Assembly (NCBI GenBank): GCA_025602905.1
Contig: JAHLKI010000028.1
Span: 310,001 to 374,000 of the forward strand
Reading direction: 5' to 3'
Origin: Phlyctochytrium arcticum
Lineage: Eukaryota > Chytridiomycota > Chytridiomycetes > Chytridiales > Chytridiaceae
Length of the DNA: 64,000 nucleotides
This document shows, piece by piece, positions 1 through 64,000 of the stretch. A program made the translations under genes and the position numbers. Position 1 is the stretch's first letter. Each line of letters opens with the position of its first letter. The notes beneath the pieces are model-generated. The model did no database searches. It saw only the letters and a list, made by a program, of their open reading frames with translations, and was not told the DNA's origin.

Positions 1-672
1 GACCACCCAGTTGCTGAACGGATTGATCGTCTTAACCACCTAATCCCTCCGTTAGTACCCGTACGATAAGTCTCAGTACCTCCTATTACTCACATGCAAG
101 GAACTGGCATCAAGTATTGATTGATTGCTGGAGTATCCTGTGCATATAACATACTTTCCAGAAGTTGTCATCTATCGGCCCTCCAAATTTAATGACATCT
201 GTGTGGACCGACGTCAGCCCTATCTATACCTTCCCACCTTCACGCCCGTAATGGTTCCGGCAAAGGCTTCCGCATTCGCTTGCAAGCACCGTCCGTCAAA
301 GAGATCCCACATGATAACCTCCCCATCTTCCGAGGCTGTAAAGATGATGTTTTCTCCCGACGCGACGCCTTCCACCTCAATCTTGCCCAAAGTTATGGCA
401 GTAACTTGAGACTTGTGCCCGCATAGCATCACCTTGGGCTGTGCAATGATATTCATTCATCAAAATGGGTGTTGGCAAAACATTATCATTGGCGAGTTTA
501 CCTGCCATTGCCCGGCCTGGTTCCTCCGAAAAGTCCATACAATGCCCGAGTTTGTCCCCAGTACAATGGTCTTGCCGTCCTCGGCGGATACAACGGTCGA
601 TATTTCACAGGCAGTGGCAAACGGAGAGGAAAGCCAGCTTGCCACCGGTAGTATCAGGGAAGTCATGTTCAC
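1..672 (-). CDS. WD40-repeat protein, WDR7/rabconnectin-3-beta-like (N-terminal part)
   Basis: Two exons are clear on the minus strand: 672-502 and 438 to about 230, joined by a 63-nt intron (GTAAAC..CACAG). Exon 1 starts MNMTSLILPVASW and continues with a WD-repeat strand (VVSAEDGKTIVLGTNSG). Exon 2 carries a second repeat with IFTASEDGEVIMWDLFDGRC. Both the start and the xSASExGExxxWDxxDGRC segment follow the N-terminus of the WDR7/WDR72 family, large WD proteins that partner DMXL proteins in regulating V-ATPase assembly. A donor lies near 230; I could not follow the reading frame convincingly to base 1. The bulk of the protein, normally over 1,000 residues, lies outside the window. The family call is from remembered similarity of about 140 residues and is moderately secure; WD40 itself is firm. 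Confidence 0.6.
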
Positions 673-1055
673 AAAATTTGATGCAGGCTGGCCGATCCAG
701 CTTTTCCTCGCGGCGAGTTCCGCTTGCTGATGACACTCACGGATGACACTCGCTCGGCTTGGGAGCTCTCATCGATCCTACCCATATATACTTTGCACTG
801 GCACTTATCAAAAGAGCTTGAATAGACGTTGGTATATGGATTACTATTTTCCAGCGCATCTCATATACAAATTTGCTCACAGAATTTCTAGTCACTTATG
901 TGCAAATGCGAACCCACACACTGACTTCAAAGGAGATGAATCAAATCGCATCTGGGGTTCAGTAAAACAAAATTGTATACACAGCGCTGGATGCGCTTGC
1001 TATCAATGGGAACAGATGGATGGTGCAGAAAAAAGGACAATAATTTAATGGAAAC
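673..1055. other. Intergenic region
   Basis: No supportable gene. It separates the 5' end of the WDR7-like gene from the 3' end of the DExH helicase gene, so it should hold the promoter of the former and the terminator of the latter. Reading frames present are short and unlike known proteins. Confidence 0.5.
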
Positions 1056-4000
1056 CTAATAACGATACAGATCATTGGAGTTGGCAGCTTCCACTAATGC
1101 TGCAATCTCTCGTATAAGCATAGATCCCAGCTGCTCCATACGTTTCCGCTCTTCCGCATCAATAGACTTTCTCGAGTTGGCCCTTGATTGCGCCCAAAAC
1201 ACCCATGTCAAATATTTTTCCATCCACATTTTGAGTTCCTGCAACACGCGTAAATGATACACGCTGGGAACCCGAATCTGAAGCCAATCGTCAACCCAGA
1301 AGGCGGGCTTGTCCAGTTCAGTGGTGTCTCGCACTACAGTCTGCGGATCCGCGAAAAGGACCAGCGCGATTGGATCTACTCGGGTGGTACTTCGCATATA
1401 CAGGGCGCCATCTACTCGCTGCTTGTCCTGGAAGGCCAAAATTCGGGGGGGTAAGGGGGGAGGAGCCGCTCCGGTTGGTACATCGAGCGAGGCAGTGTCA
1501 TCATTATCGTCGGGGATAGTGTCATAGTCAAATACATCTGAGTTAGAGGCTGATCCTGGGGCGCAGCGACCATTGGACGGACCAGCCTGTAAGGCCTTGT
1601 CAGCACTAACAACTCCTTTCCAGCTGTTGACGCTGCTACCGGTCAGTCGCAACACACGCTCATACCGTGATCGGTATTCGTCTTTCGCAGTGACCTCCGC
1701 GATATTGGGGTACAATGCCCCGCCAAGAATAGCGCGCACCATCCCAGCGTTGTTCGCGTGGATATTCCTCTCGGCCCCGCCAAGCTGGGCGGTACTTCGT
1801 GGGCCATGAGCCCGCTGTCTTGATACAAAGCCAGCATCCTCCAAGCTGCGCACCAGCTGTTGTCGGGCACGCTCAATATTTGCCATACTGTTGTAATGGA
1901 GATAATTGGTTCGGGCAAAGTCTTTTGCTTCAGGAATGAAAGAGCGGGAGCCTAAGCCTCCTGCTTCTGCCACGCTTTTCCATGCTGAGAACGCGGCAAG
2001 GGTAGTCAAATGGTCACTCTGTGTACCCACTGCGAACTTGGCCAAAATATGAGCACGACCCTGTTCTTTTTCGTCCGGGTGGATTGCAAAAACCCCTCGC
2101 CCGATTTCCATTCCACCTGCTAATGTCAAAATAGGGTCTAAACAGCCTAGCAAAGCGGCTTCCAAAACCATCTTGCCAATCCACGGGTCTACAGGCATGT
2201 TGGCTAGGACGCGACCAATTGATGTCAGGTTCTCGTCTCTTGTAAGCGCTCCCAACTTTTGCAGTTCCTGCATGGCGGTTCTGACGTTTCCAGGTGAAGG
2301 TGGCTGTGGAGCAGCTGCGAATACATCCGCAACCCTCCTTGCCAACCGAAGTGCCTTAATCTTCAGAACGGTGGATTGGAGGTCAACTCTCAGCAATTCT
2401 GGTGGCATGCTGAACGGCAAGGACTCTTTCCGCCGGTGAGAGAGTAAAGAAAAGTATTGTCCCGGTTGGCATCGACCGGCACGACCAGCACGCTGCGTTT
2501 AGCGAATTGAGTATCCTATAGACGCGCGAGAACAACAAACATTTAAATACCTGACGTAAATTAGACGTAGCTGCCCAAACAGAGCTTAGAGAGGAGATGC
2601 GACGATCCGCATCGTATGAGTTGATTCGAAGTTTCGCGGCATCTACGACGTAGACAACGTCATTAATCGTTACACTTGTCTCGGCGATATTTGTGGAAAG
2701 AATGATTTTGCGAACGCCTTTGGGTGGAGTGTCAAAGATCAGCTGTTGTGCACTTGTGGGAATTGAGGAATGCAATGGATATATCCGATATTTAGCCTCG
2801 TTGCTGAATCCGATTCGATACGTTTTATCCTCTTTGAGGCGTTGCATCATGGTATCAATCTCCTGCCAACCGGGCAAAAAGCACAAGATTGCGCCCTCTG
2901 GTCGAGTACCACAAATGTGGGCGATTAGGGCCTCCAGGTAGTCGTACGGTACGGGATCCTCGCCCCTTGGTGGAATCATGCTGCCCATCTCATTTCTCGC
3001 CCATGATAGAGATTCTTTTGCTGGACGGAACGGAACCGGCAGAGCATCTCGTTTGTATAGCAAATTTTCTACATCCTCCAAAAAATGTTTTTCCACCGGG
3101 AACATTCGCCCGGGAACAGCTATTACGGGTGGTAACAAATTACTCTTGGGATCGCTCCCAAATCCGCGGAAATAATCCTGGAAGAGTTTTGTCTCTGCCG
3201 TTGCAGACATGAGAATCACGCGAAGATCCGGGCGTCTTTTCAACAAATGCCGCACAATAATTAGCAAAAGATCCGTGTTCAAGTCCCGCTCGTGAACTTC
3301 ATCCAGAATAACGTGCGTGACATTGGTCAGGGATGGGTTTTCCTGCAGCCGTTTCAACAAGATTCCAGACGTGCAAAAAATAAGATGGCCAGACTCTGGA
3401 TCAGATGTTGGGCGCTTGTCGTCAAATCGGACCTGGTAGCCAACGTTGCTTCGCCGGCCTATTACTTCACCTCGCTCGGAAGCAACACGTTGTGCAACCG
3501 ATATGGCAGCAATTCGTCGAGGTTGCGTGACTACAATATTGGCCGGCGCTGGTCGTGCGGGATCATTCTGAAGAAACTTTCGTTCCTGCGCGATATGTGA
3601 TAGAATAAACTGCGGAAGTTGAGTGGTTTTTCCCGCTCCAGTTTCTGCCGACAATATTGTGACGGGATTACTTTCGATAGCTGCCATAATCTCTTGATAC
3701 TTGGTGAAAATGGGCAGTTCGTTCTTCAGCAACTCCTGTGGGATCTCAATCTGGTGTGGTTCCACCTGACGGAGACGAGGACCGGATGCAAAACTTCCAC
3801 CGTCATTGCCAAAATCCATGAGCGGTTCGAACGATTCTGATTCCATTTCAGCTTCCTGAATCGCAAAAGCGTCCGCATCTTTGAGCTGTGACAGCATGTT
3901 GTCCAGCCGGGCCAAGTTGGACTCTGCCAAATCGATCTGGATGGGCTGCTCTAGCATATCGGCAATCCGCTTCTTGGGAGGTACTGAGTGGAGACGGAAA

Positions 4001-5424
4001 AGATCCACGTACTGCTGATTTACTATTGCCAGTAAATGTGTTGTCAGATTGCTCCAGCCTCGAGTTTGTGCTGCCTTCTTTCCTTTGGCTTGTCCCAAGA
4101 CGTTCAACATGGGTAAGCTCTGTCCTTCAAATGTGTGTGGTGGCAGATGATAATGACACTCCCAGTGTCCAGGGTCATGTTTTCTACCGCTAGCATGCCG
4201 AAAAGAAGGCTTTGGTACAGGTAGATTTTGTTGATTGCAGTAATATGTGACAAACTTCTTCTCTACATCGTCAATGCTGCGAGGTAAGGTGGCATTTGGA
4301 ATTGGAAGACGGTGCTGCATGGGAGGGGCGCGGTGCTCTTGTTGATAGCGTGGTCCACCTTGCCCGCGCGCAAGTGGGGGGACATATGCTCCCGGCCCAA
4401 GTGACTGTAATGATGGCTGCCATGAACCATCCCGTGGATCCCCCGCCTGCCAATTGTCCGGACGCGAGTATGTACCATTTTGCGCTTGCGCGTTTTGAGG
4501 TTGACGTGATTGGAATGCAGGGGCGGTCTCGCGAATGGTCAATTTGCCTCGCGGTGTTGCTGGTGTTGAGATTCTCAATTTTCCCATCAAAGCCGCGACA
4601 GGTGATTCTCCCCGCGGCCCTCCACTAACGCTAATAGATGCCGGAAGTTCCTCGTCATCATCCCAAGCGGAGCTAGATACAGGTACGGAATTTTTAAACG
4701 CAGATGGGTGTTGGGGAGCTTTGCTTGAAATGGCTTGAAGCGGCAGGCTATCCCACTCTTCAGGCACGGCTCGATTAATGTTAGTACGCGGCGCTTCCTG
4801 TTGCGCGCCTCCACTACCACCAGATCGGGCCGGCTTACCCCGGCGTCGGCGCTTTGGCTCAGCTGCGACTAAGAGTCCTTCACTTTCCAAGCGCTCGCTA
4901 ACAGTGTGATAGAGATTCTGCCGGGCTGTTTTCTTGTTTGTGCCGTCTGTTCGCACTGACAACGAGCGGCCCGGGGCGATGGGTATGTCCAGGCGAGCAG
5001 TAAAGTACTGCTGAGCTCCCCCACCTCGAACAGACTGTGGAACTCGGTGCTCTTCAAACTGTGGGTCCAATGGCATCTGAACTTTTTGAAAGTAGTTTCG
5101 AACGGTTTGAGTATCCTGCGAGATTTGCAACTCGCTCAGGTTACTCCCCAACTCTGATGGCTCAAGCGGCAGCCGGGGGGCAGGTTTGCTACTGCTTACA
5201 CGAGAGGAAGGGCGCGATTCCTGGTCTCTCCGAGAACTCTGGGGGCCTGATGGCTGTCGATTCATTATGATGTTGCGGTGTTGTTGAGACGCTGTTACCG
5301 GAACGGTTTTGGAATATAAATTCAAGCTGAGCGACGATGTTCGTAGTAACGAGTTATCCTTGCGAAAGACGGAGATTCCTTGTGGCCTAATGAAATGATT
5401 AAAGAGAGGAATGATATGTTTCAT
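1056..5424 (-). CDS. DExH-box RNA helicase with dsRBD-like N-terminus (DHX9/DHX30-type)
   Basis: Two exons (5424-2551 and 2492-1056) and a 58-nt intron give 1436 aa. The splice restores motif VI as QRAGRAGR. Other helicase motifs are visible: motif I GAGKTT at about residue 596, Ia TQPRR, II DEVH at about 708, III SAT, and V in STNIAETSVTI. After the core come the winged-helix, ratchet (HA2) and OB-fold regions typical of DEAH/RHA helicases. Two stretches before the core (about residues 105-185 and 385-470) look like dsRNA-binding folds, as in DHX9 and DHX30. Such enzymes unwind or remodel structured RNA using ATP. The first Met opens a basic, Ser/Leu-rich segment that could target mitochondria; a second Met at codon 54 (MNRQPSG) would give a form without it. 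Start choice is therefore uncertain; the family is firm. Confidence 0.88.
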
Positions 5425-5746
5425 TCCGCGGTCGGAACGTCTTCTAATGGAGATCTGCTAATGGAGTTCCAGCAGCCATCAAATTCGGCCAACTTTGAAT
5501 TTTGTCATGGCCGGTGGCGCAGCCATGGCAGCCAGAGCGGAGCCCGCAGCACTGAGCCTGGCACTCGGAATTCACTGGAAGATCATCAGCTGAAGATCGT
5601 AGAGGCAAGAAGGGGATCAAAGACAAACCGCCTGGGAAAAGCTTCGGAAAAACAACGCAGAATATACTACTCATCCCCTTCGACCGTGCTTAACACAGCA
5701 AATCAATATTTTTAATCGACCATCTTGAATACCAAAAGTTTGAGCA
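5425..5746. promoter_or_regulatory. Shared upstream region of helicase and ERG28
   Basis: The 322 bp between two divergent start codons must contain both promoters. I see no clear TATA box or other recognisable site. Confidence 0.4.
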
Positions 5747-6209
5747 ATGTCGTTCCTCCCACCTACCTATCTGCAAAAGCACCTCCTGTTCGTTGGCACA
5801 TTGGCCGTCTATAACGCTGTGCAATGTTTTATCCCGTCTATCGCCAAGACTCGCCAGATATATTCCGGGCAGAAGGGAGAAGCGACAGCACTGGCCTCCC
5901 GGTTCCTGGGCCTTTGGACAGCGACTTCTGGGCTTATTAGGATGTACGCCGCTTACAACATTCAGGATCGAGTGTAAGTGCAGTCTCAGGATGTAATTGT
6001 TAAAGAGTCGCTGCTAACCGGGAGTGCGCGGTAGAATGTATACATTGGCCATGTGGACTTTTGCGTTGGCCTTCTTTTCTTTCTCGAACGAAGTATTTAT
6101 TTTCAAGACAGCCAAATGGTCCAGTCCTGGGGTATGGCCAGCTCTGGTCCTCTCCACAGTCTCCTTGATCTGGATGTGGAATGGACAATCTGGCTACGTT
6201 GTAGCATAG
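5747..6209 (+). CDS. ERG28: Ergosterol biosynthesis scaffold protein Erg28
   Basis: Exons 5747-5973 and 6035-6209 give 133 aa. The intron has GTAAGT, a GCTAAC branch site and TAG. Erg28 is a small ER membrane protein that tethers the C-4 demethylation enzymes of sterol synthesis (Erg25, Erg26, Erg27). The sequence shows the family's hydrophobic segments and signatures: a YLQKHLLFVGTLAVYNAVQ start, the FLGLWTATSGLIRMYAAYN segment and the SNEVFIFKTAKW segment, followed by a final TM around VLSTVSLIWMW. Length is close to yeast Erg28 (148 aa). The identification is secure. Confidence 0.93.
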
Positions 6210-6435
6210 AATCCGTAGCGATGGATCCGAGCAACCTTGTAGATACTTTCGTTTCCATAGAGCACGTAGATTCGTTCCCCGCCGTAACACTGAGCATCTA
6301 TTCCGGCGCACGCATGAGAGCCTCTGTTGATCGGTATCTTATTGTGGGCTGACATTCTAGAATTATCCTTCACATGAAAGGGATACAATAACGAGCGCCG
6401 AAGAAATTGAAATGGCTGTAAAAAAACTGGTGCAT

Positions 6436-7125
6436 CTAGAACATGGAGCCTTCTGGTGGCTGGGACAACTTCTTATGCGCCGGATTCGCCATTTCACTAA
6501 AGTTGGATGCGTTACCAAATGCCCCCGTTGCCTTAAACAATTCATCAACTGAACCCACCGCCGTAACTCTGCCAGCAATGTTTCTATCGTGTAATTTCGC
6601 TTCCAATTGTCGAGACACGGCAGGCGTTCAACCTTCAATTCGTTCAGATCCACTTTCAAAACAAGTCATGAAGCAGATAGGCCCACCTTTCCATTCTGTT
6701 GGCTGACAGATGGCAGATTGATGCGGGACAGAAAGTGAACGACTGGTGGGCGGTCCGGATAGTCTGCACTACAGTGGATCTTTAGACTGTAAATTCGGTT
6801 CTCGTGGACCGTCTGAGCCAATGAGAAAAGTCTTAATCAACTGACCGCTGGATAACGAAATATGCAGTCACTTACATGGCCCGGACCAATAATCGTCCCA
6901 TTCCAGTTTGACATCATGGTATCCTCCCCATCGGCCAATCCATAACTAATGGTACCGTCTCCAATGCCCTTCTCGCCCTTCTCCAGTTCCTCCAGCAGTC
7001 GAAAGTTACGAGGTACTATGATTGTCACCGAAAAAGCGTCAGTCAGTCCGTCAAGGCGAAGGAAATTGAGCCATAGGCCAAGAGCCAGCCCTGGCTCCTT
7101 GGCTCCTAGTTTTACCTTTAGCCAT
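6436..7125 (-). CDS. MMS2: Ubiquitin-conjugating enzyme variant Mms2/UEV1
   Basis: Five exons on the minus strand: 7125-7116, 7015-6876, 6812-6687, 6632-6559 and 6496-6436, giving 136 aa (family about 138). The first exon encodes only MAK plus one base; the product starts [20 protein letters not shown], the canonical UEV start. It ends with [16 protein letters not shown], also canonical. As in all UEVs the catalytic Cys of E2 enzymes is missing: the LPCLDNW segment has a Cys but not in the E2 active-site context. Mms2 pairs with Ubc13 to build K63-linked ubiquitin chains in error-free post-replication repair. The gene is divergent from RCL1 with 174 bp between start codons. Confidence 0.95.
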
Positions 7126-7299
7126 GTCGTTGAGATGCCCGTCCTGAAAATGCGATCCGCGTTTGCTCTCTGCGAACACTCGATTGGTTTCGGCTGGGTG
7201 GCTCTCACGCAATCTACCCAAATCAGGATTAATGCACTCTCGCGTTGGATTCTTTTTGCTTGAGCATTTCGCTTCTCTTTGGCATTAGTAGAACGACGA
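7126..7299. promoter_or_regulatory. Bidirectional promoter MMS2/RCL1
   Basis: Only 174 bp separate the two divergent start codons, so both promoters must overlap or adjoin here. No TATA box is evident. Confidence 0.45.
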
Positions 7300-8524
7300 A
7301 TGACAAAGAGCAATAGTCTCCACTACAAGGGCCATGCGGCCTTTCGCCAGCGCCTGGTCATGGCCACTCTCTCAGGCAAGGCACTCCGCATCACAGACAT
7401 TCGCTCAGACGACGAGGACGCTCCGGGTTTGGCAGGTATTTCTCCCTTGCCCATTCACTGCTTTGAGCATATACTTACCCGATGAACACACAGACTACGA
7501 AGCAAGTTTCTTGAGGCTAATCGAAAAAATGACCAACGGAAGTATCATCGAAATCAATTACACGGGTACAGCCATCTCGTACCGCCCAGGCGTCCTCATC
7601 GGCGGTTCTCTGCAACATGACTGCCCACCCTCCCGCTCCATCGGCTATTTCTTGGAATCCATTTTATGTCTTGCTCCCTTTTGCAAGCGTCCTGTTACTT
7701 TAACGTTAACGGGAGTCACCAACAACAACCTAGACCCTTCCGTTGACTTTATTAGAACGGTCCATCTACCTCTTTTAAAGCTCTTTGGACTGGACGACAA
7801 CATCGAACTCAAAATCAACAAGAGGGGTGCACCACCTAAAGCCGGCGGGGATATTTCCTTTACTTGCCCTGTCATCAGACAACTCAAACCCCTGCAATTC
7901 ATCGACCCCGGCAAAATTAAACGGATTAGAGGGATAGCCTATGCAACCAGAGTCTCACCCACCATGCCTAACCGCGTCCTCGACACAGCTCGTTCGTTAC
8001 TGACACCATTCACACCTGATGTCTATATTTACTCGGATATGTACAAGGGCGCCGAGTCGGGCAACTCCCCCGGTTACGGATTGACTTTAGTTGCGGAATC
8101 CACCACGGGTGCACTGTTATCAGCTGAAGCATGCTTTGAACCTCGTCCTCCTTCCACCTCAACCCAAGACTCGTCTCATTTCGACACTTCGGAACCCGCT
8201 CCTTCAACTACAAACAAATTCAACTTCCCAACCCCCGAACTCTTATCCCAACACGTCACTTCCGCTCTCCTCCACCAAATCTCTTCTGGAGCCTGTTTCG
8301 ACACCTCAACCCAATACTTGCCTCTCCTATTCATGTCCCTTTCCCCGCAGGATGTTTCGCAGATCCGTTTAGGGAAATTATCTCCGTTTACCGTGCAGTA
8401 TTTACGAGATATTAAGGATTTTCTAGGGGTCGTGTTTAAAGTCACGCCAGAGCATGACACGAAAACGGTGCTGTTGTCGTGTTTTGGGAGTGGGTTTAGT
8501 AATACGGCCAAGAATGTTACTTAG
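7300..8524 (+). CDS. RCL1: RNA 3'-terminal phosphate cyclase-like protein Rcl1
   Basis: Exons 7300-7435 and 7494-8524 give 388 aa (yeast Rcl1 367). The ATG at 7300 gives [20 protein letters not shown], matching the N-terminus of the family; translation from further upstream would need a non-ATG start. Diagnostic segments are [59 protein letters not shown] and [12 protein letters not shown]. Rcl1 is a nucleolar protein of the U3 processome required for 18S rRNA maturation with Bms1. The catalytic His of true RtcA cyclases does not appear in the C-terminal segment, as expected for the Rcl1 branch. A loop around residues 240-270 is longer and Ser/Thr/Pro rich compared with yeast. Confidence 0.94.
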
Positions 8525-9897
8525 TGTTTACTGCTTGTATTTTTTTTGTACTTTTCTACTTTTAACTTATTGATGATATGACCCCGAGGCCTGGCCCAGA
8601 CATTCTTCCGAAGCCCGAGCGGGGGTGCGAATGATTTTGCGCAGCAAAATCAAATGCGAGCGGTAGGGAGAAGGACAGCCGAGCGAAGCGAGGGAAACGA
8701 TTTTGCGCAGCAAAAGCAAATGCGAGCGGCAGCGAGGAGGGACAAAAGATATTGACGAACCTCCCCTGAAGGGGGCGAGGAACAAGATTTTTGCGGGAGC
8801 AAAATCAATACGGGGTTCACACATGTTGCAACAATATGACGACCTCTCGCGGGGAGGAGAATGCGTTTTAATAACAGACTCAATGCTGACAAAGCTCCAA
8901 AGGAACCAAAGAATGCGACGCGAAATCAATTCACATGGTTTGCAAACAATACGACGGACCTCCGGGCGAGGATCCATGGCGTTTCTTTTCAAAGCTCAAG
9001 AATGGGTTGAAGGGATTGGATGAGGATTGGAGTATACTCAACCCCTTCACACAAGACATCTCGCTGGTCCCGTTTACAGTTCATGGGTGCGTGGGGAATG
9101 TCTACGCCGGATCATGACGGGTTTAATGTTGTTGGAAATGTGGGGGTAGGGGAATGTTTACTTCTTTTGGTGACACGAGAACTGAAATCCAAAAGACGTG
9201 GTGTGTGTGTGTGAAATTTTTAGTAGTTGGCTCAGCGAAACGAGTTAATATGAACCCAAACATTTTTGTTTTCCAAGAGGTTTATATTTGAAATGGGGGA
9301 GGAGATCGTACCCAAAATCCAACACAATCTAACCGTTGTTTTGTGTACTGCGTGAGTAAAAACGCGTGGCGTGGGAAAAATACACAACGCTACTCCAGAA
9401 ACATATTCTCGCTATTTCCAAATGATTATTTTTTGAGGATGTTGGCCAAAGATCAGAGAAATCCAAAAGGAACGTTATCGTCATCATAGTCCGTTCCGTC
9501 CATGTCCAGTAAACTAAACGCACTGCAGCTCTATTGGGATATGTTCTTACGAGGCCCCAGAATTGTTTGTTTGCGTTACATACCTGCAGGTGTGCATTTT
9601 GACAAAAGTGGATATGATCACTTATGTCGTCTGCGGTGTACATTTGACAAACGTTGAAAGGTTGACCGAGAAGGTTTTTTCAACTTTTTTGACATATTGG
9701 CGAAAACGCTGTTTTTGGCGTTGGAATTCAAGTATACCAAATCAAAGGAAAAAAAAACATCTGTGCGAGACTTGGTCACAAAATCTTGACCGGTCGCCAC
9801 CAACAAAACTTCTAACAAAAGGTGAAAATCAAACTTGAGAAGAATTAGGATATAAAGAAATTTTTAACTCGACAACTGAACTATATTGAAAAAAATA
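8525..9897. other. Gene-poor region with short palindromic repeats
   Basis: No gene I can support. The first 300 bp hold palindromic repeats (listed separately). Beyond about 8.9 kb there are only short open frames without recognisable domains, and the sequence becomes AT-rich after 9.2 kb. Confidence 0.5.
8633..8808. repeat. Cluster of short palindromic repeats
   Basis: A 31-bp unit beginning GATTTTGCGCAGCAAAATC occurs at 8633-8663 and again, with one visible change (an A-to-T/T-to-G type difference in the right arm), at 8699-8729. A weaker copy lies at 8786-8808. The core is a perfect 8-bp stem (GATTTTGC/GCAAAATC) with a 3-nt loop in the first copy. Between the units is GAGCGAAGCGAG, itself a small palindrome. 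The layout resembles mobile hairpin elements, but origin is unknown. Confidence 0.7.
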
Positions 9898-10268
9898 ATC
9901 CTTTGCCTTGCCTCCTTAAACGCATCCTCCAAACTCCCGCTCTGAATGGGTAGCATGGCTTTTTTTATGTGAGCAGAGTTGAAAATCAAATCGCACATAT
10001 GTTTCAGGGTAGAGTTTCTACCACCAGAAAGATATCTGTGTCGGTAAACATGGGCAGTCATACGCAGAGGTGCACCACACCAAGTAAAGGGTCTTGATAA
10101 CATGCCGTTTACCAATCCCCAAAAATGTATTGACAAAAAATGATGCACAGTCCTTTCGCCGCATCCTCCAACTCCCGTTGAAAGGGTATGATGACTTTTT
10201 TTTGTAAGCAGAGTTGAAAATCAAATCGCAACTACGTTGGTGAATTCGGGTAGAGTTCTGCTACCAGA
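9898..10268. repeat. Diverged direct repeat (two copies)
   Basis: A segment at 9898-10027 recurs in diverged form at 10152-10268. Shared blocks include CGCATCCTCCAA(A)CTCCCG, GAGCAGAGTTGAAAATC (GTAAGCAGAGTTGAAAATC in copy 2) and a TAGAGTT..CTACCA end. On the minus strand both copies read into related peptides containing CDLIFNSA and KK. No known protein family is recognised; it may be the remains of a duplicated transposon end. Confidence 0.55.
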
Positions 10269-10319
10269 TCGTGTAGAAGGCCAACCCTTCGAAATTCTAC
10301 GAGCTACCTTTGTCTGAGA

Positions 10320-10700
10320 GAAGACGATGGCTTCACCGCTAAATTCTAGAGTTTACTTTACATGCCTACCTTGAGACAAACCATTCAGCTTCTAGGATTT
10401 GGCTGAGACTGAGGTTGGATATGGTTGCCACCGGTTACGTCTTTGGACGAGCTTCTGAAAAGGATGAAGCGTTTGAAGGCATGATGTATTTAAAAAATTT
10501 CAAGGACCTGGTCCAAGTGGTACTTCCTCCTGAGCGATGAATTGAGGCGCTTGCCTTCCGCTCACCCGAAACAACTTGGGTTGCCGGGTTGGACGTTGTG
10601 TCGCAGAAGGCATGATAGGAACACACTTTTTTAATTATCAACATGTATGCTAGATGTAGGACAGTGGAACTGCAGTGGAAGCGCGAGATCATTTGGATGA
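10320..10700 (+). pseudogene. Relic related to the 36-kb transposon-associated sequence
   Basis: The plus strand around 10509-10555 reads WYFLLSDELR in one frame. The minus strand at about 36165-36130 reads the same residues after a related W-rich stretch. The nucleotide match covers roughly 35-45 bp at about 85-90 percent identity, with weaker similarity upstream. Frames are interrupted, so this looks like a decayed copy of a sequence also found inside the Merlin-type element at 35.5-37.3 kb. Function unknown. Confidence 0.4.
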
Positions 10701-10823
10701 ATTCGTATGTTGTGCGGATCAGTTAGCTTGTCGGAGATTGAGACCTTCTATACTCAAAGTCGTAAATACATTACTCGGAACAGTCAGTTTGGTAGTGCTT
10801 TGTAGTTTCGGCTATTACAACTA

Positions 10824-10963
10824 GGGGGTGTCATGATATAAAACTTTCCGATATCATCAGAGGATTTCCCTCATCCACATACTTCAAAAAGTGTTATATG
10901 GACAGACACAGAGTTTTATATCGCTGCAATATAAAACTTGATCTGCCCATGTTTGACACCCCC
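10824..10963. mobile_element. MITE with TA target duplication (Tc1/mariner type)
   Basis: A 140-bp element has perfect 10-bp terminal inverted repeats GGGGGTGTCA/TGACACCCCC and is flanked on both sides by TA (10822-10823 and 10964-10965). A further internal inverted pair, GATATAAAAC near the left end and GTTTTATATC at about 10913-10922, extends the foldback. There is no coding capacity. TA duplication plus short TIRs is the signature of non-autonomous Tc1/mariner-like elements. No other copy was seen in this window. Confidence 0.7.
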
Positions 10964-10965
10964 TA

Positions 10966-11634
10966 ATAGACTTGCGGTGTAATAGCACAGTTCAAATTGG
11001 TGTTGGGAGTGTAAGATTGACACTCAACGTCCTGCCTACTTACTGAATCAGTCAAAATATTTTCATTATTGAGGGTACCTTGTCAATTCACCTTCATGCG
11101 ACTTGCTGTGGAGCATCGTAATGGAACGTTTGCCATCCTGGACGTCTTCCAGGGAGCCCGAAAGCTTTCAGATCACCGACGCCTGCGTCCATACGATACG
11201 ATTCCATCGTTGTCATGACATAACTCCAAAATTGAAAAGCTTCTTCGGTACGGCCTTCATGGTGAATTAAGAAAAATACTTCGGGGCATGGCATTGTGGG
11301 GCAAATTTTGATTTCTCGCAGGTTGTATCTTTTCATTTTGGCCAGATTTTGCTCAATGAAGCGAATGACGACGGCAACGAAAGAAGTAAGGTACGCTCTT
11401 TGAAAGTCGGGTAACATGAGCAGAAGTGCAAACCTTTTCCAGTGGGGTCAAAAGGAGCAGGAAACATGATTGAATGTTATTTGGTTGTAATATTCTTTAG
11501 TTGAGAGCAAACTGAAGAGAAAAGTGCGGCACGAGGGCGACACACACTTCAACACAAACAATTTGGGATTGATGCATACATCATTTGATGATCATTAGAG
11601 GTTATAGAGAACAGTTATCCCAATCCAATTATTC
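10966..11634. other. Intergenic, no recognised feature
   Basis: One 107-residue open frame on the minus strand (11417-11094) has no similarity I recognise and lacks a clear gene context. I see nothing else here. Confidence 0.4.
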
Positions 11635-12597
11635 TTGATCCGTTACCAAGAATCTGCCAAAGGACACGCACCAAAAAGCAAGCAACATGACAGAAGAGAC
11701 GGCTGCGTCCGCTGCTGGAGGAGTGCGCCTTCCCAACTCCCAACTCTGAGCTCGTTTTTCGTAACCAGAAGAAACGGTACACGGCATGAATGGTGTGAGG
11801 AAGTGAATGCTTTCAAGCTGAGCGAGAAAGCGTATCCGATCGTCTCAGCTGCAACTATTGAAGCGACCCTTGCTGCGAGCATCAACGAAGTTACTGTCGA
11901 CGAGCTCAGGCAAATGGTATTCCAAGCTCGTCTGCAACAGTTCCAAACCCAGACTTCACCACCTGCACCACCACCTCCACTATATATAGTACCCACCTAT
12001 ATCCCGAATGTCCAAGGCAACGAGAGTCTCCTAAAAGTATTACAAAGTAAGTTCAAGACATCTCAAGGAACCCGCGGCGTAAACCTTCGTACCTACATTA
12101 AACGACTGAATGAATACATCACACAACGCCTGTGCAGCGGCCCCGACCGTCGTCAATAAAGAAAATCAACTCTCCAAATCATCTGTGCACGGAGTAGACC
12201 GCAATCAGGATGTAACGCCGCCGGAGAACGCGATCTTGGACAATTGGCGAGTGCGCTATCGCCTTGTGTCCCTGGTTCGCGATGGGCTCCCATTTGCAAA
12301 ACTCTGTTAACTACACTGCACAAATATTGGAAGTAAATTACACAAAATAGGACGGTTTCAGACCGAAATTCACAAAATAGGACGATTTTCACAAATTCAC
12401 CAAGTAGGATGGTTTTGGCGGTTATCCACTAACATATTTCTCTGCATTATTCTGGGCAATGAGGACATCTTAACCGCAAAACACCCGACTATTCCTGCCG
12501 ATCGAGAACGGACAGACGCCTTTGTGCTGGCTCGCTTGTCAAAGCTGACTATGCTCGAGCTGCCAAAGCTACTGTTCGGGGCTCGTCAGTCGGAGTA
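11635..12597 (+). pseudogene. Decayed coding-like sequence of unknown family
   Basis: An open frame of 174 codons (to 12159) and a second stretch (about 12456-12597, ending GARQSE plus stop) share a related motif: EATLAASINEVTVDELRQMV in the first and DAFVLARLSKLTMLELPKLL in the second. Near 11730 the sequence contains a tandem duplication of CCCAACT that throws a plausible upstream frame (MTEETAASAAGG..) out of register. I read this as remnants of one or two related genes, with ordinary start and splice signals not evident. Family unknown. Confidence 0.3.
12341..12412. repeat. Short degenerate tandem repeat
   Basis: Three spaced copies of a CACAAAATAGGACG-like unit (12341, 12371 and, diverged, 12395-12412). 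Confidence 0.5.
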
Positions 12598-12687
12598 GGA
12601 TGAAGGGTAATATAAATAGTTTTCAATCTGAGCCCAGATTCTGCGGAGGTATGCTATGTACAATTGAATCTATAAATTATTTACAGT

Positions 12688-14865
12688 CTAAGGGTTTAAT
12701 GTCCGTCCCTCCGGCGATGGTATTGAACCGCTTTGGAATATGGGTTCCAAGAAAAGCTCTAGCCGTGTGGTCGACGCTATGGCTTTGGGCGAAATTTTTT
12801 GGAGAAACTGGTCTTTTGTGAACTGCAACAGCTTTATAGCCTGACGTCCAAAAGTTTGGAGGAACTCATGTCCTACAATCTAGATTGTTGCTTGGGTTAG
12901 AATCCAGAATCCAGATTGGGTGGCTGAGATAGGGCATGTATACCTCGAGAAATTTCAGAATCAACAAGGGCGTAATCTTTCGTGGAGGCGTATCCAAGAT
13001 GCATGCAAACCACTCCCAGGCGCGGTCCATGCCAATATAGTCATAGTATACTTGAGTCAAAATATGAGCAACGTAGCCTCGCGGATAGATGTGAGTTCGC
13101 CACGTACCTGTTTTGGTTTGCATAATTGCAGCATAGAGTGAGAATACTCCACACATTCGCTCTCCGTACTGAATCTCTGATTCCCATTCGCCATCAACCG
13201 TGCGATATCGCAGCCGCTTGCGGAAATCGTCATCAGAATCGCCCTATAAAATGGATCGGATGATGTTGGAAACCTGTGGGCATAACTCCGCGCCCTTATG
13301 GGCCGTACCTGTAAACGTGGAGGGTAATATGGCGCAATATACGGGCAACGTTTATAAAGGCGACCAAGAAATATATCCCGTAGTTCTTGGTGCTTATTCA
13401 ATATCATGATGCACAAAATAGCCAAGGGAAAGGACGTGTTGACTTTGACAGCGACTTCGCTCTCGGACTGTTTCTAATTGCAGGACGAGGACGTTGTCAA
13501 CTAGCACGGAAGCAGCGAAAGTCGCGAAACCTACCACGACGGCTTTTGCAAAATAATCCAAACAGAGAATATGCGCTTCCTGACTAAACGCTTGAGCGTT
13601 CTTTAATACTTGGTTGACTGCGATTGCCTAAAGTGGAAATCAGCTAAGATATTCGTCACTTTGCCGAAACTGAAACGACGCATTCGCACAATTTCAACCA
13701 TTTTCTTTTGACTGTTCATGATCTGTCCCACGCTTCTTGTAAGGTGCATCTTTGATTCAAAAACAGTTTTTGCAAGGGCCCTGTTAGAGTGCATCAGAGG
13801 TCGTAGATTTGCTTTGATATCCTGTAACGAGAGGCTCGGTATCAGTTCATATCCAAGTAGCATGCCTGATGTTGTAGGTATTCAAACCTTGAGTTGTTGT
13901 AGACGCGCTTCTGCAGCCTCTACCACTCTTTTATCCATATATTTGCTCTATAAGGATATTAGAGTCAGAAGTATAGAATGAAAAAGTAGGTATCCTTGAG
14001 CTCACGGGAATAGCAGCAGCCTTAGCCGCTTCAGCAGCAGCTTGTCGTCTTGATTCAGCAGCTTCGCGCTGCTGTGCTTCGGCAGCAAGATTGGCAGCAT
14101 TTTGTCTTTCTATTTGCTCTTCCTGTTCCCGAGCCATCTTTGCTGCAGCTGCCGCTTTCTCCCCTGCTTCTTTTTCGATACGAGCAATTTCTGCATCGAG
14201 TTTGCGCAGAGCATCCTCCTTTTCCTTCTTCTCGAGCTCACATCGCCTTAATTGCTCGGTCAGATCCTCAATATCCTACTCCATACCGGGAACAAACATT
14301 AGCCGCACACTTTTCAGCCGATTGTTAAACCCAATCATGAACCTTTTCATCATTTTGATTCTTCAGCTTGGCTGCTTCTTCGATTTTCCTTATTCGCTCA
14401 TTTCGCTCTGCTTCATCTTTGCTGATAGCGCTCAATGACTCTCTAAACAGCTTGGATGCCGATTTCTGGGCCTCAGATGACCAGGGGCTATTATTGCTGT
14501 GTTGTGTCCATTTGAACCTCCGATCTGGAGTCGTCGGCTAAGGGCTCGGCCTTTAGCGGAAATTCGCTCGAAGTACTCCATGCCCAAAGTTGAACTCACC
14601 CCGACCTTTCTCGGTGAAATCCGGAACGAGAATGGCATCTTCTTGGAGGTTTCTCTGTGAATGATCTCGCATTCTTGCAACTTGTCAAACTTGTCGGTTG
14701 CCCGGTTGGAGAGTTGACTGGTTGTACGTAACATATACGGTGAGAGCTTGATACGACGATAATCAAGACGGACCTTTACCTCTTAGACTTTGCTGGCCGT
14801 TGCAGGCGCGATGCAGGTTGGGGGCCATCTTCGTCGGAGCTGTCCTCGACGTAGCCGTACCGCAT
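12688..14865 (-). CDS. GLE1: mRNA export factor Gle1
   Basis: Exons supported on the minus strand: 14865-14780, 14517-14343, 14275-14006, 13947-13888, 13821-13690, 13627-13535, 13473-13309, 13243-13108, 13050-12944 and 12879-12688; all phases agree (471 aa). A further exon may lie within 14518-14779. The product begins MRYGYVEDSSDEDGP. An Ala/Glu/Arg-rich coiled coil (KMAREQEEQIERQNAANL) precedes the C-terminal HEAT-like Gle1 domain, which is recognisable from RPLMHSNRALAK, FPLAILCIMILNKH, LYKRCPYIAPYYPP, GERMCGVFSLYAAIMQT, RAWEWFACILDTPPRKIT and the last exon's GHEFLQTFGRQAIKLLQ. Gle1, with inositol hexakisphosphate, activates the DEAD-box ATPase Dbp5 at the cytoplasmic face of the nuclear pore. 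Divergent from RCM1. Confidence 0.9.
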
Positions 14866-15016
14866 TACTGCCCATTAATCCTGGCTCACAAAGTGACAAA
14901 TCCTGGAAATGGGTCAAGGAGATTTGAATGCTTCCAATCATGGTCCAAGCCACGCCGAAATTCCGCTCTTCAGGTCGGCGTTCAGAAGTTGTATGTCTTT
15001 ACCTTTTCACCCAAGT
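14866..15016. promoter_or_regulatory. Bidirectional promoter GLE1/RCM1
   Basis: Only 151 bp separate the divergent start codons of two conserved genes, so the two promoters must share this space. Confidence 0.45.
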
Positions 15017-17003
15017 ATGGCATTATACAACCAGGCAGCCGGTATTTTGGACAAGCTGGATCAGCAGCAGGGCACTATCCGGAGTTTATGCCTTGCCGAA
15101 AGCGTTGCGAATAAGAAACGGACCTATGGACTTGTATGCGAGACTCTCAAATGTATTGTTTATCTTCTCTTTATACATGGATACCTCTTACTTAACAAGG
15201 CTTTTTGGCATAGACAAGGATGTTATAAAGCAAATCATTAACCAGTCAAAACTTCTCTCTTCGATAAAGCACACTCAGGTATAAGTTACATTGTTCTGCA
15301 GCAGCGATTTTGCGCTGATTTTTGGAATAGTTGAAGCCCAATGTGGCTCTTGTCCTTGTCTACGATCACCTCTTCGGTCGCGGAGTTCAAGCAACTGGCA
15401 AATATAAGCAAGTCATCGATCAGCATAAAACCCGCTTGCAAGCTGAGCTCGCCAAGATCAAGATCCATCGGAAAGTCAAGACGAATAAAGAGCTGATCCC
15501 AGGTGGGAAAATGCATTTGTTTATCATGCGATCCAAGTTTGCTGACTTTACAATAAAACCTCAGCCTACATTCGGGATGCAGGTAACTCATTTCATTCTA
15601 TTTCCGCGAGCCTGATTTTGACGTCCATTGGAAGTGATTCTACCTAGGTGGATCCGAGTGAACACGCTACTGACGACTGTACATGACGTTATTGAGACTC
15701 TCAAACAACAAGGTTATCGAGAGATGACAACGATCCAACCTTCCAAGTTGAGGTAGTGTGTGGCTGCTCAAGTCGCCCTGTAACTATACTCTGACTGTAT
15801 TTTTTTGCAAGAGGAAAGGTGTACCAACAAGACAAACATATTCCAGAACTACTCGTACTTCCCCCAAGCGTCGATTTGCATGACAATGAGCTGCTGCTAA
15901 ATGGGCACATAATTATACAGGTAATTAATTTCATGGTGCTTTCTGAAAATCCTTTTCCTTGACAGAGTCATTTAGGACAAAGCTAGTTGTTTCCCTGCAT
16001 ATGTGCTGAATCCGCCAGCGGGCAGTCAAGTCATAGACGGTTGCGCGGCACCTGGTATGTAGTCCTAGCGGTATAATTCGGAAACAATCACTGAGAGAGA
16101 CATTCGCAGGAAATAAGACATCGCACCTTTCGGCCATCATGCAGAATACCGGGAAGATTATCGCCTTTGACATGGACGCGCGAAGACTGGACATTTTACG
16201 AAAGATGACGGGCCGGGCGGGTTGCAAAAGTGGGTATAAAGTTTGCCAGCCCTTATTGAATAGTCAGTTTAAACCCCTCCACAGACATTGAACCAATCCT
16301 TGGAAATTTCCTCGATATGGAACCTTCAGACTCAAGATTCATCGATACAGAGTACATTTTGTTGGATCCATCTTGTTCAGGCTCCGGAATCGTCGGGAGA
16401 ATGGATCATCTCTTGGGTATTGTCTACTGTGAACCGGGCTTCATAAACGTCAGCTGATCGTTGCATGCAGCGGGCAAGAAGGATATGGATGAGGAAGAGA
16501 ACGGGGAGGAGGAAGCTGCTGATTCTCGAGTTGAAGCGCTGGCAGAATTCCAGGAAAAGGCCATTCTTCACGCATTCAAGTTTCCAAATGTGAAAAAGGT
16601 GTCATACTCAACCTGCTCAAAGTTCCAGAGAGAGAATGAAGATGTTGTGCAACACGTGCTTGCAGTGCAGAAGGATTTTATCTTGGCGGAAAACCCATTC
16701 CCGCAGTGGACGAGGCGCGGGACGGGCATCTTTGATGGAGGTAGGATTTGACGCGTGCGGAATGTACGAATATTTCCGTTTTGACACTTAAGCGCAGCGA
16801 AAAACGTGATACGAACTGAACCGACTGAAGATGATTGCATCGGGTTTTTCGTCGCACTATTCGTACGACGTGAAAAGGAAGCTTCAGACGAGAGCACCTC
16901 GAATAAGAGGAGCATAGAGGTCGCATGCGGCGACGAGAACGAGGTAGCAAAAAAGCAGAAGAAAAACAAAAAGAAAAAGAAGGCATCCTCAAAAAAGGAT
17001 TAA
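15017..17003 (+). CDS. RCM1: 25S/28S rRNA (cytosine-5) methyltransferase, Rcm1/NSUN5 family
   Basis: Ten exons: 15017-15152, 15214-15278, 15331-15502, 15635-15752, 15812-15920, 15976-16054, 16110-16229, 16285-16416, 16471-16740 and 16798-17003; phases agree and give 468 aa. The start MALYNQAAGILDKLDQQQGT matches NSUN5. The SAM-binding segment DGCAAPGNKTSHLSA, motif IV DPSCSGSGIVGR with the TSC-type release Cys, and motif VI YSTCSKFQRENEDVV with the catalytic Cys are present, as is the terminal GFFVALF strand. The tail is Lys-rich, consistent with a nucleolar protein. The enzyme methylates a conserved cytosine in the large-subunit rRNA. Its stop is 28 bp from the convergent LIM gene. Confidence 0.94.
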
Positions 17004-17031
17004 TCTCTGAGACAACCTAGACGACTCTAAT

Positions 17032-18179
17032 TTATAAGTACAACTTTACAAAACACTTTTGACAGAATGGATCGCCCTGAAACTGCCGGAAAGTAGTGTC
17101 CTTTTGCTCCCCTTCCCCACTGGCCCCCCAGGACTTTGGTGTTTCCAGTAGTTCCTTACAATATGCACACTGGAAGCAGTCATGGTGGTACGTTTTTCCG
17201 CAAGCTTTTATGACCCTTCCCAATAAAGGTTGGCCACATGTTGCGCAGGCACGGGCGGTGACAGCATGATAATCGCGCTCACAATATACATGTCCATTAT
17301 GCTCGAAAAAGCCCTCTGAGGCGAGGGGTTTGCTGCATAGCTATATTGTGCACAATTCATGTTAGTTCCTCTACTTAGGTGTATTCCAAACAGCTTCCTT
17401 ACGTGGCAGTTGAAACATTCGAAATGGAATTTCCCCCCAGCGGCTGTAATGTAATCTGTGACTAGCGCTTTCTGGCACGCACTGCAGCCCGTAGCAAAGA
17501 GCGCAGAATAGTCCTCTGAGCAATATGCTCGCCCGTCACATTCCATGAAGGTCTCGTCGATGTCAAAGTTTTTCCCGCATTGGCAACAAAAGAAATGTTC
17601 TGGATGGAACGCTTTACCCAGCGCTTGTATACACCGCTACAAATTTTCCCACGGTTATTTTCCAGGGCAGCCAGCATATTGTTACTAAAATAAAATCACC
17701 CACATTTGTGATGGGCTCTTCGCAGTATGCGCACTTTTCGGCAAATTGAATGTGGTAGCAGCTTTCGCAGTAAATGTCTGGAATTTTTTCCAGGTACGGC
17801 ATACCTGCCAGTCGGCGCTGACAAGTTTTAACGCAGCAGCGAAAGCATTCGCGATGAAAAGAGCGATTTCCCAATGCTATAATTGACGGTCCTTGTATGG
17901 CAAGCCCACATGCAAAACATGGGTTGACAGAGTCGGCAATGCCACTGGGTCTGGAATGTGTGCTACTAATCGTAAACGACTTTGGCTGATCATCATCGTT
18001 GCTAGGAGCTGGGGTATTATGCGTTTGAGCAGGAAGTAGGGGCTGATTCTCCACTGGCTTTGCTGCGGCGGGGAGCGCTCCTTGCAAGTCAAGAAGCAAC
18101 TTATCTAGTCGTGGGAAATAAATGGTAAGCAGCGCATCTGTCCATTCAGAATATGCCACAACTTACCTAGCTCATCCAT
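17032..18179 (-). CDS. Paxillin-like protein: LD motif plus four LIM domains
   Basis: Exons 18179-18167, 18104-17704, 17636-17403 and 17340-17032 give 318 aa. The first exon is 13 nt; splicing creates the N-terminus MDELDKLLLDLQG, a classic leucine-aspartate (LD) motif. After a Pro/Ser-rich linker come four consecutive LIM zinc fingers: CFACGLAI.., CAYCEEPITN.., CSACQKALVT.. and CATCGQPLLG.. each with the expected Cys/His spacing. An insertion of about 15 residues (KSWGASGEGEQKD) lies in LIM4. Paxillins are adaptors linking membrane adhesion or polarity sites to Rho-type signalling and actin; yeast Pxl1 acts at sites of growth and septation. Full LD+4 LIM architecture is closer to animal paxillin than to yeast Pxl1. 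Confidence 0.85.
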
Positions 18180-18978
18180 CACTCACTCACTTTGCCAAAA
18201 ACTTCAAGGTGGCAATGCAATTTCGAACTAACACTGCTCGATGGGATAGAAGATCCCAAAAATAGCGCCCTAGATAAACGTAATGTTAAATAAGCCTACA
18301 CTTGTTTCTAATAAGAAGCAATTTTACATTGGGCAGTTATACAGAGCATGTCGCAAACTTCGTACATGTTGTTGAGCCGACTAAAGGTACAGGTACTACG
18401 TACAATAGAGATCTCGCATCGGAGTTTATCGAACGCGTGCTGATGTCAGTCGCACCACATCCACATGCGAGATGGTGAGGCGGAATAAGCAGTTTGGTAC
18501 TGAGATTGGATTTCATCATCAGGTCAACACAACGCACATATAATCCATCCCTGTTCCCCCCCGTTAACCTGTTACCTCGTTTACTGATTGCTTGACTACC
18601 AACAATGCATTGCACCACTCTACGTTCAGGCCTCTGCTGAGTTTCAAGTATTCCCCGTAGAACAACAAATATTTCCCTCTGATATATTTGTTTACTGCGT
18701 TTCAAATCCATCTACTTCAAACGCTTCCCTTACGGACGGACCCATCTTCAAGTGGGACTTTTGTATTAGGTCCATACCAATGAGGGATTCTTCAAGAACA
18801 GACGGGTGTTTAATGGTAATAAACGGTAGACGGTTATGTACCGTACTTTTTCCTGACCGTTTGTAGCGCAAACTAACGACAATAGAAAGCATTAATAATC
18901 TGCAGCCGACATGAGACTTTCTTTAAACCTCTGATTCCATACCTTGATATCGTTGCTATCATTCATTTCAGTACAGAC
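18180..18978. other. Intergenic, no recognised feature
   Basis: About 800 bp with only short frames on both strands. It should contain the promoter of the paxillin-like gene and the 3' flank of the small gene to the right. Nothing else is recognisable. Confidence 0.4.
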
Positions 18979-19485
18979 CTATCTGAAGCGCTTTGACGGC
19001 GGGTATCCTCCCATGCAAGCTAAAAACGTGCTGTCCGGGTACATGGGTTCCAATTCATCCAGTCTCTTTTCGGCGACTTTAATGTCGTCAAACCACTGTA
19101 TTCCCTCAGGGGAAATCACACCGCACCGACGAAAATTTTCCTCTTTCATCCCTTCTTGAAATAGTGATGTGACCAGCTGGAAAAGAATTGGGTCTTCTAG
19201 GGGTACATCGCCTTCCCAATCCTCTTTCACTCCATCAGGTAGTAGCTTTCCAGTTGGAGGGGAGTGTCGAGGATGTAGGGGTAGCATGGGGCACCGATGA
19301 ACTTTGAACAGGCAAATCAGGCAAAACAGGACGACTCAACGGTGATTCTGTATGGATCACGGGTTTGCCTTCGGCGTCATCCTGTCGTTTAGACGGTGCA
19401 CTGGCTATCTGTTCTCTGAAAACCAAGAAGTACGTCGTTAGCAGAAACCTTCGCTCTTACCTGGCATATCCTGTTGTCTTTCCAT
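18979..19485 (-). CDS. Small conserved-looking protein of unknown function
   Basis: Three exons with compatible phases (19485-19461, 19413-19310, 19245-18979) give 131 aa. The product starts MERQQDMPEQIASAP, has a Pro-rich linker, and ends in a compact, likely helical region containing DPILFQLVTSLFQEG, FRRCGVISPEGIQWFDDI and YPDSTFLACMGGYPPS. No signal peptide or TM segment is visible. I do not recognise the family. The C-terminal 90 residues have the composition of a real folded domain, and the gene sits divergent from mL38 with under 300 bp between starts. The second intron uses GTTCAA..AAAG, less standard than the others, so that boundary is the weakest point. Confidence 0.5.
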
Positions 19486-19781
19486 TCTGGCTATAACTGC
19501 GCGGGAAACGTCGAGGATAGAGAGAGTAAAGAAGGGTGCTGAGAACGACGTTGACTAGGTATATGTATCTGCAAGGGACGAGGATATGCCACTATGATAG
19601 TCGTTGGAGGAAGCACCCACGGAAATTTCAAAGAGCAGACGCCCGACGGAGTTTGTGGCCAAGCCACAATCCAAATTTATTGCCGATATTATTGTCCGTG
19701 GGCCATCTGGGCAATAACAGAAAAGTCGTTACTTTGAAGCAGCTCCGCTTGCCCGAGTTTTGACCAAGGCAGAATTTAAAA

Positions 19782-21522
19782 ATGTTGGTAGCCCGGCGGA
19801 TAAAGCAGGCCGCTTCAAGGACCGTGCGAGGACATGCAGTCTTGTGCACCACCCGAGACTACGCTACGACGGCTGCGGTGGACAGGATCTTTGGCCTCGC
19901 GCAAGCAAACTTGGAAAGCGAACGATCTCTCTTGAGAACACGGATAGCAGACCTCGGAACGCAAGGAGACTCTGCAAAGAATGAACAATTGGCTGCATTG
20001 GAAGTAGAGCTTGCTTACAGTGATCCTGCAAACCATGCGAAATTTGCAGACGGCAAAGGTTTGCAACGGAGATTGTTTTGTTTGTATTGATAATTTCTAA
20101 TTTTTTGGGATGTTGTCTAATTAGCCGATCTGACCTCCGGAGTCTTTGCAAAGATGCATCGCCGAAGATGGCGACTGCATTCCGTCCCCAAGCTTCTGAA
20201 GCTGGAAGAGCATCACAAAGTAATCGGAGATGTCCTTCCTTCCCGAGTAGCCCCAGAAGTCCAAATGGAGATCAACTTTCAAAATACAAACTGGCTCTGT
20301 CCAATCGGACAGCCTGTGCCCCCGATATGGACACTCTACTCCCCCGAGGTGGTCATAACAGCTGATAATGACAAACTTCGGCATTTCACTATTGCGTTGA
20401 TCGATCTGGACAGAGCGAATGCGGAAAAAGGAGCGTATGAGCACTGGTGCCATTGGCTTGTCACCGATATTCCCGTCAAAGGGCGTACAGTCATACCAGG
20501 TGGGGCATCACCATATCTCCAGCCTGCCAATCAAGCAGTAGACAAAATTCTGGATGGAGCCAAATTCGTCCCATCCGCCCCTGAAACTGAGTCGCCCATC
20601 CCCGGCAAAGTCGTGTTCCCATATGTCCCAGCTCATCCCCCGGCTTCCAATCCCCGTACCCCGCACCGTTACTTCATGGCAGTTCTGGAACAACCATCGG
20701 AATCTGTACAAATTGACCTGGAAACACTCTCCCAAAAAGCAAGGAAAGCTGCCGAACAAATCGAGCTGACTAGCAAGGAGCCCACATGGAAACGTCATGT
20801 GGAGGGAGAGGGTGAAAAGCGGATACAAGTGCGGGAAAGGTAAAATGCCAATGCTTCTAGACTTTGCTAGGTAGACGTTTATTCACCCCATCTACCCACA
20901 AAGATCGTTGATCATGCCGCTGGCAAAGTTTATGAAACAACACGACCTGGAGTTGAAGGGTCACGGCTTTTTCCTCGCCAGTTGGGATATACATACATCA
21001 GCCGTCTTTTCTCGTTTAGGTATGATGATCTTCTCATCTGTTTTGACTTTTGAAATTTAACCGGGAATTTTAGGCATACACGAGCCCGTTTATGGGCGTC
21101 TCAACGCTCAGTCACAAGCTCAGACCGTTCGACAACTAGAAACCGCTACCAACCTTGCCGCCCAACTCCCTGATGCACTCGCCCGACTTTCTCCCAAAGA
21201 GCTTCGAACGATCAACTACGCTGAGCGACCACGAGTGGTTAGCCCCAGAGTGATGACCAAGCGCGGTCTACAAGTCGCAGAGATGAGGAAGAAAGACGCT
21301 GCGATGGCCGAGGCAGCAGCCAACAAAAAGAAGGGCAAGAAGGGCGCAGCAGCTGCCCCTGTGGTGTCCAAGCCGCCAAGTTACAATCCCAAAACCCCAC
21401 GCTTGACCACATTGGGAGCAACTGCAATGGTCAAAAACAAGGAAGGTGACGCTGCTAAAGGGTTCCAAGGCGAATACATGCGAAAAATCAAGGAACAGCG
21501 GTACCGGTACAAAAATATCTGA
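19782..21522 (+). CDS. Mitochondrial large-subunit ribosomal protein mL38 (PEBP-like)
   Basis: Exons 19782-20058, 20125-20828, 20875-21019 and 21074-21522 give 524 aa. The start (MLVARRIKQAASRTVRG) is a typical mitochondrial presequence. The middle holds a phosphatidylethanolamine-binding-protein fold: WTLYSPEVV, HFTIALIDLDRAN, YEHWCHWLVTDIP and PHRYFMAVLEQPSE. Downstream, GHGFFLASWD matches the segment after the PEBP domain in mL38/yeast Mrpl35. A Lys/Ala-rich tail (NKKKGKKGAAAAP) extends beyond the yeast protein. The intron after codon IQ uses a GTGCGG donor; the alternative GTAAAA donor 11 nt later leads to a stop, so I chose the former. Acts in the mitoribosome central protuberance. Confidence 0.88.
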
Positions 21523-21796
21523 GTGTGCACCATCTTGGCGGTTATTTCCCATAGAACCACATCTGTATCTTTGTACTTCCATCCAAACATAGTCTTTCAA
21601 CAGCAAGTGAAAGCTGTAAATACATTTATCTAATTATCTCCTACTGAAAACAACGACCAAAAAAAAGCGCCCTGTCCATTATCAGATTTCATCCCCAAAC
21701 TGTAATCCCCCTTCCTATCTACATAATGTAACGGAATGATCTGCTGCGGAGGGACACAAAAACAGCTGAATAGCGAATGCAGGAAAGTACGTGGGT

Positions 21797-24700
21797 TCAC
21801 CAGTCGTCAACGATGTCTTCATCCAAATCAAGGCTACCAAGCTCAGATTGACTAGCGTTTTTCCCGGAAGACATACGATTTGTTGACCCAAGTGAATCCT
21901 GCGAGTGCGATTCGGCCTCAGCCACATCTCTCTCCGATTCGCCAAGTGTTCGACCGGATCTTTGGTGATGTTCCATAGAAAAACCGCACATTTGTTCCAG
22001 AAATCTCTTGTAGTGGGGGACTAAAAAGATTGCAACGTTTGAGCAATGGAGCACAATTCGTGCAGGCTTAGTAAACACTTACGCAACTGAATCTCAGATT
22101 TATTTGGTATTCTTGACAGAGAAGGACGTTGTTTTTGCCAAGGAGGTACTTGTACTGGCATGTAGCGCTGCTGGCGTATACGTGCCGAACAATCTTGTAT
22201 GATCCCCAAATATGGAAGTAAATCAGTCGCTAGAACAGGTGGCGAATACCGAACTGTGATAATGACTGAGTACGGCCTTCGCTGTAGCAGATCGTTGTGT
22301 TCACCTTACCTTCTGTTTGCATGACATGACGGTCCTTCTTGAGAATGGCAGCTTGGAGCCACTCGCTTTCGATGTTGCTTATCATACTGGACGTATCGCG
22401 GCACTTTCGCAGAGCACTAAACATCGCTGGTTTGTATAAGTGACGAGACCCAAACGGTTGGGCAGGAACGGGATGAACGTGGGCGAATTGCAAGCCGCGG
22501 GTGGTGATCGATGCAGCGTACGATGCTAACGACGATTGATACTATGGAATACGGTCAATACCATGGGAAATATGATCCTGAGTAACCTACCTGCCACCGC
22601 CCAAGGAGAAGATCCGCCGAACTAAGGTACGAACTCGCAGTTACCATTTCGTCAATGTCAGTGTAGTATAATGCACAATTCTCATGAAGAAAGGTTTGGT
22701 AAGATGCAGCCCCCAGATTCGATGTCTCGAAAATTTCCTTTTCAAAAGGCGATTAAGATATGCAACTTTCAGAGGATAATGGCAAATCTACCTCCGGATC
22801 ATGCACAACAGGGTGTCGATAGGATGGGCGTAAGTGTTCGGGTAGAGATTCTATGATTTGCCCTGTGCGCAAAGGTGCCTTGCCTGATGTCACATTTAAC
22901 GTTTTTCCGTAGCATAAGATGAGGTTAAAGAAAAGAATCCAGAACTCACGTTTGGTCTGTAGAACACGACCTATCGAATGGAAGATGGTCAAGTTAACCT
23001 TTCGCGCACCAACGTTTGTAATCAGAGCCCTAGATCGTATGAAGTGAACATTACGTAGAAAAATCTCCTTGGTTAGGACCTACTCGCTGATGGGTCTTCC
23101 AGTTTTGCCTTTGCGCCGTGTCGGGGCGTTCTCCACAGGCTGAAGGCAGTGGAATTGCAAGGAGTTAAGAGCACAGCGAATGTCTCCACCACTTGCCCTT
23201 CCAATGGCATCCAGTGATTCCTTATCGTACCGATATTTGTACTGGCGTGGGGAGCGGAATTCGAGGTTCGATATCCGCGTGAGTAACTTTAATAGGTAGG
23301 TAGGGGCTACCGGATTAAATCTGGCAGAAATTATCAAAGCTGCCACGCACGCTATTGTAAAAAAAATGAACGTACTTGATTTCAGTGAATGCTCTTGAAG
23401 ATCGAACGTCTGGCGGAATGACCAAGTTCACATCAATAGAAGCGTCGGATCGTCCTGACAAGAATTCATCGTCGAAAGTGGATATAGTGGAATCAGAAAT
23501 TATGAAAACAATTGGGTATTTGGTGCGGGGGGAACGGATATAATTGCGAATCGCTGTATGAACACCGGTCCGGGTCGTGGCATTCGAAACGTTGGGGAGA
23601 TCTTCGACAAGAATAACTTTTCTGTCTGAGCTAGGGGAACTTGAGGGAAGGGGTATATAGTCATCAATGGCGTCAGGCATGTTGGTGAATGTCAGCGATG
23701 GCGCTTTACTTGCTGATGCGAGAAAGTCTTGGAATTGTACCGTAATGGAGACCATACCAGCTCTTGGTTGGAATTCGTCGGTGGCTAGCATCCCAACGAT
23801 GAGAACGAGATATGGTCTACCAAATTGACACATGTAACATACCATTACGTCTATTGCCACTATCAGACATCTCGGATAGGACATTGACATTGTAAGGATT
23901 GGACCATTCCATGATTTCAAAGCCCATTTCCTTTGCTAACGCTCTAATGACTGCAGTCTTCCCAGCTCCAGACGGGCCGGTTAGTGCCGCTATACTTCCG
24001 ACCTAGTTTCGTGTTGAGTGATATGCGTCACACTTTCTCGAGCTCAACATTGATAACCGACTTACCAAACTTCTTGCGTGTGACCGCTCGGAATTTGATA
24101 AAGCCTGTGTAAGCCAAGCGCGGACTTCTTTCACTTTACGGGTATGGACTGCCAGCTCGTGCTGTGAATGCAGTCAAAATGATGTCCAACATAATGAGAG
24201 ATAACATACCTCGGAAAGAGGAGCGTGTTTATCTATCCATAGTTCGGATTCGGCTGCTACACATATCGTCAGTATTTACGTTGCATTGATAGCAAGAACA
24301 TCACCAACATCCAGATTCAAGATTTTCACAGATTGGTTGGGACGATCTATATGACTGCTGAGAGACTGGTATAGTCCACTGCTATTACGCAGTGTTAGTG
24401 CGGTGTTGTTATAAACTTGTCGGATCTGTCTTACATTTAAGATATGTTGAGATGAGTAGAACCTTTCCGCTGAAGGGTCCTCCGCAAGCTTCCTACGTTT
24501 TGTGCTCGGCTCACGATCTGATAATGGCAGAGCTTGAGACGTTCCTTGATTCAGTGCCGCTTTAGTTTTAGGTTTCTTTCGCGTAAGTGGAGTTGCTCTG
24601 GTTGCTGGCTTCGATTTCTTATTGGTGCTCATAAGTGCTACAACACTGGTCAGAGAGCTGTCAGGCTTATCGCGAGTTGCGTAGTGCACGAGCAGGTCCC

Positions 24701-25042
24701 ACCTCCGCCTTGGCTTGCTTCAGCATCCCGAACCTGAGGCAAATGCCAGGGCAACCTCCGCCGTCGTACCTCTCCTGATGAAGGACTTTCCGATGCATCA
24801 TGTAGACTAATTGAAGAAATGCCAGCTGATAGTCCCTGGCTTGCCGGGACGCTTGTTTTGATATCAATGTTCTGACTAGACGTGCCCAACCTTGTCTTTT
24901 CGTTGAGCTCACTCGCGGTGTCGTCCTGGTCTACGATGGTATCAGAGTCACTGGAATCTCCCAAAAGTTGAGATCTCCTAGACTAAAAAGTTTTAGCACA
25001 TACACATATATCTCCAATGCTAGCGAGTTGCATGGTTACCAT
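21797..25042 (-). CDS. RAD17: DNA damage checkpoint clamp loader Rad17/Rad24
   Basis: Many exons. The first seems to be only the ATG (25042-25040), then 24982-24703 and from 24637 on; later boundaries are less certain. The product starts M-SRRSQLLGDSSDSD, has a Lys/Arg-rich segment (RKKPKTKAALNQG), a W.DKHAPLSE.ELAVH.RKV segment and a Walker A GPSGAGKT (23978-23955). The exon at 23350-23740 has VILVEDLPNVSN (Walker B context) and IVFIISDS, hallmark Rad17 strings. YDKESLDAIGRASGGDIRCALNSLQF is the AAA+ sensor-2/lid, and a later exon has IFHSIGRVLQTK. The C-terminus is acidic (DLDEDIVDDW). Rad17-RFC loads the 9-1-1 clamp at damaged DNA to switch on the checkpoint kinase. Divergent from MED10 with 130 bp between starts. 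Confidence 0.87.
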
Positions 25043-25172
25043 AGTTGAGGCCCCAAAGGCAAGCAATGGTCGGAAGGGTGGGAAACTTTGGGAATTCGTG
25101 ATCCTAGGGTTGTTTGTTCGAGCACAGAGAGGGCAGAGAGGTTGCTGGTGAATTCGCGGCTTTCCCTCGGGG
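25043..25172. promoter_or_regulatory. Bidirectional promoter RAD17/MED10
   Basis: 130 bp between divergent start codons, the shortest such interval in the window. Confidence 0.45.
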
Positions 25173-25929
25173 ATGTCTCTTCCACCCGCGGTTTTGCCAG
25201 AAAGCAGTGGATCGGCCGCCGACGGCACTGCCGTCTTTGCAGAAAAATTACAAGAATATACCGACTTCCTACTTCGGTTCGGAACCGAAGTGCATGACTA
25301 TGCCGGAGATGATCCAGACGTTGTATGGAATCAACTGTAAGCTCTCACTCACTGATTGTTGCTCTCATTGACGCTAACTGTCCCTTGTGTACATAGGGAT
25401 GCGATGACTGAACGACTTGCCGAATTGGACGTCTTGAAGGACAACATACCCGGCGATCTACAAATCCCAATGGCAGTTTTAGAGTAAATTAAGTGTACAT
25501 TTCTTCTTCATATCCGAACATTGTTGAACATTTCGGTCATTGCAGGCACATCGATGAAGGCGGCAATCCCGATGTATTCATGAAGGACTGGCTTCAAACT
25601 CTGGTTGACAAAAATCAGGACATGAAGGGCAAATTTGATGCGTATCAGGTAAGGAGAGGATTATCAACAAAAGCAGCTTCTTGTCTAAATTATCTTGGAA
25701 GGACTTCGAGTCGGAAATCGAGGATCAGCTTCGTAACAACTTTCCTGAAATCGATCAGCTCATAAGCACCCCGCCGGCCGACAGCTTGTCACATTCAAGT
25801 TCGAATGATCCCATCTCATTGGACAACAAATCTGGAGTCAATGAGGCTCCAGATATGCCACAGAGCGAAGACCTGTTGAGCGATCCACAACCTTCTGCGC
25901 AAACCGCTATAGATTCGTCAGTGGGATGA
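25173..25929 (+). CDS. MED10: Mediator complex subunit 10 (Med10/Nut2)
   Basis: Exons 25173-25336, 25397-25483, 25546-25648 and 25702-25929 give 193 aa. The conserved Med10 core is plain: MTERLAELDVLKDNIPGDLQ, IPMAVLEHIDEGGNPDVFM, and KNQDMKGKFDAYQDFESEIE. Med10 is a middle-module subunit of Mediator, contacting activators and RNA polymerase II. The N-terminal 25 residues and a Ser/Asp/Pro-rich tail of about 60 residues are lineage specific. The last acceptor (TTGGAAG) was chosen because earlier AGs lead to an immediate stop. Confidence 0.9.
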
Positions 25930-26172
25930 GCAAAGTCTTTTAGCTGCATTGTATATATAGTTTAGCTGTTACCATAAACCCTTCCAAATAATTGTAACGA
26001 TCACCATCACACGGCATTATGTACCATGCATTATGAAAATGGCTGCCAGTCGCCTGCCAGTAGACCGGTTGCCCAGGGCTGCCCAGTCTTCGATTCATCA
26101 GGAATTCAAATGCACGCGTTTGCTACCAGTCGATCCTGAGCTCGATCCAAGTTGCTCTGCCCATCTCTGGAA

Positions 26173-26478
26173 ATGCCTGTTCAAAAGCTGGCAACAGGGT
26201 CGGTTCTGACCAAACCTCCCACCCGCACCTATGCTATGCTCAAGAGCCTGACTGATATCGTGAGTTCCAACTCATTGCAACACACGGCAAACAAGCACTG
26301 AGTTGTCAAACAGGTCATGGATTGGGCCGTCGTTCCGTTTTTGAACGGGTTCTTCATGGGTGCTCTCAACTCAGTATGGAGGAGAACCTGGAGCGCAAGG
26401 AAGTATGCCCGTGGTGGACCACCTTCCACCACCAAACCTGGAGTGGTCGCTGAAATGGCACGCGAAGCAGTCGCTTGA
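26173..26478 (+). CDS. Small single-TM protein, MIM1/TOM13-like candidate
   Basis: Exons 26173-26259 and 26314-26478 give 83 aa; the intron is GTGAGT..AACAG. The N-terminal half is soluble (MPVQKLATGSVLTKPP). One hydrophobic segment, WAVVPFLNGFFMGALNSVW, has the PFLNGxxxG core typical of Mim1, the mitochondrial outer-membrane factor that inserts alpha-helical proteins. It is followed by a basic stretch (RRTWSARKYARGG), as expected for an outer-membrane signal-anchor protein. Similarity rests on this short motif, so the family assignment is tentative, but the small spliced gene itself looks real. Confidence 0.45.
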
Positions 26479-28080
26479 AAACGTGGGAATAGCTATCCTT
26501 AAACAAAGACCTCTCACACCGGTCTAGCGGAGTTGGTTGGAAGGTTTGCCCGGGCACAGCATCTCCCAGTCTCTTTCGACTGCCGTCGAACGTTGAAGCT
26601 TTCTTTGAAGCCGATTATATTGTTGTCTTCGCACGGATGAGAGAATTTACCACCAAGGAGTGTGCAGATCATCAAATGGGCCTTATATTACCTGCCTAGT
26701 ACATTGGACGATACTGGACCTCTTTTGCGAAAACTATCCTGCACAGGGTTGGCAGGCCTCTGAATGACTTTAGAATACCCGTCCGCTGGTAGCTCGAGTA
26801 GTATAAATACGGACGGGTTATAACCGCACTCACTATGTCCCCCGTTCTCATTCTCATGTCACATATATTCATCTTTATAGAACTTTGCATTTTCCCCTTT
26901 CCAGTACCTCGAAACAACCCTCCAAATCTTACGGAGACTGCGGCAAGAAAAACGCTTCTACACTTGATGTGCTCTATTCGCGCCTGTCATTATGGAAAAG
27001 GAAATGAGACCGGTATCTCGCGGCTAAAGACTTGCGCGCATCTCTGCGTTCCTCCACTGCGTATATTGGTGAAAGTTTGCCAAAATGACTGCGTTTTATA
27101 TGTTTTCGGTCGATGAATCTTTATCTACCGGCAGACAAGCGCAGAATGGGCGTGCTGGGAGTCGAGGAGTATTTTTCTCACATCATTTCCATCTCTTGAG
27201 TACTTTACCGCGCGTATTCTTTGTTCTTCACAAATCTGGACATCCTCCCTTTTCTTGACAATGTGCGTATGCCTTTTGTCCTTCTCAGTCTTCCTTCTCC
27301 TCAGTCTTAGTATCGTTGTATCAGTTTCTTTGATTTGCTTTACTTTTTGTGTTTCCTTCCCGTGTGTTTTTCCTTGACTCCCTTTATTGATATCTTTACT
27401 TTCTGTCTTTGTATCTCTACTGACTTAAATGGCTCCTTTCTCGTTCATTTTTGTCACAGTTGTTGTCTGTAGTTTTGTGGCCTAACTAGTGCATCTGTAG
27501 CCCATCGTGCCCCTCTGTGATTTGACAAGAGGCGAGAGTAAGCGATTATTCTGAGACGGGTGAGCAAAAGCCCAAAGAAGGGCAAAACCGTAGTGCGCTC
27601 AGCAGCACTCATGATGAGTTTTGAAATAGACAAATATGTCAGTATGTAACAACGCAGAAAAAACCGTGCAGAAAAAACCGTGGGAGAAACTACTGCGCAG
27701 CGTGATTTATGACGGTCGTCGATCAGCATGAAATCGTGCAGTAATTTTGACCCACCAATCACCGAATCATACAGTGGAAAAAGGGCAACTTTAAGGTAGA
27801 CGAGAAATGAGACTCAAGCCATTAACAACTCAGACGGCCGGCAATGGACATGCATTCAGTCCGCAACACTCTCGTAACATTGAAACCCGCAAGCAAATTC
27901 GCCATTAGTGAATCGGAATAAGACATATCCTAGCACCTGACGTTAGCTACTCGGAGTCCAAGAGCCCAAATTCATACGTTTTCACTAGCAATCTCAATTG
28001 AGGGCGATAGATAAATAAACTCTTCAAAACAAAAACAAAAGAAAAAATTACAATAATACATAAGAAGTTGGATGCTCAGA
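26479..28080. other. Long intergenic region, no recognised gene
   Basis: A TATA-like TATAAATA lies near 26799 followed by a 93-codon frame (26835-27116) with an N-terminal hydrophobic stretch; I do not trust it as a gene because nothing in it is recognisable. 27240-27460 is pyrimidine rich. An ATGATGA box-C-like string near 27608 was considered as a snoRNA hint, without a convincing partner box D. Confidence 0.4.
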
Positions 28081-29055
28081 TTACGCCTTTATCTTTTTTG
28101 CTGCGGGTGTTGCCTTCGCTTCTGCGGGTGCTGCTGGCTCTTGAAACTCTGGTAACGAGCTATATACAGGGAGCGCCAGAGAGTCGCTTGTCTTTACTTG
28201 AATCGACAGGATATTGTGCCATTGTTTTGGGATACGCTTGACGATTTCGGGGATGGCAAACAAGATGTTTTCTGTAATCTCCTCACTAGTAAAGCTAGTT
28301 TTTCCGATTTTGACAGCGCTGCAAAGATTTTCAGGTTAGTTGTGAGTTCCGCGCAGTATACGAGTATCGGGAAATCACATACTTGCAAACACCACTGTTA
28401 AAAATGAGATACGTAGAATGGATAGCAGCCTGGATCTCGCCGGCGAGGTTGGTTTTGGTCATATTCACAGGGGCGGGGTGTTTCTTGGTTTTGAAGAATG
28501 TTTTTCCCAGTATCGCGGGAAGCACAGGAAGAACTCGCTCGTCCGCCAAGAAAAGATCGTAAGAGGCACACAACTTCCGTTTCGCCTCGTAAGGGTGGAA
28601 CTTTGCTTTGACTTTTTGTACTCCAATCACCCTGGACAATCCCTTTACGTTCTTTTCTTCCAACAGGGTTTTAAAGGTTCGCTGGGGGTCCTTGGTGATC
28701 AGGCAGACTTCGGAATCGGCGTAGAGTGGGTGCTTCAATGGACTAGAACCATAAAGAATGTTAGAATTGGCTCTTTACAGTACGCAAGAAGCACCAGCAT
28801 ACATTCGCTGTGGCACGACTCGCAACTTCTCTGGCATTTTTCGTGTTGTGACAATAAGGTGAACGCCTTTGGCATCTGTGTCATCGAGCAGATTTGACGA
28901 GTTGTCTTCTTTCGCAGAGGCCTTCTTTTTCTCGTATGCCAATAGGGCCTTGACCGCTTTGGCCACCTGGGAAACAAACAGCAACCACAAGTCAGAAAAG
29001 GCCGAAAGGCGGCACATTCCAAGCGTCCACCCACCTGTTTCTCGTTCACGCTCAT
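28081..29055 (-). CDS. Ribosomal L1-domain nucleolar protein (Utp30/Cic1/RSL1D1 family)
   Basis: Exons 29055-29035, 28966-28803, 28742-28383 and 28318-28081 give 260 aa. The start is MSVNEKQVAKAVKALLAYEK. The L1-like fold is marked by GLSRVIGVQKVKAKFHPYE, AKRKLCASYDLFLADERVLP, ILGKTFFKTKKHPAPV and, across the last splice, GVCNAVKIGKTSFTSEEI. These strings are typical of the eukaryotic nucleolar L1 proteins that help assemble pre-ribosomes rather than of uL1 itself. The C-terminal tail is Ala/Pro/Lys rich. Which paralogue (Utp30 or Cic1) cannot be decided from sequence alone. Divergent from the PPR gene. Confidence 0.85.
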
Positions 29056-29429
29056 ATCTTCTGCTGCTGTAGAGTATTCTTTCTAGGAATATCCGATTCA
29101 GCTCGTAGTCGGGTTTCGTCAAATTTCCGAATTCCGCGAAAAGTTCAGGAAAGGAACAAAAACAATTCAAAGCTCTTGGTATGACTGTGCCCCACACGGC
29201 GGCACAGTTTCCGGTTCAAGGCCCACTGGCTCAGATGTGACGTCCGCAGGCATTTTTGACATCCTTCAGTGGTAAATCGTGATGAACAAACCTCGCCAAG
29301 TAAGTTAATAGCGATATTTAGTTGTTTATGCAGCTGGTCTGAGATTTTATCGAACAGGTTCGTGGTAGTCTGAGTAGCTGGCTACTTTGGAGTTCAGCGG
29401 GATCGTCCGCAAGAGCCCCCGGTATATGT
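29056..29429. promoter_or_regulatory. Shared upstream region, L1-domain gene and PPR gene
   Basis: 374 bp between divergent starts. No TATA box or known motif recognised. Confidence 0.35.
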
Positions 29430-31517
29430 ATGAGGTGCCTTCAGGGGCAACGGGCCTATTCTCGAAATACTCTTTGGCCCTTGGGATGCAACTTGAGAGA
29501 AATAGCAGTCATTAATAAAAGTTCTCGGGCATATGCACAGCTTGCCGTGCCAAATCCACCATCATTCAAGAAACCTCGATTTGATCTGCCCTTCACTTCT
29601 AATCCTGATCTGCGGGATCTACACCAGGCTATAATGGCACGAGACCTTCCTGAGAGCATAAAGATAATAAGGAAAATTCAACAAACTCCTACCGGCACCG
29701 AAAGTGTCCCTGATGTGACAATAATGGCAATGCTAAATCTTTTGATTCTCGGGAAGCCAAGTAAAGAAATACCAGACATCAGACGAATGATACCATCTTG
29801 GACAAACACATTTGTGGAATGGGTGCATCGAATATACCTGAGATCACTCAAAAGTCATCACCATCCTCCTTCACCGGAACTGTGTTGTCTGCTTATTCAA
29901 GGTTTAGGACGTTACACTGGGAAAACAATCGACCCAATGCAAAAACTTTTGGAGATATTCGAAGTAATGCAGAATTCCAACTACATCCCCAAGATTGACA
30001 TGTTCACGGCAATCGCAATCATCCGGATAGCGGACAGGGGCGATCAAGCCGAACAATTGATACAAGTATTGGAAGATCAGGGATACGCTGAACCACAGCT
30101 GTTATACGAGCAGCGTGTGCGTCGTGCGTGCAATGTACGAAATATCCAGCTAGCAGCAGACTACATTAGGATCGCAGAGGATAAAGGGATTATTACCCGG
30201 GGTAATATATACGACATATTAGCAAGAGCGCTAAGCAAAGAAGGACACGTGGATTTGGCAGACAGATTATTGAGCCACATGGTGAAGCGGGGTTTTTCTT
30301 ACAACGAGTACACTACAGACACGCAGTTAACGGCTTATGCTGAATTTCAACCTGGGAAAGCCGAGTTGCTATCAAAAACCAGGATGGAAGCAGGCATACC
30401 GCGCAACACGTATCATTACCGCGCTTTGCTTAAAGCGGCAACAAATCGCGAGGATTGGGAGGCCGTCGAAAAGCATTACCGGTCCGCTAGAGTTGAGGGT
30501 GAAGTCTCCCCACATTTTTACGGCCACGCTATCCGAGCTTTCAGTTTAGCCGGTATGCCAGAGAAGGTAGAGGCGTGCCTCTCCGACATGCAGCGCGATG
30601 GACTTGTTCTCGAAAGTCATCTTTACCTGGAAATTGTAGCGGCTTACTGTCGGCTAGCACAGTTTGACAAGGCAACTGAATGGGTGGAAGCAGCTCTGAA
30701 GAACGATTTACGCTTCGATGATGGCCCATGTATTCTGGAACCTATCATTGATGGTCATATGGAGGGATTTATTCCTACGGAAGAAGCTATCACCAAAGTT
30801 GCAGCAGCTATGGAGATAGTGAACTTTATGGAACGTTTTCCCACTCTGTTTGGCCACGACGATTCTGCTTTTTTGCCGTTCATACGGGCTGCGGCAAGAG
30901 TTAATTCGGAAAGCTTGATACTTGAATGGTACCAAAAGATCATTCACCATGGGTTACGGCGTACCGAAAAGACATTTCGTTTACTGAAATTTTTCTACGC
31001 CACTCGCGGCGACATCAAATCTGTTGATTATTGGGAAGCTGAGCTTGTCAAAGCTGGTTGCTCGACTGATGTTCAGCAACGAGAAATTTACCGCATCATC
31101 GCGTATGCACAGAATCGTCGCTGGGATATGGTTTTGGAGGCATGGGCCAAGATCCGGGTTACAGGAATTACGTTCCGGGAACGAAATGTCAAATACATTC
31201 TGAATGCGGCGATACGGAATCGAGAATATGAGTGGCTGGAGGCCCAATTGGACAGTTTAGGAGCCGATGGTTTGGAACTGACTGAACGGACAGTGGACTT
31301 GGTCATCAAGAAGCTACTGCGCGAAGAGCAACTCGACTTTGCAGAACGGTTCTATTTGCAGCATCTAGACCAAGGGCATCGCTATCCAAGCAGGATGCTC
31401 GGAGATGACATCGTCACAGCTTGGGAACGTGCAAATAAACTTCAGCGTGCCAGAGCCTTGAAGAAGAAGATTCGTGAGACCAAACAATACAAGGACTCTA
31501 ATTCTGAGAAGCGGTAG
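29430..31517 (+). CDS. Mitochondrial pentatricopeptide-repeat (PPR) protein
   Basis: A single intronless frame of 695 aa, unusual among its intron-rich neighbours. The N-terminus (MRCLQGQRAYSRNTLW) is basic and Ser/Tyr rich, a likely mitochondrial presequence. The rest is helical repeats of about 35 residues; clear PPR units include YDILARALSKEGHVDLADRL, YHYRALLKAATNREDWEAVE and FYGHAIRAFSLAGMPEKVEA. At least ten units can be traced. PPR proteins bind organelle RNA; fungal members control mitochondrial mRNA stability or translation. I cannot match it to a named fungal PPR protein. The C-terminus is Lys/Arg rich. Confidence 0.85.
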   Translation: MRCLQGQRAYSRNTLWPLGCNLREIAVINKSSRAYAQLAVPNPPSFKKPRFDLPFTSNPDLRDLHQAIMARDLPESIKIIRKIQQTPTGTESVPDVTIMAMLNLLILGKPSKEIPDIRRMIPSWTNTFVEWVHRIYLRSLKSHHHPPSPELCCLLIQGLGRYTGKTIDPMQKLLEIFEVMQNSNYIPKIDMFTAIAIIRIADRGDQAEQLIQVLEDQGYAEPQLLYEQRVRRACNVRNIQLAADYIRIAEDKGIITRGNIYDILARALSKEGHVDLADRLLSHMVKRGFSYNEYTTDTQLTAYAEFQPGKAELLSKTRMEAGIPRNTYHYRALLKAATNREDWEAVEKHYRSARVEGEVSPHFYGHAIRAFSLAGMPEKVEACLSDMQRDGLVLESHLYLEIVAAYCRLAQFDKATEWVEAALKNDLRFDDGPCILEPIIDGHMEGFIPTEEAITKVAAAMEIVNFMERFPTLFGHDDSAFLPFIRAAARVNSESLILEWYQKIIHHGLRRTEKTFRLLKFFYATRGDIKSVDYWEAELVKAGCSTDVQQREIYRIIAYAQNRRWDMVLEAWAKIRVTGITFRERNVKYILNAAIRNREYEWLEAQLDSLGADGLELTERTVDLVIKKLLREEQLDFAERFYLQHLDQGHRYPSRMLGDDIVTAWERANKLQRARALKKKIRETKQYKDSNSEKR

Positions 31518-31804
31518 ACCGCAAGAGAATCAGGCAGTCATTTCCCAATTTTTTTCAATATTGATTAGAGGAATGGCACCAATGTACCATGGGCAGCACT
31601 ATATCCTACTTCCGCAGTGAAGGAAAATAGGAGTGCTCATCACCCCATCGATACTTTTACCACTCATCCTTGTCAACTACCACCTGTACATTCTGTAATT
31701 TCTGTAGACCATTGAAGTTAAATAGTATTACGTCAGCAAGTTCCGCTCCTTCTCGCCAATAAATTAACATCTAGCGCTCGGCAGAAAGATACACAGTCAT
31801 CAAG

Positions 31805-34973
<3,169 letters not shown>

Positions 34974-35303
34974 ATATGTGGTTTTTAGACTTTCTCTGTG
35001 TCGGTAATGGCAATTATACTACTGGGCCAAACGGCCCAACGAGTGTAGACTTGTTGCTCACTACTACTTGCTCGCCAAGTAAACCCAACTGTAGGATGTC
35101 ATCTGAAGCCTTGCATCATATGTATCGTCTGGCAGCCGGCTCATAGATCCACCATCCCATAAAATAGGCATATTCTCCCTATTTCCCCCATTTGAAGACG
35201 ATAGACACGCGATGAAACGGTAAATTCCCACGACGTCATCCCGTATCACTTCTTTGAAGCCTATATATGCGCAGCCAACTCTTTTGTTTATATCAAATTT
35301 CCG
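34974..35303. other. Intergenic between DRC1 and tRNA-Ile
   Basis: 330 bp with no open frame I can support; it ends just upstream of the tRNA gene. Confidence 0.4.
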
Positions 35304-35377
35304 GCTCCGCTAGCTCAGTTGGTTAGAGCGTGGTGCTAATAACGCCAAGGTCACAGGTTCGACCCCTGTGCGGAGCA
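35304..35377 (+). tRNA. tRNA-Ile (anticodon AAT)
   Basis: A 74-nt cloverleaf without intron. The acceptor stem GCTCCGC pairs fully with GCGGAGC; the D arm is GCTCAGTTGGTTAGAGC; the anticodon loop CTAATAA has AAT; the T arm is ACAGG-TTCGACC-CCTGT; the discriminator base is A. Internal A and B box promoter sequences (TAGCTCAGTTGG, GGTTCGACCCC) are intact, so transcription by RNA polymerase III is expected. Confidence 0.97.
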
Positions 35378-36028
35378 TTCTCTTTTTGTGCTCCCCAGCT
35401 TTGGACACGTGACGACCCGCCACATTGCACTGTACGAGTATCTCATGGAGAATCCGCCGAGTCCGGCCCATGTCTACGGGTTTTCCCCGAGCGTCAAGAG
35501 AAAGTGAGGAAAAAGGGAGGGAAGGAAGGGAGAAGAGAGGGGAAGAGAGAGAGAAAAGGGAGGGAGAAAGAGAGAGTTGCAAGGTCTCTTCTATGTCGAC
35601 GGTCGCTTAGCGCCGATCACCAACACCCTTAACCGCATCGAATCTCGTCTCAGCATACTCGAAGTGAAATAGTACAACGCATCGATTGGACGTGAGCAAC
35701 AAGCGCTTATTACGGTTCCCCTCGCCAATGGACAGCTACCCATAAGTGAGCTACCCGGTACTATTCTTCAGTTGCTCGTCGCAGGAAACGAGAAACTTCC
35801 CAATTAACGAGAATAGTTGTCCCAATTATTCACGATCAATTTTTGCGCAGACCATTACTTATGTACCGAGACGTTGCAATTCTTAATTATATGTGCATCC
35901 GATTCAGGCTGAAAATGAAAATCAATCACAATAATACCCTCGAAATTCATCCTACAAACTGCCTATCCCGTAGCTACACAAAGATTAACAATACAAATCA
36001 AAGCAAAGATTCAATTAACAGAGGGTTG

Positions 36029-36384
36029 TTACAAACTGAAGTTTGGGGAGTTATCAATGTCGACCTCATTTTCACCGTCGGACGACATCTCCGGCGCTAG
36101 ACTGGGATCGAGAGTCACCCCCGTCCTGTGCCTCAATTCATCGCTCAAAAGGAAGTACCACCTGGCCCAGCTCCTCCAGTACATGCCGCCCCAAGTCTTT
36201 TCTGGTTCCTTCGAAAAGTCTCGCACCCGTTCCAGGCATTTGAGTAAAGTCCCCACAGATATGAGGAAGAAAAATATCTCTCTTTTGAAGGTTCTATTGG
36301 TCGACCAAGTTGTGTAGATGACGGAATCGTATCGACCTCCGATGTCTTAAAAACAAATAAGTCAATAACGTAGCAAGTCATCAT
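36029..36384 (-). pseudogene. Second broken reading frame inside the transposon
   Basis: Downstream of the transposase on the same strand, a frame reads EKTWGGMYWRSWARWYFLLS and ends shortly after an acidic DGENEVDIDNS tail. It has no recognised domain. A related sequence occurs at about 10.5 kb. It may be a lineage-specific second gene of the element or a captured host fragment. Confidence 0.35.
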
Positions 36385-36422
36385 AGTCTACGGTGATCAA
36401 AAGCAACCTTGACGAAAATGGT

Positions 36423-37010
36423 TTACCATAAGTTGGCAAAGGCAGGGCCATTCAACCTTGGGAGTCTGGTCAGTTCCTGGAAACCGGGAGCACGGGCGAT
36501 CAAACGGTCATGGGTCGAGTCGGACAAAACAACGTTAAATGCTCCATCGTGCACTAGTGGGTGAGCGGTACGGAAGATACACCCTTGCTCCAAGTATTTC
36601 CGGCACCACATAAACTGATAGAGATAGCTTTCAAACATCGGCTTGGAGGTGCCGTGCCTCGGGAGTGCGCCCTTGCCCGCTCGCCAATTGGCTTCAATGT
36701 TTTGGGCGTGAACGCCAGTCACAGGATTAACGAAGTTTTGTCTGTGATTGACCATTTGATGCCGGTATCCCAGCTGATTGAGCCATGGAGTCACATTGCC
36801 CCTTCAACATATCCCTGTAGATTAGCGTCCCAGGTGCACTTTTTTTCCAAATAACATAGGTCACGGTCTCTGCGTGCGTCCCAACACCAAGATCATCGTG
36901 CGCCTGCACTCACACGTTCTTCGGTTGGGGATAATCTCCCTCCTCCATACACAACTCAATGCAATCGTTGGTTGTTCTGGTTTTGTCGGCAAACTCCCCC
37001 CAATTCATCG
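36423..37010 (-). pseudogene. ISXO2-like transposase pseudogene
   Basis: The 123-codon frame at 36794-36423 holds the C-terminal catalytic part: GYRHQMVNHRQNFVNPVTG followed by NIEANWR, corresponding to the HxxxNHxxxFVxPxTGxHTxxIE segment of this transposase family with its final acidic residue, then the basic ALPRHGTSKPMFESYLYQF helix. Upstream residues THAETVTYVIWKK and GTLIYRD (the second catalytic Asp context) are in another frame, so at least one frameshift separates them. The N-terminal Asp region is not intact. Confidence 0.65.
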
Positions 37011-37253
37011 TAGGGATGTCGGGATAGTTAGGAGGCAGTATCGGTCATGGTGTTAGATGGTGTGTGGGATGAATTTGGGAATGATTTTGATAGATGTGGT
37101 GTGGGATCGAGTTTGGGTTGGAGAATGATCTTGAATCAAAAACAAAAATCTACGCGTGAAGTAATGGGAGAGACTCTCTTCCTCTCTTTTCTCCCTTCTT
37201 TCTCTCCTTCCTCTCTCTCTTTCTCTTGACGCTGGGGAAAAGCCGTAGATATG

Positions 37254-37542
37254 TGAGTATAGCCGGGGTTTTCTTGGTTGGTCTGGGTGGCTAAAACGAT
37301 CTGTTTTTCTGGTTTTGCAACTTTTGCAGAACCGCCACCCCTTCAAACGTCTGGTGTCTGTCGACTACCCCTGCAACATAGAACTTTGAGGATTGTCACA
37401 GTTTGCAAAACCCGAAAAAAACCCCCAGTCATTCAAAAAAACTAATCAGATCTATAACCAGTCTAAACCAGACAAGAAGGAAAAAACCATTTCATATAAT
37501 CTCTCTCAAAAAAAACAAAAACAAAAAAACCAAATCCCAATT
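37254..37542. other. 3' flank of VPS27
   Basis: AT-rich sequence with A-rich runs on the plus strand (T-rich in the sense of VPS27), consistent with its terminator region. No gene. Confidence 0.4.
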
Positions 37543-37621
37543 CTACAATTCAATCAAAGGGGCATCATTGATCGGTTCCGGTTGTGGTGGTTGCTGTTGT
37601 TGGAGCGGTGGGGGTGACATC

Positions 37622-37652
<31 letters not shown>

Positions 37653-39990
37653 GGTAAGGTTGTTGTTGGGGAGATCCATATGGGGGTTGAGGAGACGTAT
37701 ATCCTTGTGGTGGAGGTGATGAGCCCTGGATCGTCGGGTCATAATAGCCTTGTTGATGTTGTTGTTGGGGGGGCTGTTGCTGGGTAGATGGGTTATATCC
37801 TTGAGATGGAGGGTGTGACGATGATGAGACGTGTCCTTGTTGTTGTTGGGGAGGAAGATTTGGGTCATAGTACCCTGGTTGTTGTTGTTGTTGTTGTTGG
37901 GGTGGTGGGACTGAACCCGGGCCCTGTTGTTGTTGTTGTGGGATATTCGGGTCATAGTATGCTGGCTGTTGAGGGTGCGGAGGTTGTTGACCCGGTTGTT
38001 GTTGTTGCTGAGGTGGTGGTGTTTGAGAGGGGTCATAGTACGCTTGTTGTGGTGGATGTTGTTGCGCGTAATACCCAGCCTCAGACTGCAGTTGGGGTGG
38101 TTGCTGCGGGTACGGTTGAGCAGCAGCAGCAGAAGGATCAGCCGCGTACTGTTGTTGTTGCGGAGGGTACGCTTGTTGTTGATGGTGATGCGAAGCATAC
38201 GATTCCGGCGGGTAACCAGGTGCATAGCCCTGCGTATAACCCGCAACAGCAGGCCCAGCCGCAGGAGCTCGCACCCCCAACCGCTCGCCCAACATGGCAT
38301 CATACATCTTGACGGCCCCTGTCAACTCTTCATTTAACGCCCAGTAAGCGGCATACTGTCCACGGGTGTCGTCGACCGATCGGGCCAATTTGGGTTGCAT
38401 GGTCGCAATTTGAGCGTACAGGGTTTGGATCTGGGAGTTGGTCAGGACTCCCAGACCGTATGTCTGGACGTCGGATTCGGTCCGTTCTACGAGCTCGGAG
38501 AAGAGTCGCATGTTTTCCAGTTCGACGGATGAGAGCTCGTTGGGGTTTGTTTGAGGGGTTGGCGTTGACGAGGCGGCGGTGGGGTACGTGGTGGTGGCAG
38601 GTGTAGTAGTACGAGAGGGTTCTTGACCATCATACCGGCTGACATAGTCGGGACTTTTATAGTCGTAGCTGGGCCGATCAGGTTTAGACTCTGAGGAAGA
38701 TGAACGTAAATCTTGCAGCGAAGCAGCAATGGCCGCCTTCATGTCGGCATCATCCTCGCTGACATCTTCGCGAGGTTTGGGTTTGGGACGTGTAGGCTGG
38801 GATGAGACTTTCCCACCAGATTCCTTGGCCGCAGCTAAGGATAATGCAATCGCTTTCTGAATATCTGCGTCTTCTTTACTCATCGAGTCTACTCCGGCCG
38901 GTGCATTACCTCCGCCGCCACTGCCAGGATACGGGTTACTGTTTGCCCCCCACTGTTGTCCCGTAGTGATAGATGTCCCGCCGCTGCGCGAGCTCAATTT
39001 CTGATGACACGTATCACACACACGCACGTCCTGCATGATTCCCAAATGCGGGAGGGCCATGTTTTTGGAAGAGCATTGGCCACAATAGGTCTGTCCGCAG
39101 TTTCGACAGTGATGTTTTCGGTTAAACGTTGTAAACAGCGTACGGCACCGCATGCAGAGCTCGCTGTCTGTCCATTCTGGAGCCTAGCGATATAGAGTAA
39201 GAATGATGGATCGTCGTGAGTGATGCAAAAAAAAGAGAAACGCACTGTTGTGGTTTCAATCATGACTGAAGAAGATTCCGTGCGTTCAATCGGCGGAAAT
39301 TGTATACCTGCCCAATTAAAACGTTAAACCCAACAACATTTCGCATGACTACAAACATAAATCATACCATCCCGTTTCAAATACTCGTAGATCTCAGTCA
39401 CGTATCGCGAATCCAATTTATTATTCAGTGCCAATCCCCACGATTGAATCAATGCCAGGACCTGTTTCCTCACATCCGGGTTCGTGCCCGTCTAAGAAAA
39501 AACCCCATCAGTTTCCAAACATTTTTAAGCATTATACGAAATGAAACCAACTCACAGCCCGAACAATCGACACTAAATTATCGACAAACTCTTTTGACGC
39601 AACCTCGACCACAAAATGCTGTCCGCAGTTCTTCACACACGTATCAGTCAACTATGAAAATTTTACAAAAAATTAATTACGTGATACCGCCAAACCCACG
39701 GGAACAAACAAATCACATACCTTTAATGCCAACAATTGCACATTCGGGTTCTTGTGATTGATGCGGCGCTTAAGGCTGGCCGCGGCAGTCTTTCCTGATA
39801 CAGCTTTGGATTTGACTTGGTCCGCGATATCTAGATTGGCGGGTAGGTCTTCGGTGCCGATGGGTAAGTTTTCGGATGTGGCCTTGTCTAGAGGAGCGTA
39901 AGAGTGTTAGTTATATGGTTTGTGGGTGTGGAGAGTGGAGGGATAATTACCGACTGCTTCGTCAAAGGGGTTGGCGAAGAAGAATGACAT
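37543..39990 (-). CDS. VPS27: ESCRT-0 subunit Vps27/Hrs
   Basis: Exons 39990-39951, 39887-39721, 39651-39556, 39491-39368, 39307-39246 and 39183-37543 give 709 aa. Order of domains: VHS (about residues 10-145; [17 protein letters not shown]), FYVE zinc finger (about 165-235) with WTDS, the [10 protein letters not shown] signature and RVCDTC; two ubiquitin-interacting motifs, [15 protein letters not shown] and [15 protein letters not shown]; a helical segment (Hse1/STAM-binding type); then about 280 residues rich in Gln, Pro and Tyr, and a C-terminal clathrin-box-like PLIEL. Vps27 binds PI3P and ubiquitinated cargo on endosomes and starts multivesicular-body sorting. Long CAA/CAG-type Gln runs appear on the plus strand as TTG repeats. 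Confidence 0.95.
37621..38200. repeat. Glutamine-codon microsatellite tracts in VPS27
   Basis: Several runs of TTG/TGT (CAA on the coding strand), the longest at about 37621-37652, encode poly-Gln in the VPS27 tail. They are coding, in frame, and interspersed with Pro/Tyr/Asp-Pro repeats (YYDP). Confidence 0.8.
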
Positions 39991-40355
39991 GAGTGGTGGA
40001 GATGCAGCTTGGGTTTCAGAGTTTGGGACTCTATAAAGATGATGAACGGAGAATGCAACAAGAGCTAGGTTTGCTCCCAGTAGGTGTGTGTATCAGCTTG
40101 CTTCAAGTATAAACCAGGACATAAAAATGAAGATGGAAACCAGCCAGAAGTGCTGGTTGGTCACTTTGGCCAGCTCGCGTCCCAACAGGCGGCTAGGGTT
40201 TCAAAATGGCATCCGACGATTTGCGCAGGTGGTGTGAATGCATGATATGTATAGAAGGTAAATCACAGAATGTAAGATCAAACAAAAAGAGTATATAGCA
40301 GAGAGAATGTGTACGGCAATGTTCTTCAAAAGTGTGGATGCTGTGATGAGAAAAT
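39991..40355. promoter_or_regulatory. Upstream region of VPS27
   Basis: 365 bp upstream of the VPS27 start and downstream of the hydratase stop (same strand). A TATA-like CTTTATAG sits about 40 bp above the VPS27 start on the minus strand. No gene. Confidence 0.35.
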
Positions 40356-42052
40356 CTAGAGCTTTGCCTTGTTTCGGGCTTCAGCCAAGACACCGTCCAA
40401 TTTCTAAATGGGAAAAATGGCGTTAGTGTGAATGCCGGGTAGGTAAGTGCAAAGCAGGTAAGATGGACAGGTACCATGGCAAGGTTCATTTGTCCCTTGA
40501 TCTTGATGCGGCCGCTCATAAAGAGTTTCTGGGCATTGGCCTTTCCGGCAGCGAGGTTGACAAAATCATCGTCCGAGATGGAAATGGTCGCGAGGGGTTT
40601 GGCGGTGGGTGTGCCAGAACCCACAGAGCCGGGCTGAGTCTTGAGGTCGACAAACCAAGTCTGTGTTTCATTGGATGCGTTGGAAATGTTGAATTGAAAG
40701 ATGGCATTGACTCTTTTAACGCGGGATGCGCGGTCCCTGTCGGATCCGGATTCGATGGCGGTGCGGAGGGCGTCAAAGATGGCGCCGGCCTTAAAATTGG
40801 GGACGACCAGAGAGTTGGGGTCTACTTCTGTAGGTGAGTTGGCGGAGGTGGTTTCATCACCGACGAGTTCGACGGCAGCATTGGAGATGGCCAGGACGTC
40901 ACGCTCAACGACTCGGACCTGGAAAATGACTTTGTTGCCTTCCTTCCACATTTCCGTCTGCAGGGTTTCACCGGGAAAGACGTGTTTGGAGAAGCGGACC
41001 TTGACATTGCGCAGTTTGGTCGGGTCAGCGCCGGCATATTCCTTAAGAACGTGCTTGGTGGCAATGCCAAAGGTGCAGAGACCGTGCAAGATGGGGACGT
41101 CAAAGCCGCCAATGGAGCTCATGTTGGGGTCAATGTGCAACGGGTTGGTATCGCCCGACAGGCGGTAGAGGGCGGCCTGCGAGACGTCTGTTTTCTCCGT
41201 GAAAACGCGGTCGGGTTGGCGGGATGGGGGTTCATTGGTGGCTGTAGCGGGGCCGCGGTCGGGGGTGGTTTTCGTGCCGACACCCTTGACACCACGGATA
41301 AAGTTGGAAAATTCATTGTAGCATAGCAAGTTTCCTTGTTCGTCCCGGGTTTCCGTGCCGAGCGCCACAACGCATCCCTTGCCCTTGTCCAGAATCGACA
41401 CAATCTTGGCCGTTGTCGACACTGTCCCCGAGGTTGGCAAGGGTGCCTTGATCTCCAAAAATTGCTCTCCATGCAGCAGCATCATCTACAACAATTCAAC
41501 GTTCTAAAGTTAGTCACTGTGATTGCTGTGTTTCTACTTTCGTCTTTTTCCCCTCAATCATCCCCATTTAATCACTTAAAGCCATGCCCCTCACGCTCGG
41601 AAGAACGCATGTAATCATATACTGATTTTGCTCGGCTAAATCGCATTCCTCTCCATTCTGCCTCGTCGATTTCTCTTTTTAATGGACTTTTAACGCAAAT
41701 CACATTCCTCAGTTTCTTTATGAGCTCCCTTCGCAGGCATTCGATTCTGCTTTGCAAAATCACTTCTTGCCCATCCATTTTGTCCATCTGAACCCGGCCT
41801 CGCTTCGCTCGTGCTCGTAGCAAAACTCACCGGATTGAAATCGGGGATATGGTCCCCAAAGGGAAATGAAGCCATGAGAGCAAAGGGAGGAACCACAGCA
41901 AAGGTGGGCAATGCAGCAAAGTCCTCATGGTTCTCGTAGATCCATCGCAGGTCCTGGTTATCCGGAGACACGGCACAACCGACGCCCAAAGCGTAGAGAA
42001 TGAGGTCGCGCTCCGAGTAAGTGAAAGGTTCAGCTGCTGCGTTGTCGGCCAT
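40356..42052 (-). CDS. Peroxisomal (R)-specific enoyl-CoA hydratase 2 fused to SCP2 domain
   Basis: Exons 42052-41831, 41485-40475 and 40403-40356 give 426 aa. The N-terminal hot-dog half starts with FTYSERDLILYALGVGC, typical of the MaoC/hydratase-2 N-domain. The catalytic hot-dog has ALYRLSGDTNPLHIDPNMSS (Asp and His of the hydratase-2 motif) and VPILHGLCTFGIA. An SCP2-like lipid-binding domain follows (INAIFQF..; ATISISDDDFVNLAAGKANA; LFMSGRIKIKGQMNLAMKLD). The last residues are AKL, a PTS1. In MFE-2 (HSD17B4/Fox2) these domains follow one or two SDR dehydrogenase domains; none is present here. The enzyme hydrates trans-2-enoyl-CoA to the 3R-hydroxy product in peroxisomal beta-oxidation. 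Confidence 0.9.
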
Positions 42053-42478
42053 TGTTCGTCGTCGTCTTTCGTGGGTGGTAGGTTGTAGTAGGTACCGTAG
42101 GTTAATGGGAATGAGTGTGGGAATGGCCGAAAGGACAGGGTCGGAAGGACGCGGAAGAACCCCCACGCGAAATGACATGTGAGCCGGCTATACCACGCGA
42201 GCTGGCGAGGGTTGAGCCCTAATCCTGGATCTCAAAGATTCCCACCTTGAGTCTTGACGCGCAAGCTTGACAAGATCTCGCCAGGACCAGGCTCCAGATC
42301 TAATCAGTGTCTTTCGGGCGATGAAGCACCCTTGTCTTTGGACGTAATAAGTGTTGGCACGACCTCAACGTCTCCAGATTGGCACGGTCGCTCACCCCAA
42401 GATGTAAGTTTGCGATTGACACGAACGGCAGCCAAAGTTGTTTCACACTAAATTTGTATGACTATAGCACGTTAAAAA
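42053..42478. other. Upstream region of the hydratase gene
   Basis: No supportable gene. The first part should carry the promoter of the hydratase-SCP2 gene; rc TATA-like sequence is not obvious. Confidence 0.35.
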
Positions 42479-43203
42479 ATGAGCAGAATTTCGGACTACC
42501 AGCACCGTCCGTATCCCCGTCGACAAAGATCAGATGCGGCGCTAGTTCCGGGACGGATTCAAGAGAAGGTAGGTCCTGGAGCCTAGTCGATTTCCGACCG
42601 CCAGGGTGTGACCTTGTGCAAGCCGCAGCAGATGCAACCGAAGGCCTTGTCATCGTTTGCTGCCGAGACGACTTTGCAGGCGCAACTGTGAGCCAAACCC
42701 CACGACCAGAACAAGGACACGCTGCAGGACCTGTTCAACAACTGGTCAGTGGCATGGAAGCGGGTGTGGACGTGCAAATCCACATTTCCAGTTGACGAGA
42801 CGCAAGCGGAAGACTAGTGTTACTCTGTTACCTTACGCAAGCGCTGCAAGACAAAATAATTCATCATCAGGAAGAGCGATTGCTTGTCATGGCACCGCCT
42901 GCGAGCGGAAAAAGCAGCATGATACCTCTTCCAATCTGTCGCCTTAAGCAAGCGCAAAAGCAAGTGTTCCTTCGCAGGAATGCTCCCATATGCCGCCGCC
43001 CTACCGTCTCGTCGTCCAATTCAGCAACAATGAGCAATACGATATTTCCACTCACAAATCAAAGGTCACTATCGTACTACCTTGCAACTGCTTGAATATA
43101 CCGCCGCATTGTTAGCCTCGCATTCGGCACTAGAACTGGAGCAAGATCCTAGCATCGACATGGACCTGCTTTTCGCCACTGCCGCCATCCATCTCCAGCA
43201 CTT
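42479..43203 (+). pseudogene. Coding-like stretch of unknown family, frame interrupted
   Basis: A possible first exon (42479-42568; MSRISDYQHRPYPRRQ) is followed by a strong GTAGGT donor. A second segment (from about 42605) reads VTLCKPQQMQPKALSSFAAE, meets an in-frame TGA, and continues in the same frame with NKDTLQDLFNNWSVAWKRVW. Later segments include ALQDKIIHHQEERLLVMAPP and, ending at 43205, a helical LLEYTAALLASHSALELEQ run. Codon use looks real but I cannot assemble a clean gene or name a family. It is either a gene with introns I misplaced or a decaying one. Confidence 0.3.
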
Positions 43204-43430
43204 TTTTTGATGCTTTGTGGCCTGTACCTCTTTCCTTTGATGTATAGTTTTCTAATTGAGTTTCCTCTGTTGGTTTCCTTCCATCTGATGTTTTCCCTGT
43301 TACTATTCCTCGCATGATACTAAGCTGACAGTTACAGCCGCTCCTTTCCCTGTGACTACGCCTCATAACTCAAACCGGGCCGACAAAAGCGCCGGGAGAA
43401 ATGGCGCGTGACTTTTGCTCGGCTCAATCC

Positions 43431-43440
43431 GGCACGTGCC
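43431..43440. promoter_or_regulatory. E-box palindrome upstream of thiolase
   Basis: GGCACGTGCC is a perfect 10-bp palindrome with a CACGTG core, 132 bp before the thiolase ATG. CACGTG is the classical site of fungal bHLH factors; that it acts here is inference. Confidence 0.4.
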
Positions 43441-43472
43441 AATGGATTCGCGTCGTCGCGGAGGCGCCCGAC

Positions 43473-43482
43473 TATTTATAAA
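43473..43482 (+). promoter_or_regulatory. TATA box of the thiolase gene
   Basis: TATTTATAAA lies about 90 bp upstream of the ATG, followed by a pyrimidine-rich stretch and an ACACAGAAACA leader, a typical fungal core promoter arrangement. Confidence 0.6.
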
Positions 43483-43571
43483 GCGTCGTCTCCGCATCTC
43501 CCTCCCCTCTCCATCTTTCCTTTTTCCAATCTCGCACCTACCCACAACAACACTCACTACACACAGAAACA

Positions 43572-44860
43572 ATGGCCTCTCCCGCTGCCCGCCGTATCGA
43601 CAACATTGCCCAGCACCTCACCGTGACTGGAGCTGGTGAGTAGTTGCTGCTACAGCACGCGTGCCAGGCAAAAGGACTAACAGAAACGTCACAGCCAAAA
43701 AGCCAAAGGGCCCCGACGATGTCGTGATTGTCTCGGCTCTCCGTACCCCCCTCACCAAGGGCGGAAAGGGCGGCTTCAAGGAAACCCACCCAGAGTACCT
43801 CTTGGCCGCCTCCCTCAAGTCTGTCCGCGAACAGACGGGAATTGACCCCAGCTTGGTCCAGGACATTCAGGTCGGCAACGTCCTCATGCCCGGTGCCGGT
43901 GTCACCACCTCCCGTATGGCGTCCCTCTACGCCGGCTACCCCGAAACTGCTGCCCTCTCTGCCGTCAACCGTCAGTGCTCGTCTGGTCTCACCACCTGCG
44001 CAAACATTGCCGGTGCCATCAAGGCCGGTTACATTGATGTTGGTATTGGTGCCGGTGTAGAGTCCATGTCCATGTACTACGGCCCAGGAGCCATGCCCAC
44101 TGATCTCGACAGCTCCATTCTCGAGTACGGCCCCGCCGCCGATGTCCTCATTCCCATGGGCCAGACCTCGGAAAACGTTGCCAACGAATTCAAGATTCCC
44201 CGTGAACGCCAAGACGAGTTTGCCCTTCGATCCCACAACCTCGCCGCCAAGGCCCAAAAGGAAGGCCTCTTTGACGAGGAAATTGTCCCAGTCAAGCTCG
44301 CCGATGGAACCGTTGTCAGCAAGGACGATGGTATCCGTGCCACCAATGCCGAGTCCCTCGCCAAGTTGCGCCCCGCTTTCGGTAAGGGTGGAACGACCAC
44401 GGCCGGAAACGCGTCGCAAATCACCGACGGTGCCGCCTCTGTCCTCATGATGCGCCGTAGCGTCGCCGAAAAGCTCGGCCTCAAGGTCTTGGCCCGATGG
44501 GTCGGCTTTTCCGTCGTTGGAGTTCCCCCCCGCATCATGGGTATCGGCCCAGAAAAGGCCATCCCCGAAGTCTTGCGCCAAGTCGGTCTCACCATGAACG
44601 AAGTCGACATTTTCGAAATCAACGAGGCCTTTGCTTCCCAAGCCGTCTACTGCACGGACCGCCTCAACATTCCAATTGAGAAGGTTAACCCCAAGGGTGG
44701 TGCCATTGCCTTTGGACACCCCATGGGTGCCACTGGTGCCCGCCAGGTCGCTACATTACTCCCTGAACTCCGCCGTCAAAAGAAGCGCTTTGGCGTTGTC
44801 TCCATGTGTGTCGGTATTGGCATGGGTGCCGCCGCCGTCATTGAGAACGAAGTCTTGTAG
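43572..44860 (+). CDS. POT1: Peroxisomal 3-ketoacyl-CoA thiolase
   Basis: Exons 43572-43635 and 43695-44860 give 409 aa. The N-terminus carries a textbook PTS2, R-I-x5-H-L, in MASPAARRIDNIAQHLTV. Thiolase motifs follow: active-site Cys in VNRQCSSGLTT, then NEAFASQAVY, the catalytic His in AIAFGHPMGATGAR and the second Cys in SMCVGIGMGAAAVIE. It cleaves 3-ketoacyl-CoA, the last step of peroxisomal beta-oxidation. The coding sequence uses C-rich third positions far more than its neighbours, a sign of high expression. It is divergent from the hydratase-SCP2 gene 1.5 kb away; import would use Pex7 (PTS2), against Pex5 (PTS1) for the hydratase. Confidence 0.96.
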
Positions 44861-45275
44861 TAGCCCTCCTTCCCCTTCTTTCTTCTACTCCCACGCGTCA
44901 CTACCCACCACCTCTAACCACCACATAGACTAGTTTTTTCTTTCTCTGTCTTTTTACTTTTTTCTTGTCAATTTGTTTATTATTTCTATCGCTTTTTGCC
45001 GTGTCCTCTGTCCATCTGCTGTCCACTGCTCAAGAGTCTTCACACAGTCTTCGCAGACTTTGCGCGTGAACCTTCAAACCCTGCTTTAAACCTGGCTTCA
45101 AACCAAGTTAACCAACGTTCAAACTTTCATTCGATTAACCCCGCTTGGTTAAATGAAAAGGTCACGTGCCGCAATTTCGGTCGGAGCTCTTGTGTGCGAT
45201 GTGTGGAAATCGGACCGGTAAAATCTGATGTGAAATGTGCTCTACATTCTTCGCCTTCTTCCTCCCTTTCAAACA
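44861..45275. other. Intergenic thiolase to UXT
   Basis: The first 150 bp are pyrimidine rich (thiolase 3' end). A CACGTG core at about 45163 lies 110 bp upstream of the UXT start. No gene seen. Confidence 0.4.
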
Positions 45276-45868
45276 ATGGCATCCCCAACAACAACGACGT
45301 CCATGAGTGGGAGGGACCACCGAAACCTCTCCCAAATCAAAAAATACGAGTCATTCGTCAACACCCGTCTCCGCCCCGACCTCCAATCCCTCCTCGACAA
45401 GCGCGACAAAGTCTACGAAACCATATCAGATTAGTCTGTATACTTGTCCCCATTCTTTTATCTCAATGGTCCTAACCCTTTTCATTCTTGGATATAGTCT
45501 GAAACTCCGGAACCAAATCGACCTCCTCCAAACCCAGAACCTCACATCCCTTAAAACCCGGATGGACGTCGGATGCGAGTTTTTCATGCATGCTCGAATG
45601 TAACGTCTCTCTTTCCCTACCCTTTTTACCAGTTAACTGACGCCTATGATCTGTACATAGACCGGATATATCCACGATTTATGTTTCCGTGGGTGCAGGT
45701 TACCACGTCCAAATGACATTACCGGAAGCACTCGCATTCATTGAAGTCAAAGAACGGGGATTGCTAAAGGTGGCGGATACACTGACAGAATCGGCACTGA
45801 GAGTCAAGGCACAAATCAAAATGGTCCTGGAAGTCATTGGAGAGTTGTTGGAGGGGGGTAGTAGTTAG
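45276..45868 (+). CDS. UXT: Prefoldin-like subunit UXT
   Basis: Exons 45276-45433, 45498-45599 and 45661-45868 give 155 aa (human UXT 157). The alpha-prefoldin pattern is clear: IKKYESFVNTRLRPDLQSLL and DKRDKVYETI form the first helix, YLKLRNQIDLLQ the turn region, RMDVGCEFFMHARIPDTSTI the beta hairpins, and TLPEALAFIEVKERGLLKVA the second helix. UXT pairs with URI in the R2TP/prefoldin-like co-chaperone that helps assemble RNA polymerases and PIKK kinases. The first intron uses an unusual GTCTGT donor; it is required to keep the conserved frame (DYLKLRNQ). Confidence 0.9.
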
Positions 45869-46145
45869 ATAAGATAGTTTTTGTTGGTGTTATTTATTGA
45901 TTTCTCTTGAGAACTAAAAGATTTGGCTCGATATACTGATGTATACAAGTTAAGATTACAGAAGAGGGAGAGAGATTTCGGTGCTCATACATAAGGGAAA
46001 TGGTAAAGGCTCTCATTACGTGTAGCCAACTACAAAAGGACCCCATTTCGCAACAATTTCTTTGTAGATAGTTTTTTTTGTGATAGTAGTTTGGGTTGTA
46101 TATACATATACAGGTTTGAAAAAAACGTTTAAAGGGATATGGATT

Positions 46146-47246
46146 TTAGCGTCGTCCAGGTCCCGACATGGAATGCCGACCTCCACCTGCACCCCTCGCC
46201 GCACCCGTAGCAGGCATCGGGACCGGCGTCATCATGAGTGGTTGTTGCTGTTGATGTTGGGTAGAATCGGCCGCGGCAGCCGAAAGGAGTTTTTTGGCCA
46301 ACCGTTTTTTTTGGACATGGGCCATGATGAGTTTATCCCTCATATCACCGATCCGTTTGACGTACTCGTTGCTACAACTCACCAATTCCTAAAAATTCCC
46401 ACATTAACCACCACCCTGTTTTCAAAAAACAACTTTGATAACGCATTACCTGCACGCCCTCCCTCAACCCTTTCAGTACCTCCCCCGGCAACCCCTCTTC
46501 AAACCCCACATCCTGGACCATGGGATCATCCATCTGGATAATGGCCGCAAACCGCGCAATCGTTTTATTAAATTCCTGCTCGCGCTCGACCATGGCCATA
46601 GCGGATTGAGACAGGATTTTGAGGTGTCGGTCTTTGAGGGCATGGAGTACGGATGAGACGCGGGATAAATCGGTGGGTGAATCGGGGAGAGACCAGATTT
46701 CTATTGTTTGTTATTGTGGTTAGAGATAAAGCTCCACTCTTTGGATAAGAGGTAAATGTACCTTCGATGTTGATCCCCGCATACGGATCATCTTCATCCC
46801 GTCTCCGTCTCGCCTTCTTCAAAATCGCGCGTCGTTTGCCCACATGCGCAAACTAAAAAAAAAACCCCATTAACCTCCCCTCTCTTAACCCCATCCCAGT
46901 ACAACAACTCACTTCATACTCCTCATCAATAGCATGCACACTGCACAGGGTCGGTTTCTCGGGTACAGTCCCCGGCTGCTCAATACTCCGTTTGAGTTTA
47001 TTCCCGCGGTTAAAGGGCCGGTAGGAGCGTGGGCCGTGGTGGTCGGTGCTTGTTGGGTGAATGGATGTATCCGAGTCGTCTAATGATAAATGTTAGTTTT
47101 GGTAATGTGATAGAAAGGAGGGAGGTTACATTGGGAACTTGGGGAGTGGGTATCGGGTGGTGGCCTATTGAGTTTAAATGTGAGTTTGAAGGTGAGTAAG
47201 AAAAAGATTGGATAAATGCTGACCCTCGAGACTGGTCGTCCTTCAT
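46146..47246 (-). CDS. RXT2: Rxt2-like subunit of the Rpd3L histone deacetylase complex
   Basis: Exons 47246-47224, 47164-47139, 47079-46913, 46852-46762, 46700-46450 and 46388-46146 give 266 aa with consistent phases. The Rxt2 N-domain is marked by RPFNRGNKLKRSIEQPG, a basic GKRRAILKKARRRRDE stretch, DDPYAGINIEEIWSLPDSPT and a helical region (ARFAAIIQMDDP). The tail has Gln/Pro runs and a Gly/Arg-rich end (GAARGAGGGRHSMSGPGRR). Rxt2 is a structural subunit of the large Sin3-Rpd3 HDAC complex in the nucleus. The typical ARNP-type middle of ascomycete Rxt2 is shortened here, so the name is assigned by its two best-conserved segments. Confidence 0.72.
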
Positions 47247-48399
47247 GGTTCCTGTGCCGTGCAATATGCTCGTCTTCGTGATTTGGGTATATCTTTTCTT
47301 GAATATGTCACAAAAGATTCCAAAGAGACCAAAGATGGGTTCCCGGCACGGAATGGGTTTTTGAGAGAAGGAAAGAGTACAAGACACCCAATGGATCTTT
47401 GCGGTTCTGATGATGAACAAAAAGAGTCGGCAAACGGTAACGAGATTCGGGACAGTGTAGAGAGTCAGGTAGAGAGTAAAAGAATGCTATAGAAAATTCT
47501 TGGAGCGGAGCAAAGGCCGTCCAAATCAGTATCACGTGATTGATTTACGCGTCGGTGTCGGTCAAGGTTCAAAAAGAACTTCTCCTGGGCTTCGTGCTGC
47601 GCGACAAACCAACAGTGCTGAGGGTTTACTAGTATAGGTCTAGGTATAGGTACTTTGAGTTTGCTTTAGGTATACGTACTGAGAGTTTGCAGCAGAATCA
47701 GGAAGCGATATGTAGTGCATTGTGAAGGTTGCACAATTACATTTTATTTCTTTCCACCTCTTGTAACTTTTGATCTCTCGCTTGCGGGGCCTGGCAACAT
47801 GCTATGAAACTATCGTTGCACTTCTTTCCATGTTTGTCTTCTATCTTCAATAACTTTTGATCTCTCCAGTGCCCGCTGGTGTGCGTTGGCAACCGGTCAA
47901 TCAGGCCGCTATACTGTACGTATTGCTGGTGTTTTTCCATCTTTGATTGCTATAATATACTAGGGAACACGCGGTAGAGGGATGGGCTAAGTTGGAAACA
48001 TGCTCGGTGTGTGATGCGAACGAATTGTACTCAGATATCGCAATACTCGGAGGAAATGTGACATAAAAGAGATACTGACTTGATTCAATGTCAGTACTCA
48101 GGAAGCGGGGGAGACCCCAGTAGTATCTATATGGAGCCGGTTTACCCGCAATTGACCACCTTATCCACCCTCCCTCGAACCGCCCTCCATGTTACATCAT
48201 TGGTGCGCCACTCTCACGTAATCGTCGAGTCCGATGGAGAGAATGCTGTCAGATGCATCGAATTTGTATGTGCCTTCTATTGTGAACTCTATCGGTTGAC
48301 TTCTTGTTCATTCCCAGCCATGGGTCGCGCAAGCACATTTACTTGTGATGAGATCCGTATTCTTGATCTCTGGTGGGGACGTTTTCCTGACATTAGAGC
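47247..48399. other. Intergenic region with small tandem repeats
   Basis: A 26-28-bp near-tandem repeat lies at about 47636-47690 (units with GAGTTTGC) and a TAACTTTTGATCTCTC pair at about 47764 and 47849. A 109-codon frame (48080 on) runs up to the insertion site of element 1 and stays open on the other side; no family recognised. Confidence 0.4.
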
Positions 48400-48404
48400 T
48401 ATGT

Positions 48405-48640
48405 TGTAGCGTTTTCGGGTAAAAAGTGGTATGGACGGTAATGCACCTTCCCAGGGTGCGTGAGTCGGGTTGTGTATTGCTTTAGCGCAGAGCAAAGAGA
48501 AAGCGTAAAGAGTCTGAAAATGTACAGTGCAGGATGGGATATACAAAAAGAAAAACAAAACAACACGTGTGATGTGGCACGGCACTGCGCTGTTTGCGCA
48601 GTGGTGCGGACAATGCGCAGCGAACCACGAGCCCGCTGCA
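48405..48640 (-). repeat. 3' LTR of element 1
   Basis: 236 bp, TG..CA bounded on both strands (TGTAGCG at one end, TGCAGC on the minus strand). It matches the partner LTR exactly by eye. The left flank is TATGT. Confidence 0.95.
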
Positions 48641-49323
48641 CCCCCCTCAGACTCGATGCTGGAAAGAGGAGCGAGGCTTCAGATCAGGGTTCGTGTGTCA
48701 GCAGAAAGATTGAAGTATCAGGTCACCAGCACAACCTCACCGGGCAACTATACACCGAACACGCCAGACGTGTATAGAAGCCAGCGGTGCAAGTGAACAA
48801 ACCGAACAACGCCAGACGTTTGGTCACCTGAATTGTGTTGGATCACCTCCAAGTCAATTTCACTGTTGTCACAGGCATGAATAGCTGCTACTTGCAGCTT
48901 CCCCGAGACTCTCGTTGCAGATTGTGCAACAACCGTGTGCGCATGTTCGCACAGGTACGAAGGTAAGGATGTGTTTCCTTGCGTTGAAGGAAATTACGCG
49001 TAATGACGGAGATAAATGTTTCCCCGGCCTCTCATCACCTATGCATAGATGATGCATCAACTCAGCTCAGGCTGATCAGGCCTACCGGAGTTCTGACGTG
49101 CGAGACGCGTCGTCAGCAAGGAGCAACCTTGGATGTGGGTCTCAAAGTGTTGAGATGGTGCGCGCGCGTAGGTAGTATCAAGATATGGGATGGGAGGTCC
49201 CGAATAGTAATGAATGACGTGAAGTGTTGCAAGAGGACACTCGTTGCTTTGATAGCAGTCATGCGGTATTCTCTCATTGAGAATGTGATACTTTGAATAT
49301 GAAACACATCTTCCTTGACGTCA

Positions 49324-49944
49324 CTAGCGTTTGCGTTGTGAACGTTTCGATGGGGGCTCGGCTGTAGACGAAATGTCAGTTGCCGATGCTTCGTTTTGGG
49401 CTTTCTTTCGCTTTGAACTCTTGGGTGCTGAGGGGCGTGCTAGTTCCCATGCTTTCAGCGCGTCGGTTTGCTCAAGGTGTTCCCGCGGTTCCCAAGTTGA
49501 GTCCTCTGGCCCGAAGCCTTCCCATTGAACCAAGTATTTCCGCTTCTTGTGACGGATCCGCTCGTCCAGAATACGGTCGATGAGCCAAAGTTCCTCGCTG
49601 TTGACCAGCACAGGCTCCGGCGCATCCTTCGTGGCACGATGGGTAATAGAGCCAGGTTTGTGCCACGGCTTCAGAATGTCGACATGAAATGTCGGATGTA
49701 CCATACGCATTGGATGAGGTAGTTCCAGCGTGTAGGTATCAGGGTGCGGTCCGGTTCCTTTGACCTTGAATGGACCAAGCCAATCCTGGCGAAGTTTCTC
49801 CGGAAGCTTACCCAAAGCTGGAATGTGGATCCCTTTGCGTTTGAGTAAAACTGAATCGCCCTTCTCGAAGATGAGCGTCCGCCGACCCTTGTCATGGTTC
49901 CTTGCTTGCACATCTTGTGCATCGCGTAACCGTTGTTGTACCAC
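49324..49944 (-). pseudogene. Element 1 integrase tail and chromodomain
   Basis: A 206-codon frame with the GPY/F region (RQDWLGPFKVKGTGPHPDTY, then MRMVHPTFHVDILKPW) and a C-terminal chromodomain (IDRILDERIRHKKRKYLVQW, then EGFGPEDSTWEPREHLEQ), ending in a Lys/Arg tail. Chromodomains steer such integrases to marked chromatin. It is separated from the integrase core by a frameshift near 49950-49970. Confidence 0.9.
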
Positions 49945-49959
49945 CCGTTCGATCTCATG

Positions 49960-50690
49960 AGGGTATCAACAAACTTGGCTACTTGCCGATTTGTTGGCTT
50001 TGATATCTCCTGCAGACCTTCCCTGGTATGGTGTCCACCATTGACCTGTGGGAGGCGGCCTTTGTCGATCATGAACGGGGCATAGCCGGTATTTGATGGT
50101 GTTGAGTTGTGGTGAAACTCAACCAAGGGTAGGATATCAACCCAGTTCTTGCCATCGCCGTCTATGTAGGCCTTCAGCACGTTTTTGACAGACTTGATTT
50201 TGCGTTCGCATTTGCCGTCTGTCTGCTGATGTCGAGCGGTCGCCACCTCTAACTTGATACCGAGAGCAGCGGTAAAAGATTGCCAAAATTCGGCTAAGAT
50301 GCGGCTGTCGCGATCGCTGACAATGACCTTGGGAGCACCTTCGTTCTTGAAGAAGTGCTGGGTGAAGAGATACGCAAGCTCTTGACTCGAAACCTCCATG
50401 TTGCAAGGGATGAGGTACACACGTCCTGACAGATAGTCGACTATGACCAGGGCGGCATCGTAGTAGTCGCCGTTATGGCTAGGTTTCCCCCCCCACGATT
50501 CCGTCCTAGGTAGTGAGACTAGATCCATGCCGATGGTGTGCCAGCGCTTATCAGGCACTGGGAGCGAGCGTAATAGTCCGACACCTCGTGCGGGACTTCG
50601 GAAGCGTTGACAAGTTGCACATGTGCGAACATAAGCTGCAACGTCGCGTTCCATAGTCGGCCAATGGTATTCTTGCAGCAGACGACCATA
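49960..50690 (-). pseudogene. Element 1 integrase core
   Basis: Contains the zinc-binding C..C part (YVRTCATCQRF), the first catalytic Asp in WHTIGMDLVSLPR, the second in VIVSDRDSRILAEFW and the Glu in TDGKCERKIKSVKN. The HHCC histidines lie at the left deletion edge and are largely gone. The frame opens directly from protease/RT-leader sequence because of the internal deletion. Confidence 0.9.
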
Positions 50691-51853
50691 TGTCGAATCC
50701 ACCCTTTGGCAAGCAACGTTGTAATTTGCCGTTGAAGTTCTTCCAGTTCCTTCGGGCCCATTGCACGCAAGGGCACCGACAGAGGTCTATCTACGCCGTC
50801 GATTTCAATTTTGAAGTCGTCTTCGCCCCGAGAAGGTGGTAACGTGCGTAGCTCTGTGAAAACTGTCTTCTTGAACTTTCGTAAGATTGGCAGTAACGGA
50901 TTGTCTTCCGGAATGGACGCTAGCGGATCTTCGTCCGGAGCTTTTTGTCCATTGGCCGCGCTGTCGGTACTACTTGTACTTGCAGCCGCGGTAACTCGCG
51001 CGGAGGCCGGTGCCTCGCGGATATGTCCGTTGCCATCTATCCACTGGAGTACGTTGACATTGACTGCAAAAACTGATGTGAACTCCTTCTTTCGCATCGC
51101 TCGGAGAAATTTTTCAGCCTTGAGGTGGGTCTTGACGTCCTTGACCGAGGCGAGAGGTGATTGAAGGCGAGGCGAGTCGAGATTGCAGTCAAACGCACGT
51201 AAGTGGGCAGCATTGCAGGATGGTTGTTGCTCACGTTTTCGTGAAACCGGTCTTGCTTCGCATAGGCGACGAACGCCTTCAAACATGAAAGACATGCGAG
51301 GACGTTCATCAACCTTGTCAATCTGGAGTCCTTCAAGGCCGAGAATGAAAGGTAGTCCCACAATGGCATCTACGCGTAATGGCGCAACAATGAACGGTAG
51401 CTCACCGAAGGAACATTTGTTGTGATCGCAGTAGAGGTCCAGGGCTCCTAGCATCATTCGATTCGACTTGAAGGTTTCTCCGTCGTCTCCCCATTCTACT
51501 TCGATAGTAGAGCTGGGTTGATAGGTTGGGAACTTATGTTGCCTGACCCACTTGTCGTTGATCATCAGGGTATCGCACCCGGTGTCGACAAGAATACGGG
51601 CCATCTTGCCATTCAACTTCGCATGAACGACAAAGGCATTTTGAGCAATTACCGGTTCAGGTCCACAAGCAACACGGCGTGGAGCATAACGATCTTCATC
51701 CAAGGAACCTCCAATCGGTGCAACCCGAACAACGCCAGACGGCTGCATCGGTTTTGATGATTCCTTGACCTCCGATCGTGTATCTCCTCGTTGCGTAGCT
51801 TGTGATTGTGGACTCGAGGACTGAACTTCTTCGGTAAATGTAAAAGTGGACAC
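50690..51853 (-). pseudogene. Element 1 protease and RT leader, truncated
   Basis: Starts MSTFTFTEEVQSS. The aspartic protease has KMARILVDTGCDTLMINDKW. It continues through the linker to ELEELQRQITTLLAKGWIRH, where RT should begin, and then shifts into out-of-frame integrase sequence. Compared with element 2, about 1.66 kb covering all RT and RNase H motifs (including the YLDD box) is missing at this point. Confidence 0.92.
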
Positions 51854-51968
51854 AGTATTGATGGATACGGTTGTATTTAATTAGAAAAGTTATTAAAAAC
51901 AAAAGGATTATCTAATCTGACCGAACCATCCTGCGGCAAACGACCTGTGTCGTTATTGCTTGCCGGAT

Positions 51969-53332
51969 CTAGTTTTTTGGATCGCGGCGTTTGGCATTGG
52001 GACATCTGGCAGACCAATGGTCGCCACTACCGCAGCAGTAGCACCAGATGCGGTCTGACTCGGCCTGCTGGTTGTTTTTGCGAGGTCCGGGAGATGAACT
52101 TGACCCGGATCCGCTGGCTCCAGCGTTGGCTCCACGCCCTTGGTAAGCATAGGGCTTACCATGGTTGTGGGTTTTGCCATTTGCCGCAGAGACGTTGGCT
52201 TTGGGACTCTTTCCACCACCGTTCTTCGCCGGGCCATTATTGGCAGCCGGCACGGAGGCGGGACCCTTGCCTTTTCCGGTTCCACCCGCGACAGGGACAT
52301 AGGCCCCGTCATTGTCGCATCCCCACGCTTGGAGGGTTTGGGTGGTAGCCGTTTGGATCTGGGTGAGGTTGGCGTCGGGATGCATTCCGAAAACAGCCTG
52401 CATCAGGCGACTCCAAAATTCCCCTCCCCGTTCTAGTCCGTCACGAAAGTAGCGTCGCATCTGATCTTCGTCAATGGGGCTACGGGCGGTGCTGGTGGTT
52501 CTCAATTCGCCAGTGATCCTGTTGAAGGCGGAGATATAGGCCGAGTAATTTCGGCACGTGAGCTGACGGAGCCTGGCCAAAATGGCGTCCCGCGGGTTTC
52601 TTCAAACTCCTCCCGGTTTGCGGGTCTCTCGGCCAGGGTCATGGAGGAAAACCAGTCCTTGGCTGTTCCCTCAAGGGCGCGTTCCATGTAATCCACGAAC
52701 GATCGCCCCGCGCGCTGGTCCTCGTTGGCGGGAGAATGGTCAAGGAAAGCATAATGCTTATCCAAGAAGTCACGGATCTTCTTGTGTGACGCAACGTCAC
52801 TACCCTCTCCCGAGAACATGGCATTTTCAGCTTTGCGCTGGAGTGACTTGTTTTGCATTGAATCAAACAAGTTTCCTTGTTGGCCATTGCCATCGCGAGC
52901 GGCCACGTCAGCTTTGAGCGAAGCAATCTCCTCCGTCAAGGATGTGAGAATTGCCGTAAGCTGTTGCTTGTCCGCGACGGCTCCTCCAAGAGCGGACGCC
53001 GCGGGGGTGGCATTACCCGAGAGGGAAACACCAGTCATCCCCGTAGGTCCCTCAGAGGGCCTAACCACGTCTCTCGGGGGCTCTTCGTCGACCATCATGG
53101 GTACGACGCCTCCCGCATGGTTGTCTGTGCTGGTCGAACCAGTCTCCTGAGCATCTCTTTCTCCAGCAATGGAGGATGTCTCAGAATGCTGGCCGATCTC
53201 TCCAGCCTCAGTTTGGTCTTCACCCAGGAGAGGAGGTCCGCTCTCTATAGTACTAGAGACGGGGCCCTCTTCACTCGGCTTGCCTTTGCTTTTGGTCTTG
53301 CGCGCCACAGCCTGCTTTTGTCCAGAACCCAT
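51969..53332 (-). pseudogene. Element 1 gag, frame broken
   Basis: Two overlapping frames. The first starts MGSGQKQAVARKTKSKG and has a capsid-type helical region (FLDKHYAFLDHSPANEDQR; SFVDYMERALEGTAKDWFSS). The second continues the homology (RNYSAYISAFNRITGELR; DQMRRYFRDGLERGGEFWS) and ends with a CCHC zinc knuckle, CYCCGSGDHWSARC. The shift lies near 52590, where about ten residues present in element 2 are lacking, so a small deletion with frameshift is likely. Confidence 0.85.
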
Positions 53333-53455
53333 GTTGAACGGAACAAAGAGTAGAAAGAAGTAAAAGAAGCGAAAGAGGTAGAAGCGAAAGGTCGAGTCGA
53401 AAGGGTAAACGGACGGTTTGAGGCTAGTAGGATTGCTGATGGGGTGGTGCTACCA

Positions 53456-53691
53456 TGTAGCGTTTTCGGGTAAAAAGTGGTATGGACGGTAATGCACCTT
53501 CCCAGGGTGCGTGAGTCGGGTTGTGTATTGCTTTAGCGCAGAGCAAAGAGAAAGCGTAAAGAGTCTGAAAATGTACAGTGCAGGATGGGATATACAAAAA
53601 GAAAAACAAAACAACACGTGTGATGTGGCACGGCACTGCGCTGTTTGCGCAGTGGTGCGGACAATGCGCAGCGAACCACGAGCCCGCTGCA
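53456..53691 (-). repeat. 5' LTR of element 1
   Basis: Matches the 3' LTR exactly. It directly precedes the primer-binding site on the minus strand. The right flank is TATGT. Confidence 0.95.
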
Positions 53692-53696
53692 TATGT

Positions 53697-54484
53697 TCCC
53701 TCTGCCTTCGTCGACACCGTCGCGTACAGTACACGTTTGGGTCATCGTTTGTTATTATCAATCTTGGCCGGTATGGCTCCAAGTCCCAACCGGGGACAGA
53801 CTTACAAATCCTGCCGCTGTTATAGTTATCGTGTTTCTCATCCAGGAGTAAGTAGTATAACGGGGGAATATATACAGATCTCATATACTTTGTTTTTGCG
53901 CGCGCGCATAAAAAGGTTTCTAGCGAGCGTGGGAGCGTTGCGCAGTGGGTTCTGCCTTGGTTCACAATCCGCATATAGTTCTTGGGCAATGGAAAATCGA
54001 CGGCTTTGGATTATATATCGGAATTTTATCCATTTCCGCTGACTGACCGGCAGTGTGTAAACCTTTTTTTCTTGGATGGACATAAGTTGGGTCTTTCTAT
54101 CAAAGTGACAAACTGCATGTCACTCTGCTTTCCGTAGCTCCGGCGGTGAATCAGGGCGCTGTAAACTGGCCTTTTTTTTACCTCTAAGAGTATCGATTCC
54201 GTTTTTTTCTTAGCGTAAATAACGAATGCCAGACGGGGGGAATGTGTATAATGGGGCCAAAACGACAAGTTTTTGTAAGTACATTCAAATTAACCCACAT
54301 AAATTCATGACAAGAAAACAAAAGATATAACAGATTTCTACAAGACAAGAACCCGCTACCTTACATGCTACAAAATTACAAAACACTAACAAACCGAGCG
54401 ATGAACCCCCTCACTCATGGGTCGTCGTGCCTTGCTGTGACGGGTTCTGGTTCTTTTATACTAGCGGCAGGCGGCCGAATGACA
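53697..54484. other. Sequence between elements 1 and 2
   Basis: Host or older repeat DNA, with no gene recognised. One plus-strand frame entering from the empty-site side of element 1 runs on for about 50 codons. T-rich runs occur around 54060 and 54170. Confidence 0.4.
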
Positions 54485-57400
54485 TGTGTCATTGGTCCCT
54501 GAGAGCGGTAGCAATCATTACTGCGCGAGCTGGCATGCGCCACACTCGTGACAGGTTTTCTTCCATCATAAAGTACTCTGATAGCATTAGACATAACTTT
54601 AAGTGTTTTTCGACCATTACGCTACCCGAACTCTCGCAACCTGGGAAGTTGCATATAGCGTCCATTTTACTTTTCTTTGAGCCCCTTTCTTTCATCAGAC
54701 CGATCCCCCTGACCCCTTTGCATGGTAGCACCACCTTCGTGGTTTGATTGAAAACAAGTTCGGCTTTCCAATTTTGTTTTTGAAGTTTTTGAACTTTACC
54801 CTTCTCTCACCCACTCGTTCTTTCTTTCCAGTATCATGACCTCCAAGCCTTCGAAGACTCGCAAGGGGCAGAAGGGTGCCGCCGACGGTGAAGCGTCGAA
54901 GCGTGACAAGAAGGCGGACGAGGCCGTGGGGAAGCAAGAGGAACAACCGTTCCGTGAGAGGGAGGAAGAGACCATGGAGTCAGAGGACGACATGGACCGT
55001 ACCGCGGGGCGAAGTGAGATGGAGGAAGGCGAGACCGTCGATGACCTTATGGAAGTCGAGGGTGGAGCTGACCCCTCTCCCCCTGCTGGGCAACCCCTCA
55101 CTGAGCAACGTCGTGGGTCGACTGGCGCAGCGCTTGGCGGAAGCCTTGCGGAGTTGAAGTTGACCGCGACTGATGCCAGGGACAAGGGTAAGGGCCCAAT
55201 CCCCGAGACCGAGGCAGAGCTCTGTGCTCTCCGTGACGAAGTAGTCCGGTTGAAGGGACAGCTCCGGGAGCAGGAAGCGCAGGTACCCGGAATGCCGGTG
55301 AACCCTGGATCCACTCCCCAAGTAGGCAGCTCCTTCTTTGAAGTGAGCGAGCTGAAGTCCTTGCAGAAGTCGGCGAGCGAGGCTCGTTTTGCGGGAATTC
55401 GGGAGGATTGCACGGCCGAAAGGATACGTGACTTCTTGGTACGTCATCACGACTACCTGGACCACCCGTCTTCAGGAACCGCATACGACAACCGGATGCG
55501 TACTGGCTATGTGCAGTACATGGAGCGTCATTTGACGGGAGCCGCGAGATCGTGGTTGGACTCACTTGGTCCATCTCGCCCCCGTTGCAGAACGGACTTT
55601 GAAGCGATGTTGCGGAGTCGCTTCATGGAGCGTAACCCGAGACCTCGGGTTATTGCCCAATTGAGAGGGTTGCAATGCAGCAACTAACCGTCTGACCTCC
55701 CAACTGGCTGTAGGAGGAGAGCCACTGCCCGATTCCGAGGTTCGCGCCCTTTTCAGGGATGGGTTGAACCGAGGAGGGCATGTCTGGGCGTCTATGGGCA
55801 AAGACATTTTGCGTCATGCCCATTCAGTGAGGTCGGCGAATGCAGGTATCGCTCCAGCCACAGTGGCGGACCTGCAGCGCATTGGATCGGAGTTGTTGGA
55901 GATTTTCTCCCTCGACAACAACGGCAAGTATGTCTATGCCGCCGGCGCACCCACTGAGGGTTCCGCGCCCACCGATCCCGCCAACCCTGGACCTTCCGGA
56001 TCGTCTTCCAAGAGGGGGAAGGCGAGTGTATCCGCGGTTCAATCTCGCGATTCTCGCAAGGCGGCACCTTATCACAAAGGTGGTAAGGGCAGTGGTCAGA
56101 ACGGAGGGAGTTCTGGATCCGGCAACCGCAAAGAGGCGGTTCGTCTGGGAACAGACCGCAAGGGGGGGGCCCCGGCCTTCTTTTGTTTTGTCTGTGGGAG
56201 CACTGCGCACGTTGCCCGCATGTGCCCCAACAAAGCCACTGGTCCTTCGGGAAACTAGAGGGGATGGGCGAAGACGGCACAGGCCGTCCAACCTTAGATG
56301 TTAGTGTTTCTTGTACTTTGACAAATACATTATCATCTGTGAACTCTGTGTCTTTGCATCCGTTGGTATCGTCCGAAGGTTCATCCGTGAAAGGAGAAGC
56401 TACGCATACCGTAGGCAGTGAGCGACCGTCTGGCGTGGTTCGGGTTGCTCCTGCTGAGGTCGCGAAGGGTTCTTCCGCCACAAATGAAACTCCGAGGCGT
56501 TCACCACCAGGGATGATTGATCCTGCCATCTCACCATATGCCTTTGTGATCCATGGGAAGCTGAACGGCAAGATGGCCCGAATGCTCATTGATACGGGCT
56601 GTGACACGATGATGGTCAGTGACAAATGGGTTCGGAAACATGGTTTTCCAACCCATTCTCCTCCCACGACCATTGAGGTTGAGTGGGGTGACGACGGGGA
56701 AACATTCATGTCCACGCGTATGATGAAGGGTGACCTGGAGATCTACACGAACGCGGGCCAAAAGATCGGCTTCCAGGAAGCTCCGTTCATTGCGGCACCG
56801 CTCCGAGTTGATGTCATCTTGGGACTCCCCTTCATCCTGGACCTTGAATCCCTCCACATCGACAAGGTCGATGATTACCCCCGTCTGTCCTTCACTAAGG
56901 AGGGGACTCGCCACTATTGTGAAGCGCGACCTGTGTCACGCAAGTGGTCGGGAAAGTTGAGCTGGAACGCCAGTTCTCTGCGTTACTTCGCTTGCAAACC
57001 GAGCTCCTCACGCCTGAAGTCGCCGTCGGAGCTTCCTGGAGTGAAGCAGATTCCAGAGCTCCTTCGGGCAGACAGGTTTTTACGCGGTGTGTGGAAAAAG
57101 GAGTTTGTCTCGGTGTTTGCTGTACAAGTTGACGTTGAGCGCTGGATTGAGGGGGGTGGCCGTGTGCGTGTCGCTCCTGCCTCCGCGCGGGTGAGTGCAG
57201 CCCGATCGCAAGCCCGGGAAACTGGAACTCAGGAGTTGAAGGTCCCTGACAGTGTCCCCGACCCGCTGGCTTCGATCCCTGCAGATCATCCGTTGCTGGC
57301 GATCTTACGCCCATATGCAAAGACTGTCTTTGCGGAGTTGCAGACTCTACCACCTTCTCGAGGAGAAGATGATTTCAAGATTGAAATTGAAGGCAAGGAG

Positions 57401-60400
57401 GCGCCTGTGTCAGTACCTTTGCGGCCAATGGGTCCTGATGAGCTCGAGGAGCTCCAACAGCAAATTACCAAACTCTTGGCCAAGGGATGGATCCGCCATT
57501 CTTCAAGTCCGTGGGGCGCCGCTGTGCTATTTGCGAAAAAGAAGGACGGAACTCTTCGTTGCTGCATTGATTACCGTGGGTTGAATCGGCAGACAAAGAA
57601 GGACCGTACCCCTTTGCCGCATTTAGCCGAGTTGCGTCACCGTACGGTTGGCAAGAAGTGGTTTTCGCTGTTGGACATCAAGGACGCTTACCATTGTGTG
57701 CGCACCAGGGAAGGTGACATCCCAAAGACTGCATTCAAAACCCGCTTTGGACATTTCGAGTACGCCGTGATGCCGTTTGGGCTAACGAACGCACCTGCGA
57801 CTTTCCAACGGATTATGAACAAAGTCTTTGGAAGCATGTACGATGATTTCATTATCACGTACTTGGACGACATTCTCGTCTTCTCCGACACGCTGGAAGA
57901 GCATCAGCGCCATGTCGAGAGTGTGCTGAAGGCATTGGAGGCCAGCGCACTGTATGTCAAACCGTCCAAATGCACTTGGGCTGTGCAGGAAGTTGAATTC
58001 TGTGGCCATATGATGGGTCAGTCTGGCGTCCGCATCTCCGAGAGCAAGATTGCAGCCGTCCAGAGCTTTGCTGTTCCCCGGAACTTCAAAGACATTCAAT
58101 CCTTCCTGGGTTTGACCAACTACCTTTCATCGTATGTCGATAGGTATGCTGAGATCGCGCATCCGTTGTCTGAACTGCAGTCTGGCAATAAGCCCTGGCA
58201 GTGGACTGATGCGGAAATCAAAGCGTTTGAGCCGCTGAAGGAGAAGATTTCTACGGCTCCTATGTTGACGCCGTACAATCCAGACAAGGAAGTCTACGTG
58301 TTCACCGACGCGTCTGGCTTCGCCATAGGAGGATGGCTTGCTCAACCAGCCAATGCAGATGACACTATGCCTTCACCTTTGCCAACTACGGTTGCAGGGT
58401 TTAAGGATCTGCCCCGGCTGCGTCCCATCTTGTACTTCTCGAGGAAGATGCAAGATGCAGAGACTCGGTACCCGGTCCATGAGCAGGAGTTGCTTGCGCT
58501 TGTCAAGATGCTGAAGGCGAACCGACAGTTCCTCATGGGACGCCATTTTCGCGCTTTCGTCGACCACAAATCTCTGATCTACTTGCAGGAACAGCAGCAT
58601 TTGAGTCGTCGTCAGGCAAATTGGGTCGAATTTCTCCAACAGTTTGACTTTGACATCGAGTACCTTCCTGGTGAATGGAACACCGTTGCCGATGTCCTTA
58701 GCCGTAACCCGTATTACGCGCCGCGCTGTGCGGATTGTGCGCAACGAGTTATGGTTAACGCTGTGGCGGTTCAGGCAGCACACCTTTCCGAACATCGTGC
58801 GACGATCAAGGTTACGGTTAATGCCGCCCGCGCGAAGAAGCGCGCAAGGAAGCATATGGCACAGGCGGTCGGCCAGCTGGAAGATGTTCCTTCCGACCCC
58901 CTGCAGTGGGCCAAATTGCTTCGATCGGACGACTTTGCTATCCAAATGCGGCAGAGTTTGGAGGCAAAGTCGAAAGCGCCGGAGACTATGTCAGCCCATG
59001 AGCGACGCTTTTCCGAAGAGGACCTCGGTATGCAGACCAACGACGGCAAGCCGGCTTCGTTGCTCCGCTACGAGGGTCGCCGCTATGTCCCCGACGCGTT
59101 ACGCACTGCGCTGTTAACGCGTTATCACGATTCCCTGCTGATGGGCGGACACACCGGAAAGCATTCGACTTATGCTCGCTTGCTCCAGGAGTATTGCTGG
59201 CCCGGTATGGAACGCGACGTTTCGGACTATGTTACCACATGCCCGCAATGTCAACGTTTCCGAACCACATCACGCGGTGTGGGGTTGCTCCGCTCATTAC
59301 CTGTGCCTGACAAGCGTTGGCATACGATCGGTATGGACTTTGTGTCTTTGCCTCGTACGGAATCGTGGGGGGGGGGGAAGGATAGCCATAATGGCGATTA
59401 TTACGATGCCGCACTCGTCATAGTGGATTACCTCTCCACTCGTGTGTATCTGATTCCATGTAACATGGAGATGGGGAGCCAAGAGATTGCATATCTCTTC
59501 ACTTCGCACTTCTTCAAGAATGAAGGTGCACCGGAAGTGATTGTCAACGACAGAGACAGCCGCTTTTTATCCGAGTTTTGGGAGGCCTTTACGGTCGGCT
59601 TGGGCATTAAGCGGGAAGTCGCGACGGCTCGTCATCAACAGACTGATGGCAAGTGCGAGCGCAAGATCAAGCCTGTGAAAAGCATTTTGAGGGCTTTCAT
59701 AGACCTTGACGGTAAGAATTGGGTGGACATCTTGCCGATGCTTGAGTTCCATCACAATTTGACTCCGTCAAGCATGGGCTTCGCTCCGTTCATGATAGAC
59801 AAGGGGCGTCTACCGCTGGTATTCGGGGAATTTACCACGCGGAAAGGTCTTCAACAGATCGCAACACCTACTGCGCAACAAGTTGCAAAGTTCGTTGATG
59901 CTCTGAGAGACACTGAACGGGTCGTGCAGCAGCGCCTACGTGATGCACAAGATGTGCAGGCGCGAAACCATGACCGCGGGCGTCGGACTCTGAAATTTGA
60001 CAAGGGCGATCTCGTCTTGCTCAAACGTAAGGGGATCCACATCCCGGCCTTGGGAAAGCTGCCCGAGAAGCTTCGTCAGGATTGGATTGGTCCATTCCGT
60101 GTGGAGGACTTTGGACCTCATCCTGATACGTACCGGTTGAAGTTGCCACATACTATGCGTATGGTTCATCCGACGTTTCATGTCAATATCTTGAAGACAT
60201 GGGAGCCCCCGAACTCCGTAGCCTACAGGGCTTCGTTGGAAGCGCCTGATCCTGTCCTTGTGAATGGAGAGGAACTTTGGCTAGTTGACCGCATCCTTGA
60301 CGAGAAAGTCCGTCACAGGAAGCGGATGTACTTGGTACAATGGGAAGGGTTCGGACCTGAGGACGCGACTTGGGAGCCGCGAAAACACGGAAGCACTGGG

Positions 60401-60445
60401 CGCATGGGAAGTAGCAAATCCCCCAGTGGCAGACCGTGTGACAGT
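54485..60445 (+). mobile_element. Ty3/gypsy LTR retrotransposon, element 2 (5' part, interrupted)
   Basis: The plus-strand element has a primer-binding site TGGTAGCACCACC at 54723-54735, gag from 54836 and a complete pol. The 5' LTR must end at 54722 (..CTTTGCA). Its start is not proven; TGTGTCATT at 54485 would give 238 bp, close to the other LTRs here. Near its 3' end, in the chromodomain, the element is cut by element 3, so its remaining tail and 3' LTR should lie beyond the window. Protein sequence is closely related to element 1. Confidence 0.85.
54836..56258 (+). pseudogene. Element 2 gag, frame broken
   Basis: The first frame (54836-55687) starts MTSKPSKTRKGQKG and has the helical capsid region (FLVRHHDYLDHPSSGTAYDN; YVQYMERHLTGAARSWLDSL). 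It stops at LRGLQCSN. Homology resumes in another frame at about 55690 (NRLTSQLAVGG; EVRALFRDGLNRGG), lacking some residues found in element 1 at the same place. The second frame ends in a CCHC knuckle, CFVCGSTAHVARMC. So a small deletion with frameshift has inactivated it, at a different spot from the break in element 1. Confidence 0.85.
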
Positions 60446-60574
60446 TATAACAGGATTAGCAGGGACGATGTTCCATTGGTGAGGTATAACTTTGTTCAGT
60501 GTAAAGTACAGTTGACTAGTACTATTCTGTGGGGGTTGTCGGTTAAGCTACGGGGGAGGGGAAAACTACCGTAG
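56183..60574 (+). CDS. Element 2 pol polyprotein (protease, RT, RNase H, integrase, chromodomain)
   Basis: One open frame of 1,463 codons, overlapping the end of gag by 76 bp, consistent with frameshift expression. Protease LIDTGCDTMMV at about residue 137; RT with WFSLLDIKDAYH, MPFGLTNAPATFQ and YLDD at about 560; RNase H with FTDASGFAIGGWL; integrase with zinc-binding CPQCQRF, catalytic Asp in HTIGMDFVSLP (about 1052), second Asp in NDRDSRFLSEFW (about 1123) and Glu in GKCERKIKP (about 1159); chromodomain VDRILDEKVRHRKRMYLVQW. The last 43 codons are LTR sequence of element 3, so the true C-terminus is lost. A G9 run at 59368-59376 could be error prone. Confidence 0.95.
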   Translation: MFCLWEHCARCPHVPQQSHWSFGKLEGMGEDGTGRPTLDVSVSCTLTNTLSSVNSVSLHPLVSSEGSSVKGEATHTVGSERPSGVVRVAPAEVAKGSSATNETPRRSPPGMIDPAISPYAFVIHGKLNGKMARMLIDTGCDTMMVSDKWVRKHGFPTHSPPTTIEVEWGDDGETFMSTRMMKGDLEIYTNAGQKIGFQEAPFIAAPLRVDVILGLPFILDLESLHIDKVDDYPRLSFTKEGTRHYCEARPVSRKWSGKLSWNASSLRYFACKPSSSRLKSPSELPGVKQIPELLRADRFLRGVWKKEFVSVFAVQVDVERWIEGGGRVRVAPASARVSAARSQARETGTQELKVPDSVPDPLASIPADHPLLAILRPYAKTVFAELQTLPPSRGEDDFKIEIEGKEAPVSVPLRPMGPDELEELQQQITKLLAKGWIRHSSSPWGAAVLFAKKKDGTLRCCIDYRGLNRQTKKDRTPLPHLAELRHRTVGKKWFSLLDIKDAYHCVRTREGDIPKTAFKTRFGHFEYAVMPFGLTNAPATFQRIMNKVFGSMYDDFIITYLDDILVFSDTLEEHQRHVESVLKALEASALYVKPSKCTWAVQEVEFCGHMMGQSGVRISESKIAAVQSFAVPRNFKDIQSFLGLTNYLSSYVDRYAEIAHPLSELQSGNKPWQWTDAEIKAFEPLKEKISTAPMLTPYNPDKEVYVFTDASGFAIGGWLAQPANADDTMPSPLPTTVAGFKDLPRLRPILYFSRKMQDAETRYPVHEQELLALVKMLKANRQFLMGRHFRAFVDHKSLIYLQEQQHLSRRQANWVEFLQQFDFDIEYLPGEWNTVADVLSRNPYYAPRCADCAQRVMVNAVAVQAAHLSEHRATIKVTVNAARAKKRARKHMAQAVGQLEDVPSDPLQWAKLLRSDDFAIQMRQSLEAKSKAPETMSAHERRFSEEDLGMQTNDGKPASLLRYEGRRYVPDALRTALLTRYHDSLLMGGHTGKHSTYARLLQEYCWPGMERDVSDYVTTCPQCQRFRTTSRGVGLLRSLPVPDKRWHTIGMDFVSLPRTESWGGGKDSHNGDYYDAALVIVDYLSTRVYLIPCNMEMGSQEIAYLFTSHFFKNEGAPEVIVNDRDSRFLSEFWEAFTVGLGIKREVATARHQQTDGKCERKIKPVKSILRAFIDLDGKNWVDILPMLEFHHNLTPSSMGFAPFMIDKGRLPLVFGEFTTRKGLQQIATPTAQQVAKFVDALRDTERVVQQRLRDAQDVQARNHDRGRRTLKFDKGDLVLLKRKGIHIPALGKLPEKLRQDWIGPFRVEDFGPHPDTYRLKLPHTMRMVHPTFHVNILKTWEPPNSVAYRASLEAPDPVLVNGEELWLVDRILDEKVRHRKRMYLVQWEGFGPEDATWEPRKHGSTGRMGSSKSPSGRPCDSYNRISRDDVPLVRYNFVQCKVQLTSTILWGLSVKLRGRGKLP

Positions 60575-60684
60575 GCTATATACTTGTAAAATGAAGGAAA
60601 GAAAAGACACGGCAGACACTGCGCAGCACGCGTCGCGCGACGCGTCTTGAAACTAACAAGGGAATGCGCAGTCAGCTTGTTACA
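60446..60684 (-). repeat. 3' LTR of element 3
   Basis: On the minus strand it starts TGTAACAAGC and ends CTGTTATA. The left neighbour is the element 2 chromodomain sequence, which reads on into the LTR for 43 codons. It contains GCGTCGCGCGACGC, a short palindrome. Confidence 0.92.
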
Positions 60685-60706
60685 CTCCCCTACTTAGGAG
60701 CGAGCG

Positions 60707-62860
60707 TCAGCGTATGTTGTTCTTGGTCTTGTAGTCGCGAAGGATCTGAATGGCTGCAGGTCCTTTGAAGTTCTGTGTTGGCTCGTACGTGTTCTCTTCG
60801 GATGGGTACCCTTTCCATTTGACTAGGTACTTGAGTTGGTTTCTGAACTTGCGATGGGCTTCGATGCGTTCAACTTCATAGTAAGCTTCGTCGTTGAAAA
60901 GTTGTGGTTCTGGTCGGGGGTCAACACGTCGATCGGGGAAGTTCTCCTGGGGGTCGATGTAGGGCTTCAGTTTACTGACGTGAAAGGTCGAATGCGCGCG
61001 GATGGTACTTGGGAGATCGAGGGTGTAGTTGTCTTTGTCGTCCTTGGCAGTGATCTTGAATGGGCCGAGCCAAAGGGGTTGCAATTTGGCTACGGGTCTA
61101 TCACTGGTTGTTTCTTGGACGAGGCCTTGACTAGACAACATGACGCGGGTACCAATGTCGAGGGTAGAAGGGTTGCGATGCAGTTTGTTGTATTGCACGG
61201 CTTGTCTTTGTTGGGCTGCGGCGATCTGGTCCTGGGCAACCTTGATGGTGGCGTTGATGTGGTTGAGGTAATCGGCAGCGTCAGGGTTGGCGGGTTGAAA
61301 GGAGCTTGGTGGTGTCTTTGGGGTACGCGGGTGTTGTCCTGTGTCGAGGTAGAATGGGGTCATACCAGTCGTGGCGGAGACTGCGTCGTTGTGAGCGAAC
61401 TCGGCGAAATGCAGCAAGTCTTCCCAGTTGGCCATATGGTGGTCGACAAATGCGCGTAAATAGGTCTTGAGTTCTTTGATCGTGATTTCCGCGAGACCGT
61501 TTGTCTGTTGGTGTCGAGCTGTGGACATGTGTGCTGCGCAATCCAGCATCTTGAGTAATTCGGACCAAAATTTGCTGATGAACTTGGAATCGCGGTCTGA
61601 AACGATGATCTGTGGCAATCCGTGGAGCTTGAAAATGTTGGCCATAAACAATTCCGCGGTATCTTTGGCAGTTGCTGTCTTCCGTGTTGGTAGGAAATGG
61701 GCACGCTTGGACAAGCGATCCACCACCACTAAAATTGCGTTGCGTCCGGAAGAAGTCGTGGGGAGGTCTGGGATGAAGTCCATCGAGATCTGACTCCATC
61801 TGGTCGTTGGGGTTGGCAAAGGGTGTAAAAGTCCAATGGGTAGGTGTGTCGATGATTTGTTGCGTTGGCAGGCGTCACAAGACTTGATGTACTGTCGGAT
61901 GTGCTTATACATCTTGGGCCAATAGTAGAATCTTGCTAGCGCTTCGAATGTTCTGTGTATACCAAAGTGTCCAGCGATGTGTGTGTCATGGTGGGTCTGG
62001 AGCAAGTTGGTTCGTTGTGAGTGTGGTACGTATATCCGATCATGGAAAAATACGAGTCCGTCATTGTGTTTGAGGTGGGCAAGTCGGGGACGTTCGTCTT
62101 TCGCAACTTGGTCAATGGGTTTCTTCAAAAGTTTGATCAAATTTTGAAGTTCAGTGTCTTTCAATGTCCCTTGGGTCAATGTGTTGAGGGGGGTTTCCGT
62201 GGTGAAGATTGTTGTGTTAATGTCGTAATTGTTGAGTGGGGTTCGACATTTGGTACATTTGGGCGCAAGATCTGCTCTCCTAGAGAGTACATCTGCAACG
62301 GTGTTCAGTTTGCCTGGTCCATATCCGATGCGGAAATCATATGATTGAAACTCCATGACCCATCTAACTTGGCGTCGTGTCAGATGGTGTTGGTCTTGCA
62401 ACCATTTCAAAGATTCGTGGTCGGATACTACGTTGAATTCCCTTCCTTCCAGATAATGTCTCCAGACTCTGAGAGCATCGTGAATGGCGAGGAGTTCTTG
62501 TTCGCGAGTATCGTAGCCTAGTTCCGCAGAGGTCATTTTGCGTGAGTGATATGCAACGGGTCGAATGGATTTGCCGTCATCCTGGCCGAGCCATGCGCCG
62601 ATAGCAAAGCCAGAGGCATCGGGGTAGACAACAGTGGGTAGTTGAGGGTCAAATGTGCGTAGGACGGGTGCGGATGTGGCTAAGTCCTTCAGGGCAATAA
62701 AGGTCTTTTCGCATTCCGGTGTCCAGATCCAAGGTTGTTCTTTTCGAAGGAGGTCAGTGAGAGGGAATTCAACGTAGTATCCGACCACGAATCTTTGAAA
62801 TGGTTGCAAGACCAACACCATCTGACACGACGCCAAGTTAGATGGGTCATGGAGTTTCAA
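60707..62860 (-). pseudogene. Element 3 pol remnant (RNase H, integrase, chromodomain)
   Basis: 717 codons. RNase H begins with VVYPDASGFAIGAWLG and has REQELLAIHDAL and NVVSDHESLKWL. Integrase follows with H..H/CDACQRNKSS, ISMDFIPDLP, VSDRDSKFISKFW and GLAEITIKELKTYL, i.e. all three catalytic acidic residues. The end is a chromodomain (EVERIEAHRKFRNQLKYLVK). The first 30 codons are inverted-arm sequence, not gypsy protein, because the frame runs out of the hairpin spacer into the other arm. Protease and RT are absent. Confidence 0.9.
61632..62443 (-). repeat. Inverted repeat arm A (812 bp) of element 3
   Basis: Covers the end of RNase H through the integrase catalytic region. Its reverse complement equals arm B at 62762-63573; shadow frames on the opposite strand are also the same in both arms, showing near or full identity at DNA level. 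The spacer between arms is 318 bp (62444-62761) of unique RNase H sequence. Confidence 0.95.
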
Positions 62861-63573
62861 TCATATGATTTCCGCATCGGATATGGACCAGGCAAACTGA
62901 ACACCGTTGCAGATGTACTCTCTAGGAGAGCAGATCTTGCGCCCAAATGTACCAAATGTCGAACCCCACTCAACAATTACGACATTAACACAACAATCTT
63001 CACCACGGAAACCCCCCTCAACACATTGACCCAAGGGACATTGAAAGACACTGAACTTCAAAATTTGATCAAACTTTTGAAGAAACCCATTGACCAAGTT
63101 GCGAAAGACGAACGTCCCCGACTTGCCCACCTCAAACACAATGACGGACTCGTATTTTTCCATGATCGGATATACGTACCACACTCACAACGAACCAACT
63201 TGCTCCAGACCCACCATGACACACACATCGCTGGACACTTTGGTATACACAGAACATTCGAAGCGCTAGCAAGATTCTACTATTGGCCCAAGATGTATAA
63301 GCACATCCGACAGTACATCAAGTCTTGTGACGCCTGCCAACGCAACAAATCATCGACACACCTACCCATTGGACTTTTACACCCTTTGCCAACCCCAACG
63401 ACCAGATGGAGTCAGATCTCGATGGACTTCATCCCAGACCTCCCCACGACTTCTTCCGGACGCAACGCAATTTTAGTGGTGGTGGATCGCTTGTCCAAGC
63501 GTGCCCATTTCCTACCAACACGGAAGACAGCAACTGCCAAAGATACCGCGGAATTGTTTATGGCCAACATTTT
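62762..63573 (+). repeat. Inverted repeat arm B (812 bp) of element 3
   Basis: The plus strand reads the same RNase H-integrase peptide as arm A (for example REFNVVSDHESLKWLQDQ and SAMDF-like ISMDFIPDLPTT) for about 270 residues without change. It ends at CCAACATTTT, where the sequence turns into minus-strand gag DNA. Confidence 0.95.
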
Positions 63574-63794
63574 TTGCATTTGGCGGTAGGAGTTTTGAAG
63601 GTCAGTATGTTGTTGGGTCAACTCAATGAGTCTCGCCATCGCTTGCTCTGCCGTCAGTTCGGTGGGTTCAGTGGGTTCAGTGGGTTCAGTGGGTTCAGTG
63701 GGTTCAGTGGGTTCGGTGGGTTCAGTGGGTTCAGTGGATTCAGTGGGTCGGTGTTGGTACTATTAGGCAAGGAATCGAATGGGTGGTGCTACCA
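63574..63794 (-). pseudogene. Element 3 gag start, truncated
   Basis: On the minus strand after the primer-binding site, the frame reads repeated Thr-Glu-Pro and then ELTAEQAMARLIELTQQHTD and LQNSYRQMQK, a coiled-coil gag N-terminus. After about 20 more bases it is cut by arm B. No ATG precedes the repeats; the first in-frame Met is in EQAMARL. Confidence 0.7.
63655..63750. repeat. 9-bp minisatellite GGGTTCAGT
   Basis: About nine tandem copies of GGGTTCAGT with two variant units. On the minus strand it encodes Thr-Glu-Pro repeats near the start of gag. Confidence 0.9.
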
Positions 63795-64000
63795 TATAAC
63801 AGGATTAGCAGGGACGATGTTCCATTGGTGAGGTATAACTTTGTTCAGTGTAAAGTACAGTTGACTAGTACTATTCTGTGGGGGTTGTCGGTTAAGCTAC
63901 GGGGGAGGGGAAAACTACCGTAGGCTATATACTTGTAAAATGAAGGAAAGAAAAGACACGGCAGACACTGCGCAGCACGCGTCGCGCGACGCGTCTTGAA
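63795..64000 (-). repeat. 5' LTR of element 3 (cut by window edge)
   Basis: Starts TATAACAGGATTAGC, identical by eye to the left LTR over the 206 bp visible. The remaining 33 bp and the right target duplication lie outside the window. Confidence 0.93.

What the first reader, a model, noticed from the sequence alone, without database searches (positions are those of the whole stretch)
61632..63573. LTR retrotransposon carrying an 812-bp inverted repeat of its own pol, a natural hairpin-RNA locus
Arms 61632-62443 and 62762-63573 are exact reverse complements as far as I can read (the same 270-residue peptide on opposite strands, the same shadow frames), with a 318-bp spacer. Both sit between matching LTRs with PBS and PPT in place, so one transcript from the 5' LTR would fold into an 812-bp dsRNA stem against RNase H-integrase sequence. 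In maize, Mu killer, an inverted copy of a transposon, silences its family through such a hairpin. Here the hairpin would be packaged inside a mobile LTR element. It could arise by strand switching during reverse transcription. The silencing role is inference.
Basis: partly seen in the sequence, partly recalled or inferred. Interest (0 to 1): 0.85.

Follow-up and report, generated by a model that had tools for sequence, protein, structure and literature searches.

The report
Retrotransposon copy folded back on itself
One copy of a young LTR retrotransposon in a chytrid fungus carries a perfect 812-base mirror copy of part of its own pol gene, most likely an error of reverse transcription; its RNA would fold into a long double-stranded hairpin in a host that has RNA-interference genes, but nothing yet shows that it silences anything.

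Summary
In detail: arms 61632-62443 and 62762-63573 are 812/812 complementary, 318 bp apart. They lie in a 3,588-bp Ty3-type chromodomain LTR retrotransposon on the MINUS strand (60446-64033, ending 33 bp past the window) with identical 239-bp LTRs and a 5-bp target duplication. The host is the chytrid Phlyctochytrium arcticum. Of 15 family copies traced at both ends, 10 are full length, 3 have simple internal deletions and 2 are fold-backs: the window copy and an independent one on contig C6 with 163-bp arms. Both fold-backs have one topology and leave the inverted stretch within about 12 nt of the same integrase site. Short homology lies at or beside each of the 7 junctions seen. Best reading: minus-strand cDNA copied itself, then jumped back to RNA. 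The genome holds Piwi-domain genes at 5 places, RdRP at 3 and tandem RNase III (Dicer-like) at 2 or more; the predicted RNA pairs all 812 positions. A silencing role is plausible and untested. No second copy with these junctions was found, so mobility after formation is not shown.

The parts
60446..64000 (-). whole fold-back element; continues to 64033 (L009 9440), 3,588 bp
60441..60445 (.). left copy of the 5-bp target duplication ACAGT; right copy at 64034-64038, outside the window
   Evidence: printed true for this copy
60446..60684 (-). 3' LTR, 239 bp
   Evidence: identical to the 5' LTR, 239/239
60685..60691 (-). PPT-like AGGGGAG next to the 3' LTR
   Evidence: read by eye
60707..62860 (-). 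open frame with RNase H, H2C2, rve, SH3_Tf2-1 and chromodomain; its colinear part reaches back to 62761
61632..62443 (-). arm in normal orientation (end of RNase H to first part of integrase core)
62444..62761 (-). spacer, colinear RNase H sequence
62762..62765 (.). turn junction, 4 bp shared by both sources
62762..63573 (+). inverted arm, a copy of 61632-62443
63561..63573 (.). exit junction: 13-nt stretch where gag and integrase agree at 10 positions; no exact overlap at the switch itself
63574..63776 (-). leader and start of gag, with TEP-coding 9-bp repeats
63777..63794 (-). PBS-like stretch beginning TGG next to the 5' LTR; tRNA partner not found
63795..64000 (-). 5' LTR (to 64033), with a TATATA/TATAAA-type site at element position 103

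Best explanation
A non-autonomous fold-back copy of a young Ty3-type chromodomain retrotransposon of Phlyctochytrium arcticum. Most likely the minus-strand cDNA grew from the 3' end through integrase and RNase H, turned round at a 4-nt match, copied itself back for 812 nt, left at an integrase site, annealed imperfectly to gag RNA and finished to the 5' end. The product kept LTRs, PBS and PPT and was integrated with a normal 5-bp target duplication. Shown: anatomy, a second independent case, junction sequences, target duplications. Inferred: the order of the strand switches and that they came before integration. If transcribed from its own LTR the RNA would be an 812-bp hairpin and a possible Dicer substrate; that siRNAs are made and act on the family is not shown (I put that part at about one in three).
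For: Arms 812/812. 14 of 14 copies compared have 5-bp target duplications (12 printed true; L010 and L012 after a one-base shift of the boundary). LTRs of the window copy identical, 239/239. Second fold-back on C6: L012 positions 2-1693, then 4155 down to 3993 inverted, then 2894-5347; window copy 2-519, 4161 down to 3350 inverted, 3028-5347. In both the inverted piece is a copy of sequence that lies 3' of the turn point and is still there, as self-copying minus cDNA requires. Exact overlaps at the fold-back junctions 4, 3 and 6 bp at three of four (chance for inverted junctions of at least that length 1.4%, 4.7%, 0.12%); the fourth has 10 of 13 matches beside it. Five of 15 copies are rearranged, all between the LTRs.
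Against: Order of events is not observed; a plus-strand version or later chromosomal template switching gives the same product. The exact switch point of the window exit has no overlap in the copies seen. The C79 deletion has only a 2-bp overlap. In HTLV-1c, where inversions with microhomology are also seen, the authors lean towards end joining (PMC13427564, passages). A second family of this genome showed no fold-back, so the process is not general. The window copy ends 560 bp from a contig end and no reads were available.
Confidence: 0.75

Rival explanations
1. Rearrangement of an already integrated copy in the chromosome, by microhomology-mediated replication or repair with template switching.
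For: Short homology at the junctions fits such repair too; target duplication and LTR identity cannot date the inner change.
Against: Five of five rearranged copies keep both LTRs and have all traced breakpoints inside the element; two unlinked loci show the same topology and nearly the same exit site.
Confidence: 0.13
2. End joining of separate cDNA fragments before integration, without self-copying.
For: Microhomology is compatible; the HTLV-1c authors favour microhomology-mediated end joining for their deletions (PMC13427564, passages).
Against: In both fold-backs the inverted piece comes from 3' of the turn point and is duplicated, not moved; random fragments need not obey this. Two cases only.
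Confidence: 0.1
3. Assembly artefact (chimeric or fold-back reads).
For: The window copy lies close to the end of contig C28 (374,593 bp); family copies are nearly identical; no reads were available.
Against: Target duplication on both sides; breakpoints with short homology; a second fold-back inside the 1.28-Mb contig C6, more than 400 kb from either end.
Confidence: 0.04
4. On function: an inert dead copy; the hairpin is never transcribed or does not lead to silencing.
For: One copy only; family young and recently active; no expression or small-RNA data.
Against: Own LTR with a TATA-like site; Piwi, RdRP and RNase III genes present; the arms match 12 copies over their full length at 99.75% or better.
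Confidence: 0.6

Closest known systems
Mu killer of maize (PMC3440606, abstract seen)
   Same: A partial inverted duplication of a transposon gene that could give a long hairpin RNA against its own family.
   Different: Mu killer comes from a DNA transposon and is proposed to be read from a flanking gene; silencing is shown. Here the repeat sits inside an LTR element with its own LTR, and silencing is untested.
Defective proviruses with inversions (HTLV-1c, PMC13427564, passages seen)
   Same: Internal rearrangement between LTRs; microhomology of 4-10 bp at 58 of 185 deletion junctions; 1.9% of proviruses with an inversion.
   Different: A retrovirus, mostly deletions; passages seen do not describe inverted duplications with a retained second arm, and the authors favour end joining.
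Nested antisense EVD insertions in Arabidopsis (PMC11624286, passages seen)
   Same: Hairpin from opposed copies of an LTR retrotransposon discussed as a possible trigger of silencing; the siRNA source was not tested there.
   Different: Formed by one element inserting into another, with LTR arms; here a single element with pol arms and no inner LTR or target duplication.
Long hairpin RNA loci in maize pollen, Tpd1 (PMC11390486, passages seen)
   Same: Long hairpin RNAs as sources of siRNAs, some against LTR retrotransposons.
   Different: Demonstrated siRNAs and biological effect; not a fold-back LTR element in the passages seen.

Membership tests
Ty3-type chromodomain LTR retrotransposon | pol order RNase H - integrase - chromodomain | tested here: met
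   PF17917, PF17919, PF17921, PF00665, PF24626, PF00385 in order, above their cut-offs
Ty3-type chromodomain LTR retrotransposon | LTRs and short target duplication | tested here: met
Ty3-type chromodomain LTR retrotransposon | PBS complementary to a tRNA | tested here: inconclusive
   TGG-starting stretch beside the LTR; two exact tRNA patterns found nothing, the first of them too strict
Template-switch product of reverse transcription | change confined between PBS and PPT | tested here: met
   both fold-backs and three deletions
Template-switch product of reverse transcription | short homology at the switches | tested here: met
   exact 4, 3, 6, 7, 5 and 2 bp at six junctions; the window exit has none at the switch and 10 of 13 matches beside it
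Template-switch product of reverse transcription | formed before integration | not testable with these tools
   needs other isolates or a second copy with the same junctions
Hairpin-RNA silencing locus (Mu killer-like) | long near-perfect inverted repeat matching an active family | tested here: met
Hairpin-RNA silencing locus (Mu killer-like) | host RNAi genes | tested here: met
   (domains only; Dicer helicase and PAZ not tested)
Hairpin-RNA silencing locus (Mu killer-like) | hairpin transcript and small RNAs from it | not testable with these tools
   no expression data held
Hairpin-RNA silencing locus (Mu killer-like) | silencing of the family | not testable with these tools
   no expression data; the family looks recently active

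The most novel reading that the evidence does not exclude
Self-copying of minus-strand cDNA repeatedly turns copies of this active LTR family into promoter-bearing hairpin loci (2 of 15 traced copies), so that transposition itself breeds RNAi triggers against the family: a built-in brake that grows with activity, with a preferred exit site in integrase that makes such copies recur.
Probability: 0.15. Interest if true: 0.75.

Novelty: new variant of a known kind. Interest (0 to 1): 0.5.

Why it matters
How silencing first recognises a new retrotransposon is an open question. Inverted-repeat copies made by reverse transcription, carrying their own LTR promoter, would be a direct answer that needs no special insertion site. 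This genome offers two independent natural cases and RNAi genes, so small-RNA sequencing could test it. If the hairpin is inert, the copies still document recurrent fold-back products of an LTR retrotransposon.

Tried and rejected
Nested opposite insertion of a second element: rejected, no LTR or target duplication at the arm boundaries. The plus-strand neighbour (frame 56087-60574) as owner of the LTRs: rejected, the PPT-like and PBS-like stretches and the frame of the minus-strand element fit the LTRs. Second family as control (nested element of C79, 4,001-bp query): 53 matches, only 40 of 81 candidates scored, no opposite-strand pair closer than about 7 kb, so no fold-back seen. Integrase H2C2 survey: among 114 listed matches, opposite-strand pairs closer than 5 kb only on C28, namely the hairpin and the boundary to the neighbouring element of another family; fold-backs without H2C2 in the arm, such as C6, are missed by this test. 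A plus-strand start as cause of the common exit: no polypurine tract seen there by eye. Two tRNA patterns for the PBS: no match; the first demanded one acceptor pair too many. Search for rRNA to name the organism: not completed. Paper searches: no paper held all of 'LTR retrotransposon', 'inverted repeat', 'hairpin RNA', 'template switching'; none held 5 of 6 terms on deletion derivatives. The library lacks most subscription journals, so earlier reports may exist.

Full report
OBSERVATION. The inverted repeat is as described: arms 61632-62443 and 62762-63573, 812 nt, 100% complementary, 318 nt apart (rechecked). The 6 other inverted pairs of 60 nt or more that were found in the window are 71-82% complementary.

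THE ELEMENT. It lies on the minus strand. Its LTRs are 60446-60684 (3') and 63795-64033 (5', 33 bp past the window), 239/239 identical. It is flanked by ACAGT at 60441-60445 and 64034-64038. AGGGGAG precedes the 3' LTR and a TGG-starting, PBS-like stretch follows the 5' LTR; its tRNA was not found. The minus-strand frame 60707-62860 carries RNase H, H2C2, rve, SH3_Tf2-1 and chromodomain. Its best protein relative listed is 55% identical over 95% of the query (120 of 1,085 hits listed, 7,994 candidates scored). Compared with a full-length copy the window copy lacks L012 positions of about 520-3027: the rest of gag, protease and nearly all of RT (the domain names for the missing part are recalled from element order; the missing part was not scanned).

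THE HOST. The window is C28:310001-374000 of a 31.48-Mb, 91-contig genome. An Argonaute frame of this genome is 100% identical over its whole length to a Phlyctochytrium arcticum protein, and a second P. arcticum Piwi protein sits on a contig of 1,759,703 bp, the length of C2. NCBI places the species in Chytridiomycota.

THE FAMILY. Searches with the arm, with gag-RT and with the 3' part (counts there are lower bounds) give 15 copies traced at both ends, plus two cut by contig ends (C81, C90), small fragments and diverged relatives. Fourteen were cut out and 13 compared with the 14th, L012. Ten, L012 included, are full length (5,326-5,364 bp as cut; the nine others 99.4-99.8% identical to L012; C40 has a 21-bp gap). 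The fifteenth, on C79, was traced from matches of its two halves around a nested element. Five copies are rearranged. C3:1417k: deletion between L012 positions 487 and 2450. C4:812k: deletion between 3570 and 5000. C79: deletion in gag-RT, with a later element of about 7 kb in integrase. Fold-back 1, the window copy: 2-519, then 4161 down to 3350 inverted, then 3028-5347. Fold-back 2, C6 (L011, 4,290 bp): 2-1693, then 4155 down to 3993 inverted (163 bp; an exact direct copy is present downstream), then 2894-5347. Target duplications of 5 bp can be read on 14 of 14 copies: the script printed 12 as true; the other two (L010, L012) had been cut one base too far out and match after that shift.

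JUNCTIONS. Exact overlaps: window turn 4 bp, C6 turn 3 bp, C6 exit 6 bp, C3 deletion 7 bp, C4 deletion 5 bp (read; the script reported a longer chance match away from the junction), C79 deletion 2 bp. The window exit has none at the switch in the copies seen; beside it gag and integrase agree at 10 of 13 positions, and the base at the switch would be a G-T mismatch. Random inverted junctions share at least 3, 4 and 6 bp in 4.7%, 1.4% and 0.12% of 200,000 draws. The two exits lie within about 12 nt in integrase (L012 4149-4161); by a rough estimate two exits overlap so by chance in about 0.8% of cases. Both acceptor sites share a GGCC-containing stretch with the integrase site. The window spacer differs from every copy compared by at least 1 base of 318; against L012 it is at element position 1293, 20-odd nt from the turn.

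MECHANISM. In both fold-backs the inverted piece is a copy of sequence lying 3' of the turn point and still present there. That is what self-copying minus-strand cDNA must give, since only finished cDNA can be its template. The cDNA then returns to RNA upstream and completes the 5' end with PBS and LTR. A plus-strand version, chromosomal template switching and cDNA end joining are not excluded; confinement of the five rearrangements between the LTRs speaks for events before integration.

RNA ROLE. The predicted fold of 2,000 nt around the window hairpin forms 812 of 812 arm pairs (about -1,755 kcal/mol, against -496 for a 2,000-nt stretch of L012); 1,600 nt of the C6 copy form 163 of 163. The genome has Piwi-domain matches at 5 places (C2, C16, C7, C9, C1), RdRP at 3 (C27, C14, C23) and RNase III at 4: tandem domains on C16 and C20, two pieces on C4, one with stops on C7. 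So a hairpin could be diced; nothing here shows that it is. No locus other than C28 and, with its own breakpoints, C6 had the arm in both orientations. LTR pairs differ at 0-4 of 239 positions in the 14 copies, so the family is young, and there is no sign that the hairpin has ended its activity. The C6 copy's LTRs differ at 2 positions, the window copy's at none.

CONTROLS. No fold-back in a second family among 53 matches (40 of 81 candidates scored). Among 114 listed H2C2 matches, opposite-strand pairs within 5 kb only on C28.

LITERATURE. Mu killer (PMC3440606, abstract). HTLV-1c: inversions in 1.9% of proviruses, microhomology of 4-10 bp at 58 of 185 deletion junctions, authors lean to end joining (PMC13427564, passages). 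EVD hairpins from nested insertions, not tested as siRNA source (PMC11624286, passages). Long hairpin RNAs in maize pollen (PMC11390486, passages). In the listings I recognised, from titles and abstract starts, no report of an LTR retrotransposon copy with an inverted duplication born in reverse transcription; most listed papers were not opened.

VERDICT. A real, well-formed and uncommon structure. By origin a variant of known defective proviral rearrangements; as a hairpin locus untested but well posed.

Noticed in passing
L011 (C6:845500-855499), element at L011 2210-6499: Second, independent fold-back copy of the same family, 163-bp arms, exit within about 12 nt of that of the window copy; the reason for the shared exit site is unexplained.
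   Followed up: partly
window 60437-60445 and L009 9441-9492 (window 64034 on): The element was inserted into a short inverted repeat (about 26 bp arms around TCTTA) just behind the chromodomain end of the plus-strand neighbour element; one search shows the right half matching itself inverted over 49 nt at 94%.
   Followed up: partly
G000 C73:2800-6736, C27:166789-170725, C17:482113-486049, C2:1666858-1670794: Four copies of another LTR family share the same deletion of about 100 bp (query 2124-2226), as if one deletion derivative had multiplied.
   Followed up: no
window 48398-53691: Another LTR element: 243-bp direct repeats 5,051 bp apart, 99% identical; its inside is related, 71-79% and inverted, to the element at 56-60 kb.
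   Followed up: no
window 63657-63755: 9-bp tandem repeats coding TEP units at the start of gag; alignments to other copies differ by indels in this stretch.
   Followed up: no
C79:10929-17881 and C90:6165: A copy of this family is split by an element of about 7 kb at the place equivalent to window 61875-61879; C90 shows the same boundary.
   Followed up: no
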